Shown: positions 1-64,000 of the stretch, piece by piece | How the letters are laid out: each line of letters opens with the position of its first letter | Numbering within the stretch: position 1 is the first letter of the stretch | Origin: Pseudomonas lini | Lineage (GTDB): Bacteria; Pseudomonadota; Gammaproteobacteria; Pseudomonadales; Pseudomonadaceae | Direction of reading: 5' to 3' | DNA: 64,000 nucleotides | Assembly (NCBI RefSeq): GCF_964063345.1 | Contig: NZ_OZ061318.1 | Coordinates: forward strand, 5,890,001-5,954,000 | Made by a program: the position numbers and the translations under genes | Notes under the pieces: model-generated | Databases searched by the model: none | What the model saw: the letters and a program-made list of their open reading frames with translations, nothing else | Told to the model about the DNA's origin: nothing

Positions 1-162
1 CGCATCGTGCATGCAGCGAAGGTTGCGCGTGTGCTGCGAATTTCCGCCGCGCCAGACTTTCGGCGAGCCTTCCAGCAGCATTACGCTGGCGCCTGCCTCT
101 CGTGCCATCAATGCGGCACATAACGCAGCGTTGCCGCCACCTATCACCAGAACGTCGACCAT
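1..162 (-). CDS. tcuA: FAD-dependent tricarballylate dehydrogenase-like protein, N-terminal fragment
   Basis: This is the first 54 codons of a flavoprotein whose remainder lies left of the window. The ATG at 162 has a GAGGAG ribosome site just upstream. The start reads MVDVLVIGGGNAALCAAL, a Rossmann FAD-binding motif (GGGNAA), followed by REAGASVMLLE, whose terminal acidic residue would bind the ribose, and a WRGGNSQHTRNLRCMHDA segment. That GGNSQHTRN stretch is typical of TcuA, which oxidises tricarballylate to cis-aconitate, in the fumarate reductase/succinate dehydrogenase flavoprotein superfamily. The family call rests on this segment alone, so another FAD dehydrogenase of the superfamily remains possible. 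It is separated from the PQQ-dehydrogenase gene by a strong hairpin and probably has its own promoter. Confidence 0.7.
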   Translation of the reverse strand, partial: MVDVLVIGGGNAALCAALMAREAGASVMLLEGSPKVWRGGNSQHTRNLRCMHDA

Positions 163-483
163 CGTATCTCCTCGATTCACTGGCAGGGCGAAGTGACTGC
201 CGCCAGTGGATTAACCATAGGGATGGGCTCATCGCGGCGAAAGGCGGATTTAGAGGTGAGGGCTTCAGTTTTAGTGAAGGGTGATGTTTCTGTGCAGAGG
301 GGTATGTGGCAGGAATTACCACGCTCCCAGAAATACAAAGCGCCCGATGCAAGTGCATCGGGCGCTTTGATATTGAAATGGATATAGCCCATTTCAGAGA
401 CAGGCAGATTTGCCCAATCCAAGACTTTGGAGACAGGTCACGATGGACTGGCTCCTTAGTCGATCAGCTATTGTCAGCAGCGA
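163..483. other. Intergenic region with terminator
   Basis: This gap separates two leftward genes. It holds the strong hairpin at 337-368 and presumably the promoter of the tcuA-like gene. I see no other supportable gene or repeat in it. Confidence 0.6.
337..368 (-). terminator. Hairpin terminator downstream of PQQ dehydrogenase
   Basis: A perfect 14-bp inverted repeat (AAAGCGCCCGATGC / GCATCGGGCGCTTT) encloses an AAGT loop. Flanking A and T residues let it act as a terminator in either direction. It lies about 115 bp past the stop of the PQQ-dehydrogenase gene and should end that operon. Confidence 0.8.
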
Positions 484-2919
484 TCACTTGCTGTCTGGAA
501 TTGCAAAGGCAACCAGCTTCGAACCAGGCTTCGTACGATAATGCGGACGCCCACCCTCGGCGACCACCACAAATTGCCTTCCGCTGACCGGACTGCGGTA
601 GGTCATGGGCGTAGCATTTGCGCTGGTGGCCAGGCGGCTGCTCCACAGCTCCCGACCGGTGGCGGCATCCAGGGCACGGAACGTATGCTCTGCTGCGCCA
701 CCGATAAATACCAGGCCGCCACGGGTCGTCACGGCGCCACCGGCGGTCGGTGTACCGATCGGGATGGAGACCAGGGTCGGCAGACCGAACGGGCCAATGT
801 CACGCGGTGAGCCAAATGGCTTGGACCAGATGAGCTTGCCGCTGACAAGATCAACAGCGCCAATCAGGCCCCAAGGCGGCGCATTGCAAGGAATGCCAAG
901 CTGCGAAAGGAAGTTGACCCGATAAGCACCGTATGGCGTGTCAAGCATAGGCTGCTCGGCTTGTCCCCCTGCGTCCAGACCAGGTGCAATCTTGAAATTG
1001 CGTTGCGTTGCTTCTTCGCGTGTTACCAACTCGATTCGGTCAGGGACCTGAGTCCAGTTGACGATCATCAGCCCGCGATCAACGTCCAGCGAGATGCCAT
1101 TCCAGTTCACACCACCCATTGAACCGGGATCGATCAAGACATTCTTGTCGAGCGTGATGGGCGTGAACTGGCCCTCGTAGCGCGATTGTTTGAACATGAT
1201 CCGGCAAACCATCTGGTCGATCGGCGTCGCCCCCCACATGTCTTTTTCGCGCAGTTGAGGCCCCCTGAAAGCAGGGAGCTCGACAGAGGCAGGTTGGGTA
1301 GGGGACAGCCATTCGCCTTTGGCAATATCACGCTGAGGCACAGGCTGTTCTTCCACCGCCTTGATCGGCTCGCCAGTCTCGCGGTCGAGCACGAAAATCT
1401 CGCCGCGCTTGGTCGGTTGGATCAGTGCTGGCCGCATGCCCTTTGCGGTAGGCCAGTTCAACAGGGTGGGCTGAGAGGCGACGTCATAATCCCAGATGTC
1501 GTGGTGCGTGGCCTGGAATTTCCAGCGCAGCCGACCCGTCTCCGCGTCGAGAGCGATCACCGCACTGGAGATGTCCTCGTCATAGGGACGGCGCTGGCCA
1601 CCGTAAGCATCAGGTGTCGCGTTGCCCACGGGCAAATAAATCAGGCCGAGCTTCTCATCCGCGCTGATGGGGGCCCAGCTGTTGGGCGTGGAAGGCGTGT
1701 AATACTGTCCTTCAGGTGGCAGGCCGAGGCGATTCGGCGCGCCGGCATCAAAAGCCCAGGCGAGTTCGCCTGTCACCGCATCGAAAGCCCTGATGACGCC
1801 CGACGGACCACCCCAATATTGCCCGTCGGGGATGCCGCCACCGACGACAATCTTGCCGCGGATAACTTGCGGTGCCGAGCTGACGTAGAACAAGCCATGT
1901 GGGTAAGGTGCGACGCCCTTTGTCAGATCGACCGCGCCGTTGTTACCAAACCCTGGGCAATATTCACCGGTTTTCGCATCCAGTGCCACCAGCGTGGGGT
2001 TGTGGCTGGGGGCGTAGATGCGTTCCGAGCAAAACCCATTGGCGTCAGGCACTTTGTAGTACGCCACACCCCGACAAGGTTTACCCGACTGCGGTACGCC
2101 GTTGGAAATGTCGCGGCGCCACAATTCTTTTCCGGTTTCCGCATCGAATGCATGGATGCCGTTATTGCCATCACACGCGTACAGGGAACTACCCATCATG
2201 ATGGGGGTGCCTTCGATCGCGTTGAGATCGCCGTTCACCGGCGCCATGTCGGCTTCCCAGACTTTGACCAGGTTCGAGACGTTGGTTGTGTCTATGTCGG
2301 CAAGCGGGCTGAAGCGGGTCCCACCCTGGTCATTGCCGTAGGCTTGCCAGTCGGTACGTTCGTTGTTGGCCATTGGCTCAGGCAGTTTCGCTGGCGCCTG
2401 CGATTGCAAGCCGCGTCTCAACATCGGAAAGTCCGGTGCGTCAGGTCCGAAAGCGTGACTGACGCTCCCCAAGGCGATTGCAGCGGCCAGGCCGCCGGCA
2501 AACGATGGCCAGCCGCGTGGAAGCTTCCGGGTGTTCGGCGCAGGCGTGAGTCGGGTGAAATGCGGTAGCAGAAGTACTGCGCCGAGAACGAACGGACCAA
2601 TCAGTCGGGGCGCCAGCTGCCAGCCGTTAAAACCCACTTCCCACAAGCTCCAGGCCGTGGTCCAGACCAGCATTGCGGCATAGACCCAAATCCCTCGCGC
2701 ATCGCCGCGCCAGAGAAATACAGCGCTTGTGATGAAGGCTAGTCCGGTGATCAGGTAGTACGCAGAACCTGCGTCCGCAACCAAGATGACACCGCCAATG
2801 GAAAGGGCCAGGCCGAGTATCAGTAATACAATGGCAAAGATACGACACACCCATCGTGAAGCTTTCGTCGTATCGCGCTTGGCATTCAAAGAGTCAGGCT
2901 CTGCGCCAATAGGGGTCAT
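484..2919 (-). CDS. Membrane-bound PQQ-dependent dehydrogenase (glucose/quinate/shikimate family)
   Basis: An 811-residue quinoprotein. The first ~150 residues hold four or five hydrophobic segments (roughly residues 24-45, 48-70, 78-95 and 105-125), the membrane anchor typical of the glucose/quinate/shikimate dehydrogenase group that passes electrons to ubiquinone. The rest is a periplasmic eight-bladed PQQ propeller with recurring W-type blade motifs such as GKELWRRD, GELAWAFD, GRLRWKF and GRELWSSR. It opens with DWQAYGNDQGGTRFSPL, a family hallmark. It probably oxidises a polyol, aldose or hydroxy acid in the periplasm; the substrate is not readable. It is third in a leftward operon after a cupin and an exported SMP-30 lactonase, which suits oxidation to a lactone followed by ring opening. 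Length is normal for the family. Confidence 0.88.
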   Translation of the reverse strand: MTPIGAEPDSLNAKRDTTKASRWVCRIFAIVLLILGLALSIGGVILVADAGSAYYLITGLAFITSAVFLWRGDARGIWVYAAMLVWTTAWSLWEVGFNGWQLAPRLIGPFVLGAVLLLPHFTRLTPAPNTRKLPRGWPSFAGGLAAAIALGSVSHAFGPDAPDFPMLRRGLQSQAPAKLPEPMANNERTDWQAYGNDQGGTRFSPLADIDTTNVSNLVKVWEADMAPVNGDLNAIEGTPIMMGSSLYACDGNNGIHAFDAETGKELWRRDISNGVPQSGKPCRGVAYYKVPDANGFCSERIYAPSHNPTLVALDAKTGEYCPGFGNNGAVDLTKGVAPYPHGLFYVSSAPQVIRGKIVVGGGIPDGQYWGGPSGVIRAFDAVTGELAWAFDAGAPNRLGLPPEGQYYTPSTPNSWAPISADEKLGLIYLPVGNATPDAYGGQRRPYDEDISSAVIALDAETGRLRWKFQATHHDIWDYDVASQPTLLNWPTAKGMRPALIQPTKRGEIFVLDRETGEPIKAVEEQPVPQRDIAKGEWLSPTQPASVELPAFRGPQLREKDMWGATPIDQMVCRIMFKQSRYEGQFTPITLDKNVLIDPGSMGGVNWNGISLDVDRGLMIVNWTQVPDRIELVTREEATQRNFKIAPGLDAGGQAEQPMLDTPYGAYRVNFLSQLGIPCNAPPWGLIGAVDLVSGKLIWSKPFGSPRDIGPFGLPTLVSIPIGTPTAGGAVTTRGGLVFIGGAAEHTFRALDAATGRELWSSRLATSANATPMTYRSPVSGRQFVVVAEGGRPHYRTKPGSKLVAFAIPDSK

Positions 2920-2977
2920 AAGGGTTTCTCCATGTGATCAATAGGACACACGTGTTGGGAACAAGCATTGAGGCGGC

Positions 2978-4222
2978 TCATTTGAATGACGCCGGAGGCA
3001 AGCCATGGGTGAACACCTTGGCGCTGAATATTGTCGCTCCTTGCCCCTTATCTCCATCACTGGTGACGGAGTACAAGGTGTTCGTATTGGGATCAATGGC
3101 GAGGCTAGTCGATAGCAGGTTGTGCCCTTGTTCGCGCCCCGGCAGCAGCACCTGGCCAATCGGGATACCGATCTGGTTAAAGACCATTACACGACCTTGC
3201 CCATAGATCGCCACATAGACATTGCCATCGGCGTCGACCCGCATCGAATCGGGGGAGGGCCCCGTGAAACGGTAGGGGATGGACGAACTGATGGTGGCGA
3301 TGGTAGTAGCGTTGGCCAGGTCGATGCGATGTAGAAGGTTGCGGCCAAATTCGGTTGCCCACAGCGTTTTTCCGTCTGGACTTAGCGTTACGCCGTTGGC
3401 CATCGAGAGATGGGGCAAGACGACAACAGGAGGCGAAAGATCGGGAGAAACGTAATAGATCCCGCCCTTTGGCTCGGTCGAGATACCTTTGAAATCACTG
3501 AAGTAGAAACCACCCTGTTTGTTGAACGCCAAGTCATTGGGCATGAATCCGGTGTCTTGCGCGATGATGGTTTGCATTCCCGTGCCATCGGGTTTGACCG
3601 CGAAAATCGCGCCGAGGTTGCGGTTCAGATCGAGAGCCGCGATGAACAGACGTCCGTCGGGATGAAATGCCAGTCCGCCAGGGGAGAGGTTCTCTATCGT
3701 GGCTACGATTGAAAGCTGTTTGGTCGGCGAGAGGCGAAGTACGCGTTTACCCGAAACATCACAGAAAAGCAGGTTGCCCTCGCGGTCAAATATCGCGCCT
3801 TCCAGTATCCGACCTTCGTTGGATGCTTTGAACCAGGTTTGAGCAGTAACCGTTGGAAGGCCTCGTTCCGATACTGGAATGGGTACAGGGCTTTGTGTCT
3901 GCTTGTCGTAGGCCAATGCTGAAGAGGCGGGGAGTTGTCCAGCGTATGCGCCTGTAGCGATGCCGGCGGCGCCGATAGCCAGACAGGCCAGCAGGCTGCT
4001 TAGCTGGAGCTTTCTGAGCACTCCAGGGACACGAGCGCTGCTTCTTCTATCCGAACGTTTCCTACCGGCATGAATGCTTGTCGTGTTGATCGCTGTGTGC
4101 ACCGCAGGCATGTCGAGTTGTGTCAGCGTGGGTAAAGCGGTCGTAGCGAATAGCCGGCTGGGGGGCGCGCCGGATATCGGCGCGACCAGCCCTTTGAAAT
4201 TGAACGTTACGCCAATGCTCAT
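2978..4222 (-). CDS. Exported SMP-30/gluconolactonase-like beta-propeller protein
   Basis: A predicted lactonase-type six-bladed propeller. The chosen ATG (MSIGVTFNF) has GGAG eight bases upstream; an ATG four codons earlier is less well placed. An unusual ~70-residue Ser/Arg-rich leader precedes a hydrophobic stretch (about residues 75-95, LSSLLACLAIGAAGIATGAYA) that looks like a signal peptide with a late start. The propeller carries family motifs: LEGAIFDREGNLLF, GGLAFHPDGRLFIAA, NDLAFNKQGGFYFSDF, MANGVTLSPDGKTLWATE and PDSMRVDADGNVYVA. These include Glu, Asn and Asp residues that bind the divalent metal in SMP-30 enzymes. The gene at 60993-62015 is a clear paralogue. It is 58 bp upstream of the PQQ dehydrogenase, so it probably hydrolyses that enzyme's lactone product in the periplasm. 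Confidence 0.82.
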   Translation of the reverse strand: MSIGVTFNFKGLVAPISGAPPSRLFATTALPTLTQLDMPAVHTAINTTSIHAGRKRSDRRSSARVPGVLRKLQLSSLLACLAIGAAGIATGAYAGQLPASSALAYDKQTQSPVPIPVSERGLPTVTAQTWFKASNEGRILEGAIFDREGNLLFCDVSGKRVLRLSPTKQLSIVATIENLSPGGLAFHPDGRLFIAALDLNRNLGAIFAVKPDGTGMQTIIAQDTGFMPNDLAFNKQGGFYFSDFKGISTEPKGGIYYVSPDLSPPVVVLPHLSMANGVTLSPDGKTLWATEFGRNLLHRIDLANATTIATISSSIPYRFTGPSPDSMRVDADGNVYVAIYGQGRVMVFNQIGIPIGQVLLPGREQGHNLLSTSLAIDPNTNTLYSVTSDGDKGQGATIFSAKVFTHGLPPASFK

Positions 4223-4366
4223 AACGAACTCCATTGTGCAAAGCCTTTTACTCCCCCTCAGGGGCGTAGACTTGTTTATTGTTTGATAGGGTGAAGCTGT
4301 GTTTCTTGCGCGCTAACGTTGGGCACACGACCAGCGAATGTCAGTCCGCCGGAGGGAACCCCTACT

Positions 4367-5119
4367 TCAAATCTCTTCCCGTGGGTACTGGAGCACGAGG
4401 ACCTCGGCACCTTCGCCACCTGCTTGGATCTCGAACTTTTCCTCAGTTGATTCCACGACGATCATGGACCAGAGAGGAAGCTCTTCTTCGCCATGCAGCA
4501 CGCTGCCGTTTCCGACGAAAACGTAATAACCGGATGCAATACCAGGGGGCGGACCGTCCACTTTCATACCAGCGCCCAATCGCAATACCTGAGCGCGCAG
4601 CCCATCTGCCTCATCTTCAAAAAGCAGTTCCCAACTCGCTTCTTCGCGGGCCTGCATCACAGGGGCAATGGAGAACTTGATGGGCTCGGACGTCAGGTGC
4701 CGGCGTTTGCTGGGACGCAGTTGCTCCCGGTAGCCAGGTTCACTCAAATAGACCGGTTGGGAGTTTCCGGTGTACATCCGCATGGCAACGAAGGACAGCC
4801 CTTGCGGACCCGCCACGATCGGTCCGTAAGCCGTGTGATGATCTTTGAACTGGACGGTGAGCGGTTCAAGTACCTGCCCGCGATTACCCAGTGTGCCACT
4901 GCCAGCGATGAACAACTGAAACATCGACACCCCGTGGAAATGAGGCACTACTGCTTCGTGTGCTCTGAGTTCAGACATTGTCGCCTGGGGGCCTGGGGCC
5001 CGCTCTTGAGAGCTCCGCGGGCCAAAGAAGGTCGTTCCCCAATGCTGGTTTCCGGTACCGGGCGAAACGATAACGCTCCGATTTGCAAGGGCGTCTGCCC
5101 CACTGCGCGTGTAAATCAT
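4367..5119 (-). CDS. Cupin-domain protein
   Basis: A 250-residue protein when started at the ATG at 5119, which has AGGAG eight bases upstream; the longer open frame to 5329 would run through the operator region. The first half holds a cupin metal-site motif (HEAVVPHFHGVSMFQLFIAG, with two or three His plus Gln/Glu candidates). The second half (about residues 150-245) resembles a second, more degenerate beta-barrel ending GEGAEVLVLQYP. Function is not recognisable: it could be a small dioxygenase, an isomerase or a sensor of the pathway substrate. It is first in the leftward operon with the lactonase and PQQ dehydrogenase, directly behind the palindromic operators in the shared promoter region. 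Confidence 0.72.
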   Translation of the reverse strand: MIYTRSGADALANRSVIVSPGTGNQHWGTTFFGPRSSQERAPGPQATMSELRAHEAVVPHFHGVSMFQLFIAGSGTLGNRGQVLEPLTVQFKDHHTAYGPIVAGPQGLSFVAMRMYTGNSQPVYLSEPGYREQLRPSKRRHLTSEPIKFSIAPVMQAREEASWELLFEDEADGLRAQVLRLGAGMKVDGPPPGIASGYYVFVGNGSVLHGEEELPLWSMIVVESTEEKFEIQAGGEGAEVLVLQYPREEI

Positions 5120-5233
5120 CACCAATGCTCCTATTGAATCTGCATGTATGCAGGACAAATCAACCGTCCATACGAGGCCGTAGCGTGCCCTCGGTCGACG
5201 CAAAATCATACTAGCATGTGTTTTGATAATTAG

Positions 5234-5260
5234 CACAAGTTTCAATAGGTGAAACTTGTG
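5234..5260. promoter_or_regulatory. Operator palindrome, site 1
   Basis: A perfect inverted repeat, CACAAGTTTCA-N5-TGAAACTTGTG, with 11-bp arms and spacer ATAGG. The inner core GTTTCA-N5-TGAAAC recurs at 5319-5335 and, less perfectly, at 19699-19715 and 23786-23802. There is no T-tract, so it reads as a protein-binding site rather than a terminator. Confidence 0.75.
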
Positions 5261-5317
5261 AGTGGCAGATTCGTGCTGAGTTAGCGCCGGTGCAAGCTTG
5301 TGTAAGATGGTGTTTGT

Positions 5318-5336
5318 GGTTTCATTCATTGAAACC
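5318..5336. promoter_or_regulatory. Operator palindrome, site 2
   Basis: A perfect inverted repeat, GGTTTCA-N5-TGAAACC, with spacer TTCAT. It shares the 6-bp half-sites and the 5-bp spacing of site 1 exactly. It lies about 145 bp upstream of the acyl-CoA ligase start. Confidence 0.72.
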
Positions 5337-5479
5337 TATTCCAAAAATAATTGACTTTCGTCTGGCTGCGGACGACAGTGCACCGTGGCAGCTCTGCTTT
5401 TGGGGAGAGCAGAGAAACGACTGCATCTCTTTACCTCGTCTCCCGATTTTCGATAGCGATCAAGGGCTTCAGTACCGAT

Positions 5480-7594
5480 ATGAATAATTACAAAAACTTG
5501 CTTGAACCACGTTCGATTGCGGTTGTAGGCGTGTCGGAGGATGCGGGACGTCCCGGCTCTCAGGCCGTAAGAGCTCTGATGAGCAATGGATACACCGGCG
5601 CGATCTATCCGGTGAATCCCAAATACGAAACCTTTGAAGGTTTGAAGTGCTATGGGTCCGTTGCCGATATCGAAGGCGACGTCGACCTCGTGGTGGTTGG
5701 CGTTCCTGCGCAGGGCGTTTTAGCCGTGCTGGAATCGAGTGCGCAGAAGAAGGTTCCTTTTGCGGTGGTTCTGAGCGGTGGCTTTCGAGAGAGCGGTCCG
5801 GAAGGGATTCTCCGTGAGGAGAAAATGCTCGCGATTGCCCGGGCGGCGGGCATGCGTATTATCGGGCCCAACTGCCTCGGTTTTGCCAACATCCATTCTC
5901 GTGTCTACGCCGCATTCGGCAGCATTACGCGTGAACCGAAACTCGAGAAAGGGTCGGTATCGCTGGTGACGCAGAGTGGGGGATTCGGCTACAGCATCGC
6001 CCTTGCATGTGCCGAAGCCGGTATTGGTTTCCGGCATGTCATCGCGACGGGCAACGAAAGCGATGTCAACACGGTACAGCTCATTGAGGCGCTGCTTGAT
6101 GATGACGAGACACACACCATCGTCGCCTATATCGAGGGAACCAATGACGGTCGTGCGCTGTTGGAAATCGGCCGCAAGGCTACGGCGCGCGGCAAGCCGA
6201 TCCTGCTGTGGAAGGGGGGCGTCACCGAGCAGGGCGCACTAGCGGCCGCATCGCATACCGCCAGCATGACGGGTGTCTATGATTTCTATCGTGCCCTGTT
6301 CAAGCAAACGGGGATCGTCGAGATCAGAGAGATCCATGAAGCGGTGGATTTCCTCAAGGCATTGGAAAGCAAAAAATACCCGGACAATGGGGGGGTCGCG
6401 GTGATGGGGGTATCGGGCGGGTCTGCGATCGTATTCGCAGATGCGGGTGAGCCTGAAGGTCTGACCTTGTGTGAACTTGGTAACGATACCCAGCAAAAGC
6501 TGCTGGCGGTCGTACCTAACATCGGGGCCGTCCATAATCCAATCGACCTTACCGCAGGGTATTTTTCAGCGGCCAATGCGCAGAAGTTGGAAGCCGCTGT
6601 AAGCGCGACGCTTGAAGACCCCGCCGTAGGATCGCTTTGCATTAACCTGGCAACCACAGGCGCCTCTGGCAGCCTGGCGGCAGCCCAGGTATTGGCCCGA
6701 ATTGCCGCGTCGGCGTCGAAGCCGATCCTGGTTTTTTCCTCAGCCCCCAGCGTTCAGATTGCAGAGGCGCTGCGTGTATTCGCTGATGCGGGAATTCCGG
6801 TGTTGCCTTCGCCGTCGCGAGCCGCCAAAGCTATCGCAATGCTGATGCGATTCAAGCGGACTCAATCGCGCATTTTGCAGATGCAAGAGGATGAGGGGCT
6901 CAAAGTAGAGCGAGCTTCTGTACCGCTTAGCACCGCCGTTGGCAGTCGGTCATCGTTGTCCGAGGTCGAGTCCAAGGAAATGCTGCGTTCCATCGGGATC
7001 CCCGTCACAACCGACCTGATCGTGAAGGGTTTTGACGCTGCGCTGTTCGACAAAGTCAAAGCGCCACTAGTCGTCAAGATTGTCTCTGCGGACATTGCGC
7101 ACAAAACCGAAATAGGCGGCGTAAAGGTCGGCATTCGGACTGCCCAGGAGCTGGAGTCAGCGATCGAGCAGGTGTTAGCCAACGCGCAACGGCATGTGCC
7201 TGCCGCCCACATTGAAGGTGTCCTCGTTTCCGAGATGGTGACAGGTGGCTTCGAACTGATTGCCGGGGTGGTCAAGGATCCTTCATTTGGCCCGGTGGTG
7301 GTAGTCGGCGCAGGTGGGATTTATGCGGAAGTACTGAAGGATTCCGCGTGTCGAATCGCCCCTTTCGGCCTGCCAACCGCTATGGAAATGCTCGATGAAT
7401 TGCAATGCAGCGTGATCATGAACGGGGTTCGGGGCGCGCCTCCCCTTGACGTCGATGCTGTTGCCCGCGCGTTGGTGGCGTTATCGCAGTTTGCCTGGGA
7501 GCAGCGCAGCGATATAGCCGAAATCGACATCAATCCAATGTTTGTATTGCCCCACGGTGTGATTGCCGCGGACGCCTTGATTGTGCGCGGTTAA
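5480..7594 (+). CDS. ADP-forming acyl-CoA synthetase (acetate--CoA ligase family)
   Basis: A 704-residue single-chain NDP-forming acyl-CoA ligase. It converts an acid, CoA and ATP to acyl-CoA, ADP and phosphate. The start at MNNYKNLLEPRSIAVVG was chosen because the family's CoA-binding Rossmann domain begins there (GVSEDAGRPGSQAVR, residues ~14-28). The succinyl-CoA-ligase-like part follows, with the phospho-histidine candidate in ALAAASHTASMTG. The ATP-grasp domain occupies roughly residues 480-704 (KIVSADIAHKTEIGGVK, VVVVGAGGIYAEV, AEIDINPM). It is first in an operon with a 2Fe-2S reductase and two crotonase-fold enzymes, so it most likely activates the pathway's carboxylic acid. The ribosome site is weak. 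The acid substrate cannot be deduced. Confidence 0.87.
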   Translation: MNNYKNLLEPRSIAVVGVSEDAGRPGSQAVRALMSNGYTGAIYPVNPKYETFEGLKCYGSVADIEGDVDLVVVGVPAQGVLAVLESSAQKKVPFAVVLSGGFRESGPEGILREEKMLAIARAAGMRIIGPNCLGFANIHSRVYAAFGSITREPKLEKGSVSLVTQSGGFGYSIALACAEAGIGFRHVIATGNESDVNTVQLIEALLDDDETHTIVAYIEGTNDGRALLEIGRKATARGKPILLWKGGVTEQGALAAASHTASMTGVYDFYRALFKQTGIVEIREIHEAVDFLKALESKKYPDNGGVAVMGVSGGSAIVFADAGEPEGLTLCELGNDTQQKLLAVVPNIGAVHNPIDLTAGYFSAANAQKLEAAVSATLEDPAVGSLCINLATTGASGSLAAAQVLARIAASASKPILVFSSAPSVQIAEALRVFADAGIPVLPSPSRAAKAIAMLMRFKRTQSRILQMQEDEGLKVERASVPLSTAVGSRSSLSEVESKEMLRSIGIPVTTDLIVKGFDAALFDKVKAPLVVKIVSADIAHKTEIGGVKVGIRTAQELESAIEQVLANAQRHVPAAHIEGVLVSEMVTGGFELIAGVVKDPSFGPVVVVGAGGIYAEVLKDSACRIAPFGLPTAMEMLDELQCSVIMNGVRGAPPLDVDAVARALVALSQFAWEQRSDIAEIDINPMFVLPHGVIAADALIVRG

Positions 7595-7662
7595 TGAGCC
7601 GCCCCCAAGCTTGTCGCGAGAAAGAGCAATGTACAAAACATTCTGTAAAGGGGTGAATCGCT

Positions 7663-8703
7663 ATGAATGACAGTCTGTCCGCCACATTGACGCATCGGGT
7701 CAATGTGAAGCCTATCGACCGCACGTTCGAGGTGCAGCAAGACGATACGATACTTGCTGCCGCCCTCAAAAGCGGGTGTCAACTGCCCTACAGTTGTCAA
7801 AATGGCATCTGCGGAACCTGTCGGGCCAAAGTACTCGACGGGGTGGTCGATCATGCGGAGTCCAGCATGGCGATACTTTCCAACGAGGACCGGCAGCAGG
7901 GATACGCGCTCCTGTGCCAGGCAAAGGCTTTAACCGCATTGACGATCGCCTGCGAGGTGGTGGAAGCAACACAAGACATCCCTATTCGACGGCTTGTTTC
8001 CCGTGTCGATCGTCTTGAGCGCCTGGCCGAGGATGTGATGAGAATTCGCCTACGCCTCCCTGCCAAGGAGTCTTTCAGGTTTTTGCCTGGGCAATACATC
8101 AACGTCGTGATGCCAGGCGGTATTCGTCGCAGTTTGTCGCTGGCAAACGTGCCCGACGACAACGTGTTGGAATTGCATCTCAGGAATTACGGTGGCCCGT
8201 TTAGCCAACACGTTTTCAATGTCATGAAAGAAAACGACCTGGTGCGCCTTGAAGGCCCGCTAGGTACTTTTTTTGTGCGTGAAGACAGCAGCAAACCAAT
8301 GGTCTTCGTTGCCAGCGGCACAGGGTTCGCACCGATCAAAGCCATGATTGAGCGCGAACTTGAAAAAGCATCGAGTCGTGAAATAACGCTCTATTGGGGC
8401 GGGCGAAGGGCCTCGGATCTGTATTTGAGTTCCGTTGCCGAGGCTTGGACGAAAAGTCACAACGTCACGTTCATACCTGTCCTGTCAGAAGCGCACCCCG
8501 ACGACCTATGGGAAGGTCGGGTCGGCTTTGTTCACCGTGCAGTCATGGAAGATTACGAGGATCTTTCCCAGCATCAGGTCTATGCCTGTGGAGCGCCCAT
8601 CGTCGTGCAATCGGCAAGGCAGGATTTTGTGGCGTTACGCAACCTCCCCGAGGAAGAGTTCTTCGCGGACATGTTTGTGTCGGGACAAAAGGCTGTCCAG
8701 TAG
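7663..8703 (+). CDS. 2Fe-2S ferredoxin/FAD/NAD(P)H reductase, oxygenase-reductase type
   Basis: A 346-residue electron-transfer flavoprotein. Residues 1-90 form a plant-type ferredoxin with Cys45-x4-Cys50-x2-Cys53-x31-Cys85. An FAD-binding barrel follows with RRSLSLAN (~156), then an NAD(P) domain with VFVASGTGFAPI (~210) and the closing YACGAP motif. The architecture is that of reductases serving non-haem oxygenases and of CDP-6-deoxy-hexoseen (AscD/RfbI-type) reductases. An AAGGGG-type ribosome site precedes the ATG. It lies between an acyl-CoA ligase and two crotonases. No oxygenase or P450 partner is visible anywhere in the window, so its electron acceptor is unknown; the rubredoxin at 26222 is one candidate. 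Confidence 0.83.
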   Translation: MNDSLSATLTHRVNVKPIDRTFEVQQDDTILAAALKSGCQLPYSCQNGICGTCRAKVLDGVVDHAESSMAILSNEDRQQGYALLCQAKALTALTIACEVVEATQDIPIRRLVSRVDRLERLAEDVMRIRLRLPAKESFRFLPGQYINVVMPGGIRRSLSLANVPDDNVLELHLRNYGGPFSQHVFNVMKENDLVRLEGPLGTFFVREDSSKPMVFVASGTGFAPIKAMIERELEKASSREITLYWGGRRASDLYLSSVAEAWTKSHNVTFIPVLSEAHPDDLWEGRVGFVHRAVMEDYEDLSQHQVYACGAPIVVQSARQDFVALRNLPEEEFFADMFVSGQKAVQ

Positions 8704-8754
8704 AACTCGTGTCGTGTGTCTCGATTGAAAATAAAAACAAGCACGTGGAGGAAG

Positions 8755-9492
8755 ATGTCCGTGGATGAACTAGCCAGCGAGTTGACGGTTGAGCGACATG
8801 AGTCGCTCCTGTGGATCACTCTGAATCGTGCCGCCAAGGCGAATGCCATGACGGTGGATATGATGGAGCGTGTGACGGCTGCACTGCAGGCAGCCACTGA
8901 TGACCCGCAGATAAACGCGGTGATGCTGACCGGCTCTGGCGAGCGCGTGTTCTGCGCAGGGGTCGATATTCGTGAACAACCGGCGGACGGTGATACGGCA
9001 CGCCAGCGTGAACGAAGGTCGTTAGCGTTGGCGGCGCTGCAGGACGCCGTGATGGACTGCCCCAAGCCAGTTGTCACAGTGCTCAATGGTACCGCGACGG
9101 GAGGTGGCGCGATGCTTGCGCTCTTGGCGGATGCCTGTGTCGCCGTCGATACCGCGAAACTGTCGTTGCCCGAAATTGATTTGGGTATCGCCACCTTCTC
9201 GGGTGCGAACATTTTAGAGGTCATCGGCGGACGCGCTTTGGCGCTTGATCTGATTCAGAGCGGCAGGGCGATGAAGGCTACCGAAGCATTGGCGAGAGGG
9301 CTGGTCCGCGAGGTAGCCCTGCGAGACGAACTCCATTTGAAAGCTTCGGCGCTGGGGCAGGCGTTGGGGGCAAAGAACCCGCGCACGTTTGCCGAAAACA
9401 AGCGGTGGCTCAATCGTTCGCTGAGAGCTGCATTGTTGCAGGCTCGGGACGAGCATGCACGACACCGTGCACTGGCTCAGGCCGAGCAATAG
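8755..9492 (+). CDS. Enoyl-CoA hydratase/isomerase family protein
   Basis: A 245-residue crotonase-fold protein. The ATG at 8755 has GGAGGA five bases upstream, better than the in-frame start 13 codons earlier. The oxyanion-hole segments are visible: ERVFCAGVDIRE near residue 63 and GTATGGGAMLALLADA near 105. The second catalytic-Glu region reads LSLPEIDLGIATFSG, so one Glu of the usual hydratase pair is kept while the first position (GGGAM) carries none. That pattern fits an isomerase or a specialised hydratase/lyase rather than a standard enoyl-CoA hydratase. It is third in the ligase/reductase operon and is followed by a second crotonase. Confidence 0.8.
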   Translation: MSVDELASELTVERHESLLWITLNRAAKANAMTVDMMERVTAALQAATDDPQINAVMLTGSGERVFCAGVDIREQPADGDTARQRERRSLALAALQDAVMDCPKPVVTVLNGTATGGGAMLALLADACVAVDTAKLSLPEIDLGIATFSGANILEVIGGRALALDLIQSGRAMKATEALARGLVREVALRDELHLKASALGQALGAKNPRTFAENKRWLNRSLRAALLQARDEHARHRALAQAEQ

Positions 9493-9552
9493 CGCAGCGG
9501 GCAACGAGTGTGGTTTTGCACGGGCGGCGTGTCCATATCGAACTGAGGGAAT

Positions 9553-10350
9553 ATGATGTCTGATCTAGAAGTCAGTACCGTTGGCCGGGTCATGGTAGCC
9601 AAGCTAAACCGGCCCGAAAAAAAGAACGCCTTGAGCGAGAGCATGCTGGATTCACTTCGCACTGCATTGCTGGCTGCCGATGAAAATGATGACATCGGTT
9701 GTTTCGTCATCACCGGTGCCGGTGATGCATTCTGCTCCGGAGGCGACCTGGGCCGTCGGGCCGCCGAAAGCGCAGAGGGGGATCCAACGCCGCTCGAGCG
9801 TAAAATCAGATTGCAAAAAGTCACCCACCAGGTGGCATTAGCGATCGAGAGCTTTGAAAAGCCACTCATTGCGGCGGTAAACGGCGCGGCGGTGGGGGCG
9901 GGCATGGATCTTTCGTTGCAGTGCGATATGCGTTTCGCATCAGAGTCGGCTCGATTTGCTGAGGCTTATATTCGTGTTGGCCTGATCCCTGGAAATGGCG
10001 GTTGCTATTTGCTGCCGCGCATAGTCGGTACCGCGAAAGCCCTGGAATTATTATGGACGGGCGATTTCGTCAGTGCTGAAGAGGCGTTGGCATTGGGCAT
10101 CGTCAACCGAGTATTCAGTGATGACGAGCTCATGCAGCAAACGCTGGATTTTGCTACACGCCTGGCGGATGGCCCTCCCATCCAGCAACGCAGCATAAAG
10201 AAGCTGCTATACCAATCGCTGCGGACCGATTTACGGACGAGCTTGGAGTCGGTGGCTGCGCAGATGGCCGTGGTGCAATCCACGGATGATTACAAGGAGG
10301 CCATCAAAGCTTACAAGGAAAAAAGGAAACCGCGTTTTATCGGCAAATAG
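9553..10350 (+). CDS. Enoyl-CoA hydratase/isomerase family protein
   Basis: A second crotonase-fold enzyme of 265 residues (or 264 from the adjacent second ATG). Motifs include KLNRPEKKNALSESM, DAFCSGGDLG (~57) and GAAVGAGMDLSLQCDMRFA (~115), then ARFAEAYIRVGLIPGNGG. The last is closest to PaaG/isomerase-type members, which have AEA in place of the classical PE. The C-terminal helices (QQRSIKKLLYQSL) are normal. It ends the acyl-CoA ligase operon and is followed by a hairpin. The two consecutive crotonases probably act on successive or alternative acyl-CoA intermediates. Confidence 0.82.
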   Translation: MMSDLEVSTVGRVMVAKLNRPEKKNALSESMLDSLRTALLAADENDDIGCFVITGAGDAFCSGGDLGRRAAESAEGDPTPLERKIRLQKVTHQVALAIESFEKPLIAAVNGAAVGAGMDLSLQCDMRFASESARFAEAYIRVGLIPGNGGCYLLPRIVGTAKALELLWTGDFVSAEEALALGIVNRVFSDDELMQQTLDFATRLADGPPIQQRSIKKLLYQSLRTDLRTSLESVAAQMAVVQSTDDYKEAIKAYKEKRKPRFIGK

Positions 10351-10357
10351 CGTGTCG

Positions 10358-10381
10358 TGCCTGGACCGACCGGTCCAGGCA
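10358..10381 (+). terminator. Hairpin after the second crotonase gene
   Basis: A perfect 10-bp inverted repeat (TGCCTGGACC / GGTCCAGGCA) with a GACC loop lies 8 bp past the stop. There is no run of T, so it may only attenuate or protect the transcript. It lies just before the LysR gene. Confidence 0.55.
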
Positions 10382-10405
10382 TCGTTGTGATAGTGGAGGT
10401 GTCCG

Positions 10406-11338
10406 ATGGAACTGCGTCAACTGCGCTACTTTGTCCGGGTAGTTGAGTGTGGAAGCATGGGGCGAGCAGCGCTTGAACTCGATGTTGTCACCTCGGCCCT
10501 CAGTCAACAAATCAGTCGACTGGAGAATGAACTGTCCGTTCGGTTGCTGCTAAGAAAGAAGAGCGGCGTGCAGCCCACCAGCGCCGGATTGGCATTCTGG
10601 CATCGAGCACAACTGGTGTTGCGCAACGCAGAGGATGCGGCCCACGCGGCCAGGACTGGACGGTTCGCCGGGCATGTCACGGTGGGATTGGCTCCATCCA
10701 CCTCAGGCGTCGTTGCACTGCCGTTCATGGAGGCGATGCGAGAGCGATACCCGGATATTTCCCTTCGTATTGTCGAGGCGTTATCGGGCAACCTGGAGCG
10801 GATGCTGAGTGCTAGACAGATCGATCTTGCGATATTGTTTGGCGCTGATCATGGGCGCAGATTCAGCACTCAACCGCTGGTAAATGAACGTCTTTTCGCT
10901 ATTTCCGCAGCTGACTTTTCCCTGGTCCGCAAGAGTGAATCGCTGTCAATCAGTGAGCTTTCCAACGTCCCCCTTATATTGCCCGGCAGTACGCACGGCC
11001 TCAGGGCGCTGATAAACAATGCTTTTGAAAGAGAAGGCTGCACGATGAACGTCATCGCGGAAATCGACGGGCTTGCGATACTCATGGACGCGGTGGGGGC
11101 GGGCTTGGGGATGACGGTGCAACCTAGCGCGGCACTTGCAAGGCATGATAAAGACCGTTTCGATACGGTACCCATTTCCGAGTTCAATTTTACCCGCTTG
11201 AATCAAGTCGCCAGTTTGTCGGACGATGAGTTGTCGCCGGCGGGTTTGGCAGCACGTGTTGTTTTGGCTGACGTCGTTCGCACGTTGGTTTCGGATAAAC
11301 GTTGGCTGGGCACGCAACTGGTAACGGTGCCCGACTGA
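10406..11338 (+). CDS. LysR-family transcriptional regulator
   Basis: A 310-residue regulator preceded by a strong GGAGG ribosome site. Residues 1-60 form the winged helix-turn-helix (MELRQLRYFVRVVECGSM, SALSQQISRLENELSVRLL), close to the NAC/Cbl-like and nitrogen/aromatic LysR subgroup. The rest is the periplasmic-binding-protein-like effector domain (HVTVGLAPSTSGVV, LPLILPGSTHGLR, GLGMTVQPSAAL). It follows the catabolic operon on the same strand after a hairpin and precedes an IclR gene. It is one of two local candidates for controlling module 1; the effector is unknown. Confidence 0.88.
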   Translation: MELRQLRYFVRVVECGSMGRAALELDVVTSALSQQISRLENELSVRLLLRKKSGVQPTSAGLAFWHRAQLVLRNAEDAAHAARTGRFAGHVTVGLAPSTSGVVALPFMEAMRERYPDISLRIVEALSGNLERMLSARQIDLAILFGADHGRRFSTQPLVNERLFAISAADFSLVRKSESLSISELSNVPLILPGSTHGLRALINNAFEREGCTMNVIAEIDGLAILMDAVGAGLGMTVQPSAALARHDKDRFDTVPISEFNFTRLNQVASLSDDELSPAGLAARVVLADVVRTLVSDKRWLGTQLVTVPD

Positions 11339-11528
11339 ACAAGGCGCGGTCGCCAGCCGTCTCGATGTGCCTCCGTTCTCGAGTTCGGTGGGTGGAACTG
11401 AAGTTGGCGAGTGAAATAGCGTCATGCTAGTATGTTATTTTGAGACTGATTCTCGTTTGTTGGCGAATGAAGCATTTCGTGTCGAGGAGGATCGTTACGA
11501 TCAACGATTTTGATGGGGTTTTTCAAGA

Positions 11529-12284
11529 ATGATGCGCTCTGTGCAACGTATCTTGGCAGTTTTCGAAAGCTTTAGTTCAGACCGCAGCAGCCTTACGCTT
11601 CAAGACATTGCAGACCGTATCGAGCTACCGAAGTCGACGACGTTTCGTATTGTCCAGAGTCTTGAAAAGGCTGGCTACCTGGTACGTCTCGAGCAGCAAT
11701 ATTGCTTGTCCTTCCGGTTCACGCGCTTGGCTGGCCTGGTAAAAAGTACCCTGGGTATTCGTGAGATCGCTCGACCCGTATTGCAAGAACTCGCTGAGCA
11801 GACTGAAGAAACAGTCTCCATCCATGCGGTGAGTGATCGCAATCGAGTCTGTCTCGACTCGGTCACTACCAGCTCGGCACCGTTGCGCGCGGTGGTCCAG
11901 GCGGGTGAACAGATTCCCTTGTTGGTAGGGTCTGCTTCAAAGGTCTTGATGGCCTATATGCCCAAAGCCCAGCTCACCCCGTTAGTCAAAAATGTTGCCA
12001 AAGCGACGAAGCGCACCAATGGCGCGGTGCTTGAAGAGTTCGCCATGATCCGGGAGCAGGGTTATGCCGTTTCCCATGGCGAACGGCTGTTAGGCATCTC
12101 GGCGATCTCGGTACCCATCAAGGACGTCAATCAAGAAGTGCACTATTGCTTGTCGGTGGGGGCACCGACTGTCCGAATGAACATGAATGAAAAGGAGTTT
12201 ATCGAGTTGGCAGTCAAAGGTGCCGAAGTCATATCGCGACAATTCGGTGGAGAGGTGGCCTTGCCCGCCCCTACATCCGACTGA
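11529..12284 (+). CDS. IclR-family transcriptional regulator
   Basis: A 251-residue IclR protein. The winged helix starts right at the N-terminus (SVQRILAVFESF, LTLQDIADRIELPKSTTFRIVQSLEKAG). The C-terminal effector-binding domain includes LVGSASKVLMAYMP and ISAISVPIKD. An in-frame stop just upstream supports the start near 11529, although the obvious GAGGAGG lies about 45 bp further up. IclR proteins usually bind short palindromes, so this is my preferred candidate for the GTTTCR-N5-TGAAAC sites in module 1. No copy of that site is found in front of the gene itself. Confidence 0.88.
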   Translation: MMRSVQRILAVFESFSSDRSSLTLQDIADRIELPKSTTFRIVQSLEKAGYLVRLEQQYCLSFRFTRLAGLVKSTLGIREIARPVLQELAEQTEETVSIHAVSDRNRVCLDSVTTSSAPLRAVVQAGEQIPLLVGSASKVLMAYMPKAQLTPLVKNVAKATKRTNGAVLEEFAMIREQGYAVSHGERLLGISAISVPIKDVNQEVHYCLSVGAPTVRMNMNEKEFIELAVKGAEVISRQFGGEVALPAPTSD

Positions 12285-12405
12285 TGATGTGCGCCTGACC
12301 TCAAGCCTGGATGTCTTGACAGCGGCTCATCGCGAGAACGAAACGCTCCGCTGGTCACTTCCATGCGAATGGACCAGTTGGGACTTCCAGGCGAACGACG
12401 ACGGT

Positions 12406-14358
12406 TCACGATTTGAAGCGTCCCACCAGACCGTTCAGCTCATCTGACAGACTCGACAACTTGCCGGAGTCATCCTGTGCAGAGTTGGCCAAGCTCTCCA
12501 CCAGCCGAGCCTCGTCATAAATCTGCTGGATATGCCGATTGATCTCTTCGGCCACGCTATGCTGCTCTTCAGCGGCGGCGGATATCTGCAGGTTTTGATC
12601 CCTTATTTCATTGACCGACAATTGGATGCCTTCAAAGCTGTCCCGGGTGCTTTCGATGGACGACACACTGGCTCGCGAAAGCTCAAGGCAACTTCCCATT
12701 TTGCCCATCACCTCCTGGGTCTTGCTGCCTAGGGCGCCGAGCAGTTGCTCGATTTCGCCGGTCGAATCGGATGTGCGTTTGGCCAGTGCTCTGACTTCAT
12801 CTGCCACCACTGCAAATCCTCGACCTTGATCACCCGCCCTGGCGGCTTCGATGGCTGCATTCAGGGCCAGCAGATTGGTTTGCTCGGCAATGGCGCGAAT
12901 GGTGCCAAGGATCTGGTTGATGCTGCGGCTGCCGGCTTCGAGCTCTGTCATGGACTGCGACGACTCGGTCAGACGGCGTCCCAGGCGATTCACGTTGTCC
13001 GTGGTGATCTCGATCTGCTGCTTGCCCTCCGCCACACGGCGATGTCCGTTCTCGGCGGACTCTGCTGCGCCGCTGCATGAGCGGGCCACCTCATTGGCGG
13101 TTGCGACCATCTCGTTGAACGCGGTCGACACCAATTCCACCGCTTCGCGCTGTCTCCCGGCGGCCTCGTTCATGTTGTTGGCAACCTCGCTGTTAACCCT
13201 CGAGGCATTTTGCAGATTGCTCGATGCGGCGCCGATGTGTTGGATCAACTGACGTATGGCGGTGAGAAACTTATTGAACCAGCCTGCCAGCTCAGCGGTT
13301 TCGTCGTTACCCTGAAACTCTAGTTCGCGACGCAGATCTCCCTCGCCCTGTGCGATCGATTGCAGTCCGGTGCTGACCTGGCTGATGGGTTTGACGATGG
13401 ACTTGGAAAATGCCACGGCGACCAGGGCAAAAATGACTGTCAATCCTCCCACGATGAGGGCGGTGAGGTAGGTCATGCGAGTGGCCGCGCTCATGACTTC
13501 ACTGCGCTCGATCAAGCCGATATAGCGCCAGCCAAGATCAGGCGACGTCCAGACGTTGGCCATGTAAGGGATCCCATTGAGTTCAACCTCGGTTGATCCC
13601 TGCGGGGTGGCGGCCAACTTTGCATAGGCCTCGCCCAGGTCCTTGAGCGGCTTGAAGCTATGCGTTGTGTCGCGGGGGTCTACCAGTACGACGCCGTCCT
13701 CGATCAACATCACGTAGCCGCTTTCGCCAAGCTTGATGCTTTTGACCAGCTCGGTGAGGTTTTTCAAAGACACGTTCACGGCTAACACACCTTTGACGAT
13801 GCCATCGCTCGTGATCATTGCCCTGGCTGTCCCCACCAGTGCTGCATCTTCCTTACCGTAATCATAAGCCGGGTAAAAAGCGGGTGTTCGTACGGTTTTG
13901 CCAGGGCTCGCCATCGCCGCTTTATACCAGGGGCGTGAACGTGGATCGTAGTTGGCCAACTGAGGATCATCTGGCCATTTGGCATAGGAGCCGTCCTCCA
14001 GGCCGATGGAGAGAATCGCCGCGGACGGGTGGGCTGCACCGTAATGAGCAAACCTTTCGATCAGTTGCTGGGCCGCAGGAGGCAATGGCCGGCTGGCGGC
14101 ATCACCGGTCTGATAGTTCTTCAGCGCGCCAACCGATACATAAACTGGATCGGTTGCCATTTGATCGACATTTTGCAGGCTTGCCTCGAAAAACTGGCGA
14201 ATGTTGCCATCGATCTGGCGTATTTCCCGCGTACTGCCATCCATAAACTGATCAGCCGCTAGCGTTCGCGTGTTGGTCACGGAAACCACTGCGACCAGGC
14301 TCACGGGTATAAAGGCGACCAATACGAACGTCAGCACAAGCTTGTTTTTTATTTTCAT
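12406..14358 (-). CDS. Methyl-accepting chemotaxis protein with dCACHE sensor domain
   Basis: A chemoreceptor of about 650 residues when started at [18 protein letters not shown]; the open frame extends 15 codons further from a GTG without a ribosome site. A transmembrane helix lies at residues ~6-28. A periplasmic double-CACHE domain runs to ~270, with the typical [13 protein letters not shown] and GVLAVNVSL segments. A second membrane helix spans ~282-303 and is followed by a HAMP domain. The cytoplasmic hairpin carries [18 protein letters not shown] and [14 protein letters not shown]. No C-terminal CheR-binding pentapeptide is seen. Beside catabolic and uptake genes, it probably guides the cell toward the same substrate. 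The gene is monocistronic. Confidence 0.9.
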
Positions 14359-14467
14359 TGTGAAGCCCATAAACAGGGAGGACGGGCAAACGGCCAATTT
14401 CACGCGGTAGTCGCCTTTACACCCGATTCTGCTCGGGTGCGATATGTTCGGCGGCTCCGCCGATGAA

Positions 14468-14487
14468 GCGGACTGTTTTCAGTCCGC
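14468..14487. terminator. Small hairpin between MHS transporter and chemoreceptor genes
   Basis: An 8-bp perfect stem (GCGGACTG / CAGTCCGC) with a TTTT loop lies just past the stop of the leftward MHS transporter. No T-run follows, so its role as a terminator is uncertain. Confidence 0.4.
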
Positions 14488-14530
14488 ACACATCTTGAGC
14501 CGCTCACCGATCAGTTGATTGCAAAAAGGG

Positions 14531-15901
14531 TTATGTAGAGAGCTCTTGCCGCATTGTCTTCTGGGGCTGCGGTAGTTCACTCGCCTTGTTGCTTGCCTTG
14601 TTGCCCACTGAGGTGCGCAGGTTTATTCCACGAGTCTCAGGAACAAACTGAGTTGTGATCAGACAGAGCACGGCAATCAACGTGACGTAAAAGGCCGGCG
14701 CCAGCGGGGAGCCAAACGCCTGGGACAGGTACGCAGCGATCAATGGGCACGTTCCGCCGAACATCGCGACACTTGTCTGATAGGAAATGGCGTGTCCGGT
14801 TGCACGGAACGATGTCGGGAAAAATTCCGCTGCGGCCACAAAGCTGGCTGCCCCATAAATCCCCAATCCGGCAGCGAGGAGTGTTTGCCCGGCCACGGCG
14901 CTAGCGAAAGAACCCGAGGCAGCCAAGTACATGGCCGGATATGCCGAGAGCGCTATCCATGCCGCACCAAATGTCAGTACTCGCTTGCGGCCAAACCGAT
15001 CACTCAATAAACCTCCTAACGGAAGTAGGGCTGAAAGTACGATGACGGCGATGGCGTTTGAGATCAAAGCCGAGGTGGAATCCAGCTTTCCGACCTCAAT
15101 TAGAAAGGTGTACATAAAGCCGAGCAATAGGTAAGCCCCTACCGAAAAAACCGGTTGGACCATGAACACGTGCAACATACCCCTCAATCCACCGCAGCGA
15201 ATGGCCGCTATCAGCGGATTCTTCTTGATTTTGCTGGCTTTACTGGCCTGGCGGGCTTGCTTGTACTCTTCAGGCTCATCGATGTTGCGGCGCAGCCAGA
15301 ACCCGACCACTCCGATAATGCCTCCAAGAAGGAAAGGGACGCGCCACGCCCAGTCTGAATACGCTTGATCCCCCGCTCCAAGCTGGAGTGCGACGACCAA
15401 ACCGGCCACGACGGCGTTGGGCAGGTGAGAGAAAATCAGCGTGAAGCCAAGCCAGTATCCTCTGCGATTCTCCGGTGCCGACTCGACGATGTAGCTGGTC
15501 GAGCCGGTCGTTTCGCCACCCAGTGCCAAGCCTTGTGCGATTCGACAGAGCAACAGCAGTAACGGTGCGGCGATCCCGATGGTTGCATAGGTCGGAAGCA
15601 GCCCGATGATCGCGGTGCCTAGTGCCATGAGCCAAACGGTCATCGCCATGACCCTGATACGGCCAAGGCGGTCCGCCAGATAGCCAAACATCAAGCCACC
15701 CAGGGGGCGGGCTACGAAGGCCACTGCATAGACTGCGAACGTGCTCAGAAGCGCGGCAGTTCGATCTGAGCCGGGAAAAAAATGGACGGATAAAATGGGT
15801 ATTGAGAACCCGAATACAGCGAAATCGTAGATCTCACCGAAGTTCCCGATAGCGCCAGCGGCTAGCGATCGCCGAGAACTGGTCGTTTTCGTCTTCGTCA
15901 T
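14531..15901 (-). CDS. MFS transporter, metabolite:H+ symporter (MHS) family
   Basis: A 456-residue, twelve-helix carrier. MHS hallmarks are seen: GAIGNFGEIYDFAVFGFSI at the first helix, the loop 2-3 signature RPLGGLMFGYLADRLGRIR, and a second copy in the middle loop, LLSDRFGRKRVL. MHS proteins import organic acids such as shikimate, alpha-ketoglutarate, citrate or proline/betaine with protons. It stands alone and leftward next to the chemoreceptor, so it probably imports an acid used by module 1. The MHS transporter at 59489 is in the same family but is not a near copy. Confidence 0.85.
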   Translation of the reverse strand: MTKTKTTSSRRSLAAGAIGNFGEIYDFAVFGFSIPILSVHFFPGSDRTAALLSTFAVYAVAFVARPLGGLMFGYLADRLGRIRVMAMTVWLMALGTAIIGLLPTYATIGIAAPLLLLLCRIAQGLALGGETTGSTSYIVESAPENRRGYWLGFTLIFSHLPNAVVAGLVVALQLGAGDQAYSDWAWRVPFLLGGIIGVVGFWLRRNIDEPEEYKQARQASKASKIKKNPLIAAIRCGGLRGMLHVFMVQPVFSVGAYLLLGFMYTFLIEVGKLDSTSALISNAIAVIVLSALLPLGGLLSDRFGRKRVLTFGAAWIALSAYPAMYLAASGSFASAVAGQTLLAAGLGIYGAASFVAAAEFFPTSFRATGHAISYQTSVAMFGGTCPLIAAYLSQAFGSPLAPAFYVTLIAVLCLITTQFVPETRGINLRTSVGNKASNKASELPQPQKTMRQELST

Positions 15902-16324
15902 GCGTCTTCTCCTGTGACAGGATGGTTTTTATTAGTTGATGCAAAGCTGATGCATCAAGACTGCAGGATGAAACAGTGTTGCTTCGCCATCAGGCCTTAG
16001 AGATGTTCGAGGCGTGGATCAATGTTGCGTTTTCGCCGGATGAATCGTGGTAGTCAGCGAGCGTAACGTTTGTGAAAAGCGTTTCTGCGATGACGCAATC
16101 CGCTAACGGAGGTTATGTTAGAAAGACGCGTGTTGCTGGGGTTTAAAAGCAATACGCGTTCACTATTTGTTAATAGGTTGGCGAGGTTTGCCGGGCCAGG
16201 CAGGTAGCCGAGCGTGGGCTTGTTTCCTGCAGAAGGTGCCACTGGCTTACCGCCGCATCAGGACAGATTTTGGTTTTCATATAGACCTCGATCGATTCCA
16301 CGCTCACTATTCGTGAGCCGCCAA
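15902..16324. other. Intergenic region upstream of the MHS transporter
   Basis: This 423-bp gap must hold the MHS transporter promoter and the end of the beta-hydroxyacid dehydrogenase transcript. A half-conserved TGAAACA-G-TGTT element is at 15969-15980. I find no gene in it. Confidence 0.5.
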
Positions 16325-17659
16325 TCAATTGCAGTTGGAGGAGGGCTTGAACTGAACCGCGGAAATAGAGCTGTAGAACGTGCTCAAGTCTTTTATCGGG
16401 ACGGGTTCGCTGATCTGATGATCCGCTTGCTCGAAGAGGCTTCGTGCAGCATTGGCGATCAACATGGGAGCGCCAAGATCGTTGCCGCGCAAACAGGCCG
16501 CTTTGAGGATGGTTTTTTCGCTCGAGAGTGCCGTGTTATCCAGGGCGTGACTGGATAACAATTGGGTATAAATAGAGCGAGAGGATTCACTCCATCCCGA
16601 TGTCTTTTCCAGGACCAGTGCCATGTCTTCCAATGCCAGCCCATATCGCAGGCCTGCCGCCGTGCATTCATAAGTAATCGCGCTGCATAGCGATGCGATC
16701 GCACCTGTGACCAGCTCGATGGCGTGATCTTCAGGGCACGCTTGAGGGGCACCATCCGTGTTCGGCGTCACGGCATCGCCGTCGTACAATTTTGTCGCCG
16801 CCATGCTTTCGATGAGCCCGACCATGTCTTCGAGCTGCGCGTTTGGCCCCAAGGTGTTGGTTCCGATTTGCAACAATGCCCTGACCAGAGCGGTTAGCGG
16901 CATCGGGACATCCCTGGACATTCCCAGCGCGACGGCTTGATCGACGTCTTTGAGCATCAAAGCGAGGGCGAAATTGGTGGAGGGTTTTCCCTGGGCGAGC
17001 GCGGGCAGCATCCTGTCTGTGGTTTGATTTCGCGCTTTGTTGCGGTTCAACACGTCCGCCATCAGGGGCAGTGAAAGGCCGGCTTTTTTGCCCATGGCCA
17101 CGACCTCAAGGGTCCCTAGTCGGCAGCCAGCATTCATGGCGTTGTTGACCATTTTCATGGCTTGGCCGTCGCCGACCCTGTCGCCACAACGATAAATCGT
17201 TTGGGTAATAACTTGTAAAACGGGGAGGGCGCGCTCGTAAACCGTATCCGAGCCCGCAACCATCAGCGTGGCTTTGCCTTCGGCAACGACCAGCGGACTT
17301 GCAGACACCGCAGCATCCATCATGTCGATACCGCGTTCGGCCAGTTCTTCGGCCATACGTCTGGTCTCACCCGGAATGCCACTTGTCTGATCAATGATCA
17401 GTGTCCCCGGCACCAATCCGGCCGCGAGGCCGTTTGGACCGAACAGCGCAGACCTGACGTCCGAGCTGCGTGGCAGGCACAGGAAGATGACGTCACACCG
17501 GCGAGCCAGGTCGGCCGCCGTGGGCGCGACGTCGGCGCCCAGTTTCTTGAACGTGTCGACGGCGGCCGTGTTGATATCCCACACGCATAACGAGTGAGAC
17601 AGGAATCGACGAGCGAGTTGACTGCCGAGGGCACCGAGTCCGATGTATCCGATTTTCAT
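16325..17659 (-). CDS. NAD(P)-dependent beta-hydroxyacid dehydrogenase with extra C-terminal domain
   Basis: Residues 1-290 form a standard 3-hydroxyisobutyrate/tartronate-semialdehyde-type dehydrogenase. The Rossmann motif is IGYIGLGALGSQLARR. The substrate-binding segment is DAAVSASPLVVAEGKATLMVAG, and the catalytic-lysine helix is AMKMVNNAMNAG. At 444 residues it is about 150 longer than the family norm. The extra part (about residues 300-444: AITYECTAAGLRYGLAL, LEKTSGWSESSRSIYTQLL, KAACLRGNDLGAPMLIAN) looks like a second copy of the helical dimerisation domain. It is last in the CapA/SDR operon. It probably oxidises or reduces a 3-hydroxy acid or semialdehyde intermediate; the substrate is unknown. 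Confidence 0.82.
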   Translation of the reverse strand: MKIGYIGLGALGSQLARRFLSHSLCVWDINTAAVDTFKKLGADVAPTAADLARRCDVIFLCLPRSSDVRSALFGPNGLAAGLVPGTLIIDQTSGIPGETRRMAEELAERGIDMMDAAVSASPLVVAEGKATLMVAGSDTVYERALPVLQVITQTIYRCGDRVGDGQAMKMVNNAMNAGCRLGTLEVVAMGKKAGLSLPLMADVLNRNKARNQTTDRMLPALAQGKPSTNFALALMLKDVDQAVALGMSRDVPMPLTALVRALLQIGTNTLGPNAQLEDMVGLIESMAATKLYDGDAVTPNTDGAPQACPEDHAIELVTGAIASLCSAITYECTAAGLRYGLALEDMALVLEKTSGWSESSRSIYTQLLSSHALDNTALSSEKTILKAACLRGNDLGAPMLIANAARSLFEQADHQISEPVPIKDLSTFYSSISAVQFKPSSNCN

Positions 17660-17768
17660 TGCCTGTCGCCTCTCTTGTGACCATTCAACCGACGCATGCG
17701 GCGTATCGGGGGAATGGTGCAGATACTTTTATTGTCCTGGGGTGCGATGAAAGCGTATTGCCTGAACG

Positions 17769-18545
17769 CTAAAGCAATGAACCGATCATGCCGCCATCAA
17801 CGCTGATGCTCGATCCAGTGATGAAACCCGCCTGTGTGGATGCGAGAAACGCGACCACGCCACAGACCTCGTCTTGCTCCCCCATGCGGCCGAGCGGTGT
17901 GAGTTTGCGGCGTGCCTCTGCCTGCTCCGGGGTGTACGCGGCGGTGCCGGTGCGGTGCGATGTGTCGATCAATGCCGGCGCTACACAATTGACAGTGATG
18001 CCGCAAGAGCCCACCTCGTTCGCGAGATGTTTCATGTACGCGGTGACGCCGGCGCGAAAAACGGTTGAAAGGCTATGGTGCGGCATGGGCTGCTTCACCG
18101 ATGCCGAGGTAATGGCGATGACGCGACCCCATTGTTTCTTGAGCATCTGAGGAACCATTTCCTTGGCGACCTGGATGGTCCCCCAGAGTTGATTTTGATA
18201 GGCCTCTTGCCACCGTTCCTCTTCAGTTTCGTCGAGCGTCGCCCGCAGCGGATTGGGGGCTCGTCCCGTGTTCAGGACGAGGATGTCGGTGCCGTTGAAT
18301 GTAGCGTTCACCGTGTCGGCGAGGCGCTTTACATCAGCGGCGACGCGCATGTCGCCGGGAACCGCGACTGCACGCACGCCGTGCTTTGCCGTTATTTCCT
18401 GGGCGAGGGCGGTCAGTTTGTCCGCCGAACGTGCAAACAGCACCACATGAACGCCCTCGGCTGCCAGCGCGTGAGCAATGTTTTTGCCTAAACCTGCGCT
18501 GGCGGCGGTGATGACTGCCACTTTTCCGTTGATCTTCAAGTCCAT
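17769..18545 (-). CDS. SDR-fold oxidoreductase with altered catalytic motif
   Basis: A 258-residue short-chain dehydrogenase-fold protein. It has the nucleotide motif TAASAGLGKNIAHALAAEG, the NTG segment LNTGRAPNP and the C-terminal SISVDGGMIGSLL. The usual Tyr-x3-Lys is missing: after ITSASVK the active-site helix reads HHSLSTVFRAGVTAYMKH, so the Tyr position is Ser and the Lys position is Arg. A similar replacement is known from a divergent SDR branch. Here it may mean a different reaction or a non-catalytic role. GGAG stands eight bases before the ATG, inside the end of the CapA-like gene, so the two are translationally linked. Confidence 0.82.
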   Translation of the reverse strand: MDLKINGKVAVITAASAGLGKNIAHALAAEGVHVVLFARSADKLTALAQEITAKHGVRAVAVPGDMRVAADVKRLADTVNATFNGTDILVLNTGRAPNPLRATLDETEEERWQEAYQNQLWGTIQVAKEMVPQMLKKQWGRVIAITSASVKQPMPHHSLSTVFRAGVTAYMKHLANEVGSCGITVNCVAPALIDTSHRTGTAAYTPEQAEARRKLTPLGRMGEQDEVCGVVAFLASTQAGFITGSSISVDGGMIGSLL

Positions 18546-18548
18546 GAT

Positions 18549-19664
18549 TTACTCCGACACGATGATTTCATTGCCTTCGACGCTGAATCGATGTGGCATG
18601 TCTTCGGAGGCCCACTCCAGGTAGGAAAGCACTTCCTGGAATCGAGGATCGTCGTGATTCAGCACTTCAGGCCGATACCGTGCGTCCATGACCATCGGAA
18701 GGAACGAAACCTTTTGTATGCCGTCTTTGGTCGCCACTGCTTTGGCGAGCAAGCTCAACGTACAGGCCTTGCCGTAGGGCATAAAAGGATATTCGGGATC
18801 GAGGTCCGCGTGATTGCGAACCGCACCGTGAGACCAGGCGGGCTCGCTCCATGAAGGCGCGGGAAACGACTTGGTCATTGCGAACACGCCGAGACTGTAG
18901 AAGACGGCTTTGCCCTTATACATCTCGATCGCTTTGGGAATATGCGGTGCGTGGCACGCCACCATATCTGCACCTGCATCAATGGCAGCATGGGCTACGG
19001 TCACCTGGTAATCGGAGATCACGCGCGGCAGCCGGATGACGCCGGAGTGAAAAGCCAGGATAACGACGTCTACCTCACCTTTCAGCTTCTTGATGTCCTC
19101 GACCAGGTTCGCCAGGTCGCTGGAGTCAGGTTCCGTGCGAATGCGAACGGGCTGGTGGGGACCTCGTGTTTCATAGGAGGTATCGACCTTGATACTGGTC
19201 ACGCCAGGTTTTTGCAGTCCTGCCTCGCTGCCGGCAGGACCGAGCGAGGTATAGCCCAAGTAACCGACCTTGATGCCGTCGTGTTCAATGATGGCTGGAC
19301 GTCGTGCTTCTTCCAGATCCCGACCTGCGCCTGTCACCTGGATGCCGCGCGAGACAAAAAAGTCCCGGGTATCCACGAGGGCATCCGGGCCGCTGTCGTA
19401 GCTGTGATTGTTTGCCAGAGTCACCGCGTCGAACCTGCCATTGGTGAAAATAGCAGCCATTTCAACGGGCTGACCGACTTGAGGGGCATGGTCTGCGCGC
19501 ACGGTGCGATCCGAGTAGGTGCGCATGCAGTTGATGAAACGCATATCGGCCGAGGCAAGAGTCGGCAGGACGAGTTCTGTGTACCCCTCCACCGGGAAGC
19601 CGTCTTTCGCTCCATGCGTGGGGCCGCAGTCCCCGCCGATCAGTATGGTGGCGTTCGATGTCAT
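18549..19664 (-). CDS. CapA-family (poly-gamma-glutamate synthesis type) metallophosphatase-like protein
   Basis: A 371-residue CapA-family protein with a calcineurin-like fold. Metal-site motifs are present: ILIGGDCGPTHG near the N-terminus, VTLANNHSYDSG (~90-100), ILAFHSG and VACHAPHIPKAIEMYKGK, ending with VFYSLGVFAM. There is no obvious signal peptide or membrane helix, unlike CapA/PgsA of capsule operons. AGGAGG sits just before the ATG. It is first in a three-gene leftward operon with an SDR and a beta-hydroxyacid dehydrogenase, behind a palindromic operator at 19699. A catabolic hydrolase role on a small ester, lactone or phosphate is more plausible here than capsule synthesis, but this is inference. 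Confidence 0.78.
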   Translation of the reverse strand: MTSNATILIGGDCGPTHGAKDGFPVEGYTELVLPTLASADMRFINCMRTYSDRTVRADHAPQVGQPVEMAAIFTNGRFDAVTLANNHSYDSGPDALVDTRDFFVSRGIQVTGAGRDLEEARRPAIIEHDGIKVGYLGYTSLGPAGSEAGLQKPGVTSIKVDTSYETRGPHQPVRIRTEPDSSDLANLVEDIKKLKGEVDVVILAFHSGVIRLPRVISDYQVTVAHAAIDAGADMVACHAPHIPKAIEMYKGKAVFYSLGVFAMTKSFPAPSWSEPAWSHGAVRNHADLDPEYPFMPYGKACTLSLLAKAVATKDGIQKVSFLPMVMDARYRPEVLNHDDPRFQEVLSYLEWASEDMPHRFSVEGNEIIVSE

Positions 19665-20025
19665 TTTTCCCTCCTATTATTTTTGTGGGAAATTTATGGT
19701 TTCGATCAATGAAACAGATGCTGCTAGATAGAACTAATAATAGCACCGCGAAAACGGCATGACCACGATTTGTACAGGCATCATGTCGTTGGATAAAGAG
19801 TCAGTCTGGATTTTCGTGGTTCTGATGATTGGAACAGGTATCGATAATAAGAACATGTGATAGTATCGATTTTGACATCCGTCCGGGCGCAGGCGTTACC
19901 TACCTGACCGTCTCTATGGCAGGTCGAGGGTCGACACCTGTTCAGGAAAACGACGTTGGTGCCAGTCTACTATTTGAAATTATCAGTTAGTTCAATCGCT
20001 TACATGAAAATAAGAGAGGGCGGAA
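19665..20025. promoter_or_regulatory. Divergent promoter region of capA-like operon and SDR
   Basis: This 361-bp region separates the leftward CapA-like operon from the rightward SDR. It contains a good operator (19699-19715) close to the CapA-like start and a weaker related palindrome (19819-19835, GTTCTG-N5-TGGAAC) near the middle. It holds no gene that I can support. Confidence 0.6.
19699..19715. promoter_or_regulatory. Operator palindrome, site 3
   Basis: The sequence is GTTTCG-ATCAA-TGAAAC: the half-sites and 5-bp spacer of sites 1 and 2 with a single mismatch. It lies 35 bp upstream of the CapA-like ATG, just before a CATAAA-type -10 candidate, where a bound repressor would block transcription. 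Confidence 0.65.
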
Positions 20026-20865
20026 ATGGCAAGGTCACTGGATCAAACGCAGGGGCACACACCGGCAGGGCGGCTTGCCGGGAAAGTTGCTGTTGTTATT
20101 GGTGCTGGACAAAGCCCGGGCGAAGGCATGGGTAACGGTCGAGCGGCGGCCATTCGATTTGCGCGTGAAGGGGCGCACGTCCTGGCCGTTGATCGGCAAA
20201 TCGAGTCCGCTGAGGAAACTGCGGCGATGATCATTCAAGAGGGCGGCTCCGCTGCAGCATTTTCTGCGGATGTGACCCGGGAACACGAGTTGGCCCTTGC
20301 CATGCAGATGGCAAAAAAACGTTGGGGGTCCCTGGACGTCCTGCACAACAATGTGGGGGTCAGCCTCGCCGGTGGTGACGGCGACTTGATGGACATCACC
20401 GAAGATCAGTTCGATAACATTTGCCGTATCAATCTTCGCGGTACCGTCTTTGCTTGTAAGCACGCAGTAGCAATCATGCGTGAACAAGGGGGCGGGGTTA
20501 TCGTCAATGTGTCATCCGCGGCGGCATTGGGTAAGTATCCCTATGTAACGTACAAGGCTACAAAAGCGGGTGTCATTGCTTTCACCGAGCAGTTGGCGCT
20601 TCAAAATGCCCCTTATGGGATCAGGGCGAACTGCATCCTGCCAGGCTTGATCTCGACGCCGATGGCGGTCGAGGCGCGTATTCAAGCGTGGAACCAGACG
20701 CGTGAGCAGGTCAGCGCGGAGCGCAACGCCAAGGTGCCGCTCGGCCGCCAGGGAACCGCTTGGGATGTTGCGAACGCGGCCCTGTTTCTTGCGTCCGATG
20801 AAGCCAATTTCATCACGGGTATCTCATTGGCGGTGGACGGCGGCCGGTTGCTCAATCGTATTTAA
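20026..20865 (+). CDS. SDR-family NAD(P)-dependent oxidoreductase
   Basis: A 279-residue classical short-chain dehydrogenase. The cofactor motif VIGAGQSPGEGMGNGRAAA is slightly expanded relative to TGxxxGxG. NNVGVSLAGGDG is the NAG-type segment, and the catalytic set VSSAA...YKATK is intact. The C-terminus SLAVDGGRLLNRI is typical. A GAGGGCGG ribosome site precedes the ATG. It is a single rightward gene divergent from the CapA-like operon and convergent with the beta-propeller lactonase. It probably oxidises a secondary alcohol intermediate of module 1. Confidence 0.86.
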   Translation: MARSLDQTQGHTPAGRLAGKVAVVIGAGQSPGEGMGNGRAAAIRFAREGAHVLAVDRQIESAEETAAMIIQEGGSAAAFSADVTREHELALAMQMAKKRWGSLDVLHNNVGVSLAGGDGDLMDITEDQFDNICRINLRGTVFACKHAVAIMREQGGGVIVNVSSAAALGKYPYVTYKATKAGVIAFTEQLALQNAPYGIRANCILPGLISTPMAVEARIQAWNQTREQVSAERNAKVPLGRQGTAWDVANAALFLASDEANFITGISLAVDGGRLLNRI

Positions 20866-20870
20866 TCGTA

Positions 20871-20896
20871 GTCCCCCACTGCTGGCAGTGGGGGAC
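20871..20896. terminator. Bidirectional hairpin terminator
   Basis: A perfect 12-bp inverted repeat (GTCCCCCACTGC / GCAGTGGGGGAC) with a two-base spacer lies in the short gap between two convergent genes (SDR and lactonase), where one hairpin serves both. Confidence 0.75.
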
Positions 20897-20917
20897 CATC
20901 GGCGCATTACCGCTCAA

Positions 20918-22090
20918 TCAACGTAGCCCGACAATACCCATCCAGTACTGAAGTTGATTTCCTGGCGTCTCGACATCAACGCTTCGAGCGTACTTGAGAT
21001 GCCCGTCATCACCTATCCGGAATATCGACAGTGTCGCGGGCGTTACGGTCAGCCCTTTTTCATCATCGTATGCGGCCAAGGCCTTGATACTCGCCGTGAC
21101 GAGCAAGCGGCCACTGGGATCACAGGCAAATGTTCGGACGTGAAAGGAACGAGTGTCCACATGCTGAACAAGTGTGGGCTCGCCTGTTTCAGGGTTGATA
21201 GCGTAGACGGCTATGTTGTTTTCACCTCCGGAGAACACTGGGCGCCCCTGGTGGGAGTGCGTCGCATCTGCGCGATTTACCAGGTAAACAAACTTCCCGC
21301 TTGGATGGACATGGATTGCACCGGCGAGTTGTCGTGGGTGCACGTGCTCAGGGGTTCGCAGCGTTCCCCGCGTGAAGGCTGGCTCGGCCTCGATCCGGTC
21401 ACCGTCATGTCGGAACATGTAGAGACGGTTGGTTCGCTCGTCGGCTGCGTAAAGCCATGGATGCGTCGGATGAAAGTCGACATGCCGCGGGCCGAAGTCA
21501 TGGCCATGATTCGGCGCAACCACATCGCTCATTTGGAGATGTTCTTCAGTTAGCCGAAATGAACGGAGTGCCCCGGGATCTTCCAGCTTGTCTGTCGTTG
21601 CGTTATTGCCGCGGTCAACTACCAGGACGTGTTTGGCGGATGGATAAAACATGACCTGGTGCGGATAGACCCCAAAGTCGGTGTTCGGATCCTGAGCCTG
21701 GCAGCTGCCAATTGTGCAGTCTGCGTTGATGCGGTGCACAGTCAATGAGCCGCGCTTGAAATTGTGGGCATTGACGATAAATCGTCCCAGGGGGTCGATA
21801 CACAAATGTACCGCTCGGTAGGGAAGTCGCGCAGGTAAGCCGTGAGTGTTGAGTTGCCCGTCAGGTCCCAACGAGTAAGCGCTGACTTGATTGTGATGGG
21901 ACTCCACCCTCGGGCCACCGTCGCTTGTTGAGACATACAGGAAGCCGCCGGATGGATGAGGCCATGCGTATTGCACCTTTGAGGCCACAGTGACGCTTTC
22001 CATCCTGTGGAGCGTTGCGCTGTCTACGTCAATCATATAGCGCGTGATGACATCACCTACGGCGCTGTAGAGTACGGCGCGGCTGCTCAT
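20918..22090 (-). CDS. Lactonase-family beta-propeller protein (6-phosphogluconolactonase-like fold)
   Basis: A 390-residue seven-bladed propeller of the YbhE/lactonase family. Recurrent blade motifs include HPSGGFLYVSTSD, LCIDPLGRFIVNAHN, FHPTHPWLYAADERTNRLYMF, IHVHPSGKFVYLVNRAD and FACDPSGRLLVTASI. There is no signal peptide, so it should act in the cytoplasm, unlike the SMP-30 protein at 2978. Such proteins hydrolyse sugar lactones or carboxy-muconolactones. It is the last gene of the thiolase/DUF35 operon, starting directly after the DUF35 stop. A lactone step in the CoA-dependent branch, or on a muconolactone-like intermediate, is possible. Confidence 0.82.
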   Translation of the reverse strand: MSSRAVLYSAVGDVITRYMIDVDSATLHRMESVTVASKVQYAWPHPSGGFLYVSTSDGGPRVESHHNQVSAYSLGPDGQLNTHGLPARLPYRAVHLCIDPLGRFIVNAHNFKRGSLTVHRINADCTIGSCQAQDPNTDFGVYPHQVMFYPSAKHVLVVDRGNNATTDKLEDPGALRSFRLTEEHLQMSDVVAPNHGHDFGPRHVDFHPTHPWLYAADERTNRLYMFRHDGDRIEAEPAFTRGTLRTPEHVHPRQLAGAIHVHPSGKFVYLVNRADATHSHQGRPVFSGGENNIAVYAINPETGEPTLVQHVDTRSFHVRTFACDPSGRLLVTASIKALAAYDDEKGLTVTPATLSIFRIGDDGHLKYARSVDVETPGNQLQYWMGIVGLR

Positions 22091-22504
22091 TCAAGCCTCC
22101 GAATGGTCAATGGTGAACATGGGAACGGACATGCCGCTTTCTGATTCTTTAAACGCGACCCTGACCCGCTGCCCGATGCGAACACTGTCCAGATCAACAT
22201 CGACAATGTTCGTAAGCATCATCAGTCCCTCGTCGAGGCGCACATAGGCAATGCAGTACGGTGCTGATGCGCCACGTCGTGTGATGCTGAAGGTGTAGAT
22301 CGCCCCAGTCCCGCTTGCGGTGATCCATTCGACATCGGTGCTCCAGCAAAACGGGCACAACGCACGAGGATAATGATGCGGTTGATGGCAGGCATTGCAG
22401 CTCTTCAAGAGCAGACGCCCCTCGGTCGCCGCGTCGAAATAGGGTTCATCACCGGGGTTCAGGATGGGGTCGCTGATGGGGCGTTCTGTGTAGGGGGTCG
22501 ACAT
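22091..22504 (-). CDS. Zn-ribbon/OB-fold (DUF35) partner protein of thiolase
   Basis: A 137-residue DUF35 protein. An N-terminal rubredoxin-like zinc ribbon has Cys36-x2-Cys39 and Cys50-x2-Cys53, and an OB-fold follows (SGTGAIYTFSITRRGA, YCIAYVRLDEG, GQRVRVAFKE). The ATG at 22504 has GGGAG at good spacing; the longer frame would overlap the thiolase. DUF35 proteins pair with SCP2-type thiolases, as in the Ltp2 aldolase of steroid side-chain degradation and in HMG-CoA synthesis in archaea, forming a channel for acyl-CoA. It starts 4 bp after the upstream thiolase stop, so the two gene products very likely form one complex. Confidence 0.88.
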   Translation of the reverse strand: MSTPYTERPISDPILNPGDEPYFDAATEGRLLLKSCNACHQPHHYPRALCPFCWSTDVEWITASGTGAIYTFSITRRGASAPYCIAYVRLDEGLMMLTNIVDVDLDSVRIGQRVRVAFKESESGMSVPMFTIDHSEA

Positions 22505-22508
22505 GTTT

Positions 22509-23678
22509 TTACTCCCTTTCCATGATGACGGTGGCTGCACCGTGCCGATGACCTATCGCGCCGCCGATGCCGGTGGCGAGGGCTAGCGAACAGTTGGGAA
22601 CTTGCACCTTTGGATGAGCCTCGCCTCGAAGCTGTCGTACGGCTTCGATTATTTTTGTGATCCCGCCGCGATTGGCGGGATGGTTGTTGCACAGGCCGCC
22701 GCCATCGGTGTTGAACGGCAACTTGCCGATGCCCGAAATAAGGTTGCCGTCCGACACGAATTTTCCGCCTTCGCCTTTTTTGCAGAATCCCAGGTCTTCA
22801 AGTTGCAGGATGACGGTGATGGTGAAGCTGTCATAGATGGAGGCGTACTGGATGTCGGCCGGCGTCACACCTGCCTCTTCGAAAGCTCGAGGGCCGGTCC
22901 ACGCGGCGCCGGTATAGCTCAAGTCGAGGCGTCCACCCATCTGGTGTTTAGTGGATTCACCGCAGCCAAGTATCCGTACCCGTGGTCTGTTGAGGGCCTT
23001 GGCAATCTCCGGGCGGGCAACGATAACTGCGCCGCCGCCGTCGCTCACGACGCAGGAGTCGAGACGCCGCAGGGGGTCAGAAATCATCGGCGATGCCAAT
23101 ACATCTTCGACCGAGACCACTTTGCGCAACATCGCCAGAGGGTTGTGTTGCGCATGATGAGAGGCAGCGACCTTGACCCAGGCCAGTTGCTCGCTGGTTG
23201 TGCCGTACTCATGCATGTGGCGCATCGCACACATGGCATAGAGGTTCAACGTGACTGGGTTATAGGGCATCTCGAATGGCGCGTCCGGTAGATTGACGCC
23301 TCGTACGCGCGCCTGTATCCCAGAGATGCCTTCAGAGTTGGGGCGACCGGCCAGTGTAATCAGCGCCACGTTGCATCTGCCCGCTGCTATTGATTCTGCA
23401 GCGTGGGCGATATGGGCGAGATAAGAGCATCCTCCCATATCGGTCGAATCGACATGCCTCAGCTTGTCCAGATTCAGGTAGTTGGCCATCGACCATACAT
23501 TCCCGCCGGGTGCATCGCCCGCGCAGAAATATCCGTCGATGTCATCTTTGCTTAATCCCGCGTCTTCAATTGCTCCTTTCGCCGCCTCCGCATGTAGCTG
23601 CGCCACCGAATGATGGGGGGCCTTGCGTAGGGGGTGCTCATACGCTCCGACGATGTATGCCCTGCCTTTTATTGTCAT
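22509..23678 (-). CDS. SCP2-type thiolase (lipid-transfer-protein/acetyl-CoA acetyltransferase family)
   Basis: A 389-residue thiolase-fold enzyme from the ATG at 23678 (MTIKGRAYIVGAYEHP); the longer frame runs through low-complexity leader. The nucleophile candidate is Cys84 in DSTDMGGCSYLAHIAHA. C-terminal motifs are CNNHPANRGGITK and ATGIGGAIGHRHGAATV. The second region has GIGGAIGHRHG in place of the Cys-x-Gly-Gly of biosynthetic thiolases, as in SCP2/Ltp-type members. Paired with DUF35 it may be a 3-oxoacyl-CoA thiolase or, like Ltp2, a retro-aldolase releasing a ketone or aldehyde. The gene is divergent from the enoyl-CoA hydratase/hydroxyacyl-CoA dehydrogenase fusion, which would produce its substrate. 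Confidence 0.85.
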   Translation of the reverse strand: MTIKGRAYIVGAYEHPLRKAPHHSVAQLHAEAAKGAIEDAGLSKDDIDGYFCAGDAPGGNVWSMANYLNLDKLRHVDSTDMGGCSYLAHIAHAAESIAAGRCNVALITLAGRPNSEGISGIQARVRGVNLPDAPFEMPYNPVTLNLYAMCAMRHMHEYGTTSEQLAWVKVAASHHAQHNPLAMLRKVVSVEDVLASPMISDPLRRLDSCVVSDGGGAVIVARPEIAKALNRPRVRILGCGESTKHQMGGRLDLSYTGAAWTGPRAFEEAGVTPADIQYASIYDSFTITVILQLEDLGFCKKGEGGKFVSDGNLISGIGKLPFNTDGGGLCNNHPANRGGITKIIEAVRQLRGEAHPKVQVPNCSLALATGIGGAIGHRHGAATVIMERE

Positions 23679-23785
23679 CTCTAGGGTTTCCTCAGTGCAT
23701 GAAGATGAAGCTCGAATGTGCTTTCCGGTACCTTCGTTCAGGGGGGGGCGGCCCACCGTAAAAGACAAAAGTAGTATGACGCAAA

Positions 23786-23802
23786 GTTCCGGTCAGTGAA
23801 AT
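23786..23802. promoter_or_regulatory. Operator palindrome, site 4 (imperfect)
   Basis: The sequence GTTCCG-GTCAG-TGAAAT has the same spacing as sites 1-3 with partly degenerate half-sites. It lies 108 bp from the thiolase start and 160 bp from the fused dehydrogenase start, inside their 283-bp divergent promoter region. Confidence 0.45.
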
Positions 23803-23961
23803 CTGTGCTGATTATCAAAACTCATGCTACCATCGATTCAACGTTGTTTGGAGCGCAGGATGGCGCTGCACTCAAATTTCCGGGCCAAACCAGGATGCTC
23901 ATTGGATGCGAGCGGTCGCGGGGTAGGGGCAGGCCTTATTTTTTTTTGACAGGAAGATGAG

Positions 23962-26073
23962 ATGAGCGAAAGCCTGATGGTCAGTTACGAAGTCGAAGGC
24001 GTTGTGGCCGTAATCACAGTCAACAATCCGCCCGTCAACGCCCTGACTCCCGAGATGAGAGGGAGCATCATTGACGCCGTTGCCCATGCGAACGCCGACC
24101 CGGCTGTCGCGGCGATCGTGTTGATGGGGGGCGGTCAGAATTTCATCGCGGGTGCTGATATTCGACAGTTTGGCAAGGCGAGAACAATCACTACCCGCAT
24201 GAGCGCCGCGGCACTTGACGCCGGCGCCAAGCCGACTGTCGCGGCTATTCATGGATATGCGCTGGGAGGCGGTCTCGAGCACGCCCTCGCTTGCCATTAC
24301 CGGATTGCATTGCCCGCAGCCAAGCTCGGATTGCCCGAGGTCGCTCTCGGGTTGATACCGGGAGGCGGCGGTACGCAGCGCTTGCCGAGGCTGGTCGGGG
24401 CTGCCGTAGCCACCGATTTGCTCGTCTCAAGCCGCCATGTCCATGCCGTCGAAGCATTGAAGATCGGGCTTATCTCCCAGATTGTTCCAGGAACACAAAG
24501 CCAAGAGCTTCGTGATGCCGCCGTAAGCTATGCAAAGGCCGTGGCGCAGGCTCAACCGCAGCGCGTACGCGATTTGGTGCTCGAACCGATGGATGCGACA
24601 ACCATGGATGTGCTGCAAGCGGCACGCCGCGAAGCAGCCAAAAAGTCTCCTCACAACAAAGCGCCACAGTACGCGATCGACTGTATCGAAGCAGCTTTCA
24701 GCCTGTCGTTTGATGAGGCTCTAGAGGTTGAGAGCCGCTTGTTTTCTGAGCTGGAGGGGTCTGATGTTGCCAAGGCACTTCGCTATGCATTTTTTGCTGA
24801 GCGTGAGGCTGCCAAGGTTCCGGATGCGCCCCCGGGTTTCAAGCCTGCTGGTGTGACGTCCGCTGCGGTGATCGGCGCGGGAACAATGGGCGCGGGTATT
24901 GCCATTTGCTTCGCTGACGCAGGCATTGTGGTGAAGCTCCTGGAAGCGAGTGCCGAAGCACTGGACAGGGGCCTGCAGCGCATACGTGACATCTACGCCG
25001 TAAAGGTCAAGCGCGGACGCATGACCGTGGAAGAGATGGATGCGTGCCTTCAGTTTGTCCAGCCTGTCTCCCACTACGAAGAAATCGGCGACTGCGATGT
25101 CGTGGTTGAAGCGGTGTTTGAACGGATAGATTTGAAGAAGGACGTATTCACCAAACTCGATGCCGTGATGAAGCCTGGCGCGCTGTTGCTGACGAACTCT
25201 TCCGCGATTGATATCAACGTCATGGCCAACATGACAGGCCGACCGCAGTACGTCGCCGGCGCTCATTTCTTCGCTCCCGCGAACGCGATGAAACTGTGCG
25301 AAATCGTGAAGGGTGATCAAACCTCGATCGAGACAGTTGTGCGGGCCATGAAGATGGGCCGCGATCTTAAAAAAGTCTGTGCGGTCTCCGGGACGTGCGA
25401 TGGCTTCGCGGCAAATCGCAGTCGCGCGCCGCTGGTCACGGAAATGATGCTACTGCTTGAGGAGGGAGCACGCCCTGAGCAGATCGACAGGGTCATGGTT
25501 GAATTTGGCTATCCGATGGGGCCGTTCGCTGTGAGCGATCTGTCCGGTCTGGATGTCAGCTATGACACGCGCAAGCGTCGCGCGGCAGCTGACCCTCAAT
25601 ACAGGAAGCTCCATGTCCCGGATCGGATGGTCGAGCTGGGCCGCAAGGGCCAGAAAAATGGGGTCGGATGGTATCGCTATGAAGAAGGTGGCCGCACACC
25701 TCGTCACGATGAAGAAGTGATGCGGATCATCGCGACCGTCGCCCATGAGCTTGGCACGCCTCAGCGTACCTTTACCGACAGTGAAATCCTCAAACGTCTG
25801 TTATTCGCCTCGATCAACGAGGCCTGCAAGATCCTGGATGAAGGCAAGGCATATCGAGCCAGTGACATTGATGTCATGTGGTTGTACGGCTTTGGATTTC
25901 CTCGCCATCGAGGAGGGCTGCTGTACTGGGCTGACACGATCGGGGCCAAGGAAATCCATCTGCAAGTGCAGCAATGGCATGAGCAATACGGCAGGCGTTG
26001 GACTCCTAGTCCGCTGCTGTCGAAAGCGGCCAATGAAGGGCTGTCCCTGAGAGAGCTGAAATCAGTCATATGA
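23962..26073 (+). CDS. Fused enoyl-CoA hydratase / 3-hydroxyacyl-CoA dehydrogenase
   Basis: A 703-residue bifunctional beta-oxidation enzyme of the FadB/FadJ/peroxisomal MFE1 type. The N-terminal crotonase domain (1-~190) has NFIAGADIRQF and both catalytic glutamates, Glu106 in LGGGLEHALA and Glu126 in LGLPEVALGLIPGGGG. The NAD domain starts near residue 300 (VIGAGTMGAGIAICFADAG). Conserved dehydrogenase segments are NSSAIDIN and GAHFFAPANAMKLCEIV, with a C-terminal pair of helical domains (MVEFGYPMGPFAVSDLSGLD, YGFGFPRHRGG). It hydrates a 2-enoyl-CoA and oxidises the 3-hydroxyacyl-CoA to the 3-oxoacyl-CoA for the divergent thiolase. It heads a rightward group with rubredoxin and ALDH. Confidence 0.92.
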   Translation: MSESLMVSYEVEGVVAVITVNNPPVNALTPEMRGSIIDAVAHANADPAVAAIVLMGGGQNFIAGADIRQFGKARTITTRMSAAALDAGAKPTVAAIHGYALGGGLEHALACHYRIALPAAKLGLPEVALGLIPGGGGTQRLPRLVGAAVATDLLVSSRHVHAVEALKIGLISQIVPGTQSQELRDAAVSYAKAVAQAQPQRVRDLVLEPMDATTMDVLQAARREAAKKSPHNKAPQYAIDCIEAAFSLSFDEALEVESRLFSELEGSDVAKALRYAFFAEREAAKVPDAPPGFKPAGVTSAAVIGAGTMGAGIAICFADAGIVVKLLEASAEALDRGLQRIRDIYAVKVKRGRMTVEEMDACLQFVQPVSHYEEIGDCDVVVEAVFERIDLKKDVFTKLDAVMKPGALLLTNSSAIDINVMANMTGRPQYVAGAHFFAPANAMKLCEIVKGDQTSIETVVRAMKMGRDLKKVCAVSGTCDGFAANRSRAPLVTEMMLLLEEGARPEQIDRVMVEFGYPMGPFAVSDLSGLDVSYDTRKRRAAADPQYRKLHVPDRMVELGRKGQKNGVGWYRYEEGGRTPRHDEEVMRIIATVAHELGTPQRTFTDSEILKRLLFASINEACKILDEGKAYRASDIDVMWLYGFGFPRHRGGLLYWADTIGAKEIHLQVQQWHEQYGRRWTPSPLLSKAANEGLSLRELKSVI

Positions 26074-26221
26074 AAAGCACGGCAACGATGGCCGTGTGCG
26101 GCCGGTAACGGTTGTTCTTTTAATGAAAGCAACGCCCTGGTTGCTGTCCCCCAAGGGTTACGAAACGCTTCCCATGGTCGGCAAAGGGGCCAACAAGTAG
26201 AAACGAAACGGAAGAAAAATC

Positions 26222-26428
26222 ATGAGCAGTGACACGTCCACACAAGCCTTGTCCGAGGGCGAATTCAAAATTTGGCAATGCATTTTATGCGGCTTCATGT
26301 ATGACGAAGCCGAAGGTATTCCGGAAGAGGGCATACCTGCCGGAACTCGGTGGGAAGATGTTCCCCAGGATTGGATTTGCCCTGAGTGTTCGGCGACGAA
26401 GCTGGACTTCGAGATGGTCGAGATTTGA
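26222..26428 (+). CDS. Rubredoxin
   Basis: A 68-residue rubredoxin with the complete iron site Cys20-x2-Cys23 ([10 protein letters not shown]) and Cys53-x2-Cys56 ([10 protein letters not shown]). A 14-residue N-terminal extension precedes the fold. Rubredoxins carry electrons to alkane or other hydroxylases, or act in oxidative-stress redox chains. No hydroxylase gene is visible in the window; the flavoprotein at 7663 could be its reductant but has its own 2Fe-2S domain. The ribosome site GGAAGAAAAATC precedes the ATG. The gene is followed 88 bp later by an ALDH. Confidence 0.93.
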
Positions 26429-26516
26429 TTAATAGCCTTTCCGGCGCAGTGTTTTTTTTGGTGATTGAGGGCGATATCAACCGAGCCCCTTGGCGCCAAA
26501 TGTAGAGGGAATTCAG

Positions 26517-27989
26517 ATGTCCATTGAAACCAATAATAATGTCATCGCCGATGCTGATCATCCGCGCGTCGGCCTCTTCATCGACGGTGAATGGATTTTC
26601 GACCGCCCCTCTTGCTTTGAAGTGTTGGACCCCAGCACCGAAGCATCGCTCACCAGCGTTCCTGGGGCCACGACCGCTGACCTGGAACGCGTGTTGGCCG
26701 CCGCTGAGCGGGGGTTCAGAATCTGGCGGGACACACCAGCGGCTGAGCGTAATATCATCATCAGTCGTGCCATCGCAGGCGTGCGTGCACGTTCCGAAGA
26801 AATCGCGCAGATCATCACCCGAGAGAACGGCAAATTAATTGCAGATGCGCGTGCGGAGGTGGAGCGTTCGGCGAGCTTCTTCGATTGGGACATGGCACAG
26901 GCCCTGCGAGCCTACGGGACCATCGTTCCGGGCGAAGCCCAAATGCAGAAATCGATTCTTCGTCAGCCAATCGGTCCAGTTGCGGCGTTCACGCCATGGA
27001 ATGTGCCGCTGAGCGCGCCGTCGCGAAAGATCAGCGGTGCACTGTGCGCCGGGTGCTCCATCATTTTGAAAGCCCCAGAAGAAACCCCTGGCGCGGCAGT
27101 AGCCATGGTTCAGTGCTTCGAGCGAGCCGGTTTGCCCAAGGGCGTATTGAATCTGGTGTTTGGCAACCCGGCGCTAGTGTCCTCGACCCTGATCGAGTCG
27201 CCAGTGACCCGCATGGTGACCCTGACGGGGTCGGTGGCAGTCGGCAAGCATTTGAGCCAGCTGGCGGGTGCGGCCATGAAGCCGGTGCTGATGGAGCTCG
27301 GCGGCCATGCCCCGGTCATCGTTTGCGAAGGGGTCAATGCCGCGGAAATCGGCAAGATGGCACTCAAGAGCAAAATTCGGATCAACGCTCAGTGGTGTGC
27401 TGCGCCAGGTCGTTTCCTGGTACACGAGAGCATCTACGACGAGTTCGTCGCTGCGTTTGTGGCAACCGCCGATCAGGTACGTGTGGCCAACGGCATGGAT
27501 ACGAAGTCTGACATGGGGCCGGTCACCAGTGTCCGGCGCCTCGCCGCGATGCAGCATTTTGTCGATGACGCATTGGCGCGTGGCGGCAAGGTTGCCGTGG
27601 GTGGGCATCGTGTAGGTGAGCGTGGTTATTATTTTGCGCCGACTCTGCTGGTCGACACTCCACTGGATTGCGCCATCATGACCGATGAGCCTTTTGGTCC
27701 GGTCGCTGTCGCGGTTCGTTTCTCGACCCTTGAGGAGGCCATCGAGATTTCCAACAGTCTATCCGTGGGTTTGGCTGCTTTTGCGTTCACCAATTCACTG
27801 GAACAGGCTGAACGATTGAGTCGTGAGCTGGATGTTGGAGTCCTGTCGATTAACCATTTCGGTGCGCCGGATCCTGACACGCCGTTTGGCGGTGTGAAGG
27901 ACAGTGGTATTGGAAGAGAGGGGGGGCCGTGGAGCCTGGACTCCTACATGGTCAGCAAGACCGTGCTACAGAAAACTGCTCGCGTCTGA
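26517..27989 (+). CDS. NAD(P)-dependent aldehyde dehydrogenase (copy 1)
   Basis: A 490-residue ALDH starting at MSIETNNN behind GAGGG. The catalytic pair is visible: Glu260 in LMELGGHAPVIV and Cys294 in NAQWCAAPGRFLVHE. Cofactor segments are AAFTPWNVPLS and TLTGSVAVGKHL. C-terminal motifs are DEPFGPVAVAVRF and NHFGAPDPDTPFGGVKDSG. The QWCAAPGR context is nearest the succinate-semialdehyde/benzaldehyde-type ALDHs, but the substrate cannot be fixed. The product of 52260-53729 is nearly identical over its whole length, so one enzyme type serves both modules. It lies downstream of the rubredoxin and is followed by a hairpin. Confidence 0.9.
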   Translation: MSIETNNNVIADADHPRVGLFIDGEWIFDRPSCFEVLDPSTEASLTSVPGATTADLERVLAAAERGFRIWRDTPAAERNIIISRAIAGVRARSEEIAQIITRENGKLIADARAEVERSASFFDWDMAQALRAYGTIVPGEAQMQKSILRQPIGPVAAFTPWNVPLSAPSRKISGALCAGCSIILKAPEETPGAAVAMVQCFERAGLPKGVLNLVFGNPALVSSTLIESPVTRMVTLTGSVAVGKHLSQLAGAAMKPVLMELGGHAPVIVCEGVNAAEIGKMALKSKIRINAQWCAAPGRFLVHESIYDEFVAAFVATADQVRVANGMDTKSDMGPVTSVRRLAAMQHFVDDALARGGKVAVGGHRVGERGYYFAPTLLVDTPLDCAIMTDEPFGPVAVAVRFSTLEEAIEISNSLSVGLAAFAFTNSLEQAERLSRELDVGVLSINHFGAPDPDTPFGGVKDSGIGREGGPWSLDSYMVSKTVLQKTARV

Positions 27990-27995
27990 CTCAGT

Positions 27996-28029
27996 GCCCC
28001 CAGTTTCCGTGACGGGCGTTGGGGGCTTT
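27996..28029 (+). terminator. Hairpin terminator after ALDH copy 1
   Basis: GCCCCCA and TGGGGGC form a GC-rich stem around a 17-base loop, followed by CTTT. It lies 7 bp past the ALDH stop. Confidence 0.6.
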
Positions 28030-28195
28030 GGCTTTATTTGATGATCAAGGCCAATCCAGTGACCACTTGGATTCATAGGAGCATTCACTGAGGCAGGCAT
28101 TTCCTGAAGCAGCTTCCTGCTAACGTCGGAGTTTTTTTGATACGCAAGGCATCAATGCGCCTTCGCAAGAACGCATCCGACTAAGGAGTCTGGCC

Positions 28196-29356
28196 ATGAG
28201 TGCCCATAGTGGTCGCCTGCCTATGATCGGGCTACTTGCCCTGTCCACTACAGCGTTTCTCACCATTCTGACCGAGACGATGCCGGCAGCGGTTCTGCCT
28301 GCGATGTCGGAGAGCCTTGAACAGCCCCCCGCTGGTATCGGTTTATTGGTTTCCATCTATGCATTGGCCTCCGCTGCAGCCGCAATCCCCATTGTGGCGC
28401 TCACTCGAAGTCTGCCTCGCAAATCGTTGTACATCATGCTCGTGCTGAGCTTTGCAGTGGCTAACGGTATTACCGCCATCTCGACGTCTTATGCGCTGAC
28501 GGTCGCGTCACGGGTGGTGGCTGGCCTGGCCGCAGGAGTTGTCTGGCCGGTCATCTGTGGTTATGCCATCCGCTTGGTCGATCGCAAAGACATGGGACGG
28601 GCTGTCGCGATTACCCTGGCGGGGAGTACCGTGGCCATGGTCGCCGGTTTGCCCCTGGGTAGCATGCTGGGCTCATTGCTTGGATGGCGTTTCAGCTATG
28701 GATTGCTTTCGCTGCTCGCGCTGCTTGTCATCGTTTGGGTTTTGCTGGTCGTGCCGCCCATGCCGGGAGAGGAGCGCAAGGACGGCACTTCGATTCATGA
28801 CGTCATTCGCACCCCGGGGTTGAGAGTGATCTTGCTGTCGGCTTTTTGCGCGATCCTGGCTCATTACACGCTGTACACCTATATGGCGCCGCTCGCGGAA
28901 AAAACCAGGCTGTCAGGCGGGACCGCTCAGGGCCTGTTTCTGTTCGGTACGGGCGCCATCCTGGGCGTACTGATCGCCGGACGTTTCGTCGATACGAGGC
29001 TGCGGCTTATAGCGACCACCGCGTTGACGTGCACAGCTGTGACGATGGTTGTTCTGATAGCGGCTCCGTATCAAATGATCGCTTCGGCTGCGATATTTGT
29101 GTGGGGGGCTTCGTTCGGCGGCATGCCTACTGTTTTCCAATCAGCGACGGGGCGGGTGGCAGAAGATAATGCGGAGCTGGCAACGGCGATATTGACGACC
29201 ATCTACAACTTGGGGATTTTTGGCGGAGGTGCCGTAGGTGGTTTGCTCCTAAGCTACTTCGGGATAGTAAGTCTCTCGGGGTTTGCGCTGCTCATCGTTA
29301 GCGCTTCCCTCGTGGTGGTTATGGGAGGGAGGTGTCACGCCTTTCCACGGCAGTAA
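28196..29356 (+). CDS. MFS transporter, DHA1/AraJ-like efflux type
   Basis: A 386-residue twelve-helix carrier with a good AAGGAG ribosome site eight bases before the ATG. The first helix reads IGLLALSTTAFLTILTETMPA and the conserved helix-4/5 region GLAAGVVWPVICGYAIRL, like sugar- or drug-efflux DHA1 proteins (AraJ/YdhP group). There is no MHS or ACS signature. It stands alone on the right edge of module 1, so it may export a substrate analogue or toxic intermediate. No regulator is immediately adjacent. Confidence 0.82.
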   Translation: MSAHSGRLPMIGLLALSTTAFLTILTETMPAAVLPAMSESLEQPPAGIGLLVSIYALASAAAAIPIVALTRSLPRKSLYIMLVLSFAVANGITAISTSYALTVASRVVAGLAAGVVWPVICGYAIRLVDRKDMGRAVAITLAGSTVAMVAGLPLGSMLGSLLGWRFSYGLLSLLALLVIVWVLLVVPPMPGEERKDGTSIHDVIRTPGLRVILLSAFCAILAHYTLYTYMAPLAEKTRLSGGTAQGLFLFGTGAILGVLIAGRFVDTRLRLIATTALTCTAVTMVVLIAAPYQMIASAAIFVWGASFGGMPTVFQSATGRVAEDNAELATAILTTIYNLGIFGGGAVGGLLLSYFGIVSLSGFALLIVSASLVVVMGGRCHAFPRQ

Positions 29357-29817
29357 ATTATTGCGGGATATATCTCCCTGGAAGAGCGCGCGGCGTAGAT
29401 GCATTCCTCTCGACCGCGTTTCATGGCTGCCAAATGCTCAGTCGGCATTCACCGGATCGCGACCCGACGATGTTCAAGTGATGCCATTCTGTTTATCGCG
29501 ATAGCTCTTAACTCGTTGTTTTCATAGGTGCCTTCTTGATTCGGCGACATCTGTCTTTGCAGGACGTGCCGCTCATGGCTTAGCTACCGTCGTTCAACGG
29601 GACTCGTGGTGGCGCAGTTCAAGCACGAGCACTGTTGAGAAAAGTTCATGAGCGTATCAACAAGGTGCCGTATAGCCAGCGGTCGATGCCGGGGCTAGGT
29701 TTGTCTCGCTGCTGCAGCAGAAATGCTTTCGTTGGATGCGAGACTTGAACGCGCGCACCACAGGCATTGCACGCAGTCGTAATTTAATTTTATTACCCAA
29801 GCAAAGCAGGGCCGGAT
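29357..29817. other. Intergenic region without recognisable gene
   Basis: This 461-bp stretch lies between the MFS and ABM-fold genes. Short frames here have no family resemblance I can defend. It may contain worn-down sequence, because the next genes include a truncated regulator, but I cannot assign a parent. Confidence 0.4.
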
Positions 29818-30135
29818 ATGAATATCGCCGCAGTTAATACCTTGGAGATTCGAGTGATCGAAGAGGTTGACCAACACTTTGAACAGCGTTTAAAGGCGTA
29901 CGCGGAGACTTTTGAAAAAGTACACGGATGCCTGGGCTATAGCGTGATTCGCAGCTCCCGCGATCCTGGTTTGTGGGTCTTCAGTGGCTACTGGAGCGCG
30001 GCATCGATGATGACTGAGCACTTTGAGAGTGAGTCGATGACGGCGTTGGTCAATCATTTGGTAACGTCATGTTCCAACCTGACGTTTGCCAGTTTCACGC
30101 CCCAAATCGGAAGGGGACCGCACGATGAAGCTTGA
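29818..30135 (+). CDS. Small ABM-fold (antibiotic biosynthesis monooxygenase-like) protein
   Basis: A 105-residue protein with the pattern of the dimeric alpha/beta ABM fold: an N-terminal strand (NTLEIRVIEEVDQHFEQRLKA), then VHGCLGYSVIRSSRDPG, WVFSGYWSA and a C-terminal helix and strand. Such proteins act as cofactor-free quinol monooxygenases, haem-degrading enzymes or stress proteins. The residues are too general to say which. The 3' end overlaps the start of a truncated LysR gene by 11 bp, suggesting joint transcription. Confidence 0.6.
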   Translation: MNIAAVNTLEIRVIEEVDQHFEQRLKAYAETFEKVHGCLGYSVIRSSRDPGLWVFSGYWSAASMMTEHFESESMTALVNHLVTSCSNLTFASFTPQIGRGPHDEA

Positions 30136-30409
30136 TGAAGCGCTATTTACGGCGATCGATCTCAATGCCTTGTTCATTCTCTTGGTGGTCTATCGCGAGC
30201 GAGGCGTGACGCGGGCAGCCGAACGACTGAACGTAAAGCAGCCAGCGGTGAGCAATACGCTGGCGAAACTGCGCGTCCACTTTAAAGACCCCTTGTTTAT
30301 CCGACGTTCGAAGGAGCTGGTGCCCACGGCCAAGGCCAACGAAATCGTGCGGGGGTTGGCGCCGGCATTGATGAGGATCCAGGACGTTATACGCCCCTCT
30401 GGAGGATGA
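30125..30409 (+). pseudogene. LysR-family regulator truncated to its DNA-binding domain
   Basis: Only about 95 residues remain of a ~300-residue LysR protein. They form a complete winged helix-turn-helix (DLNALFILLVVYRERGVTRAAERL, KQPAVSNTLAKLRVHFKDPLFIR) and the start of the linker helix (LAPALMRIQDVIRPSG). The frame then stops, and the next gene begins within 60 bp, so the effector domain has been deleted. The ATG at 30125 follows GGAAGGGG. It could still make a small DNA-binding protein, but the simplest reading is a deletion remnant. The sequence is of the NodD/SyrM-like (DLNLL) LysR class. Confidence 0.8.
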
Positions 30410-30464
30410 TCGGCAGTACCGTCCCTTCTTTTTTTGAGTACCCATTTCAAGCAGGAGCTTATCG

Positions 30465-30953
30465 ATGAGAATAACGTTTGCCGTGTCAGTGCTTAGCGCA
30501 ACCTTAATGATTTCAAGTTCGTTGCACGCTGCCGATGAGCCTGAGAACACGATGCAAATTGCCAGAAACGGGGAGCAACCTTCTGTCCTGGGCTCCTCCA
30601 GCAATTTCGTCGGCACCGTCAGGGTTGATCCATTATTTGCAGCGCGACCGCCATCAAGGGTTACGGCAGGTGCTGTAACCTTTCAACCAGGGGCCCGATC
30701 AGCTTGGCACACTCATCCTGCGGGCCAGAATCTGATTGTCACGGCCGGCGTTGGATGGATCCAGCAAGAAGGGGGGGAGAAAATCGTCATCAGGCCTGGC
30801 GATGTGATTTGGACACCTCCGGGTGTAAAGCATTGGCATGGGGCCACGAACTCCACCGGCTTGACGCATTTGGCAATTCAAGAGGTACAGGACGGGAAAA
30901 ATGTCGAGTGGCTGGAACCGGTTACTGATGAGCAGTACGGGCACTTGCAATGA
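30465..30953 (+). CDS. Exported small cupin protein
   Basis: A 162-residue protein with a Sec signal peptide ([20 protein letters not shown], cleavage near residue 22) and one cupin domain. The metal-binding motif is [15 protein letters not shown], with [16 protein letters not shown] as the second motif. This matches the small Mn-dependent cupins annotated as (R)-mandelonitrile lyase-like or cytoplasmic quercetinase-like, often found beside carboxymuconolactone decarboxylase-like genes. Here it is exported and sits downstream of a LysR fragment. The reaction is unknown. Length and motif order are normal for the group. Confidence 0.82.
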
Positions 30954-31451
30954 AGCCCTCCAGGCATCTGCGGTTCCACGCGGTCTAGTTTGAAACTGGG
31001 ATGGAAAAGTCGACAACTAGGTTTGCATTATTCTGTTACATTGATGCTTGGCGCAGTGGGTCGCCGGTATCTTTTTTGTTATTGATTGAAGGGCAGGTCG
31101 ATGAGCCTCCCGGACTCCGTGGGCGGTCCCTGAGCTGCCGCTAATAAAATCGTCAGTGCACCAGTCCTCGGTCTCAGGCGATTCGATCTCTATTAATTAC
31201 TTTTATGCATGGTTCCATTCAATTGGATGTGGTGTTTTTCGGGCAGCGCCTCGAATACATTGACGTCGACGAATTGATCCTTTGTGGGCTTAGACGTAAT
31301 GCCATGAAGGGAAGTGCCCGGCATAAAAGCCGAATGCCTCGTTCAGCGTAGCTGGCCAACTGGATTGGACTCTACTGGCGTTCATCGAGCCTGGGTCAGG
31401 CCGCGGTCGTTCTGGATGTCCACACATCGGTTCTTAATTAGGAACAACACC
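30954..31451. other. Intergenic region upstream of alpha/beta hydrolase
   Basis: A 498-bp region presumably carrying the hydrolase promoter. I find no gene, convincing repeat or operator in it. An open frame that extends the hydrolase to 31314 lacks coding character before its signal peptide. Confidence 0.45.
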
Positions 31452-32480
31452 ATGAAGAAATTATTTTTAACGCTGGCCCTGCTGGCGAGTTCGTTTACTG
31501 CAATGGCAGCCGATATGTCCAACGGCGCGAACAACTTTTTCAAGAGTGATAAGGTGACTGAGCAGAAGGTATCCTTCAATAATCAGTACCGCATGAAAGT
31601 CGTTGGGAATCTGTATGTGCCGAAGAATTTGAATAAGGCCAACAAAAGCCCTGCGATTATCATTGGCCACCCGATGGGTGCGGTCAAAGAGCAAAGCTCA
31701 AACCTTTACGCCCAGAAGCTCGCTGAACAAGGCTTTGTAACCCTTGCGATAGACCAATCATTCTGGGGCGAAAGCGAGGGGCAACCCCGTAATGCCGTGG
31801 CGCCGGATATTTACTCCGAGGCGTTCAGCGCGGCGGTCGATTATCTGGGCACCCAATCGTTCATTGATCGTAACCGTATCGGTGTACTGGGCATCTGTGG
31901 CAGCGGCAGCTTCGTCATCAGTGCAGCAAAAATCGACCCACGGATGAGGGCGATTGCAACCGTCAGCATGTATGACATGGGAGCGGCCAATCGCGATGCC
32001 CTCAAGCATTCGCAGACCCTTGAACAGCGCAAGCAGATCATCGCAGAGGCGGCTGAACAGCGTTATGCAGAGTTCACTGGTGGTGAGACCAAGTACACCA
32101 GCGGGACGGTACACAAACTGGACGCTAACACCCATCCGATCCAGCGTGAGTTCTACGATTTCTATCGCACCCCACGCGGTGAGTTCACCCCAGCCGGGTC
32201 GTCGCCTGACGTGACGACGCATCCAACGCTGACCAGCAACGTGAAGTTCATGAACTTCTATCCGTTCAACGATATTGCGTCGATTTCGCCTCGTCCTATG
32301 CTGTTCATCGCAGGTTCTGAAGCACACTCGCTGGAATTCAGCCAAGAGGCTTTCAAGCTGGCGGGTGAGCCTAAGGAATTGGTCATCGTGCCAGGCGCAG
32401 GCCACGTGGACTTGTATGATCGGGTGAATCTCATTCCGTTCGACAAGCTGACTTCTTTCTTCCGGACCAACCTGAAGTAA
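31452..32480 (+). CDS. Exported alpha/beta hydrolase (dienelactone-hydrolase-like)
   Basis: A 342-residue protein from the ATG at 31452, with AGGA eight bases upstream. A clear Sec signal is seen (KKLFLTLALLASSFTAMAAD, cut near residue 20). The mature part has the alpha/beta-hydrolase layout: the oxyanion-side strand PAIIIGHPMGAVKEQ, the nucleophile elbow GVLGICGSGSF (Ser in G-x-C-x-G-S context), an acid near MLFIAGSEAHS, and a catalytic His in VPGAGHVDLYD. This resembles the DLH/YcjY-type family of periplasmic esterases. The gene is monocistronic and ends at a strong terminator. Confidence 0.82.
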   Translation: MKKLFLTLALLASSFTAMAADMSNGANNFFKSDKVTEQKVSFNNQYRMKVVGNLYVPKNLNKANKSPAIIIGHPMGAVKEQSSNLYAQKLAEQGFVTLAIDQSFWGESEGQPRNAVAPDIYSEAFSAAVDYLGTQSFIDRNRIGVLGICGSGSFVISAAKIDPRMRAIATVSMYDMGAANRDALKHSQTLEQRKQIIAEAAEQRYAEFTGGETKYTSGTVHKLDANTHPIQREFYDFYRTPRGEFTPAGSSPDVTTHPTLTSNVKFMNFYPFNDIASISPRPMLFIAGSEAHSLEFSQEAFKLAGEPKELVIVPGAGHVDLYDRVNLIPFDKLTSFFRTNLK

Positions 32481-32613
32481 CCCATCTTTGAAGCCGCAAC
32501 TGCCCGGTTTGTACAGGATGTTGTGGCTTCAAGTCTGAACGTAGGTCGTAGTGCGCATCGCTTGACTTGCCCTTGGTGGAACGTTCATCCCTTGAGTCTT
32601 CATGGCTCTTTCA

Positions 32614-32643
32614 GGCCCTGCACGCTGTGCAGGGCCTTTTTTT
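32614..32643 (+). terminator. Strong Rho-independent terminator
   Basis: A perfect 10-bp stem (GGCCCTGCAC / GTGCAGGGCC) with a GCT loop is followed by seven T. It lies between the hydrolase and the convergent LysR gene. Confidence 0.9.
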
Positions 32644-32648
32644 ATCCG

Positions 32649-33554
32649 TCATGACTCGTGTCGCAAGGCGGCGATCAATAAGGTCATAGCCCCTGAGGGT
32701 TGCCTACGGCTTGGGTAATAGAGATGAAGTCCTGTCCACAGGGGGCACCAGTCCTTCAGTACCGGAATCAGGTGGCCGGCCTTGACGTAGGGCTCGGCGA
32801 TGTCTTCAGGTACATAGGCGATACCCAAACCGGCAATGGCTGCGTCAAGGCAATCATAAATGCTGTTGTAAATCAGCTGACCGTCAACCCGAATGTTAAG
32901 CTGTCGACCATCCTCCCCGAACTCCCAAGGCCACAATCCACCATGGGTGGGAAGACGCAGATTGATGCAATTGTGCTGCATCAGGTCTTCGGGTGTCTCT
33001 GGTTTTGGTCGACTGGCGAAGTAGCGCCTGGTCGCTACTGCGGTAAATCGCATGTCGGGACCGATGCGTACGGCGATCATGTCTTGGGCCACCGCTTCAC
33101 CCAATCGAACGCCGGCATCGAAACGATCCGCAGCGATGTCGATGAGTCCATTGTCTGCGAACAGCTCGACTTTTATCCCAGGGTATTTCGGTAGGAATTT
33201 CTTTAGCTTTGGCGAGATGATCGATCGGATGGCGTGATCCGATGCGGTGATGCGTACGGTCCCGGTTGGGCTCTCGCCCAGTTCTGACAATGCCAGTAAT
33301 TCAGCGTCTATCTCTTCGAAACGGGGGCCGACCGTTGCCAGTAGCCTTTCACCGGCTTCCGTTGGCGAGACTGAGCGGGAGTTGCGCGCAAGCAAGCGCG
33401 TGCCCAGATTTCGCTCCAGTGAGCTGACGGCATGGCTGACCGCCGATTGAGACAGGCCAAGATGCGCCGCTGCTCGAGTAAAACTCTTTTCGCGGGCGAC
33501 GGCAATAAAGGCCATCAATCCACCAAAGGATTGCTTAAGGATGTCGTCTTGCAT
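32649..33554 (-). CDS. LysR-family transcriptional regulator
   Basis: A 301-residue LysR protein of the CrgA/DsdC-like group. The winged helix is FGGLMAFIAVAREKSFTRAAAHLGLSQSAVSHAV with SVSPTEAGERLL. The effector domain has GTVRITASDHAIRSIISPKLKKFL, DAGVRLGEAVAQDM and YVPEDIAEPYVKAGHL. The gene faces leftward, convergent with the hydrolase. No divergent catabolic gene is adjacent; the next gene upstream is another LysR on the same strand, so its targets are unclear. Confidence 0.88.
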   Translation of the reverse strand: MQDDILKQSFGGLMAFIAVAREKSFTRAAAHLGLSQSAVSHAVSSLERNLGTRLLARNSRSVSPTEAGERLLATVGPRFEEIDAELLALSELGESPTGTVRITASDHAIRSIISPKLKKFLPKYPGIKVELFADNGLIDIAADRFDAGVRLGEAVAQDMIAVRIGPDMRFTAVATRRYFASRPKPETPEDLMQHNCINLRLPTHGGLWPWEFGEDGRQLNIRVDGQLIYNSIYDCLDAAIAGLGIAYVPEDIAEPYVKAGHLIPVLKDWCPLWTGLHLYYPSRRQPSGAMTLLIAALRHES

Positions 33555-33670
33555 GGCTTGAATGATCTTCGTGAGTGCGCATGAACAATAACATTCTGGT
33601 GCATTGTTCGCAGAGCTTACAGCGCGCAGGCCTTGCTATGCGCTGAGATGGTCGTGGCGAGGCGGCAGGG

Positions 33671-34582
33671 CTATTCCCGATCGTCGATGTGGTCGATCTG
33701 TTTGAAGCGTTCAATCAAGAAGTCGATCAGGTGCCGGACTCGTGCCGAGAGTTGCAGTTGCTGTGGATAGACTGCATAGACGTCCGCGTGGGTGGGCATA
33801 TGGTTTTCCAGTACGAGGCGCAGTCGTCCGCTACGCACATAACGAGCTATATCCCATTCCGCTCTGAGCAATAACCCATAACCTTCCAGGGCCCAGTTCA
33901 AGGCAACCTCGCCGTCATTGCAGCACAGGGCGCCGTGTACCTTTATATTTTCCGTGCGTTCGCCGTTAGCGAATTTCCATACGCCGTAGGGCGATTCATT
34001 CTGACGAATAAAGATGCAGTTGTGGTGTTGCAGGTCCGTCAGTTTTTGCGGCGTTCCGTACTTTTCGAGATAGATAGGGGAGGCGCAAAGCAGGCGGCGG
34101 TTGGAGGCGATTTTACGCGCGTGGAAGGCAGCGTCTGGCAACGTACCGAAGCGAATGCCCAAATCGAAGCCGTGGGTAGCTAGGTCCAAAGGATGGTCGC
34201 TGATCTCTAGCTGAATCTCCACTTCCGGGTACAGGGCGTAGAAGGCGGCCAAGGCGGGTCCGATGTGGCGACGGCCGAAACCGAGCGATGCATTCACCCG
34301 TATCAGGCCCTTGGGCGTAGCGCGACGGCTGCTGACGAGCTGTTCTACCTCGTCGATCTGGGTCAGGATGCGGGCGATGTGGGTGTAATACAGTTCACCT
34401 TCTGCGGTAAGGCTCATCGAGCGGGTAGTTCGATTAACCAGCCTCACCCCTAACCTTTTCTCCAGCGCGGAAAGTCTTTTACTAATTGCGGGAGGGGTAA
34501 CGCCAAGCTCTCTGGCGGTTGCGACAAGGCTGCCTTGTTTGGCTAGCAAGTGAAAAAAAGCCAAGTCTTGAGCATTGTTCAT
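33671..34582 (-). CDS. LysR-family transcriptional regulator, likely tartrate-dehydratase regulator
   Basis: A LysR protein of about 303 residues from the ATG at 34582; a TTG four codons earlier is also open. The DNA-binding domain has AKQGSLVATARELGVTPPAISKRLSALEKRLGVRLVNRTTRSMSL. The effector domain has LGIRFGTLPDAAFHARKI and the C-terminal VYPQQLQLSARVRHLIDFL. It lies 70 bp downstream of the tartrate dehydratase genes on the same strand, and LysR proteins such as TtdR control ttdAB in enterics. The assignment to tartrate control rests on position only. Confidence 0.82.
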   Translation of the reverse strand: MNNAQDLAFFHLLAKQGSLVATARELGVTPPAISKRLSALEKRLGVRLVNRTTRSMSLTAEGELYYTHIARILTQIDEVEQLVSSRRATPKGLIRVNASLGFGRRHIGPALAAFYALYPEVEIQLEISDHPLDLATHGFDLGIRFGTLPDAAFHARKIASNRRLLCASPIYLEKYGTPQKLTDLQHHNCIFIRQNESPYGVWKFANGERTENIKVHGALCCNDGEVALNWALEGYGLLLRAEWDIARYVRSGRLRLVLENHMPTHADVYAVYPQQLQLSARVRHLIDFLIERFKQIDHIDDRE

Positions 34583-34651
34583 GCTTGATTCCAAAGTGTT
34601 TTCTGATAAAGAACGGCCGCCACGTTGCCAGGTCGCGGCCGATCTACCAGG

Positions 34652-35260
34652 TCACTTGATGAAGCGAACCTGAGCGTTGATTTTATCGATGATTGCACCT
34701 TTGCGTTCGTTAAATCGCGCTTTGTTTTGTTCGAAAAGGTTATTGCCTTTGGTGTCGATGGAGATGATCAGCGGACCGAACTCCCGGACCCGGTTAACCC
34801 AAAGGGTTTCCGGCATTCCAAGATCCTGCCATTCAGCGCGTTCGATCTCCTCCACCTTGGTGGCCGCAAGGACCGCACAACCGCCAGGGAATACGGCATG
34901 TACGGCCTTGTTCTCCAGGCAGCCTGCGGTGGTTTCGGGCCCCATGCCACCTTTGCCAATAATCATCTTGACGCCGGTTTCCTCGATGAACTGCTTTTCG
35001 AATTTCTCCATTCGCATGCTGGTAGTTGGGCCAATGGACACCATCTCAAAGCTGCCATCATCTTTTTTACGCACAATGGGGCCCGCATGGAAGATTGCCC
35101 CGCCGCGCAAATCTACCGGTAGTTCACGTTTGAGCTCGATGAGGCGTCGGTGAGCCACGTCGCGGCAGGTGACCAATTGCCCAGTCAGGTAAACCACGTC
35201 GCCGACATTGAGCTCTGCGAGATCTTCGTCCTTGATAGGTGTGTTGAGGACTTTAATCAC
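34652..35260 (-). CDS. ttdB: L(+)-tartrate/fumarate dehydratase, beta subunit
   Basis: A 202-residue class-I fumarase-type beta subunit (swivelling C-terminal domain). Motifs are [56 protein letters not shown] and [10 protein letters not shown]. Together with the alpha subunit it dehydrates L(+)-tartrate to oxaloacetate, or another hydroxy-diacid such as fumarate/malate or mesaconate. Its ATG overlaps the stop of the alpha-subunit gene by 4 bp, showing translational coupling. Split alpha/beta subunits of this size match TtdAB rather than single-chain fumarase. An alternative substrate cannot be excluded from sequence. Confidence 0.85.
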
Positions 35261-36171
35261 AGGACTACTCCTTCATGGGAGAGGATGTCGTAGGACAGGT
35301 CGGCATTGATGCGGATTTTGCCGCGGCGATGTGCCCAGCAACCGGTGGAGACGGCAACGCCGATGGTCGATGGATGGCGCGCTGAAGACTCGATGTTCAC
35401 ACCCATCACACTGCTGTTGCCGGTCAGGCCCTGTGGGCCGATGCCGACCTCATTGAGGCCTTCCTCAAGAAGCCGTTCCATCAAGGCTGCATTTTCGTTG
35501 GGATGGCTGGAGTCGACTGGTCGCAGGATGGCCCGCTTGGATAAACGGGCGGCTGTCTCTACGGAGGTGGACACGCCGACGCCCACCAGCAACGGCGGAC
35601 AAGCGTTCACGCCGCGGGAGGTAATGACGTCGAAAACAAATTCCGTTACGCCCTCGTAGCCTTGACCAGGCATCAAAACCTTAGCGGAGCCCGGTAGTGT
35701 GCAACCGCCGCCAGCCATGTAAACATCGATCATTGCGTAATCGGCGTCCGGGATAATCTCCCAGTCAAGCCACGGAATTTTGGAGCCCGTGTTGGTCCCT
35801 GTGTTCTTTTCGACGAAGGTCTCTACGGCGTTATGACGTAGCGGGCCTTTGATGGTTGCTTCCAGAGTTGCATTTTCCAGAATGTTTTCAAGTTCCCCCA
35901 ATAGCGGGAACTTAGCACCTGCTGCGATGAAGTACTGAATCACGCCGGTGTCCTGGCAGCTCGGTCTGTCGAGCTTGTCAGCATAGTCCTGGTTTTCCGC
36001 CATGGAGTCGTAGACGGCGATGGCCAGCGGATTGGTTTCCGCTGCGCGCAGTTGGGCGGTCTTCTTTTTTACGTCGGTCGGCAAGCGCTTACCAATATAG
36101 GCAGTAAACTTGGCCATGACGTCAGTCAACGATTCAACGGCTGCTTCTTTATCCACTTCTATTTTCCTCAT
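35257..36171 (-). CDS. ttdA: L(+)-tartrate/fumarate dehydratase, alpha subunit
   Basis: A 304-residue Fe-S hydro-lyase alpha subunit. Three conserved cysteines for the labile [4Fe-4S] cluster are visible: [13 protein letters not shown] near residue 75, [12 protein letters not shown] near 190 and [14 protein letters not shown] near 280. Other signatures are [13 protein letters not shown] and [18 protein letters not shown]. It forms the tartrate dehydratase with TtdB (4-bp overlap). The upstream gene on the same strand ends beyond a hairpin, so the pair has its own promoter in 36172-36250. Confidence 0.87.
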
Positions 36172-36250
36172 CGCATCACTAGGCTTATTGGTTTGTATGG
36201 CTGGTGGGCCTGTTGAAGAATTTCTAATTATCGTCGGCTGCCTAATCGAG

Positions 36251-36281
36251 AGTTAAACCAGCGCGTTGTGCTGGTTTAACT
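36251..36281 (-). terminator. Hairpin between porin and ttdAB genes
   Basis: A perfect 12-bp inverted repeat (AGTTAAACCAGC / GCTGGTTTAACT) with a 7-base loop lies 25 bp past the porin stop. The AT-rich outer arm gives a short U-rich tail. Confidence 0.65.
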
Positions 36282-36305
36282 CTTTCATCTGGGTTCAGAT
36301 TTGGA

Positions 36306-37637
36306 TTACAAGCTGGTCTCAAACTTCAAACCTGCGACCCACGCGTCCTTGACTTCACTGACACCGCCGGGGTTACCAACAAACTGGATGTTGGGGCGCA
36401 CGGTCAGCCATTTGGTGACGCCGAACCCGTAGTAGATTTCCATGTTGGTTTCCGAACCTTGCGTCGGCGTGTAGCGAGGATCGTCATAGTCGCTGACGCC
36501 CGCCAGGTCGTTCATTTGTTGCTGGTTATCCTTGTAACGTTCATTTACATGGATATTGGAGATGGCGACGCCGATCTCGTCATTTGGACGGGATTTGAAC
36601 GGCGCGGTATAGAAGACGCCTGCTTGCACAGAGCGATCAATCATACTGGCGGCTTTGTCATGCACTGTGGCATAGGCAAACACCGACACCCCGCGAGCGG
36701 CGAAGTCTGGGTCTTTCCAGACTTGCTGTTGCGCAGCAATCCATGCGCCGTGTTTGCTATCGCGGGATTTGGGCGCGCCATTTTCTTCAGTGTTGACGTC
36801 GTTTGCGTTACGGCTGCTGTAATAGGCCCCCACGCGGTATTCCCCTGGCAGCCGCCCGGCCCCCAGCGACGTGGTATGGACCAGCTCGATGGGTATCAGG
36901 GCTCCTTCGTTGCCGCTACTGTTGAGTTTGAAACCGTTGCCTATTTCCAGATAGGACGGGTTTTGCTCGTATGCACCAATTTGCGCATAAGTGTTATCGC
37001 TCAATGCAACCTTGACCCGGCCCGCCCATTGAGTGATTGGCCAGTTGTAAATGATATCGCCGGCCCAGTTACCCGGCTGCGCGCCGCAGAACGCCAAGTT
37101 CTGGAACTTGCAGGGAAAGCTGCCGAAGTCCTCGCCAAAGTTCATGCGGCCCAGTTTGATATCCAGCCCGCCGTCAAAGAATTTCTGACGATACCAGAGT
37201 TGCGTGAGGCGCCAGGTCTGGCCGCGTCCGTATACCTCTTGAACCTGACTGATGCCGCCTACCCGAGGATCGGTGATGACATCATTGGTGAGATTGCGCC
37301 CGTTACGATCCGATATCGTGAATTGAAAATCAGCGCCTTCCCAACCGAGTATTTTCTCAAGGTCAAAATTGCTCATCAGTGCAAGTTGGTCGGTATACCG
37401 CGCCGTGGTGTGCGAGTCGTAGCCACCGGCCAGATTCGTCGCGGCGTCGCCCGTGTAGAGCACGTTAAAGGTATAACCCTTTTCCAGTAATTCTGAGCGT
37501 AGGCCGCCCCAGTCTCCCAACATCCAGGGGGACTCGGGATTGAAGGCTTCTTGCGCCTGACTGCTGGTCGCTCCGCAAAGCAGCAGCAGTGCCATTGATA
37601 TCTTGTTCCGGGTAATGCGGTTCGAGTGGGTAATCAT
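36306..37637 (-). CDS. OprB-type carbohydrate-selective porin
   Basis: A 443-residue outer-membrane protein. It has an N-terminal signal (KISMALLLLCGATSSQAQEA) followed by SPWMLGDWGGLRSELLEKGY, the OprB/OprP-family opening. Many alternating beta strands follow, with LGRMNFGEDFGSFPCKFQNLAFCG, NWAGDIIYNWPITQWAGRVK and the C-terminal AWVAGLKFETSL. OprB porins let glucose and other sugars or sugar acids cross the outer membrane. It lies upstream of ttdAB on the same strand, so it may admit tartrate or a sugar acid. The terminal residue is Leu, not the usual Phe or Trp; the last aromatic is Phe four residues earlier. Confidence 0.86.
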   Translation of the reverse strand: MITHSNRITRNKISMALLLLCGATSSQAQEAFNPESPWMLGDWGGLRSELLEKGYTFNVLYTGDAATNLAGGYDSHTTARYTDQLALMSNFDLEKILGWEGADFQFTISDRNGRNLTNDVITDPRVGGISQVQEVYGRGQTWRLTQLWYRQKFFDGGLDIKLGRMNFGEDFGSFPCKFQNLAFCGAQPGNWAGDIIYNWPITQWAGRVKVALSDNTYAQIGAYEQNPSYLEIGNGFKLNSSGNEGALIPIELVHTTSLGAGRLPGEYRVGAYYSSRNANDVNTEENGAPKSRDSKHGAWIAAQQQVWKDPDFAARGVSVFAYATVHDKAASMIDRSVQAGVFYTAPFKSRPNDEIGVAISNIHVNERYKDNQQQMNDLAGVSDYDDPRYTPTQGSETNMEIYYGFGVTKWLTVRPNIQFVGNPGGVSEVKDAWVAGLKFETSL

Positions 37638-38698
37638 CTTGATCTCTGCTTTTGTTTTTGTTGGTCAGATAATTGAGCGCACCCCGCTGTCGACCGAATA
37701 CTGAGTATCGGCCTAAGGGTGTTGTGCAATGGCATTGAGTGGTACGACGCGTCTAGTGTTTTTCGGCGATAGCGACCTCTAGGGTTATTAATTGGATATT
37801 TGGGGGGCGAAACGCTTAGCTAAGCGGGCTTGGGAAGACAGGCAGAAGATTTTAGAAGTGGCTTTGATGGGGCTAGGCGCAACAGCTCATAGGGGGCAAG
37901 AGAACGTGTGCTCATATTTACCTTGGCCATGGAGCGACTCTCCGATTCTGATTGTTATGGAGAAGATTCATTCGTGACTTCGTTATAAATACCTATGAAC
38001 TTTCACGCTGTGCTGGCTAGCGTTATCGAAAATTCTCAGGTCGGCGTCCTACAGCCGAGTTCTGCTGGATTCGCGCTCATGGGCCCTTGATGGTCGGTCA
38101 AGAACGGAATTGATCAGTCAGCATTGGGCATGCGCCCAAGCAGCAATGCTTGCTTTGCTCGACATCAGGCTGTCACCTGCCATTCGCTTGCGTCGTTGTG
38201 GCAAATATGCACATGGTGGGATTTTTAGTCAACAGGCTGTTTTTTGTCTGGTTTCCGTTTTTAGCGAAGAGTCTGATGTTTTTACTGACCATATAGACAA
38301 ATAAATCTCTTAAATTATTGAATTAGTTATATATTTTATAATATGTAAAATATCTGGCTGATGCCTAAAAGCTAATGCTTGTGCATTTATTTTTTTGAAA
38401 AAATCTTATTGTGGGATTTATTTGATGAAATTGAAGTATGAATTCATGGGCTGGACCACAGTGAGCTCGTCGTGGCGCGTCTAACCCAAGGCGCTCATTC
38501 GTTGGAGATGCGTTGTCAGCGCAGAGCGCAGCCTGGCATGCAGTGGCTGACACCTGGCCGAAACGGATTTTTCAATGATGCGCAAGAGTGCTAGATGTGC
38601 GGCAGCCATACGCTGCCGCCTCTTGGAGAAGGGAAGGGGAGGAGCAGAGCCGCGGACGCTGGCTTCTGCGCTGGAGATCGTTGCGGTGAGGCTCAAGC
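37638..38698. other. Long intergenic stretch, AT-rich in the middle
   Basis: More than 1 kb without a gene I can support lies between the divergent-facing porin start and the AbrB-like stop. The part 38280-38420 is markedly AT-rich compared with the surroundings. It contains one element (38408-38420, ATTGTGGGATTTA) like the module-2 sites. A GCGGCAGC/GCTGCCGC hairpin (38599-38619) may end the AbrB-like transcript. The low-GC patch and lack of genes suggest lost or transferred DNA. Confidence 0.5.
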
Positions 38699-39826
38699 CT
38701 ATAACGTTATCCGACGGTAACTGCCCAAGCGAATAATCAGTCGCGCCACAAAAGCTCCCGTCAGGATGACCGCAAACAGTCGTAGGGTCTGCATGGCCAA
38801 TACCAGTCCTACATCGGAGTGCGTGTCCACCGCGATGATTGCCATCGTATCGAGCCCTCCTGGGCTCGTGGCCAGGTAAATCGAGAGGAAGTCCTTGTTC
38901 AACACTGCTGCCAACAGCCATGCGGACAATGCGCACAAAGCGATCATCAGGAGCGCTCCCAGTATCATTGCCGGCAATCGCCGCCAGACGTATTTGACGG
39001 TCATTCGATCAAAGCGCAAGCCAACGTAGCAACCAATAGCGCCGTAGGCGATAGCGAGTAACCAACTGGGCAGGGTGATATGCAACAGGCCACTGATCTG
39101 TAACGCTCCGCCCAACATTAGCGGCATCAGCAGCGCACCGGCCGGCAATCGATTTCCCAACGCCACACCGATTAGTAGAGTGACGATTGTGAGGCCCAGA
39201 TGCAGCAGGCCGAAGCTTTGCAACGCGACGTCTGCAGCATGCACCTCGCTTCCTCCGACCGGTGCTTCCAGCAAGTTGCTCACCAACGCACCGATCATTA
39301 CCACGCACACCACGCGCACATATTGCATAGTGGCGACTACTCGGGAATCGGCACCGTATTCGTCAGCCATCAAGACTATGGCAGAAGCTGCGCCTGGCGA
39401 TGTACCCCAAGCTGCGGTACTGGCCGGGATGCCCATCCACACCAACGCAAGCCCCACCAGCGCGCTAAGGCTGACCGTCACCACGGTCGCAAACAGCATC
39501 ATTGGCCAGGACTGTGCTATCGAAACGAGTACGGCGAGTGTCATCGAATGAGCGACAAGAATGCCGATGCAGCCCTGGCCAAGCTTGAAGGCGTAGCGGT
39601 GCAGTCGAATGCTCGCACCGCATACGCCGAACATGATGGCAACCAGCATAGGCCCCAGGAATTGGCCTGCGGGCACCTCTAGAAACCTCAGCAACTGACC
39701 GCCCGCTCCAGCCAACAGTGCAAGCGCCAACCATTGAAGCGGCGCGGGGTAGATATGCAGGGAAAATCTGGCAGAAGAAGACAAGAGTCGTACTCCAAAA
39801 CGCTGGTCGCCGCGGGGGCGTGGCAT
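38699..39826 (-). CDS. AbrB-type (PF05145, ammonia monooxygenase-like) membrane protein
   Basis: A 375-residue integral membrane protein with about ten hydrophobic segments in two similar halves. The repeat pattern characteristic of the family is seen (WLALALLAGAGGQLLRFLEVPAGQFLGPMLVAIMFG, and a matching second half starting RLPAGALLMPLMLGGALQISG). Conserved motifs are WGTSPGAASAIVLMADEYGAD and TSPGGLDTMAIIAVDTHSDVG. These proteins are often misnamed as regulators or ammonia monooxygenase; a transport role is likely. A TTG at 39784 with GGAG eight bases upstream may be the true start. It is divergent from a LysR gene 80 bp away. Confidence 0.8.
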   Translation of the reverse strand: MPRPRGDQRFGVRLLSSSARFSLHIYPAPLQWLALALLAGAGGQLLRFLEVPAGQFLGPMLVAIMFGVCGASIRLHRYAFKLGQGCIGILVAHSMTLAVLVSIAQSWPMMLFATVVTVSLSALVGLALVWMGIPASTAAWGTSPGAASAIVLMADEYGADSRVVATMQYVRVVCVVMIGALVSNLLEAPVGGSEVHAADVALQSFGLLHLGLTIVTLLIGVALGNRLPAGALLMPLMLGGALQISGLLHITLPSWLLAIAYGAIGCYVGLRFDRMTVKYVWRRLPAMILGALLMIALCALSAWLLAAVLNKDFLSIYLATSPGGLDTMAIIAVDTHSDVGLVLAMQTLRLFAVILTGAFVARLIIRLGSYRRITL

Positions 39827-39908
39827 CGCTATCGATGTGCTGATAATTATTGATACCTGGTTTGATAAAGTCTATTTTCTAATATCGATTGATTGATAAC
39901 TTTGGTTG

Positions 39909-40811
39909 ATGGATATGGATCTGCGTGATCTTGCCTATTTTGAAATCATCGCCGAGTTGGGGCACCTGGGCCGGGCTGCGCAAAAGCTCAACCGCAGTCA
40001 GCCTGCGCTGTCTAAAAGCATCCAGCGGCTTGAGGAGTCTCTAGGGACCCGGCTGTTCGAGCGCGATGGGCGGCGGATTAAGCTCACCCCAGTGGGAGAG
40101 TTGCTAAAAGTGCGTGGCAAACAGCTGCAGCAGAGCGTTGCCGAAACCCAGCGAGAAATACGTGATTTTGCAAACGGTGTGATGGGAAACATTCGCTTGG
40201 GCTGCGCTGCCTCCATGGCTGATCACCTGCTCCCACACCTGACCGCGACACTGCTTTCGCGTGCGCCGCAGATCACCTTGAACTTGGTGATCGGCCAAGA
40301 CGATTTACTGCGCGAATCACTGTTCTCCGGGAGGCTGGATATGGTGATTTGCCCACAATACGAAGCGGATCCGCTATTGCAGTTTCATGCCTTGTTTGAC
40401 GACGAGGCGGTGGTGGTCGCCAGCCGTCATCATCCATTATTCAGCGCCGGCTATGAGTTACGCGATTTGTGTCAGTACCAATGGGTGTTGCCGGCCTCCA
40501 CTGTGCCGGCGCGGCGCTGGATAGACAATGCGTTCCAGTCCAGGGATCTGCCTTTACCTCAGGTACAGATCGAAACCACCTCAATCTCTTTGTTACCACG
40601 CCTGATTGGCGAAACCAACCTGCTGAGCTTTCTAGCCAGGGAGACCCTCGAAGACGTCAAGGGGGTCACGCACCTTCGTGAGGTGAGACTGAAGGAAACC
40701 ACGATGAAACGTACTATCGTCGTGTTCGTCCGCGCGGGCGCCTATTTATCGCCGGCCGCACAAATGTTGCTGAGCGTCCTTAAAGACGATGGAACCATTT
40801 TATTGGGCTAG
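39909..40811 (+). CDS. LysR-family transcriptional regulator
   Basis: A LysR protein of about 300 residues. The start at the ATG at 39909 (MDMDLRDLAYF) is preferred over the adjacent TTG. The winged helix is IIAELGHLGRAAQKLNRSQPALSKSIQRLEESLGTRLFERDG. The effector domain includes LGCAASMADHLLPHLTATLL and VVVASRHHPLFSAGYEL. It is divergent from the AbrB-type membrane gene with an 80-bp shared promoter region, the classical LysR arrangement, so it most likely controls that gene. The downstream MFS gene is convergent. Confidence 0.86.
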   Translation: MDMDLRDLAYFEIIAELGHLGRAAQKLNRSQPALSKSIQRLEESLGTRLFERDGRRIKLTPVGELLKVRGKQLQQSVAETQREIRDFANGVMGNIRLGCAASMADHLLPHLTATLLSRAPQITLNLVIGQDDLLRESLFSGRLDMVICPQYEADPLLQFHALFDDEAVVVASRHHPLFSAGYELRDLCQYQWVLPASTVPARRWIDNAFQSRDLPLPQVQIETTSISLLPRLIGETNLLSFLARETLEDVKGVTHLREVRLKETTMKRTIVVFVRAGAYLSPAAQMLLSVLKDDGTILLG

Positions 40812-40849
40812 CGGATGCTCTTGGCAGCCGCTTGCATCGATCGGGCCTA

Positions 40850-42043
40850 TCAAGCCGGCGAGGACTGGGTGAGCCGCTCACCGTTTCCAACCACCAGTGC
40901 TGCCAGGATGAGCAGTGCGCTGCCGCCGATTAGAGGGGCAGCCACCGACACATGATCCAATAGGCTCCCGCCGAACGCGCCGCCGATCATGATCGCCATC
41001 TGAATAGCTGCAACCATCAACCCACCGCCGGTTTCTGGCTCATCGCTCACTTCTTTGGCCAGCCAGGTCGACCAGCATACCGGGATGGCTGAGTACAGCA
41101 TCCCCCAGCCAAACATCATGATGGCGGCGGCAGCGAAGATGTATCCGAGCTCGGCCAAAGCTACCGTCATGACAGCCAGGGCCACTGGCAACCAGCGCAA
41201 CAGTTGAAAGAGAAACTGTTTTTCCAGCAGCCGACTGACGAGGTATGTACCTCCGAAACCGGCGATACCCAGGCTTAAGAGCAAAACCGACAGTTGGGTC
41301 GAGTCAACGCCAGTGACTTGTTCCAGAAATGGGCGCAAGTAGGTGAAGGCGGTAAACGTACCACCGAAAGTCAGCATGGCGGCCAGCAGACCGAACATTA
41401 CATTTCTGCGTTTCAGTACGCCGAACAGCCTGGAAAGGGGAATGGTTTTTTCTGGCTGCATCTTGGGCAAGCTTTTGTATTGCCAGATCACGTTAATGAT
41501 GACAATCGGCACCAGCGCAGCGAACACGAAGCGCCATCCCAAATGGCCTCCCACGTAAGCCCCAATCGGCGCGGCAAATGCAGCGGCCACCGAATGCCCC
41601 ATGTAAATCATGCCTAAGGCTTTAGGCACCGAATCCTCGGGGACTATTCGCAGGACAGTGGCAGTGGATAAAGCCCAGAAGCCGCCGATGGCGACCCCCA
41701 AGAAGGCTCGGGCAATCATCAACCAAGTGAAGCCAGGCGCCAGAGCGATGACTACCAGCGAAACAAGCATCAGCACGGTCATTGAAATCAGGACATGACG
41801 TCTATCGAAGCGTCCGGCGATAGAGGCGATGCAGAGGCTTGCCACCACCGCAAAGAAACCGGAAATGGAAATCGCCTGTCCAGCCATCCCTTGAGAAGTA
41901 TGAAGGTCGTTGGCGATTGGAGTCAGCAGACTCACGGGCATGAACTCTGCCGCGATCAACAGAGCGACGCAGAGTGTCAAAGACCCCACGGCGCTCCAGA
42001 TCCGGCTATCGGCCTGGGCCGAAGTAAAAGTTGAGGTAGTCAT
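40850..42043 (-). CDS. MFS transporter, DHA1 family (purine/arabinose efflux-like)
   Basis: A 397-residue transporter from the ATG at 42043 (MTTSTFTSAQADSRIW), preferred over an in-frame start 13 codons upstream because of GGGAACAACG in front. Twelve helices are apparent. DHA1 motifs are CVALLIAAEFMPVSLLTPIANDL, IASIAGRFDRRHVLI and IGGFWALSTATVLRIVPEDSVPKALG. These fit the NepI/YdhP-like efflux subgroup. It is opposite the tartrate dehydrogenase gene, with the remains of a LysR gene between them. Confidence 0.82.
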   Translation of the reverse strand: MTTSTFTSAQADSRIWSAVGSLTLCVALLIAAEFMPVSLLTPIANDLHTSQGMAGQAISISGFFAVVASLCIASIAGRFDRRHVLISMTVLMLVSLVVIALAPGFTWLMIARAFLGVAIGGFWALSTATVLRIVPEDSVPKALGMIYMGHSVAAAFAAPIGAYVGGHLGWRFVFAALVPIVIINVIWQYKSLPKMQPEKTIPLSRLFGVLKRRNVMFGLLAAMLTFGGTFTAFTYLRPFLEQVTGVDSTQLSVLLLSLGIAGFGGTYLVSRLLEKQFLFQLLRWLPVALAVMTVALAELGYIFAAAAIMMFGWGMLYSAIPVCWSTWLAKEVSDEPETGGGLMVAAIQMAIMIGGAFGGSLLDHVSVAAPLIGGSALLILAALVVGNGERLTQSSPA

Positions 42044-42688
42044 CGTTGTTCCCATGAAATAGCCAATACACAACGCCCCCAAACGTTTGGGGCACTGCGC
42101 AAATGGACGAATGAATGCAAGGAAATTGAGAACGCCAGGGATTGACCCGGCGGGCGATGGGTCACTGCCTCATCGCGAATTGTTTGAGGTGGAATGATAG
42201 GGTGCTAAGGATGATCTGTAATGATCTGAAATCCGAAAGCACCTATGAATGCTGGCGAATAATTCAGCTGCGTAAAGGACGCATATTCAGCAATCAGTTC
42301 GGCTTCGATTTCCCTCTGTCGGGGTTCTACAGATTGAAGCAGACGTTCCCAGTCTCTGTGATGGAAACACTGCGGTTCGTTCGTGTGAGAAGGCGAACGC
42401 TAACCCAGGCTTCCTTCTCTGGATGCTACGACTGAGCGCCGACTGAGTTATTCCTGTGATTATCGCGTTGGGCATTTCGGGAGGTTGTTCAAGACACTTC
42501 CAGGATTGGGAGCATCACTTGCACCTACCGGAACCCAGTTAAGATTCTGATTCGTAACTCAAGGTTATGTATGTAGTGATTTTGAGTCGACTCTGCTTCT
42601 TTTTGCGCTCCATATAATTGGCTCACGACCCCGCCTGGCCAGTCCGGTATGGCGGGTTGCAAGAGCCAAAACAAGAGCGGAGATGAAA
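42044..42688. other. Intergenic region with LysR remnant and ttuC promoter
   Basis: This 645-bp divergent gap lies between the MFS transporter and the tartrate dehydrogenase gene. The only coding-like sequence is the broken LysR fragment at 42327-42451 on the minus strand. The remaining parts show no other supportable feature. Confidence 0.55.
42327..42451 (-). pseudogene. Frameshifted LysR remnant
   Basis: On the minus strand two reading frames join to give a recognisable LysR helix-turn-helix. One frame reads ITQSALSRSIQ (42451-42419), the recognition helix. The next frame reads EKEAWVSVRLLTRTNRSVSITETGN, matching the family's wing (VRLLTRTTRSVSLTEAG), and then stops at 42327. A small indel near 42419 separates them, and the start and the effector domain are gone. 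It is divergent from the tartrate dehydrogenase gene, where a TtuA-like regulator would be expected. Confidence 0.7.
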
Positions 42689-43744
42689 ATGAGCGCGTAC
42701 AAAATTGCTGCAGTTCCCGGTGATGGCATTGGTGTTGAAGTCATTGCAGCGGGCGTCGAGGTGCTCGAGGCACTGTCAAAAAAATCCGGTTTCGATTTGC
42801 AGTTCAAACACTTCGATTGGAATTCGGACAATTACCTGAAAAACGGTTACTACATCCCTGAGAACGGCCTTGAGGAACTGAAAACATTCGACGCCATCTT
42901 CTTTGGCGCTGTCGGTGCGCTTAATGTGCCTGACCACATTTCTCTCTGGGGCCTGCGCCTGCCGATTTGCCAGGGCTTTGACCAATACGCCAATGTGCGT
43001 CCAGCCCGTGTGTTGCCAGGGGTAAAAAGCCCGCTGATCAACGGCGACCAAATTGATTGGGTGGTGGTCCGGGAAAATTCCGAAGGCGAGTACTCCGGCA
43101 ATGGCGGTCGTGTCCACCGTGGTCTGCCAGAAGAAGTGGCGACTGAAGTGTCTGTCTTCACGCGGGCCGGTGTTGAGCGTATCCATCGCTTTGCTTTTCA
43201 GTTGGCCCAGAGCCGTCCACGCAAGCACCTGACGATGGTCACCAAGTCGAATGCCCAACGCCACGGTATGGTGTTGTGGGACGAGATTTTTTACGAAGTG
43301 GCCAAGGATTTTCCGGACGTAAAAATCGACAAAGAGTTGGTCGATGCGGTGACGACTCGCATGGTTCTCAAACCTTCGACCTTGGACGTCATCGTGGCGA
43401 CCAATCTGCACGCCGACATCCTGTCCGATCTGGCTGCGGCGTTGTCCGGTAGCCTGGGCATCGCTCCGACGGCTAACCTTAATCCTTCACGCAAGTTTCC
43501 ATCGATGTTCGAGCCGATCCATGGCTCTGCCTTCGACATCACTGGCAAAGGCGTGGCCAACCCGATTGCAACGTTCTGGACGGCAGCGATGATGCTCGAA
43601 CATCTGGGTGAAGTGGACGCCGCAAACCGCTTGATGTCGGCCATCGAAGCGGTGACTGAAAGCGGCCTGCATACACCTGATCTCGGTGGTAAAGCCACTA
43701 CTCGGCAGATCACCGACGCGGTACTTGAACTGATCAATCGCTGA
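42689..43744 (+). CDS. ttuC: Tartrate dehydrogenase/decarboxylase-type enzyme (isopropylmalate dehydrogenase superfamily)
   Basis: A 351-residue NAD-dependent beta-decarboxylating dehydrogenase. GGAG stands six bases before the ATG at 42689; the ATG at 42683 would have no spacing. Motifs are AAVPGDGIGVEVIAAGVEVL, WGLRLPICQGFDQYANVRPARVL (the substrate-binding Arg cluster), WVVVRENSEGEYSGNGGRVHRG and TSNLHADILSDL-like ATNLHADILSDLAA. FEPIHGSAFDITGKGVANP follows. This matches TtuC/YeaU tartrate or D-malate dehydrogenases, which act on tartrate, malate or tartronate. It is monocistronic with a strong hairpin behind. With TtdAB it gives the region a second route for C4 hydroxy-diacids. Confidence 0.87.
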   Translation: MSAYKIAAVPGDGIGVEVIAAGVEVLEALSKKSGFDLQFKHFDWNSDNYLKNGYYIPENGLEELKTFDAIFFGAVGALNVPDHISLWGLRLPICQGFDQYANVRPARVLPGVKSPLINGDQIDWVVVRENSEGEYSGNGGRVHRGLPEEVATEVSVFTRAGVERIHRFAFQLAQSRPRKHLTMVTKSNAQRHGMVLWDEIFYEVAKDFPDVKIDKELVDAVTTRMVLKPSTLDVIVATNLHADILSDLAAALSGSLGIAPTANLNPSRKFPSMFEPIHGSAFDITGKGVANPIATFWTAAMMLEHLGEVDAANRLMSAIEAVTESGLHTPDLGGKATTRQITDAVLELINR

Positions 43745-43771
43745 TTTCACTACTGGTAAAACTGCAGCCGG

Positions 43772-43806
43772 AAGCCAAGGGCGGATCATCGATCCGCCCT
43801 TGGCTT
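43772..43806. terminator. Long hairpin downstream of tartrate dehydrogenase
   Basis: A perfect 15-bp inverted repeat (AAGCCAAGGGCGGAT / ATCCGCCCTTGGCTT) with a CATCG loop lies 27 bp past the stop. The terminal AA/TT arms give weak U-rich tails in both directions. Confidence 0.78.
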
Positions 43807-43960
43807 ATCCGCAGTTTGATTTATATGCTCCTCGCTCAAGTCTCCACTCGCGTCCCTCTTCAGACAAAACGCAAATGCGAAGTCAGCCCGTGGCATCGAC
43901 GAGTTCTATATCGGCAAAAACCGCTGGGACGCGTTGATAAGCTCAGAGATATATGCGGCG

Positions 43961-43990
43961 GTTTCGGTTTCGGTTTCGGTTTCGGTTTCG
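43961..43990. repeat. Tandem hexamer repeat (GTTTCG)x5
   Basis: Five perfect head-to-tail copies of GTTTCG lie in the gap between the tartrate dehydrogenase and SDR genes. Such short perfect arrays change length by slippage. No gene around it is obviously phase-controlled. Confidence 0.9.
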
Positions 43991-44130
43991 GACGAAACGG
44001 GGCGGCGGCCAGGGGCGGTTTGGGGCGGGCGTCATTTGGGTTCTGGCGAACGTGACGCTGGGCCATGAATGGCGTCGCTGCCGAACCATAAGGCCCGGCA
44101 GCGAAATCTCAATGCGACGATGTGTGGGCT

Positions 44131-44907
44131 TCAGATTCCCGCAGTCTGACCACCGTCAATGACCATGGCATGGCCGGTGACGAAACCTGCCTGTTCGGAG
44201 CAGAGCCACAGGACGGTATTGGCAATTTCCTCGGGGCGACCCATACGACCAATCGGTTCCTGTGCAATCACGCGAGCGCGGCCTTGTTCGGTATCACCAG
44301 TGAAGCGAGAGATCATATCGGTATCGATAATTCCAGGGCACAGGGCATTCACTCGAATACCTTGGGAGGCATGTTCCAGAGCTGCGCATTTACTGATGGC
44401 GGTGACGCCGTACTTTGAAGCGCAGTAAGCCGATTGCCCTTGGATCGCCAATACTCCGGCCCCAGAGGAGGTGTTAACGATCGCACCGCCTCCATTCGTC
44501 AACATGATATCGATCTGGTGCTTCATGCACAGATAGACACTCTTCAGGTTGACCGCGAGCACGCGGTCCCAGAGGTCTTCGTCGATGTCTTTGAGCTTGT
44601 TCACGGGTTGCTCGATGCCGGCGTTATTGAAAGCGCAGTCGAGCCCTCCAAAAGTCGCCACGGTTTTATCCAGAGCCGCTTTGATACCCTTGCTGCTCGT
44701 CACATCGCAGGGGATGGTGAGGACCCGACCACCAAACGCTTCGATGAGTGCGGCGGTTTCTTGTAGACCTTTTTCTGAAATGTCTACAGCCGTAACGCTG
44801 GCACCGGCTTTGGCGAATGCGATGGCCGTGGCGCGGCCGATGCCGCTACCGGCGCCGGTAACAAATGCAACTTTGCCGGTATAGGTCCCTGCGGTAGATA
44901 GGGTCAT
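44131..44907 (-). CDS. SDR-family oxidoreductase
   Basis: A 258-residue classical SDR. It has VTGAGSGIGRATAIAFAKAGA for the cofactor, NNAGIEQP, an intact catalytic set NTSSGAG...YCASK, and a C-terminal TGHAMVIDGGQTAG. Such enzymes oxidise a sugar or cyclic alcohol to a ketone or lactone. It is the last gene of the leftward ABC-transporter operon (105 bp after the permease). A role on the imported sugar-like compound, for example at an anomeric or secondary hydroxyl, is likely; the lactonase in the facing operon would then open the ring. Confidence 0.86.
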   Translation of the reverse strand: MTLSTAGTYTGKVAFVTGAGSGIGRATAIAFAKAGASVTAVDISEKGLQETAALIEAFGGRVLTIPCDVTSSKGIKAALDKTVATFGGLDCAFNNAGIEQPVNKLKDIDEDLWDRVLAVNLKSVYLCMKHQIDIMLTNGGGAIVNTSSGAGVLAIQGQSAYCASKYGVTAISKCAALEHASQGIRVNALCPGIIDTDMISRFTGDTEQGRARVIAQEPIGRMGRPEEIANTVLWLCSEQAGFVTGHAMVIDGGQTAGI

Positions 44908-45012
44908 GGTGCTGTCCTCTTGATTTGTTTTTTACTGAAGGGTTCGAGCAGAGATTGGGGCCAGTGCCTCGCCTTCTGTTACAGCGGCGGGGCTCCGGTC
45001 TCGGTCATAGGG

Positions 45013-46245
45013 TCACTTGGATTTGGCTTTGCTTCGGCTGTTGCCAACGGTGTATAGCGCGGCAGCACCAATGAGCACGATGCCCTCGATCAACCCCTGA
45101 TAATTCGCCCCCAGATTCAAGATGTTGAAGCCGTTGGTGAGCGAGTAAAGCAGCAGTGCCCCAGCCAGGGTTTTAATAACACTGCCGGCGCCGCCAAACA
45201 GCGAAGTGCCGCCCAGAATTGCCGCCGCGATAACAGCCAATTCAGCACCACTCAGGGCTGCGGGGTTGATGGAGCGCAGGCGGCTCGCAAAAAGGATCCC
45301 GGCAAAGCCCGCCGCGGCGCTGCACAACACGAAGGCAACCAACTTGTAACGGACAACATTGATACCGGAGAGGCGGGCGGCTTCGGCATTGCCGCCGACG
45401 GCGTAAAGGCGACGGCCTACCATGGTGAAACTCAGCGTCACCCAAACGATGGTGGTGAAAATCGCCATGTAGATGACCGGTTTCGGCAGCATGATTTTGC
45501 CCCCGGCGCCCCAGCTCATTGCTAGCAGGCAGAGGCCGCCCAGAGCCATTCCGAGCATGGCTGGTGTCAAGGGTCTCGCCGCTTTTCGTGCCCGCACCGC
45601 TTGCAGGGTGCTGATGCCGAGCAGTACCGCACCCAGGAGGATTGCAACCACGCCAGCGTCCAGGCGACCCGACTCGAACGCTTTCATGGCTTCGATGACT
45701 TCGGGTTTTTGCACAGACAGAGATTGGCCGTCAGTGAAAATCAAAACCGCGCCGCGTAGCGCAGTCATGGTGCCGAGGGTAACAATAAAAGCATTGATAC
45801 CCACGAATTGCACGATGGACCCGTTCAGCAAGCCGGCGCAAATGGCGACCGTCATCGAAAAGGCGCATGCGGGCCAGAAGCCCAGCTGATCGGCGAAACC
45901 GATAAGAATCGCGGCCGAAAGCGCCGCGACCGACGCGACTGACAAATCGAAATTACCGCTGATCAATATGACCGTCATGGCCACGGCCATAATGGCGATG
46001 AGTGAGGACTGATAGACGATATTGGTAATGTTCAAAACGCTGAGATAGTTGGATTTCCCCAGGTAAGTCGTGATACACGATAGGCCAACCAGCAATAGCA
46101 GCAATGCATAATAGACACCCATTTCACGCAGGCTGAAGAGGCGTCGCCAATCAACCTGACGATAGACAGGCGCGGGCGGTGGCGGTGTTACATTTTGACT
46201 GGCGAGCCGCACCGGTTCGATTTTTGGTTGAGTTGTTGTACTCAT
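45013..46245 (-). CDS. Sugar ABC transporter permease (XylH/RbsC type)
   Basis: A permease of about 410 residues (ATG at 46245; an extra 10 codons upstream are open). About ten hydrophobic segments are seen, starting LREMGVYYALLLLLVGLSCI. Carbohydrate-uptake-2 family motifs are VTLGTMTALRGAVLIFTDGQ, the conserved GRRLYAVGGNAEAARLSGINV loop, and AVIAAAILGGTSLFGGAGSV. Its length and spacing to the ATPase (33 bp) match xylose/ribose-type importers. It is the membrane channel of the system with 46279 and 47859. Confidence 0.88.
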   Translation of the reverse strand: MSTTTQPKIEPVRLASQNVTPPPPAPVYRQVDWRRLFSLREMGVYYALLLLLVGLSCITTYLGKSNYLSVLNITNIVYQSSLIAIMAVAMTVILISGNFDLSVASVAALSAAILIGFADQLGFWPACAFSMTVAICAGLLNGSIVQFVGINAFIVTLGTMTALRGAVLIFTDGQSLSVQKPEVIEAMKAFESGRLDAGVVAILLGAVLLGISTLQAVRARKAARPLTPAMLGMALGGLCLLAMSWGAGGKIMLPKPVIYMAIFTTIVWVTLSFTMVGRRLYAVGGNAEAARLSGINVVRYKLVAFVLCSAAAGFAGILFASRLRSINPAALSGAELAVIAAAILGGTSLFGGAGSVIKTLAGALLLYSLTNGFNILNLGANYQGLIEGIVLIGAAALYTVGNSRSKAKSK

Positions 46246-46278
46246 TGTTTTTATCTCTATAGCTAGATTGTCCATTGC

Positions 46279-47811
46279 TCAGTGACCTCTGCTTTCAGGA
46301 GTAACGCATTTACCGCCAGCGAGCAGGAGCAGTTCATGTTCCGATGTTTCATGGACGGGGCGCTCCGCGACACAGCATCCATCGCGCATGACGATGATGC
46401 GATCACTGACGGCGAGCAGTTCTTCAAACTCTGACGACACGACGATGATGGCTTTGCCTTCTGCGGCAAGCCGACGGATCAGGAAGATGATCTCGGTCTT
46501 TGCACCGATATCGATGCCGGCGGTTGGCTCGTCCAAAAGAAGCACCTTGACGTCGCTGAATAACCACTTCGCGATCGTCACCTTCTGGGCATTGCCGCCA
46601 CTGAGTTCGCTGACGAGAATGTCAGGCGAACTGGCCTTGATGGAGAGTTGTTGGATGGCATCCCAGCCACGGTTCAGTTCACGTTGCTCGTTGGGAAGGC
46701 AATTGAATGCCGACACGGAATTCAAGGCGGGCAGGGAAGTGTTACGCCAGATCTCGAAATCCGGTACCAGGCCCTGCTTTATACGATCTTCCGGCACCAG
46801 GCCTATGCCTGCTTTCACGGAAGCCCCGGTGCTGCGCCCAATCTCCCGGCCATTGAGTATGACCTTGCCTGAGGCATGCGGGTCGGCGCCGAATGCTGCG
46901 TGCAGCAGTTCGCTTCGACCTGAGCCCAGAAGACCAGCTATCCCTATGACCTCGCCTGCTGCGAGTTTCAGCGATATCGGGTGCAGCTTGCCCGAGGAAG
47001 AGACGTTCTGCAGTTCCAGCACGGTTCGGGATGGATCGGCGCAACTGTTGCGTTGAGCGGTCGCACGCGCTTGTTTGGCAATGGGTTTGCCGACAATGGC
47101 TTCGGCTAAAAGATTTTCGTCCAGATCGCAGGTGTTGGCTCGCATGGCTGCGACCCCATCACGCAGGACCGTGACGCAGTCTGTCAGAGCTATGACTTCG
47201 TCCAGGAAGTGCGAGACGAAGAGAATCGCTTTGTTTTCTACTTTTGACAGGCGGCGGACAGTGTCATAGACAATTTCCCGCTCCTCTGTAGCCAGAGAGG
47301 CGGTTGGCTCGTCCATGACAATCAAGTCCGCACCCGTGGCAAAGGCTTGGTAAATCGCTGCCATCTGGCGCTGACCTATCGAGAGGTCGCACACCTTGCT
47401 ATCGGCATCCAGTCTGTAGCCGACGCGCTGGCAGAGCTCATCAAAGCGCTCGCGCATCGAATTGGGATAGCGCCACGTGCCGTTCTTTCCGAGAAAGACG
47501 TTTTCGATCACGGAGAGGGTGGGCACGAGCGGTATATGTTGGTGGATGGTGGCTACGCCCATGTCGTTGGCCACCTTTGGACTCGCCCACGTCACTGGCT
47601 TGCCGCGCCAGACAATTTCACCGCTCGTGGGAGCATTCGCGCCGGACAGGATCTTTATCAGGGTCGACTTGCCAGCGCCGTTGGCGCCAAGCAATCCGTG
47701 AACCTTGCCCCTCGCAATGTCGAGATCGACGCCGCGCAGTGCGACAGTCCCGTTTGGGTATTCTTTCGCAACCCCTTGGAGCCGCATGAGAAGCGTTTCT
47801 TGATGAGTCAT
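46279..47811 (-). CDS. Sugar ABC transporter ATP-binding protein (two ATPase domains)
   Basis: A 510-residue duplicated ATPase of the XylG/RbsA class. The first domain has an intact Walker A (GLLGANGAGKSTLIK, ~34-48), a signature-like DLSIGQRQMAAIYQAF and Walker B LIVMDEPTAS. The second domain has the degenerate Walker A GIAGLLGSGRSELLHA usual in this family, the signature LSGGNAQKVTIAKWL and Walker B VLLLDEPTAGIDIGA. It energises sugar import with the permease. The gene overlaps no neighbour; gaps to the binding protein and permease are 47 and 33 bp. Confidence 0.92.
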   Translation of the reverse strand: MTHQETLLMRLQGVAKEYPNGTVALRGVDLDIARGKVHGLLGANGAGKSTLIKILSGANAPTSGEIVWRGKPVTWASPKVANDMGVATIHQHIPLVPTLSVIENVFLGKNGTWRYPNSMRERFDELCQRVGYRLDADSKVCDLSIGQRQMAAIYQAFATGADLIVMDEPTASLATEEREIVYDTVRRLSKVENKAILFVSHFLDEVIALTDCVTVLRDGVAAMRANTCDLDENLLAEAIVGKPIAKQARATAQRNSCADPSRTVLELQNVSSSGKLHPISLKLAAGEVIGIAGLLGSGRSELLHAAFGADPHASGKVILNGREIGRSTGASVKAGIGLVPEDRIKQGLVPDFEIWRNTSLPALNSVSAFNCLPNEQRELNRGWDAIQQLSIKASSPDILVSELSGGNAQKVTIAKWLFSDVKVLLLDEPTAGIDIGAKTEIIFLIRRLAAEGKAIIVVSSEFEELLAVSDRIIVMRDGCCVAERPVHETSEHELLLLAGGKCVTPESRGH

Positions 47812-47858
47812 CTCGATAATCCGTTTTTGTTCTTTGTTATCGGCTTATATAAAGCGGC

Positions 47859-48857
47859 TTACCACTTGTCGGGGCAGGCGTTGAGCGTGTCTTTGGTCAG
47901 CAATGGCAGGTCGTAGGTCACGTACTTGCCTTTCGGTGTTTCCGGATGGGTCACAGACTCATAAAGAGACTTGAAGAGAAGTTCGCCGAGCAGCTTGGGA
48001 CGCACACAGACCGATGCATTGATTTCGCCAGCCGCGATCCCGGTAGACCCGACCTTGGAACCGCCCCCTGTTGCGACCAGGGCGATTTCTGAACCTTGGG
48101 CAGCCAAGGCGCGTGCGCAACCAATGGCCATGTCCTCGGCCTGACTAAAGATGAGGTCGAGGTCTGGATGGGCAGTCAGCATGTTCTGGCAAACGCGCTC
48201 GCCCTGCTCAGGCGTCCAGTCGGTGGGCTGAGACGCAACAATTTCATATTTCGCGCCGGCTTTTTTCAGGCCCGTCTTGAAGCCCTCGGTGAGCTGCTTG
48301 ACCACGGCGTAGCCAGGTACGCCTTCGACGACTGCGATTTTTGCGACACGGTCTTTAGGCAACAGCGTCGCTGCGTGCTCACCGGCCACTTCGCCAGCGC
48401 GGATGTCATCGGTGGTAACCAAGGCAACAAGTTGTTCGTAGGGCTTGTTGATCGCCCGTTCCTGAGGGTCACCTACCATCACGGCAACCGCAGCCACGGG
48501 AATGTCGTGGTCTACGATCTTGTCGACGAAAGATTGCGCCACCACCGAATCCAGGGGCAGAAAACCGATAGCGTCGACGCGCTGCGCGATCATGTCGTCG
48601 AGCGCATTGCCCTGCTTCTCGACGCTGCCTCGCGGGTCGATGATGACTGCTTTTACGCCGGCAGCTTTGGCTGCGGCTTCGAAGCCCTTAGCGGTCGCTA
48701 CGTTGTAGGGATAGGCGAGGTTGCCTGGAACATAGCCGAAGGTCAGCTCGGCAGCGTTACTGACGGTGGCAGTCACTGCCAGGACGGCGGGGATCATGTG
48801 TTTGAAAAGCGCACGGATAGCGTGGTTTTGGCGCACGCTGAAATTCTTATTCGGCAT
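47859..48857 (-). CDS. Sugar-type ABC transporter substrate-binding protein
   Basis: A 332-residue periplasmic binding protein. It has an N-terminal signal (MIPAVLAVTATVSNAAELTFGYVP) and a type-1 two-lobe sugar-binding fold (VIIDPRGSVEKQGNALDDMIAQRVDAIGFLP, VAKIAVVEGVPGYAVV, CARALAAQGSEIALV). DDMIAQRVDAIGFLPLD is the RbsB/XylF-like hallmark. It is first in the leftward importer operon, facing the lactonase operon across a 750-bp promoter region. The ligand is unknown but should be a pentose-, polyol- or cyclitol-like compound judging by family. Confidence 0.88.
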   Translation of the reverse strand: MPNKNFSVRQNHAIRALFKHMIPAVLAVTATVSNAAELTFGYVPGNLAYPYNVATAKGFEAAAKAAGVKAVIIDPRGSVEKQGNALDDMIAQRVDAIGFLPLDSVVAQSFVDKIVDHDIPVAAVAVMVGDPQERAINKPYEQLVALVTTDDIRAGEVAGEHAATLLPKDRVAKIAVVEGVPGYAVVKQLTEGFKTGLKKAGAKYEIVASQPTDWTPEQGERVCQNMLTAHPDLDLIFSQAEDMAIGCARALAAQGSEIALVATGGGSKVGSTGIAAGEINASVCVRPKLLGELLFKSLYESVTHPETPKGKYVTYDLPLLTKDTLNACPDKW

Positions 48858-49101
48858 TTATAGCTCCCTGAAACTTGTCGAAACGTTGTTGTTTTTGTGT
48901 TTTGCGTCAGGTCTTTCTTGGTTTTGCCTTGGTAAAGCACGCATTTCCAATCACGAAACTCAGAGGGCGAACCGCCGTGATGCGCACGACACATTCATCC
49001 GATCTGCAGGCGCTTTTGCGTGAATACCTGCCCTACCGGTTGGAGGGTGGATTTCTCGCTAGGCACATTCGAGTCAATTTTGCGTTGCTCAAAATCAACA
49101 T

Positions 49102-49118
49102 ATCCCTGATTGTGGGAT
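49102..49118. promoter_or_regulatory. Module-2 regulatory element 1
   Basis: ATCCC and GGGAT form an inverted repeat with a 7-base spacer. Read on the minus strand it gives CAATCCCACAAT, close to the TTAATCCCAY elements at 49462, 55645 and 56945. It lies about 245 bp upstream of the substrate-binding-protein start. Confidence 0.45.
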
Positions 49119-49461
49119 TGCGCAACAGATTTTGATTAGATCATTTCCTGGTTCGGGTCTACCGTCTGGCGGGGCACAGCGCCGCGCCGAATCGCTGCAC
49201 CATCGGAGCGCTCGCTATTTGTAAGAGGCGGTTGGCGTCGGGAGTCCTACAGTCATTCCCAACGATTAAGGTGCCAAGCCTTGGGAACAGGCAACCCAAT
49301 CATGTTTTACGATCACACCGAAGCACGAGTGATGTGTGGCTTCAGGCGTCTCGCCGGGCCTTTGAGGACAATGATAATGAGCCGTCCACGATGCCGATAA
49401 CCTACGCAGAACTCACCTGTTTGCCGGATTTACAGGCCAGCTTTGGATGTCTGTAAATTAA

Positions 49462-49503
49462 TTAATCCCATTTATTGACACAATTTTTATTGTTCGATAG
49501 GGT
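49462..49503 (+). promoter_or_regulatory. Promoter of lactonase operon with upstream regulatory element
   Basis: The element TTAATCCCATTTAT (49462-49475) abuts a -35 box TTGACA (49475-49480). A 17-base AT-rich spacer and TAGGGT (49498-49503) complete the promoter candidate. The position next to -35 suits an activator, or a repressor overlapping the polymerase site. Confidence 0.5.
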
Positions 49504-49607
49504 TTGTGACAGCAGGTGGTTTTCATTGGGCTTCGCTCGGTGGTCTGCACAGATCGCATTCGCTCTACCGTTTTTCATCTAAAAATAAAAGAAAGGGCAG
49601 GCAGAAC

Positions 49608-50456
49608 ATGCAAGAGCTAAAGGCGCATCGCTTCGCTGATGATTTCGTCTTCCTTGAGGCTCCTCGGTGGTACGACGGTTGCCTGTGGGTGCCAGACGTC
49701 TTTGACTCGATTCTCTACCAAGTCGACGTGAGCGGGCGCCGGCTTGTGCTGAAAGACAATTTGCCACCGCGGCCTAATAGTCTCGGATTCCTGTCTGATG
49801 GAACTCCTCTTATCGTGTCATCCGTCGCTCGCCAGATATTGAAGCTGGTGGATGGAGAGTTGCTTGTACACGCTGACCTCTCGAAGTGGGCCACTGGTGA
49901 TTTGAATGATTTCGCGGTGGCCGACAATGGCTGTCTCTATGTCGGCAATTTTGGCTATGACCTGTTCATGGGCGAAGAGAAGCGCGAAACCTCTCTCCAT
50001 ATCGTCGAGCTGGATGGCACCGTCAGCCACGGTAGCGATGGCGTCGAATTCCCCAATGGCGCGGTAATTCTTAATCATGGGCGAACGCTGGTGGTCGCAG
50101 AAACCTGGCGCGGCCGGCTGACGGCATTTGATCGTGCGCTGGATGGATCTTTGTCCAATCGCCGGCTATTTGCCGACATCGCAGGACGAGAGCCGGACGG
50201 TATGTGCGCCGATGCAGAAGGCGGTGTTTGGGTTTGCTCGTTCAATACAGGGGAAGTTTTGCGGGTCTTGGAGGGAGGGGAAATCACACATCGTTTGCAT
50301 TTCCCAGGTAGCGCCGTTGCCTGCGAACTGGGCGGTGAGGACGGCCATACCCTCTTTATTACTACCTATGATGGCACGATCCCTGACCAGCAAGCGCGCA
50401 AGCGACTTGGGGCGCTTAACCAAGTGCAAGTCGACATTCCTCGTGCTGGATCCTGA
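49608..50456 (+). CDS. SMP-30/gluconolactonase family protein (cytoplasmic)
   Basis: A 282-residue lactonase-type propeller from the ATG at 49608, which follows AAAGGGCAGG. Motifs are FLEAPRWYDGCLWVPDVFDSIL (the metal-binding Glu near residue 13), PNSLGFLSDGTPLIVS, GDLNDFAVADNGCLYVGNFGYDL (Asn-Asp pair) and GREPDGMCADAEGGVWVCSF. There is no signal peptide. It opens sugar lactones to aldonic acids, and it differs from the two exported propellers in this window. It is first in the operon with GMC dehydrogenase, ALDH, MmgE/PrpD and ABM genes, and it faces a sugar importer. Confidence 0.88.
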   Translation: MQELKAHRFADDFVFLEAPRWYDGCLWVPDVFDSILYQVDVSGRRLVLKDNLPPRPNSLGFLSDGTPLIVSSVARQILKLVDGELLVHADLSKWATGDLNDFAVADNGCLYVGNFGYDLFMGEEKRETSLHIVELDGTVSHGSDGVEFPNGAVILNHGRTLVVAETWRGRLTAFDRALDGSLSNRRLFADIAGREPDGMCADAEGGVWVCSFNTGEVLRVLEGGEITHRLHFPGSAVACELGGEDGHTLFITTYDGTIPDQQARKRLGALNQVQVDIPRAGS

Positions 50457-50577
50457 ACAACGAAGCCAGATCGGCTGCTGATAACAACGGTTTGCGGTTA
50501 GGGCATCCCATGGTTGAGCCCGGGCAGGCATCGCCTGTTCGTTGCTACCAGGTTTGAAAGAGCGAGGAATAGGGTCA

Positions 50578-52215
50578 ATGCAGATTTATGATTACATCGT
50601 TGTCGGTGCTGGATCTTCCGGCTGTCCGGTTGCGCGCGGCTTGTCTGACGACCCACAGAACAGCGTCCTGCTAATCGAGGCGGGTCCCGCGGCAGATCGT
50701 TTCTGGGTCAACACGCCGGCAGGAATGGGCAAGCTGTATTTTAACAAGCTGTTGAACTGGAACTTTCGCACCGCGCCGATGGACAAGCTCCAAGGGCGCG
50801 AAATGTACTGGCCTCGAGGCAAATTGCTCGGTGGATCCAGCTCCATCAACGGCATGGTATTCATTCGCGGGCATCAGAAAGATTTTGACGGCTGGCGTGC
50901 CCTGGGCAACCCAGGCTGGGGCTATGAAGATGTTTTGCCCTACTTCAAAAAAATGGAGAATTTCGAGCGGGGCGGCGACCGATACCGGGGAGCGAATGGT
51001 CCGCTATGGATCAGCGATCCGATCGTCAAGGAAAAGAGTAGCTACGACTTTATAGAGGCCGCGAACCGTATCGGCATCCCGGTGACCGAGGACATGAACG
51101 GCGCTGTGCATGATGGCGTGGGTTTCATGCAGCATAACATCCAGGACGGACAGCGGATGTCGACTTACCGGGCATTTATCGAGCCGGTCATTGAACGACC
51201 GAACCTGACGGTTCGAACCGGATGCGAACTGCAGCGCGTTTTATTCGATGGACGCACCGCCGTCGGCGTAGAGGTTTTGAAGGGCGGTCGTTTGGAAAGG
51301 ATCTATGCGGCGCGTGAGGTGATCTTGTCAGCGGGTTCACTGAAGACTCCGCAGATGCTCATGCTATCGGGTGTTGGCCCACGGGCTGAACTGGAAAAGC
51401 ACGCGATACCTGTGGTCCTGGATTCCCCGGGGGTGGGGCAGAACCTGCAGGATCACTTCTATATTCACACAGGTTGGCGTTGCACCCCAGACAGTTCGTA
51501 CAACGCCAACCTCGTAGGCCTGCGAAAGTACTGGGAAGGCTTTCGTTACCTGATGACCCGCAAAGGTTATCTTGCCCTCGGCTCTTCCCAGGTAGCGGCG
51601 TTCGTTAAAAGTAGCCCGGACGAGGACTATGCTGATCTCCAAATCAGCTTCAGGCCCATGACCTTTCAATACTTCCCTGACGGCACGGTTGACGTTGAAA
51701 AGCATCCTGGCCTCGGGGTGTCGGTCTATCAGTTGCGTCCCAGCACCACGGGAACAGTGACGTTGCGTTCGACCAACCCGTCGGACCCGGCCGATTACAC
51801 ACCCAATTTCCTGAGCAGCGATTACGACGTCAATGCCGTGATCAGTGGTGTGCGCTGGATACGCAAAATCATGAACAGCGAGCCCATCAAGTCCCGGGTG
51901 GTCGCCGAAGAACTGCCGGGGCCCCATGTCCGTACGGATGAAGATATTTATAACTACCTGGTCGAAACCGGCAACTCGGCCCACCACCAGGGCGGCACCT
52001 GCAAGATGGGTAACGACGCCATGGCGGTGGTGGACGAACGACTGCGTGTCCGTGGTATCGAGCGACTGCGGGTGGTAGATGCTTCGATCATGCCATTCAT
52101 CACGTCGGGCAACACCAATGCGCCGTCCATCATGATAGGTGTGAAAGCCGCCGACCTGATTCGTGAAGATGCGCTGGCGCGCCGCGCAAGCAGCTCCCTG
52201 GCCGAAACTAATTGA
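50578..52215 (+). CDS. GMC-family FAD oxidoreductase (choline dehydrogenase-like)
   Basis: A 545-residue flavoprotein from the ATG at 50578. The FAD motif is YIVVGAGSSGCPVARGL (~5-21). GMC signature 1 is PRGKLLGGSSSINGMVFIRG (~80-99) and signature 2 is GSLKTPQMLMLSGVGP (~255). The active-site His is in NSAHHQGGTCKMG (~465-477), with NTNAPSIMIGVKAAD at the end. It oxidises a primary or secondary alcohol or a sugar hydroxyl and passes electrons to quinone or oxygen. There is no signal peptide. It is followed 45 bp later by an ALDH, so a consecutive alcohol-to-aldehyde-to-acid oxidation is likely. Confidence 0.88.
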   Translation: MQIYDYIVVGAGSSGCPVARGLSDDPQNSVLLIEAGPAADRFWVNTPAGMGKLYFNKLLNWNFRTAPMDKLQGREMYWPRGKLLGGSSSINGMVFIRGHQKDFDGWRALGNPGWGYEDVLPYFKKMENFERGGDRYRGANGPLWISDPIVKEKSSYDFIEAANRIGIPVTEDMNGAVHDGVGFMQHNIQDGQRMSTYRAFIEPVIERPNLTVRTGCELQRVLFDGRTAVGVEVLKGGRLERIYAAREVILSAGSLKTPQMLMLSGVGPRAELEKHAIPVVLDSPGVGQNLQDHFYIHTGWRCTPDSSYNANLVGLRKYWEGFRYLMTRKGYLALGSSQVAAFVKSSPDEDYADLQISFRPMTFQYFPDGTVDVEKHPGLGVSVYQLRPSTTGTVTLRSTNPSDPADYTPNFLSSDYDVNAVISGVRWIRKIMNSEPIKSRVVAEELPGPHVRTDEDIYNYLVETGNSAHHQGGTCKMGNDAMAVVDERLRVRGIERLRVVDASIMPFITSGNTNAPSIMIGVKAADLIREDALARRASSSLAETN

Positions 52216-52259
52216 GCGAGTCGGTGAACACCGTGTCGCCACTTGCAGAGGAAAATCCC

Positions 52260-53729
52260 ATGTCCACAGAAACTCAAAGTCACGTCGCCGATGCTACGCA
52301 TCCGCAAGTTGGCTTGTTCATCGATGGTGAATGGATTTTTGATCGTCCATCATGTTTCGAAGTCCGCAATCCAAGCACCGAAGCCGTGCTCACTACGGTA
52401 CCCGGCGCCAACTCCGAAGATTTGAAGCGCGTATTGGTCGCTGCGGAGCGGGGGTTTAAGGTATGGCGAGCGACGCCACCGGTTGAGCGCAACCTTATTA
52501 TTGCTCGTGCCATCGCTGGCGTGCGTGAGCGCGCCGAGGAAATCGCACAGATCATTACCCGTGAGAATGGCAAGTTGATCGCAGATGCGCGGGCCGAAGT
52601 TGAACGCTCGGCGAGCTTCTTTGATTGGGACATGGCGCAGGCGTTACGTGCTTACGGCACCATTGTTCCGGGCGAAGCGCAGATGCAAAAGCTGATTCTA
52701 CGCCAACCGATCGGGCCGGTAGCTGCCTTCACCCCTTGGAATGTGCCGCTTAGCGCGCCAGGTCGAAAAATCAGCGGCGCGTTATGTTCGGGTTGCTCGA
52801 TTATCCTGAAGGCTCCGGAAGAAACGCCTGGGGCGGCTGTCGCCATGGTTCAATGTTTCGAGCAGGCCGGCTTGCCCAAGGGAGTCCTGAATCTGGTGTT
52901 TGGTAACCCCGCCGAGGTTTCCCTGGCGCTGATTGACTCTCCAGTGACTCGCATGGTCACGCTGACTGGCTCGGTCGGCGTGGGGAAACACCTCAGCGCC
53001 TTGGCGGGAGCCGCTATGAAACCGGTGCTGATGGAGCTTGGTGGTCATGCGCCGGTGATTGTCTGTGCTGGGGTTGATGCGAGCGAAATCGGCAAGATGG
53101 CGCTCAAAAGCAAGATCCGTATCAATTCTCAGTGGTGCGCCGCGCCGGGACGTTTCCTGGTTCACGAAAGTCTTTACGAGGAATTTGTCGCTGGGTTCGT
53201 TGCAGCGGCGCAGCAGGTGCGTGTCGCTGATGGGCTAGACCTCAAGGCAGATATGGGACCCGTCACCAGCGGGCGACGGCTGGCGGCAATGCAGCATTTC
53301 GTCGATGACGCGCTCGAGCGCGGTGGCAAGGCTGCCGTGGGTGGTCATCGCGTCGGTGATCGTGGCTACTTTTTTGCGCCAACGCTGCTGGTCGATACCC
53401 CGCTCGATTGCGAAATCATGCGCGAAGAGCCGTTTGGTCCGGTCGCGGTGGCCGTCCCGTTCAAGACCCTTGATGAGGCGATCGAAATCTCCAACAGCCT
53501 TTCCGTGGGCTTAGCCGCGTTTGCTTTCACCAATACTCTCGAGGAGGCCGAGCGGCTGAGTCGCGAATTGGACCTGGGAGTTCTGTCGATCAACCATTTC
53601 GGTGCGCCGGATCCCGATACGCCGTTCGGGGGTATGAGGGACAGTGGGATTGGTCGAGAAGGGGGGCCGTGGAGTCTTGAGTCCTACATGGTCAGCAAGA
53701 CAGTGCTGCAAAAGACGGTCCGCGTCTAA
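52260..53729 (+). CDS. NAD(P)-dependent aldehyde dehydrogenase (copy 2)
   Basis: A 489-residue ALDH from the ATG at 52260 behind AGAGGAAAATCCC. It is nearly identical in protein sequence to the ALDH at 26517 along the whole length: the N-terminal VGLFIDGEWIFDRPSCFEV, catalytic Glu in LMELGGHAPVIV (~259), Cys in SQWCAAPGRFLVHE (~293) and NHFGAPDPDTPFGG are shared, with scattered substitutions. It probably oxidises the aldehyde made by the adjacent GMC enzyme. The two copies lie in separate operons of modules 1 and 2 and drift at the nucleotide level, so the duplication is not very recent. Confidence 0.9.
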   Translation: MSTETQSHVADATHPQVGLFIDGEWIFDRPSCFEVRNPSTEAVLTTVPGANSEDLKRVLVAAERGFKVWRATPPVERNLIIARAIAGVRERAEEIAQIITRENGKLIADARAEVERSASFFDWDMAQALRAYGTIVPGEAQMQKLILRQPIGPVAAFTPWNVPLSAPGRKISGALCSGCSIILKAPEETPGAAVAMVQCFEQAGLPKGVLNLVFGNPAEVSLALIDSPVTRMVTLTGSVGVGKHLSALAGAAMKPVLMELGGHAPVIVCAGVDASEIGKMALKSKIRINSQWCAAPGRFLVHESLYEEFVAGFVAAAQQVRVADGLDLKADMGPVTSGRRLAAMQHFVDDALERGGKAAVGGHRVGDRGYFFAPTLLVDTPLDCEIMREEPFGPVAVAVPFKTLDEAIEISNSLSVGLAAFAFTNTLEEAERLSRELDLGVLSINHFGAPDPDTPFGGMRDSGIGREGGPWSLESYMVSKTVLQKTVRV

Positions 53730-53798
53730 GCAAGGGGCCCCAGCTTGTGATCAGCGTACGGGGCCGTGATTTTGGTTGCAGCGACGGGAGACCGTTTC

Positions 53799-55211
53799 AT
53801 GTCAGAACAGATATTCAATGCGAAACACGTGGCCATAAGCGCCGACATCGTCCATCACTTCTCTGCATTGGCGGCCGGGCTGCGTTACGAAGACTTGCCT
53901 GAGGCCGCACGCGAAGCCGCGAAGAAAAGCATTCTCGATACCTTTGGGGTAATGCTCGCCGCGAGCGGGATGGAGCCTGCGGTATTGGGGGTCATCGAGG
54001 TGGTCAAGGAGTCTGCAGGTACCCCCCAGGCGTCGATTCTGGGCTTTGGGGGGCGCGTCCCAGCGACGATGGCGGCCCTGGCCAACGGGGCGCTGGCGCA
54101 CTGCCTGGACTACGACGATCAAACACCTTGGGGGCAGCACGCGGCGAGCTCGATCATTCCAGCGGTGTTTGCCTTGGCCGAACGTAAGGGGGGCGTGACT
54201 GGCAAGGACATGATTGCCGCCGTGGCTGCCGGGCAGGACATCTTTGCGCGACTGCGGTGCAATGTCGGTTGGAAGAAAGACTGGAACCTGTCCACTGTTA
54301 TGGGGGTGTTTGCTGCCACCGCGGCTGCCGGGCGCGTCATGGGCTTCAATGCGAAGCAGACCGCCAACGCCCTGGGCATCGCCAGTATGCAGTGTTCGGG
54401 CATCATGGAGATGGTGTGTGGTACGGGTAGCGACCTGCGCGGCTTATATGCCGGCTTTTCGGCCAAAGGCGCAGTGCTAGCAGCGCTCATGGCGGAAAAA
54501 GGCGTGCCTGGTATCGATTGTCTTTTTGAAGGCGGGTACGGGTTTTTCAACACCTATTTCGACGGCCGTTACGATCGAGACAAAATCCTTGAGGATATCG
54601 GTGTCGACTACAAGGGTAGCGTCACCTTGTACAAGCGCTGGCCCTCGGTGGGTACCGCGCACAGTCATATGAAAGCAATTATCGACATTGTTTCGGACAA
54701 CGATCTTGCGCCCGACGATATCGCCGAAATCCGGTTGTTCGTGGGCGACTATCACGCGCTCATGTGCGAGCCGCTGGACGTACGCAAGGCGCCGGCGACG
54801 TTGGCGGATGCGAAGTTCAGCCTACCTTTTCTCGTCGCGGTTGCAGCTGTGCGTCGTGGCATGAGTGTGCTGGATTTCACCGAGTCGGGCCTGCGTGATA
54901 CGAAGGTCCTGGCCACCGCCAACAAAATTTCCTTGGTCGCCGATGCGTCACTGGACTGGAAGCTGGAACTGCCACTAGGGCGTGTCGAAGTGGTAGCAGC
55001 GGATGGTCGTCGCTGGGAAAGGTCCGGTACCCATATTCCCGGTAATGCGGACAACCCAATGACCTGGGCCGATCTCTGTTCGAAATTCGCCGAATGCGCA
55101 GCGGTGGCGGTGAGTCCGTTGAGCTCTCACAGGATTGCAGAAGTCCAGCGGCTGGTGCAGTTACTGGAAGACGTCGAGGATGTTGCCGAGTTGATGCGCA
55201 CGTTGCAATGA
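53799..55211 (+). CDS. MmgE/PrpD family protein
   Basis: A 470-residue MmgE/PrpD-fold protein from the ATG at 53799 (GGGAG nine bases upstream). The helical domain has YEDLPEAAREAAKKSILDTFGVMLAASGMEP, ANGALAHCLDYDDQTPWGQHAASSIIPAVFALAE and GKDMIAAVAAGQDIFARL. The second lobe has YKRWPSVGTAHSHMKAIIDIV. The family includes 2-methylcitrate dehydratase, cis-aconitate decarboxylase and several dehydratases or isomerases of cyclic and acidic substrates. It probably dehydrates or isomerises the acid formed upstream. No better assignment is possible from sequence. Confidence 0.87.
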   Translation: MSEQIFNAKHVAISADIVHHFSALAAGLRYEDLPEAAREAAKKSILDTFGVMLAASGMEPAVLGVIEVVKESAGTPQASILGFGGRVPATMAALANGALAHCLDYDDQTPWGQHAASSIIPAVFALAERKGGVTGKDMIAAVAAGQDIFARLRCNVGWKKDWNLSTVMGVFAATAAAGRVMGFNAKQTANALGIASMQCSGIMEMVCGTGSDLRGLYAGFSAKGAVLAALMAEKGVPGIDCLFEGGYGFFNTYFDGRYDRDKILEDIGVDYKGSVTLYKRWPSVGTAHSHMKAIIDIVSDNDLAPDDIAEIRLFVGDYHALMCEPLDVRKAPATLADAKFSLPFLVAVAAVRRGMSVLDFTESGLRDTKVLATANKISLVADASLDWKLELPLGRVEVVAADGRRWERSGTHIPGNADNPMTWADLCSKFAECAAVAVSPLSSHRIAEVQRLVQLLEDVEDVAELMRTLQ

Positions 55212-55266
55212 CGGGTTGATACCTGCGCAGCCTATTTTGAAGAACCACAAAAATGAGGTCCGTACG

Positions 55267-55557
55267 ATGGAAAGAGTGCACTGCGTAGCTGTAACGCTGG
55301 CCAAGCCTGAACATCTGGATGCGGTAAAGGCGGCGCTTGAAGCGTTGATCGAGCCTGTTCATCAGGAAAAGGGCATGATCCAGTATGAAATGTACTGTGA
55401 TCGCACTGAGCCGAGACGCTTCGTGTTCATCGAGGAATGGGAAACCTACGAGGATTTCGAGGCTCATGTGCACGCACCGCATGTGAAAGAGTTTCTGCGA
55501 AAAACAGAAGGTTTGATCGAAGAAAACTTCTTTCATCCTTTGTCCTTCCACAAATAG
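55267..55557 (+). CDS. Putative quinol monooxygenase-like ABM-domain protein
   Basis: A 96-residue ABM-fold protein from the ATG at 55267 (GAGG at good spacing). Motifs are VAVTLAKPEHLDAVKAALEALIEPVHQEKGMIQYEMY, RTEPRRFVFIEEWETYEDFEAHVHAPHVKEF and the C-terminal helix, the full YgiN-like pattern. It is last in the lactonase/GMC/ALDH/PrpD operon and is followed by a terminator. Small ABM proteins in sugar or aromatic operons are often of unknown task; possible roles are quinol oxidation or mutarotase-like assistance. Confidence 0.8.
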   Translation: MERVHCVAVTLAKPEHLDAVKAALEALIEPVHQEKGMIQYEMYCDRTEPRRFVFIEEWETYEDFEAHVHAPHVKEFLRKTEGLIEENFFHPLSFHK

Positions 55558-55585
55558 GCAACAGGTCAAACGAGCCGTTAAGGGC

Positions 55586-55621
55586 AAGCCCGATGACGTT
55601 CAATCGTCACTTCGGGCTTTT
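55586..55621 (+). terminator. Rho-independent terminator of the lactonase operon
   Basis: AAGCCCGA and TCGGGCTT pair around an inner TGACG/CGTCA stem with a two-base bulge, and the hairpin ends in TTTT. It lies 29 bp after the ABM stop and closes the operon begun at 49608. Confidence 0.85.
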
Positions 55622-55644
55622 CCTGTGTATCTCGAATTTTATTC

Positions 55645-55699
55645 ATATTATGGGATTAAAGTTTTTGTTGTTTGTCTGTTTCTTGCTCGATCCTACAAT
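55645..55699 (+). promoter_or_regulatory. Promoter of IclR gene with module-2 element
   Basis: The element at 55645-55659, read on the minus strand, is TTAATCCCATAATAT. It precedes a -35 candidate TTGTCT (55672-55677), a 16-base spacer and a -10 TACAAT (55694-55699). The same element type is near the importer/lactonase promoters and ahead of the ALDH at 57037, which suggests autoregulation by the IclR protein. Confidence 0.5.
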
Positions 55700-55811
55700 T
55701 TGAGACTATGATCAAAAGCCAGCGCACTCCGAATTGCGCGCAACGCAATCATGGTTTTCACGGGGGCCTGAGGTATTCCGAGGGACCCTTTAACGTAGGA
55801 TAGAGTGGGTA

Positions 55812-56639
55812 ATGGACATAGAAGCGCTTCAGGGGGAAAACCCGGCCATTGAAGACGAGAGAGAAGAGCATGCTCGCGACGGCGCGAGCAGTCTTACAAA
55901 GATGCTCAGCATCCTCGATCTGTTCAGTTCCAATCAGGCTGTGTTATCGACCACTGCCATCATCGAAGCACTCGAAACCTCTCGGTCTACAGGGTATCGC
56001 TACATCAAGGCGCTGCACTCTGCAGGTTTGCTAAGTACCGTTGGAAATGGCAACTACGTATTGGGTTCGCGCATTATCGAGCTGGACTTACAAATCCGTA
56101 ATACCGATCCGCTGCTGCAGGCCAGTAAGGGTGTGCTGGAGGAATTGGTCGATACGATCGGTCACTCGGCGCTCTTGTGTACGGCGTTCAGGGACTCGGT
56201 GCTATGTATTCGGGAGCATCGTGCGCCTCTGAGTCCCGAAAATCGCTTTCGACGTGGGCAGCGCAGGCCACTGTTCCAAGGCGCCGTGTCCAAGGTCATC
56301 CTTGCTTATTTCCCTCATCATCGGCTCAAAAGCCTTTATAGCCGTGCGCAACCCGATATACAGCGAGCGGGCCTAGGCGACACATGGGAGGAGTTCCGGA
56401 GCACGCTCAGCAAAATCAAAAAAGACGGCTATCTCATCACCAAGGGCGAATTCAATCCCGGTGTCTATGGTGTGGCGGCGCCTATTATCAATGAGAGCAA
56501 TATCGTCTTGGGCAGTATTGGCGTTGCTTGGGATGAAAAGGAGCGGCGCGATGTCGACGTCAAGCGTGCGGTGGTATCTGTCAAGCGCGCGGCGCGAGAG
56601 ATCTCCAGTCGCCTTGCCCAGGCAGAAGTAAACATCTAG
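55812..56639 (+). CDS. IclR-family transcriptional regulator
   Basis: A 275-residue IclR protein with an acidic ~25-residue N-terminal tail (EREEHARDG). The winged helix is LTKMLSILDLFSSNQAVLSTTAIIEALETSRSTGYRYIKALHSAGLL. The effector domain has GHSALLCTAFRDSVLCIREH, RRPLFQGAVSKVILAYFPHHRL and GVYGVAAPIINESN. It lies between the lactonase operon and the ALDH/SDR/MHS group, both of which have the TTAATCCCAY element, and is the natural candidate to control module 2. Confidence 0.88.
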   Translation: MDIEALQGENPAIEDEREEHARDGASSLTKMLSILDLFSSNQAVLSTTAIIEALETSRSTGYRYIKALHSAGLLSTVGNGNYVLGSRIIELDLQIRNTDPLLQASKGVLEELVDTIGHSALLCTAFRDSVLCIREHRAPLSPENRFRRGQRRPLFQGAVSKVILAYFPHHRLKSLYSRAQPDIQRAGLGDTWEEFRSTLSKIKKDGYLITKGEFNPGVYGVAAPIINESNIVLGSIGVAWDEKERRDVDVKRAVVSVKRAAREISSRLAQAEVNI

Positions 56640-57036
56640 CCGTTCCAACTCAGAGTGAATGGTCTCTCCGACCAGCCAAGGTCATCCTTCTTACGTGAAT
56701 CCAGGCGCCTGATTCTGGCCGCCTGGATGGGTCGTTACCACTAAGAGAGTTTTGCTCGTAAGCCACCGTCTATCGGTTTACTTCCCTCCCACTGATCGCT
56801 TTTCCCGCCCTCCGGAACACCGAGTCTTCGGTGCGCCATTGCGTGCTTGCACCTGTTTTTAACGTAGTCAGACAGGATCGTTCCTGTCTGATCCTACGAT
56901 ATTGAACTCGACGGCAATAAAGTCAGCTATAGATTTATTGTTGATTTATCCCACTATGCGAGATAGTTTTATTTTGCTGTGCGGCATTTTCGCGCACCTT
57001 TGCAAGGGCGCAAACCAGCAGAAAGGAGAATGGCAG
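56640..57036. promoter_or_regulatory. Regulatory gap before ALDH at 57037
   Basis: A 397-bp gap holding a palindrome (56869-56890), a GATCCTACGAT stretch similar to the IclR-gene promoter, and the element TTTATCCCACTAT (56945-56957). An ALDH reading frame stays open back to 56902 but shows no ALDH similarity before 57037. Confidence 0.5.
56869..56890. promoter_or_regulatory. Palindrome upstream of the ALDH/SDR/MHS group
   Basis: A perfect inverted repeat, CAGACAGGA-TCGT-TCCTGTCTG, lies just before GATCCTACGATATTGA. It could be an operator or the terminator of the IclR transcript. No T-run follows. Confidence 0.5.
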
Positions 57037-58518
57037 TTGAAGACCTACGCACATTGGATTGATGGAGCTTACCAAGAGCCGGCGGGGTGCGAATGGATGG
57101 ACACCCTGGACCCTTATCTGGGCGAGGCATGGGCAAGAATTCCCCTGGGAGTGGCAGTTGATGCCGACGCGGCGGTGTCTGCGGCCAAACGCGCGATGAC
57201 GTCCGGGCCCTGGGCAAGCATGAGCGCAACCCAGCGTGGAAAAATCATGCGGCGTATCGGTGACCTGACCTTGGAGAATGCTGATCGTCTGGCCGAACTT
57301 GAGGTGCGCGACAACGGCAAGTTGCTGGCGGAAATGCGCGGCGCGATCAGCAACGTGGCGGAGATTTGGTATTACTACGCGGGCCTTGCCGACAAGATCC
57401 AAGGCTCCGTGATGCCGATCGAGAAAGAAGGCATCGTTGCGATGACTACCCGGGAACCGGTTGGGGTGGTGCTTGCGTTGACTGCTTGGAATGCGCCCTT
57501 GAATTTTTTGGCGCTTAAGTGTGCCCCCGCATTAGCCGCAGGTTGCGCAGTGGTGGTTAAACCCTCGGAGTTTTCTTCGGTCAGTTCGCTGGAGTTCGCA
57601 GCGCTGACCAAGGAAGCCGGTCTGCCGGACGGCGTCCTGAATGTGGTCACAGGCTTGGGCCTTGGCATTGGCGCTCCGCTCGTTGAGCACCCCGACGTTG
57701 CGATGGTCACCTTTACCGGATCTGACGCAACGGGCGCCAAAGTTTACGAAACCGCGGCTCGCCACATGAAACGAGTCGCTCTGGAGCTGGGCGGCAAATC
57801 ACCCAATATCGTTTTCGCCGATGCGGACCTGGAGCTAGCTGTGGCCGGAGCTGTCTCCGGTATCTTCGGCGGCGGCGGCCAGATGTGCACGGCCGGCTCC
57901 CGGCTATTGGTTCAAAATTCTATCTTGGAGGCTTTTACCGAGCAGTTAATTGCCGGTGCGCGTTCGGTAAAATTGGGCAATCCGATGGACCCGGCCACCC
58001 AGATGGGACCCATGTCCACCGCTCCGCAATATCAGAAAGTGCTCAATTACATCGAGATAGCCAAGGCAGAAGGAGCGCGCTGCGTATTCGGCGGTCAGCC
58101 TGCCAGTGGGCCGGGCATTCGCGGCGGTCAGTTCGTCGAACCGACGATTTTTACCCACGTATCCAATTCGATGCGCATTGCTCAGGAAGAGGTATTCGGC
58201 CCGGTGCTGTCCGTCATCGGCTTTGAGGACGAGGCTGAAGCTGTCTCCATCGCCAATGACATTGCTTATGGGCTGACAGCTGGGGTGTGGACCCGTGACA
58301 TTGGTCGCGTGTTTCGCATGGCCAAGGCGCTCGAGGTCGGAACGGTCTGGGGCAACACATACCGCACCTACAGCTACACGATGCCCTTCGGCGGCATGAA
58401 AAAGTCCGGCATAGGACGGGAGATGGGCATCGAGGCGGTGGATGAGTTCCTCGAAACCAAAAGCCTGATGATTTCCATCGCAGATGCACGCCCGCAAAAC
58501 AACTTCATTCCGCGTTGA
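57037..58518 (+). CDS. NAD(P)-dependent aldehyde dehydrogenase with TTG start
   Basis: A 493-residue ALDH. I place the start at the TTG at 57037 (product MKTYAHWIDGAYQEP), because AAAGGAGA lies eight bases before it and ALDH similarity begins there. Catalytic Glu250 is in LELGGKSPNIV and Cys284 in GQMCTAGSRLLV. The C-terminus is GIGREMGIEAVDEFLETKSLMISI. The SIADAR ending and strong similarity mark the fragment at 62109-63005 as its paralogue. It belongs to the phenylacetaldehyde/betaine-aldehyde-like group, distinct from the ALDH pair at 26517 and 52260. It heads a group with SDR, MHS transporter and exported lactonase. Confidence 0.88.
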   Translation: MKTYAHWIDGAYQEPAGCEWMDTLDPYLGEAWARIPLGVAVDADAAVSAAKRAMTSGPWASMSATQRGKIMRRIGDLTLENADRLAELEVRDNGKLLAEMRGAISNVAEIWYYYAGLADKIQGSVMPIEKEGIVAMTTREPVGVVLALTAWNAPLNFLALKCAPALAAGCAVVVKPSEFSSVSSLEFAALTKEAGLPDGVLNVVTGLGLGIGAPLVEHPDVAMVTFTGSDATGAKVYETAARHMKRVALELGGKSPNIVFADADLELAVAGAVSGIFGGGGQMCTAGSRLLVQNSILEAFTEQLIAGARSVKLGNPMDPATQMGPMSTAPQYQKVLNYIEIAKAEGARCVFGGQPASGPGIRGGQFVEPTIFTHVSNSMRIAQEEVFGPVLSVIGFEDEAEAVSIANDIAYGLTAGVWTRDIGRVFRMAKALEVGTVWGNTYRTYSYTMPFGGMKKSGIGREMGIEAVDEFLETKSLMISIADARPQNNFIPR

Positions 58519-58602
58519 GCCGGCTGATAGCAGCATGAGCGAGTGACGACATCAGCGCTCATGACTGTTTGTCCTTACAGAACAAAAAAGGAAAACAAGA
58601 AA

Positions 58603-59346
58603 ATGACCGATAAGGCTTCTCATCAATCCAGCCACGCCCGTCTGGACGGACGGCGAATCGTAATCACTGGCGCTGCATCGGGTATCGGGCGAGCGACAGC
58701 GGAGCGCTTTCTAGTGGAAGGGGCCAGCGTCGCGTTGCTTGACAGGAATGGCGAGGCATTGAACTCGGCGTTCAAGGGCAGGGGCCATTGCTTCGCTGTC
58801 GATATCAGCGACGAGAAGGCTGTAGCGCAAGTCACTGAGCAAGCGGCGCGGGACATGGGCGGTATCGACGGCGTCGTCAACGCCGCCGGGATCATGGGCA
58901 AGGGCTCCATCCTTGAAGTACCTGCCGATGAGTTTCGTCAACAGATCGAGATCAACCTGGTGGGCACCTACATCGTTTCGCGCAACTGTCTGCGATGGAT
59001 GACGGATGAGCCCTTTGCAACGATCGTGAACATTGCCTCAGCGGCGGGCCTGCTACCCAATGCGCCGGGCCTTACCGCCTATGCGGCATCCAAAGGTGGA
59101 GTGATCAACCTGACACGATGCATGGCAGCGGAGTTGGCGCCACGGGTGCGGGTCAACAGCGTCTGCCCAGGCATGGTGGACACGCCGATGGCGGACGGCT
59201 ACCGGGCCAACGTCAGCAATTACGCACTCAAGCGTTTGGCCGATGCATCGGAGATCGCCGCGGCCATCCTCTTCTTGACCTCTACGGAATCTTCCTACGT
59301 CACCGGTACGGCGTTGGCCGTTGACGGTGGTCGTTCCTTTCATTGA
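58603..59346 (+). CDS. SDR-family oxidoreductase
   Basis: A 247-residue classical SDR from the ATG at 58603, behind AAGGAAAACAAGAAA. It has VITGAASGIGRATAERFLVEGA, NAAGIMGKG, the intact catalytic NIASAAG...YAASK, and the C-terminal VTGTALAVDGGRSF. It probably oxidises a hydroxyl of a sugar-like substrate. It lies between the ALDH and the MHS transporter, with an 84-bp gap to the former, so they are likely co-transcribed. Confidence 0.87.
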   Translation: MTDKASHQSSHARLDGRRIVITGAASGIGRATAERFLVEGASVALLDRNGEALNSAFKGRGHCFAVDISDEKAVAQVTEQAARDMGGIDGVVNAAGIMGKGSILEVPADEFRQQIEINLVGTYIVSRNCLRWMTDEPFATIVNIASAAGLLPNAPGLTAYAASKGGVINLTRCMAAELAPRVRVNSVCPGMVDTPMADGYRANVSNYALKRLADASEIAAAILFLTSTESSYVTGTALAVDGGRSFH

Positions 59347-59488
59347 GAGGTAGCGACATCAGGGCACGTGGGTGCCGGCTGGCAACGTGCCCGCCAGCTG
59401 GATCGATCATCAGTGAGTGAAGTATCCCTGGATGCCGTCTTTCGCGATGGAAGGCGGCCGTCTTACGGTCATCACAAGGACAATAAAA

Positions 59489-60862
59489 ATGGCAGGTACA
59501 GACTCCTTTGGCCAGACGGCCGACTCATCTCCGCGTTACGCAAAACCTATTGAAGAACAACATCCGATCCGCCCCTCGGACGCAACCTTGTCGGCTGAAA
59601 AGGCTCGTCGAAAATCGCTGATTCGAGGCGTGCTGGGGGTTTCGTTCGAGTATTACGATTTCGTCGTCTATGCGACGTTCGCTCCTTATTTTTCCAGGTT
59701 GTTTTTCCCTCAGGACAGCGCGCTTGCCGCGTCGCTCAATGTGCTCGGCATTTTCGCCATCGGCTTTCTCGCGCGGCCGGTTGGAGCGATGCTGGCCGGC
59801 AGACTGGCGGACCGTTTCGGACGCAAGCCGATCATGCTGTGCGCCTTGATGCTTGCCACCCTGGGCAGCTTGGTCATCGCCTGCGCCCCGACCTACGGTT
59901 CCATCGGGGCCACTGCGGCGTTTGTGCTTGTGGCGGCTCGGCTGATGCAGGGGCTTGCCCATGGGATGGAGAGTATCTCGGCGTTCGTCTATGTGGGCGA
60001 AATGGCCGACCCTAAATGGCGAACGCTGCAGAGCTGCGCTTATCCGATCGGACTGATTCTTGGCATCATCCAAGGAACGCTGTTCGGCGCGATCCTCAGC
60101 TCGGTCCTCAGTGCAGAAGACATGCAGGGCTGGGGCTGGCGCATTCCCTTCGCGATTGGCGTTCTGTATGGGCTTTTGACGGTATTCCTGCGCCACGGAA
60201 TGGACGAATCGTCCACCTACGAGGATGCCAAGCACCAGGCGAATCTCGAGGATAACGGCTATTGGCGAAATGTCTGGCGATACAGAAAGACGGTGCTGAT
60301 CTTGTTCCTGATCTGGCCCGCCAATTATGTCGCTTCATACACCATGCTCGTAACCTTTGGCGATTACGCCATCACCATGCTTGGGGCCAAGCCAAAGGAT
60401 GCCTATTGGGCGGTCCTCGTCGCGCAGGTCATGTACCTGTTCATGTTGCCCGTCTGGGCTTATATCTCTGACCGTCGCGGGCGGCGCTTCAACTACACAG
60501 TTGGATTCGGGGCCATTTTCCTGCTCGTTTACCCGCTACAACATTTTTTACTGGGTCCAAGCTTTCTGCAGATTCTGCTGCCCATGGCGATCGGCTTGTT
60601 CTTCTTCGCGGCGGTGGCCTCCACTGAGGTCGCCTTTATGAGTGAACTGGTCCCCAACCGGGTCCGGGCCCAGGTGATCAGCATTCCCTCGTCTGTTTCA
60701 GCCGTCATATTCGGCGGAACCGCGCCCTACATGAAGTCATGGCTGACGGCATATGTTTCGCCCAATGCCTTTATTTTCTACTTCATGACGCTGGCACTTA
60801 TCGCGGTGTTGGCTGTGCGGTTTCTGGTGAAAGAAACCCGCGGGCGGGATTTGGCAAGCTGA
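59489..60862 (+). CDS. MFS transporter, MHS family
   Basis: A 457-residue carrier from the ATG at 59489, with AAGGA nine bases upstream. It shows the MHS layout: GVLGVSFEYYDFVVYATFAPYFSRLFFP at helix 1, ARPVGAMLAGRLADRFGRKPIML in loop 2-3, and ISDRRGRRFNY in the middle loop. A ~35-residue Ser/Glu/Pro-rich cytoplasmic tail precedes helix 1. It probably imports an organic acid for this group. It follows the SDR and precedes an exported lactonase, which could supply the acid by opening a lactone in the periplasm. Confidence 0.86.
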   Translation: MAGTDSFGQTADSSPRYAKPIEEQHPIRPSDATLSAEKARRKSLIRGVLGVSFEYYDFVVYATFAPYFSRLFFPQDSALAASLNVLGIFAIGFLARPVGAMLAGRLADRFGRKPIMLCALMLATLGSLVIACAPTYGSIGATAAFVLVAARLMQGLAHGMESISAFVYVGEMADPKWRTLQSCAYPIGLILGIIQGTLFGAILSSVLSAEDMQGWGWRIPFAIGVLYGLLTVFLRHGMDESSTYEDAKHQANLEDNGYWRNVWRYRKTVLILFLIWPANYVASYTMLVTFGDYAITMLGAKPKDAYWAVLVAQVMYLFMLPVWAYISDRRGRRFNYTVGFGAIFLLVYPLQHFLLGPSFLQILLPMAIGLFFFAAVASTEVAFMSELVPNRVRAQVISIPSSVSAVIFGGTAPYMKSWLTAYVSPNAFIFYFMTLALIAVLAVRFLVKETRGRDLAS

Positions 60863-60992
60863 ACGAAGAGGAAAATTCTTGGGACCGTGGTGTATGTCAA
60901 AAGCGCTTACGTCCCTGTGTTTTATTCACTCATATCCAAAGTACGCAGGCCCAGGCACTCCACTCCAAAAATAAGTACAGAGGTGTTGTTCC

Positions 60993-62015
60993 ATGCAGAA
61001 ATCGACCTTAGTAGCCCTTGCCATAGCGCTGACTTCCAGATTGTCACTGGCAGATAATTCGGACACCTTACCCACGTTGAACTACCCGACCCAGGGCCAA
61101 CAGTTCTACGCCACAGCCGCAGCAGAAAAGGATCTGCTTACAATCACCGCGCAGCCTTGGTTCAAAGTGACGGACGAGGCATGGCAACTGGAAGGACCCG
61201 CCTTCGATCGCCAAGGCAATCTGTTATTTGTGGAAGTATTAGGCGGACAGGTACTGAAGGTCGACACTCAAGGCCAGCTTCAGGTGGTGGTGGCGAAAAA
61301 CGCGCGTGGTTCTGCGGGCCTCGCCATACACAAGGACGGGCGCTTGTTTGTCGCCGGGCTGGGGAATTACGTCGATACAGGCAATCTTACGGTCTACGAT
61401 GCCAACGGTAAAAAACCTGAGGTGATTATCGACGCGAATAAGGGTTTCCTGGTCGATGATCTGGTATTCGATGCTCACGGCGGCTTCTACTTTACCGACC
61501 TTAAGGGCACCTCCACGGAGCCCACTGGCGGCGTATATTACGTGCCAGCCGATCACAAGAGCATTGTGCCAATCCTGCCTAATATGGCGAACGCCAACGG
61601 CATAGCTCTCTCTCCGGATGGGAAGAGATTGTGGGTCACAGAGTTTGGTACGGGGTTGCTGCACCGCGTTGAGCTAAAGGACGCACAGTCAATTGCGCCG
61701 TTCGGGGCGGTGGTGGTTTACCGCTTCCATGGGCCGTCGCCTGACTCGATGAGGGTGGATGCAGACGGCAACGTCTATGTCGCGCAATACAGTCAGGGGC
61801 GCGTACTGGTACTTAATCCCAACGGTCTACCAATCGGACAGATTCTGCTACCGGGTAGAGAAACGGGGCATTTCCTGTTCTCTACCAGCATGGCTCTCAA
61901 GCCAGGCACCCGGGAAGTGTATCTTGTGGCGAACGACGGTGATTGGGGGCAAGGGTCGATGATTTTCCGGGCGCGAGGGTTTGCGCAGGCACTTCCACTG
62001 TTTTCCCATCAGTAA
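60993..62015 (+). CDS. Exported SMP-30/gluconolactonase-like protein
   Basis: A 340-residue propeller with a Sec signal (STLVALAIALTSRLSLADN, cut near residue 21). Blade and metal motifs are WQLEGPAFDRQGNLLFVEV, AGLAIHKDGRLFVAGLG, LVDDLVFDAHGGFYFTDL, NANGIALSPDGKRLWVTE and PDSMRVDADGNVYVA. It is a clear paralogue of the protein at 2978-4222 (FHGPSPDSMRVDADGNVYVA versus FTGPSPDSMRVDADGNVYVA) but lacks that protein's long N-terminal extension. It is last in the ALDH/SDR/MHS group and is followed by a hairpin. Periplasmic lactone opening before uptake is the likely task. Confidence 0.86.
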   Translation: MQKSTLVALAIALTSRLSLADNSDTLPTLNYPTQGQQFYATAAAEKDLLTITAQPWFKVTDEAWQLEGPAFDRQGNLLFVEVLGGQVLKVDTQGQLQVVVAKNARGSAGLAIHKDGRLFVAGLGNYVDTGNLTVYDANGKKPEVIIDANKGFLVDDLVFDAHGGFYFTDLKGTSTEPTGGVYYVPADHKSIVPILPNMANANGIALSPDGKRLWVTEFGTGLLHRVELKDAQSIAPFGAVVVYRFHGPSPDSMRVDADGNVYVAQYSQGRVLVLNPNGLPIGQILLPGRETGHFLFSTSMALKPGTREVYLVANDGDWGQGSMIFRARGFAQALPLFSHQ

Positions 62016-62029
62016 AGGGGGGCATGAGC

Positions 62030-62065
62030 TGGAAGCGGCTTTGTTGAGTGCCCGCTTCCAGTTTG
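62030..62065 (+). terminator. Hairpin terminator after exported lactonase
   Basis: A 10-bp perfect stem (CTGGAAGCGG / CCGCTTCCAG) with a 13-base loop is followed by TTT. It lies between convergent genes and ends the module-2 right arm. Confidence 0.7.
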
Positions 62066-62108
62066 ACTAGCGCCCAAGTGAGTGGGTAAACAGCAACTTG
62101 GTCATGCT

Positions 62109-63005
62109 TTAGCGTGGGATGAAATTGTTACCCGGACGCGCATCTGCAATCGAGATCATGAGACTTTTCGTCTCCAGGAACTCGTCGACGGCTTCGATCC
62201 CCATTTCGCGACCGATGCCTGAACGCTTCATGCCTCCAAACGGCATCATGTAGCTGTAGGTGCGGTAAGTGTTACCCCAGACGGTTCCAACCTCCAGTGC
62301 TTTGGACATCCTGAACAATCGTCCAGTATCGCGCGTCCAAACGCCTGCAGCCAATCCGTAAGGGATGTCGTTCGCGATCGAAATAGCTTCGGCTTCGTCT
62401 TCGAAGGCAATGACGGACAAGACTGGACCGAATACTTCTTCCTGGGCGATACGCATACCGTTTGAAACGCCGACAAATATTGTGGGCTCGACAAATTGGC
62501 CGCCCGTGAGGCCGGGTCCGGTTGCGGGCTTGCCACCCAGAATGCAATGCGCCCCTTCGCCCAGGGCGATCTCGATGTATTCCAGTACTTTTCGGTATTG
62601 TGGTGCGGTGGACATGGGACCCATTTGGGTGGCTGGATCCATGGGGTTACCGAGCCTCACGGACCGAGCGCTTTCGAGCAACCGCTCAGTGAAGGTTTCA
62701 AGAATCGAACTCTGCACCAACAGGCGTGAGCCTGCCGTGCACATTTGACCTCCGCCACCGAAGATACCGGAAACCGCCCCGGCAACGGCCAGCTCCAGGT
62801 CAGCGTCTTCGAAGACAATATTAGGCGATTTACCGCCCAGCTCCAGGGCGACTCGTTTCATATGGCGAGCAGCAGTTTCGTATACCTTTGTCCCGGTCAG
62901 ATCAGAGCCGGTGAAGGTGACCATCGCAACGTCCGGGTGCTCGACGAGGGGCGCGCCGATATCCGAACCAAGTCCGGTTACCACATTGAGGACGCCATCC
63001 GGCAA
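62109..63005 (-). pseudogene. Aldehyde dehydrogenase fragment lacking its N-terminal ~195 residues
   Basis: A 298-residue remnant matching residues ~196-493 of the ALDH at 57037 with high identity, including the catalytic Glu segment LELGGKSPNIV and Cys in GQMCTAGSRLLV and ending in a nearly identical tail. It begins abruptly at LPDGVLNVVTG, with a TTG and no ribosome site. Directly upstream, in the same frame and separated only by a TAA, is the truncated ACS transporter. The N-terminal cofactor-binding part is missing, so the product should be inactive. Confidence 0.88.
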
Positions 63006-63860
63006 TTAAGGCACGGCAGAAATTAATCCGGTCTGCAGATCGCCAAGGCCAAATTCCTTGATGATCCTGGGAAGGAAAAAGCTTACGCCATAGGCGCCTA
63101 CGACGATCGCGAAGTTGGCCAGCCCCAGCAGCAGAACCCGTGCGCTGGTCAATGCACGAAACAGGCTGTCATGGGGCAAAGGAGGGCAGGCGTCGGCATC
63201 CTCGGCCAGACGTGCAGCCAACGCTTGTTTCTCTTGAGGAGATAGCCAGGTTGCGTCGTGGGGGCGATCGGTCAAATACCGAAGAACGACGAACGAAAGA
63301 ACAATCGCCGGCAGCGCCTCGAGAAAGAACATCCAGCGCCAGCCTGGAATGCCGAGGGTTCCGTCGAGCTCCAGAAGCACACCGGAGACCGGCCCCCCGA
63401 GTGATAGCGATATTGGAGCTGCGCACAGAAACGTTCCCATAACCCGGGCGCGATAACGGGCGGGGAACCAGAGTGTCACGAAGTAAGTGATTCCTGGGAA
63501 AAATCCTGCCTCTGCTGCGCCTAATAACAGGCGCAGAGCATAGAACTCCGTATCCGTGGTAACGAAGGCCATGGCCCCGGACATCAGGCCCCAGGTAAAT
63601 AATATTCTCGCTATCCAACGTCGTGCACCATAGCGGGCCAGCATCAGATTGGAGGGGATCTCGAATAAAAAATAAGTCAGGAAAAACAGCCCGGCACCCA
63701 GCCCAAACGCGGCAGCGGTGAGGCCGATGTCTTTGCTCATGTGAAGTGCGGCGAATCCTACGTTTGCGCGATCCAGATAAGCGACGAAATAGCAGACAAT
63801 CATTAACGGCATCAGTCGCCGAAATGCCTTTTTTGCCGCGGTGTCATCGGCAGTTGTCAT
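63006..63860 (-). pseudogene. MFS transporter (ACS family) truncated at its C-terminus
   Basis: 284 residues of a normally ~430-residue anion:cation symporter. The N-terminal half is complete, with LMPLMIVCYFVAYLDRANVGFAAL, EIPSNLMLARYGARRWIARI and AAEAGFFPGITYFVTLWFPARYRAR. It breaks off at LQTGLISAVP in the second half, losing about four helices. ACS proteins import tartrate, glucarate and other acids (TtuB-like). The start at 63860 has a good GGGAG. The lost end and the lost ALDH start meet at one junction, consistent with a single deletion. Confidence 0.85.
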
Positions 63861-64000
63861 GGTGTTCTCCCTTATTATTATTCAGCGTTGTTCTGCGCAG
63901 CGCCTGGATTGCTTAGGTCTTCTAAGGCTCTTTTTGGGGCCGCGATTCGCATGCGTATTGTTCGCCGGGCTGACGGCACTCTCCCTGCGTTTCTGATAGA
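63861..64000 (-). promoter_or_regulatory. Leader of the truncated ACS transporter
   Basis: This 140-bp stretch contains the GGGAG ribosome site (63865-63875 region) and presumably the promoter of the leftward ACS remnant. No gene is visible before the window edge. Confidence 0.4.

Follow-up and report, generated by a model that had tools for sequence, protein, structure and literature searches.

Putative operator palindromes and a candidate IclR-family regulator of a catabolic gene island in Pseudomonas lini

The DNA studied here, a stretch of 64,000 nucleotides from Pseudomonas lini (hereafter the window), carries two identical pairs of inverted half-sites, GTTTCA-N5-TGAAAC, in a single divergent promoter region, and looser copies stand before other genes of the same module. 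The question is whether these palindromes are operators that join scattered genes into one regulon and, if so, which protein binds them. We consider it likely, with a probability of roughly 0.85, that they are operators of the IclR-family protein encoded at 11529, controlling as one regulon a catabolic island that was probably acquired laterally. The genes concerned, with operons presumed from strand and spacing, are the following.

484-2919, 2978-4234 and 4367-about 5119, minus strand: membrane PQQ dehydrogenase, SMP-30-like protein and conserved protein (presumed operon)
5480-10350, plus strand: ADP-forming CoA ligase family protein, Fer2/FAD/NAD reductase and two enoyl-CoA hydratase family proteins (presumed operon)
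11529-12284, plus strand: IclR-family regulator (PF01614, PF09339; 251 aa), proposed binder of all operators
16325-17659, 17769-18545 and 18549-19664, minus strand: hydroxyisobutyrate-dehydrogenase-like, SDR and CapA-like proteins
20026-20865, plus strand: SDR oxidoreductase
20918-22090, 22091-about 22510 and 22509-23678, minus strand: 7-bladed lactonase-like protein, Zn-ribbon/OB protein and thiolase
23962-26073, plus strand: marked rightward gene, divergent partner of the thiolase

The gene set also includes a hydratase/dehydrogenase fusion, while the conserved protein at 4367-about 5119 had no Pfam or NCBIfam match. The CoA ligase, the hydratases, the fusion, the thiolase with its OB partner, the lactonase-like proteins, the SDRs and the PQQ dehydrogenase would together fit a beta-oxidation-like breakdown of a carboxylic acid that includes oxidation and lactone steps. 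As sites of this kind also stand before these genes in distant soil bacteria, the scattered genes probably form one pathway under joint control.

Putative operator palindromes in the window

Five putative operators were located. Mismatches are given against the consensus of related clusters and scores against the promoter profile, both described below.

5239-5255, minus strand: exact GTTTCA-N5-TGAAAC, palindrome of the leftward element for the genes 4367-5119, 2978-4234 and 484-2919, inside the profile match 5203-5257
5319-5335, plus strand: exact GTTTCA-N5-TGAAAC, belonging to the rightward CoA-ligase operon, 18.0 bits
19699-19715, plus strand: 0 mismatches to GTTYCR-N5-YGRAAC, element directed rightward, away from the CapA-like gene, 27.5 bits
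19819-19835, plus strand: 1 mismatch to GTTYCR-N5-YGRAAC, 29.3 bits
23786-23802, plus strand: 1 mismatch to GTTYCR-N5-YGRAAC, 50.1 bits, top match of the genome

The two exact palindromes differ from each other solely in their spacer letters. A scan of the whole genome (6,575,559 bp) found the strict pattern twice, both times in the 5239-5335 promoter, and the control with reversed halves not at all. The copy at 19699-19715 has one mismatch to the strict pattern and lies 35 bp ahead of the CapA ORF start at 19664. Those at 19819-19835 and 23786-23802 have 4 and 3 mismatches, respectively, and are therefore indistinguishable from chance by the strict pattern alone. When up to two mismatches were allowed, the window held five matches against a mean of 2.43 in shuffled sequence (9 of 100 shuffles were as high), and the genome held 231 against 152 for the control.

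All three divergent gene pairs (4367-/5480+, 18549-/20026+ and 22509-/23962+) are marked by sites, as the initial annotation of this DNA had claimed. Its coordinates for the exact pair, for the one-mismatch copy before the CapA-like gene and for the looser copy at 19819 were likewise borne out. The copy between the thiolase and its divergent partner is also where it had been placed; described there as degenerate, it is the best example of the longer promoter element treated below.

The distance from operator centre to start codon is 43 bp for the CapA-like gene and 116 bp for the thiolase gene. In the divergent region corresponding to 5239-5335, operator pairs were compared between the window and ten loci (L033, L034, L035, L042, L052, L059, L060, L064, L066 and L068), where the distinct distances were 37, 38, 46, 67, 68, 80 and 89 bp. 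With a helical repeat of 10.5 bp, these values group around half-integral turns (resultant 0.84; p 0.003 against random spacing), the species being related and the values thus less independent.

Consensus and promoter element in related clusters

Related loci (35) were taken from a scan of genome contigs and annotated by tblastn with 21 window proteins; 32 of them belong, judging by record titles, to the Burkholderiales. Two others, L036 and L037, are Pseudomonas loci with proteins 98-100% identical to those of the window, and were left out of the dyad, consensus, flank and layout counts as near-identical. A distant Rhodospirillaceae locus (L070, IclR 34% identical) entered the annotation and the dyad, consensus and flank counts and lies outside the 35 loci used in the contrast comparison below. 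It must be noted that five pairs of loci share one contig each and overlap, so that related sites cannot be taken as independent.

Exact inverted repeats with spacers of 0-16 were counted, without any seed motif, in the regions upstream of annotated genes. Among 5-letter dyads in 192 regions exclusive of the window, GTTCC-N7-GGAAC (12) and GTTTC-N7-GAAAC (10) were the top two. Among 6-letter dyads, again with the window left out, GTTCCG-N5-CGGAAC came first (6), followed by GATGCC-N11-GGCATC (5), and GTTTCA-N5-TGAAAC tied for third place (4); with the window included the last rose to 6, two of which were the window's own exact sites. The top dyads merge into a wider consensus of the Burkholderiales clusters, GTTYCR-N5-YGRAAC, to which the sites at 5239, 5319 and 19699 conform fully. 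Exact copies of this consensus numbered 62 in 57,088 bp of upstream sequence (window left out) against none in 332,310 bp of coding sequence, its letters having been picked from the same upstream regions in which they were counted; the palindromic control with reversed halves occurred 0 times upstream and 3 times in coding DNA. The same consensus stands before the same genes in the Burkholderiales clusters, which supports the shared-operator regulon originally proposed for the window.

A contrast set consisted of eight of the 22 other thiolase records listed, each with a related thiolase (62-76% identity) and no IclR match in the stretch. It held no exact site in 193,497 bp, and five with one mismatch, versus 69 exact sites in 676,985 bp of the 35 IclR loci, an association that is partly built in because these loci were fetched by similarity to the IclR.

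As a genome-wide marker, the degenerate 17-mer had to be rejected, its copies outside the window being at background level. It occurred 12 times in the P. lini genome, nine of them outside the window, against eight occurrences of the reversed control genome-wide; seven of the nine fell in frames running from stop to stop (366-704 aa), one overlapped a 141-aa ORF and one (L072) was in no long frame. In 33 of 40 genomes of the genus its count did not exceed that of the control, while in nine cluster genomes or records it was above the control in seven and below it in two. The refuting outcome named initially, a motif equally common in unrelated coding DNA, does not refute the strict pattern; with the degenerate consensus at background level, only a longer element is specific.

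Alignment of the flanks of the relatives' sites showed that the palindrome is only part of a promoter element of about 55 bp. Two layouts were distinguished. Layout A comprises the palindrome, a third GRAAC-like half-site 19 bp past the right half and an extended -10 box, with no consensus -35, and is directed at the genes 4367, 20026 and 23962. Layout B, before the CoA-ligase operon, comprises the palindrome, a third box in the opposite orientation, a TTGAC -35 box, 17 nt and a -10 box. In the window the parts are as follows, their promoter role being putative.

5224-5220 and 5216-5208, minus strand: third half-site AAAAC and extended -10 TGC-TAGTAT of the leftward element, from the profile alignment
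5338-5343, 5351-5356 and 5374-5379, plus strand: third box ATTCCA, -35 TTGACT and, after 17 nt, -10 GACAGT
19850-19854 and 19858-19866, plus strand: half-site AGAAC and extended -10 TGA-TAGTAT, toward the SDR gene 20026
23817-23821 and 23825-23833, plus strand: half-site AAAAC and extended -10 TGC-TACCAT, toward 23962

The layout A set was made up of 50 of the relatives' 143 sites, picked for TGNTA near +23, and layout B sites were picked for TTGAC, so that only the remaining features of each layout count as evidence. In layout A these are the third half-site and the AT that completes the extended -10, the latter present in 49 of 50. The half-site, RRAA, stood at +15 to +18 past the palindrome in 46 of the 50 elements (35 of 39 once near-duplicates were removed), whereas no other offset tested had it in more than 3 of 50. 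TGNTA in the gene's own direction was absent throughout, both from the 18 sites of CapA-like genes and from the 21 of thiolase genes; layout A therefore points away from both. For layout B, the start regions of 16 relatives' CoA-ligase genes held a site followed by TTGAC in 11 cases, a site without TTGAC in one, and no site within 331 bp in four. Ten distinct relatives and the window share the third box RTTYC in opposite orientation at +3 and the 17-nt gap between -35 and -10, the -10 being TANAGT in the ten relatives and GACAGT in the window. A simple sigma-70 consensus scan found no promoter in 5100-5500 and did not pick up the layout B boxes, which speaks against strong consensus promoters there.

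A sequence-only profile (R1) of the 50 layout A elements, built without window sequence, was run on 40 genomes of the genus, that of P. lini included, with 137 candidates scored per genome. The five best matches in the P. lini genome were the five sites (23785+, 50.1 bits; 5257-, 40.4; 19817+, 29.3; 19697+, 27.5; 5317+, 18.0), and the sixth scored 13.5 bits. The best matches in the 39 other genomes reached 20.1, 19.9 and 19.0 bits, all above the fifth window site, so the layout B site at 5317+ is not distinctive by this profile alone. Corresponding hits occurred in L036 and L037 at four of the five places, within the stretches covered. No match was found in the eight contrast loci, among the matches listed, nor in the window outside the module. 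A weak copy of the element directly before iclR (11384-11436, plus strand) is a candidate autoregulatory site. It scores 13.5 bits, with an E value of 0.0035 for the window and a non-significant 0.37 for the genome.

Run on seven cluster loci, the profile further picked strong elements outside its training set, for example one of 47.8 bits at 22502 of L034. This element (22502-22557, Cupriavidus) is directed at a rubredoxin gene and at tcuAB (together 22689-25837), the latter annotated for tricarballylate use, and would extend the regulon to them in Cupriavidus. The second half of the window (26490-64000) had no match of the element and is thus not marked by the same operator; it encodes a fumarase, an isopropylmalate/tartrate-type dehydrogenase, an ABC transporter, a GMC oxidoreductase, a PrpD family protein and a second IclR at 55812.

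The candidate regulator and alternative readings

The 251-aa product of 11529 has the domain make-up of the IclR family, with HTH_IclR (PF09339, 57.1 bits) and IclR_C (PF01614, 103.4 bits) in a protein of about 250 aa, and residues L33, P34, K35, S36, T37, F39 and R40 were invariant in 18 orthologs. With 119.2 bits it stays far below the cut-off (284.75) of the PcaR/PcaU/PobR model TIGR02431, a point of difference from those regulators. PcaR of Pseudomonas putida, an IclR-family protein, reportedly works as activator and repressor alike by way of the -35 and -10 elements, going by the title of a 1999 article by Guo and Houghton; its motif and target genes differ from those of the island.

GTTYCR-N5-YGRAAC was derived before the published IclR class was consulted. 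Group 1 palindromes of the family have the consensus GKTYCRYW3-4RYGRAMC, and one subgroup, GTT-11-AAC (GTTYCRYW3RYGRAAC), takes in 1364 sites of 54 ortholog groups; for 94 groups tandem sites were predicted, their centres separated by 18-22 nt, and for 32 groups three-box sites (Suvorova and Gelfand, 2021, PMC8222616, excerpted text). The 17-bp consensus of the island is that of this subgroup, the window sites showing 0 mismatches in three cases and 1 in two with the spacer YW3R unscored. Given that half-sites and spacing equal those of an IclR-family class, the binder is suggested to be an IclR protein, and IclR 11529 is supported as the best candidate, in agreement with its initial ranking as the best local one. 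The island differs from the GTT-11-AAC account, as far as the excerpted text goes, in that one half-site recurs as a direct repeat 19 bp on, within a promoter lacking a -35 box, and in that a single regulon has two promoter layouts (PMC8222616). Operators of the catabolic regulators PcaU, PobR and HmgR resemble those of the island in combining a palindrome with an external direct half-site repeat, which PcaU needs for binding, but the half-site letters of PcaU, TTTGTTCGATWATCGMACAMA, are different (PMC8222616, excerpted text). Window copies of this three-box arrangement have their third half-site at 5220-5224, 19850-19854 and 23817-23821. The PobR of PMC12285266 was dropped as a comparison, being annotated as AraC family in the portion of that article considered. 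Set against the excerpted text of PMC8222616 (181 groups), the island would be, as judged from sequence, a new regulon whose operators belong to a class already known.

Several other readings were weighed. That the palindromes are chance repeats would agree with the unremarkable window count at two mismatches taken alone, but the presence of the exact pattern just twice in 6.58 Mb, the unseeded dyads, the upstream enrichment and the held-out profile leave this practically no probability, and chance origin was rejected on the conservation in relatives and the held-out search. The LysR-type protein at 10406, formerly the second candidate, sits in the same gene run and could be thought to bind the palindromes and control the regulon. 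Matches to it (E up to 1e-60) were found in nine of 16 cluster genomes or records (100% identical in P. lini, with best matches of 52-71% in the other eight), and each of the Paraburkholderia loci L059, L060 and L064 has a palindrome some 150 bp ahead of its LysR gene. No such match was found in the remaining seven (G070, G062, G071, G073, G074 and plasmids W01 and W02), whose clusters do carry sites; in this search W01 and W02 were covered as records alone and 150 candidates were scored per genome, more than 150 being present in eight of the 16, among them G070 and G071. On this search, the linkage of LysR gene and sites is not conserved. Since, in addition, the consensus equals an IclR-family class (PMC8222616, excerpted text), LysR 10406 is disfavoured as main regulator and we regard this reading as very unlikely. 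The binder might instead be a different IclR-family protein of the host genome, for instance that at 55812, given that operators resemble each other across the family (PMC8222616, excerpted text) and that the genome holds six matches to the IclR 11529 query, itself included. Against this stand the lack of profile matches in the window outside the module, the low identity (23-30%) of the four own-genome paralogs among the matches listed, and the fact that in the Burkholderiales loci the sites neighbour the 11529 ortholog, though the loci were chosen by that ortholog; such a binder seems highly improbable. As a separate observation, LysR could be among the regulated genes in L059, L060 and L064, where the palindrome lies near 8800.

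If IclR 11529 is the binder, a dimer or tetramer would contact the palindrome and the third box, and a pathway intermediate would change the state of the bound protein. Activation would be its effect at the layout A promoters, where a proper -35 box is missing, and probably at layout B as well, there from an upstream position. The CapA-like and thiolase genes, which face the other way, may be repressed by it in loci whose operator lies close to their start codons, and the protein may also bind ahead of its own gene. Tentatively, and at odds well short of even, we propose that this one protein reads two three-box layouts, drives two promoter classes and represses the opposite genes, each divergent region acting as a two-way switch. 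The sign of regulation is a guess and the least certain step, since a half-site placed between -35 and -10 is just as compatible with repression. In this regard, IclR 11529 might bind as a plain repressor at all promoters and be released by an inducer. The layout A half-site falls between the -35 and -10 positions, the operator centre in several loci is 23-51 bp from the start codon of the CapA-like or thiolase genes, and members of the family include repressors, activators and dual regulators. The layout A promoters, however, have no consensus -35, as is often the case in activated promoters, and the layout B operator is centred some 59 bp before the assumed start, upstream of a good -35. Plain repression throughout is accordingly possible but rather unlikely.

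Origin of the island and significance

Of 582 homologs of IclR 11529, the 120 listed were 66-100% identical, and all those with a named organism were Burkholderiales (Burkholderia, Cupriavidus, Caballeronia, Variovorax and kin). In 56 other genomes of the genus or order no close relative was found, but distant paralogs or none. As a close IclR occurred only in the P. lini genome among the 57 and the listed named homologs are Burkholderiales, the island was probably acquired laterally. The best annotated relative, plasmid pENH92 of Cupriavidus necator NH9 (L034), has much of the gene set, operators of this kind and an IclR 74% identical to that of the window. Unlike the window, it carries the rubredoxin gene and tcuAB beside an element, with no LysR ortholog found on the plasmid and no PQQ dehydrogenase match in the stretch covered.

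Among the contrast loci, a Rhizobium leguminosarum plasmid locus (L088) encodes CapA-like and SDR proteins 60 and 53% identical to those of the window, together with thiolase, OB, tcuAB, SMP-30 and tartrate dehydrogenase genes and GntR and LysR regulators, and has no exact operator. It may represent a related pathway under other control. A further gene set lies on a plasmid with tfd genes, presumably pJP4. Beside the tfd genes there are an IclR gene, a chimeric gene that joins an IclR HTH portion to a hydratase/dehydrogenase portion, a thiolase gene and COG1545 genes, which resemble a remnant of this kind of cluster (PMC6449761, one passage). In the literature searched (open-licence papers) we recognised no published description of the cluster itself.

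With these results, scattered genes become one testable regulon common to Pseudomonas and many Burkholderiales. A regulator and its exact sites are named, and the sequence profile lets further members be found. The inducer of IclR 11529 would, in turn, point to the substrate of the pathway.
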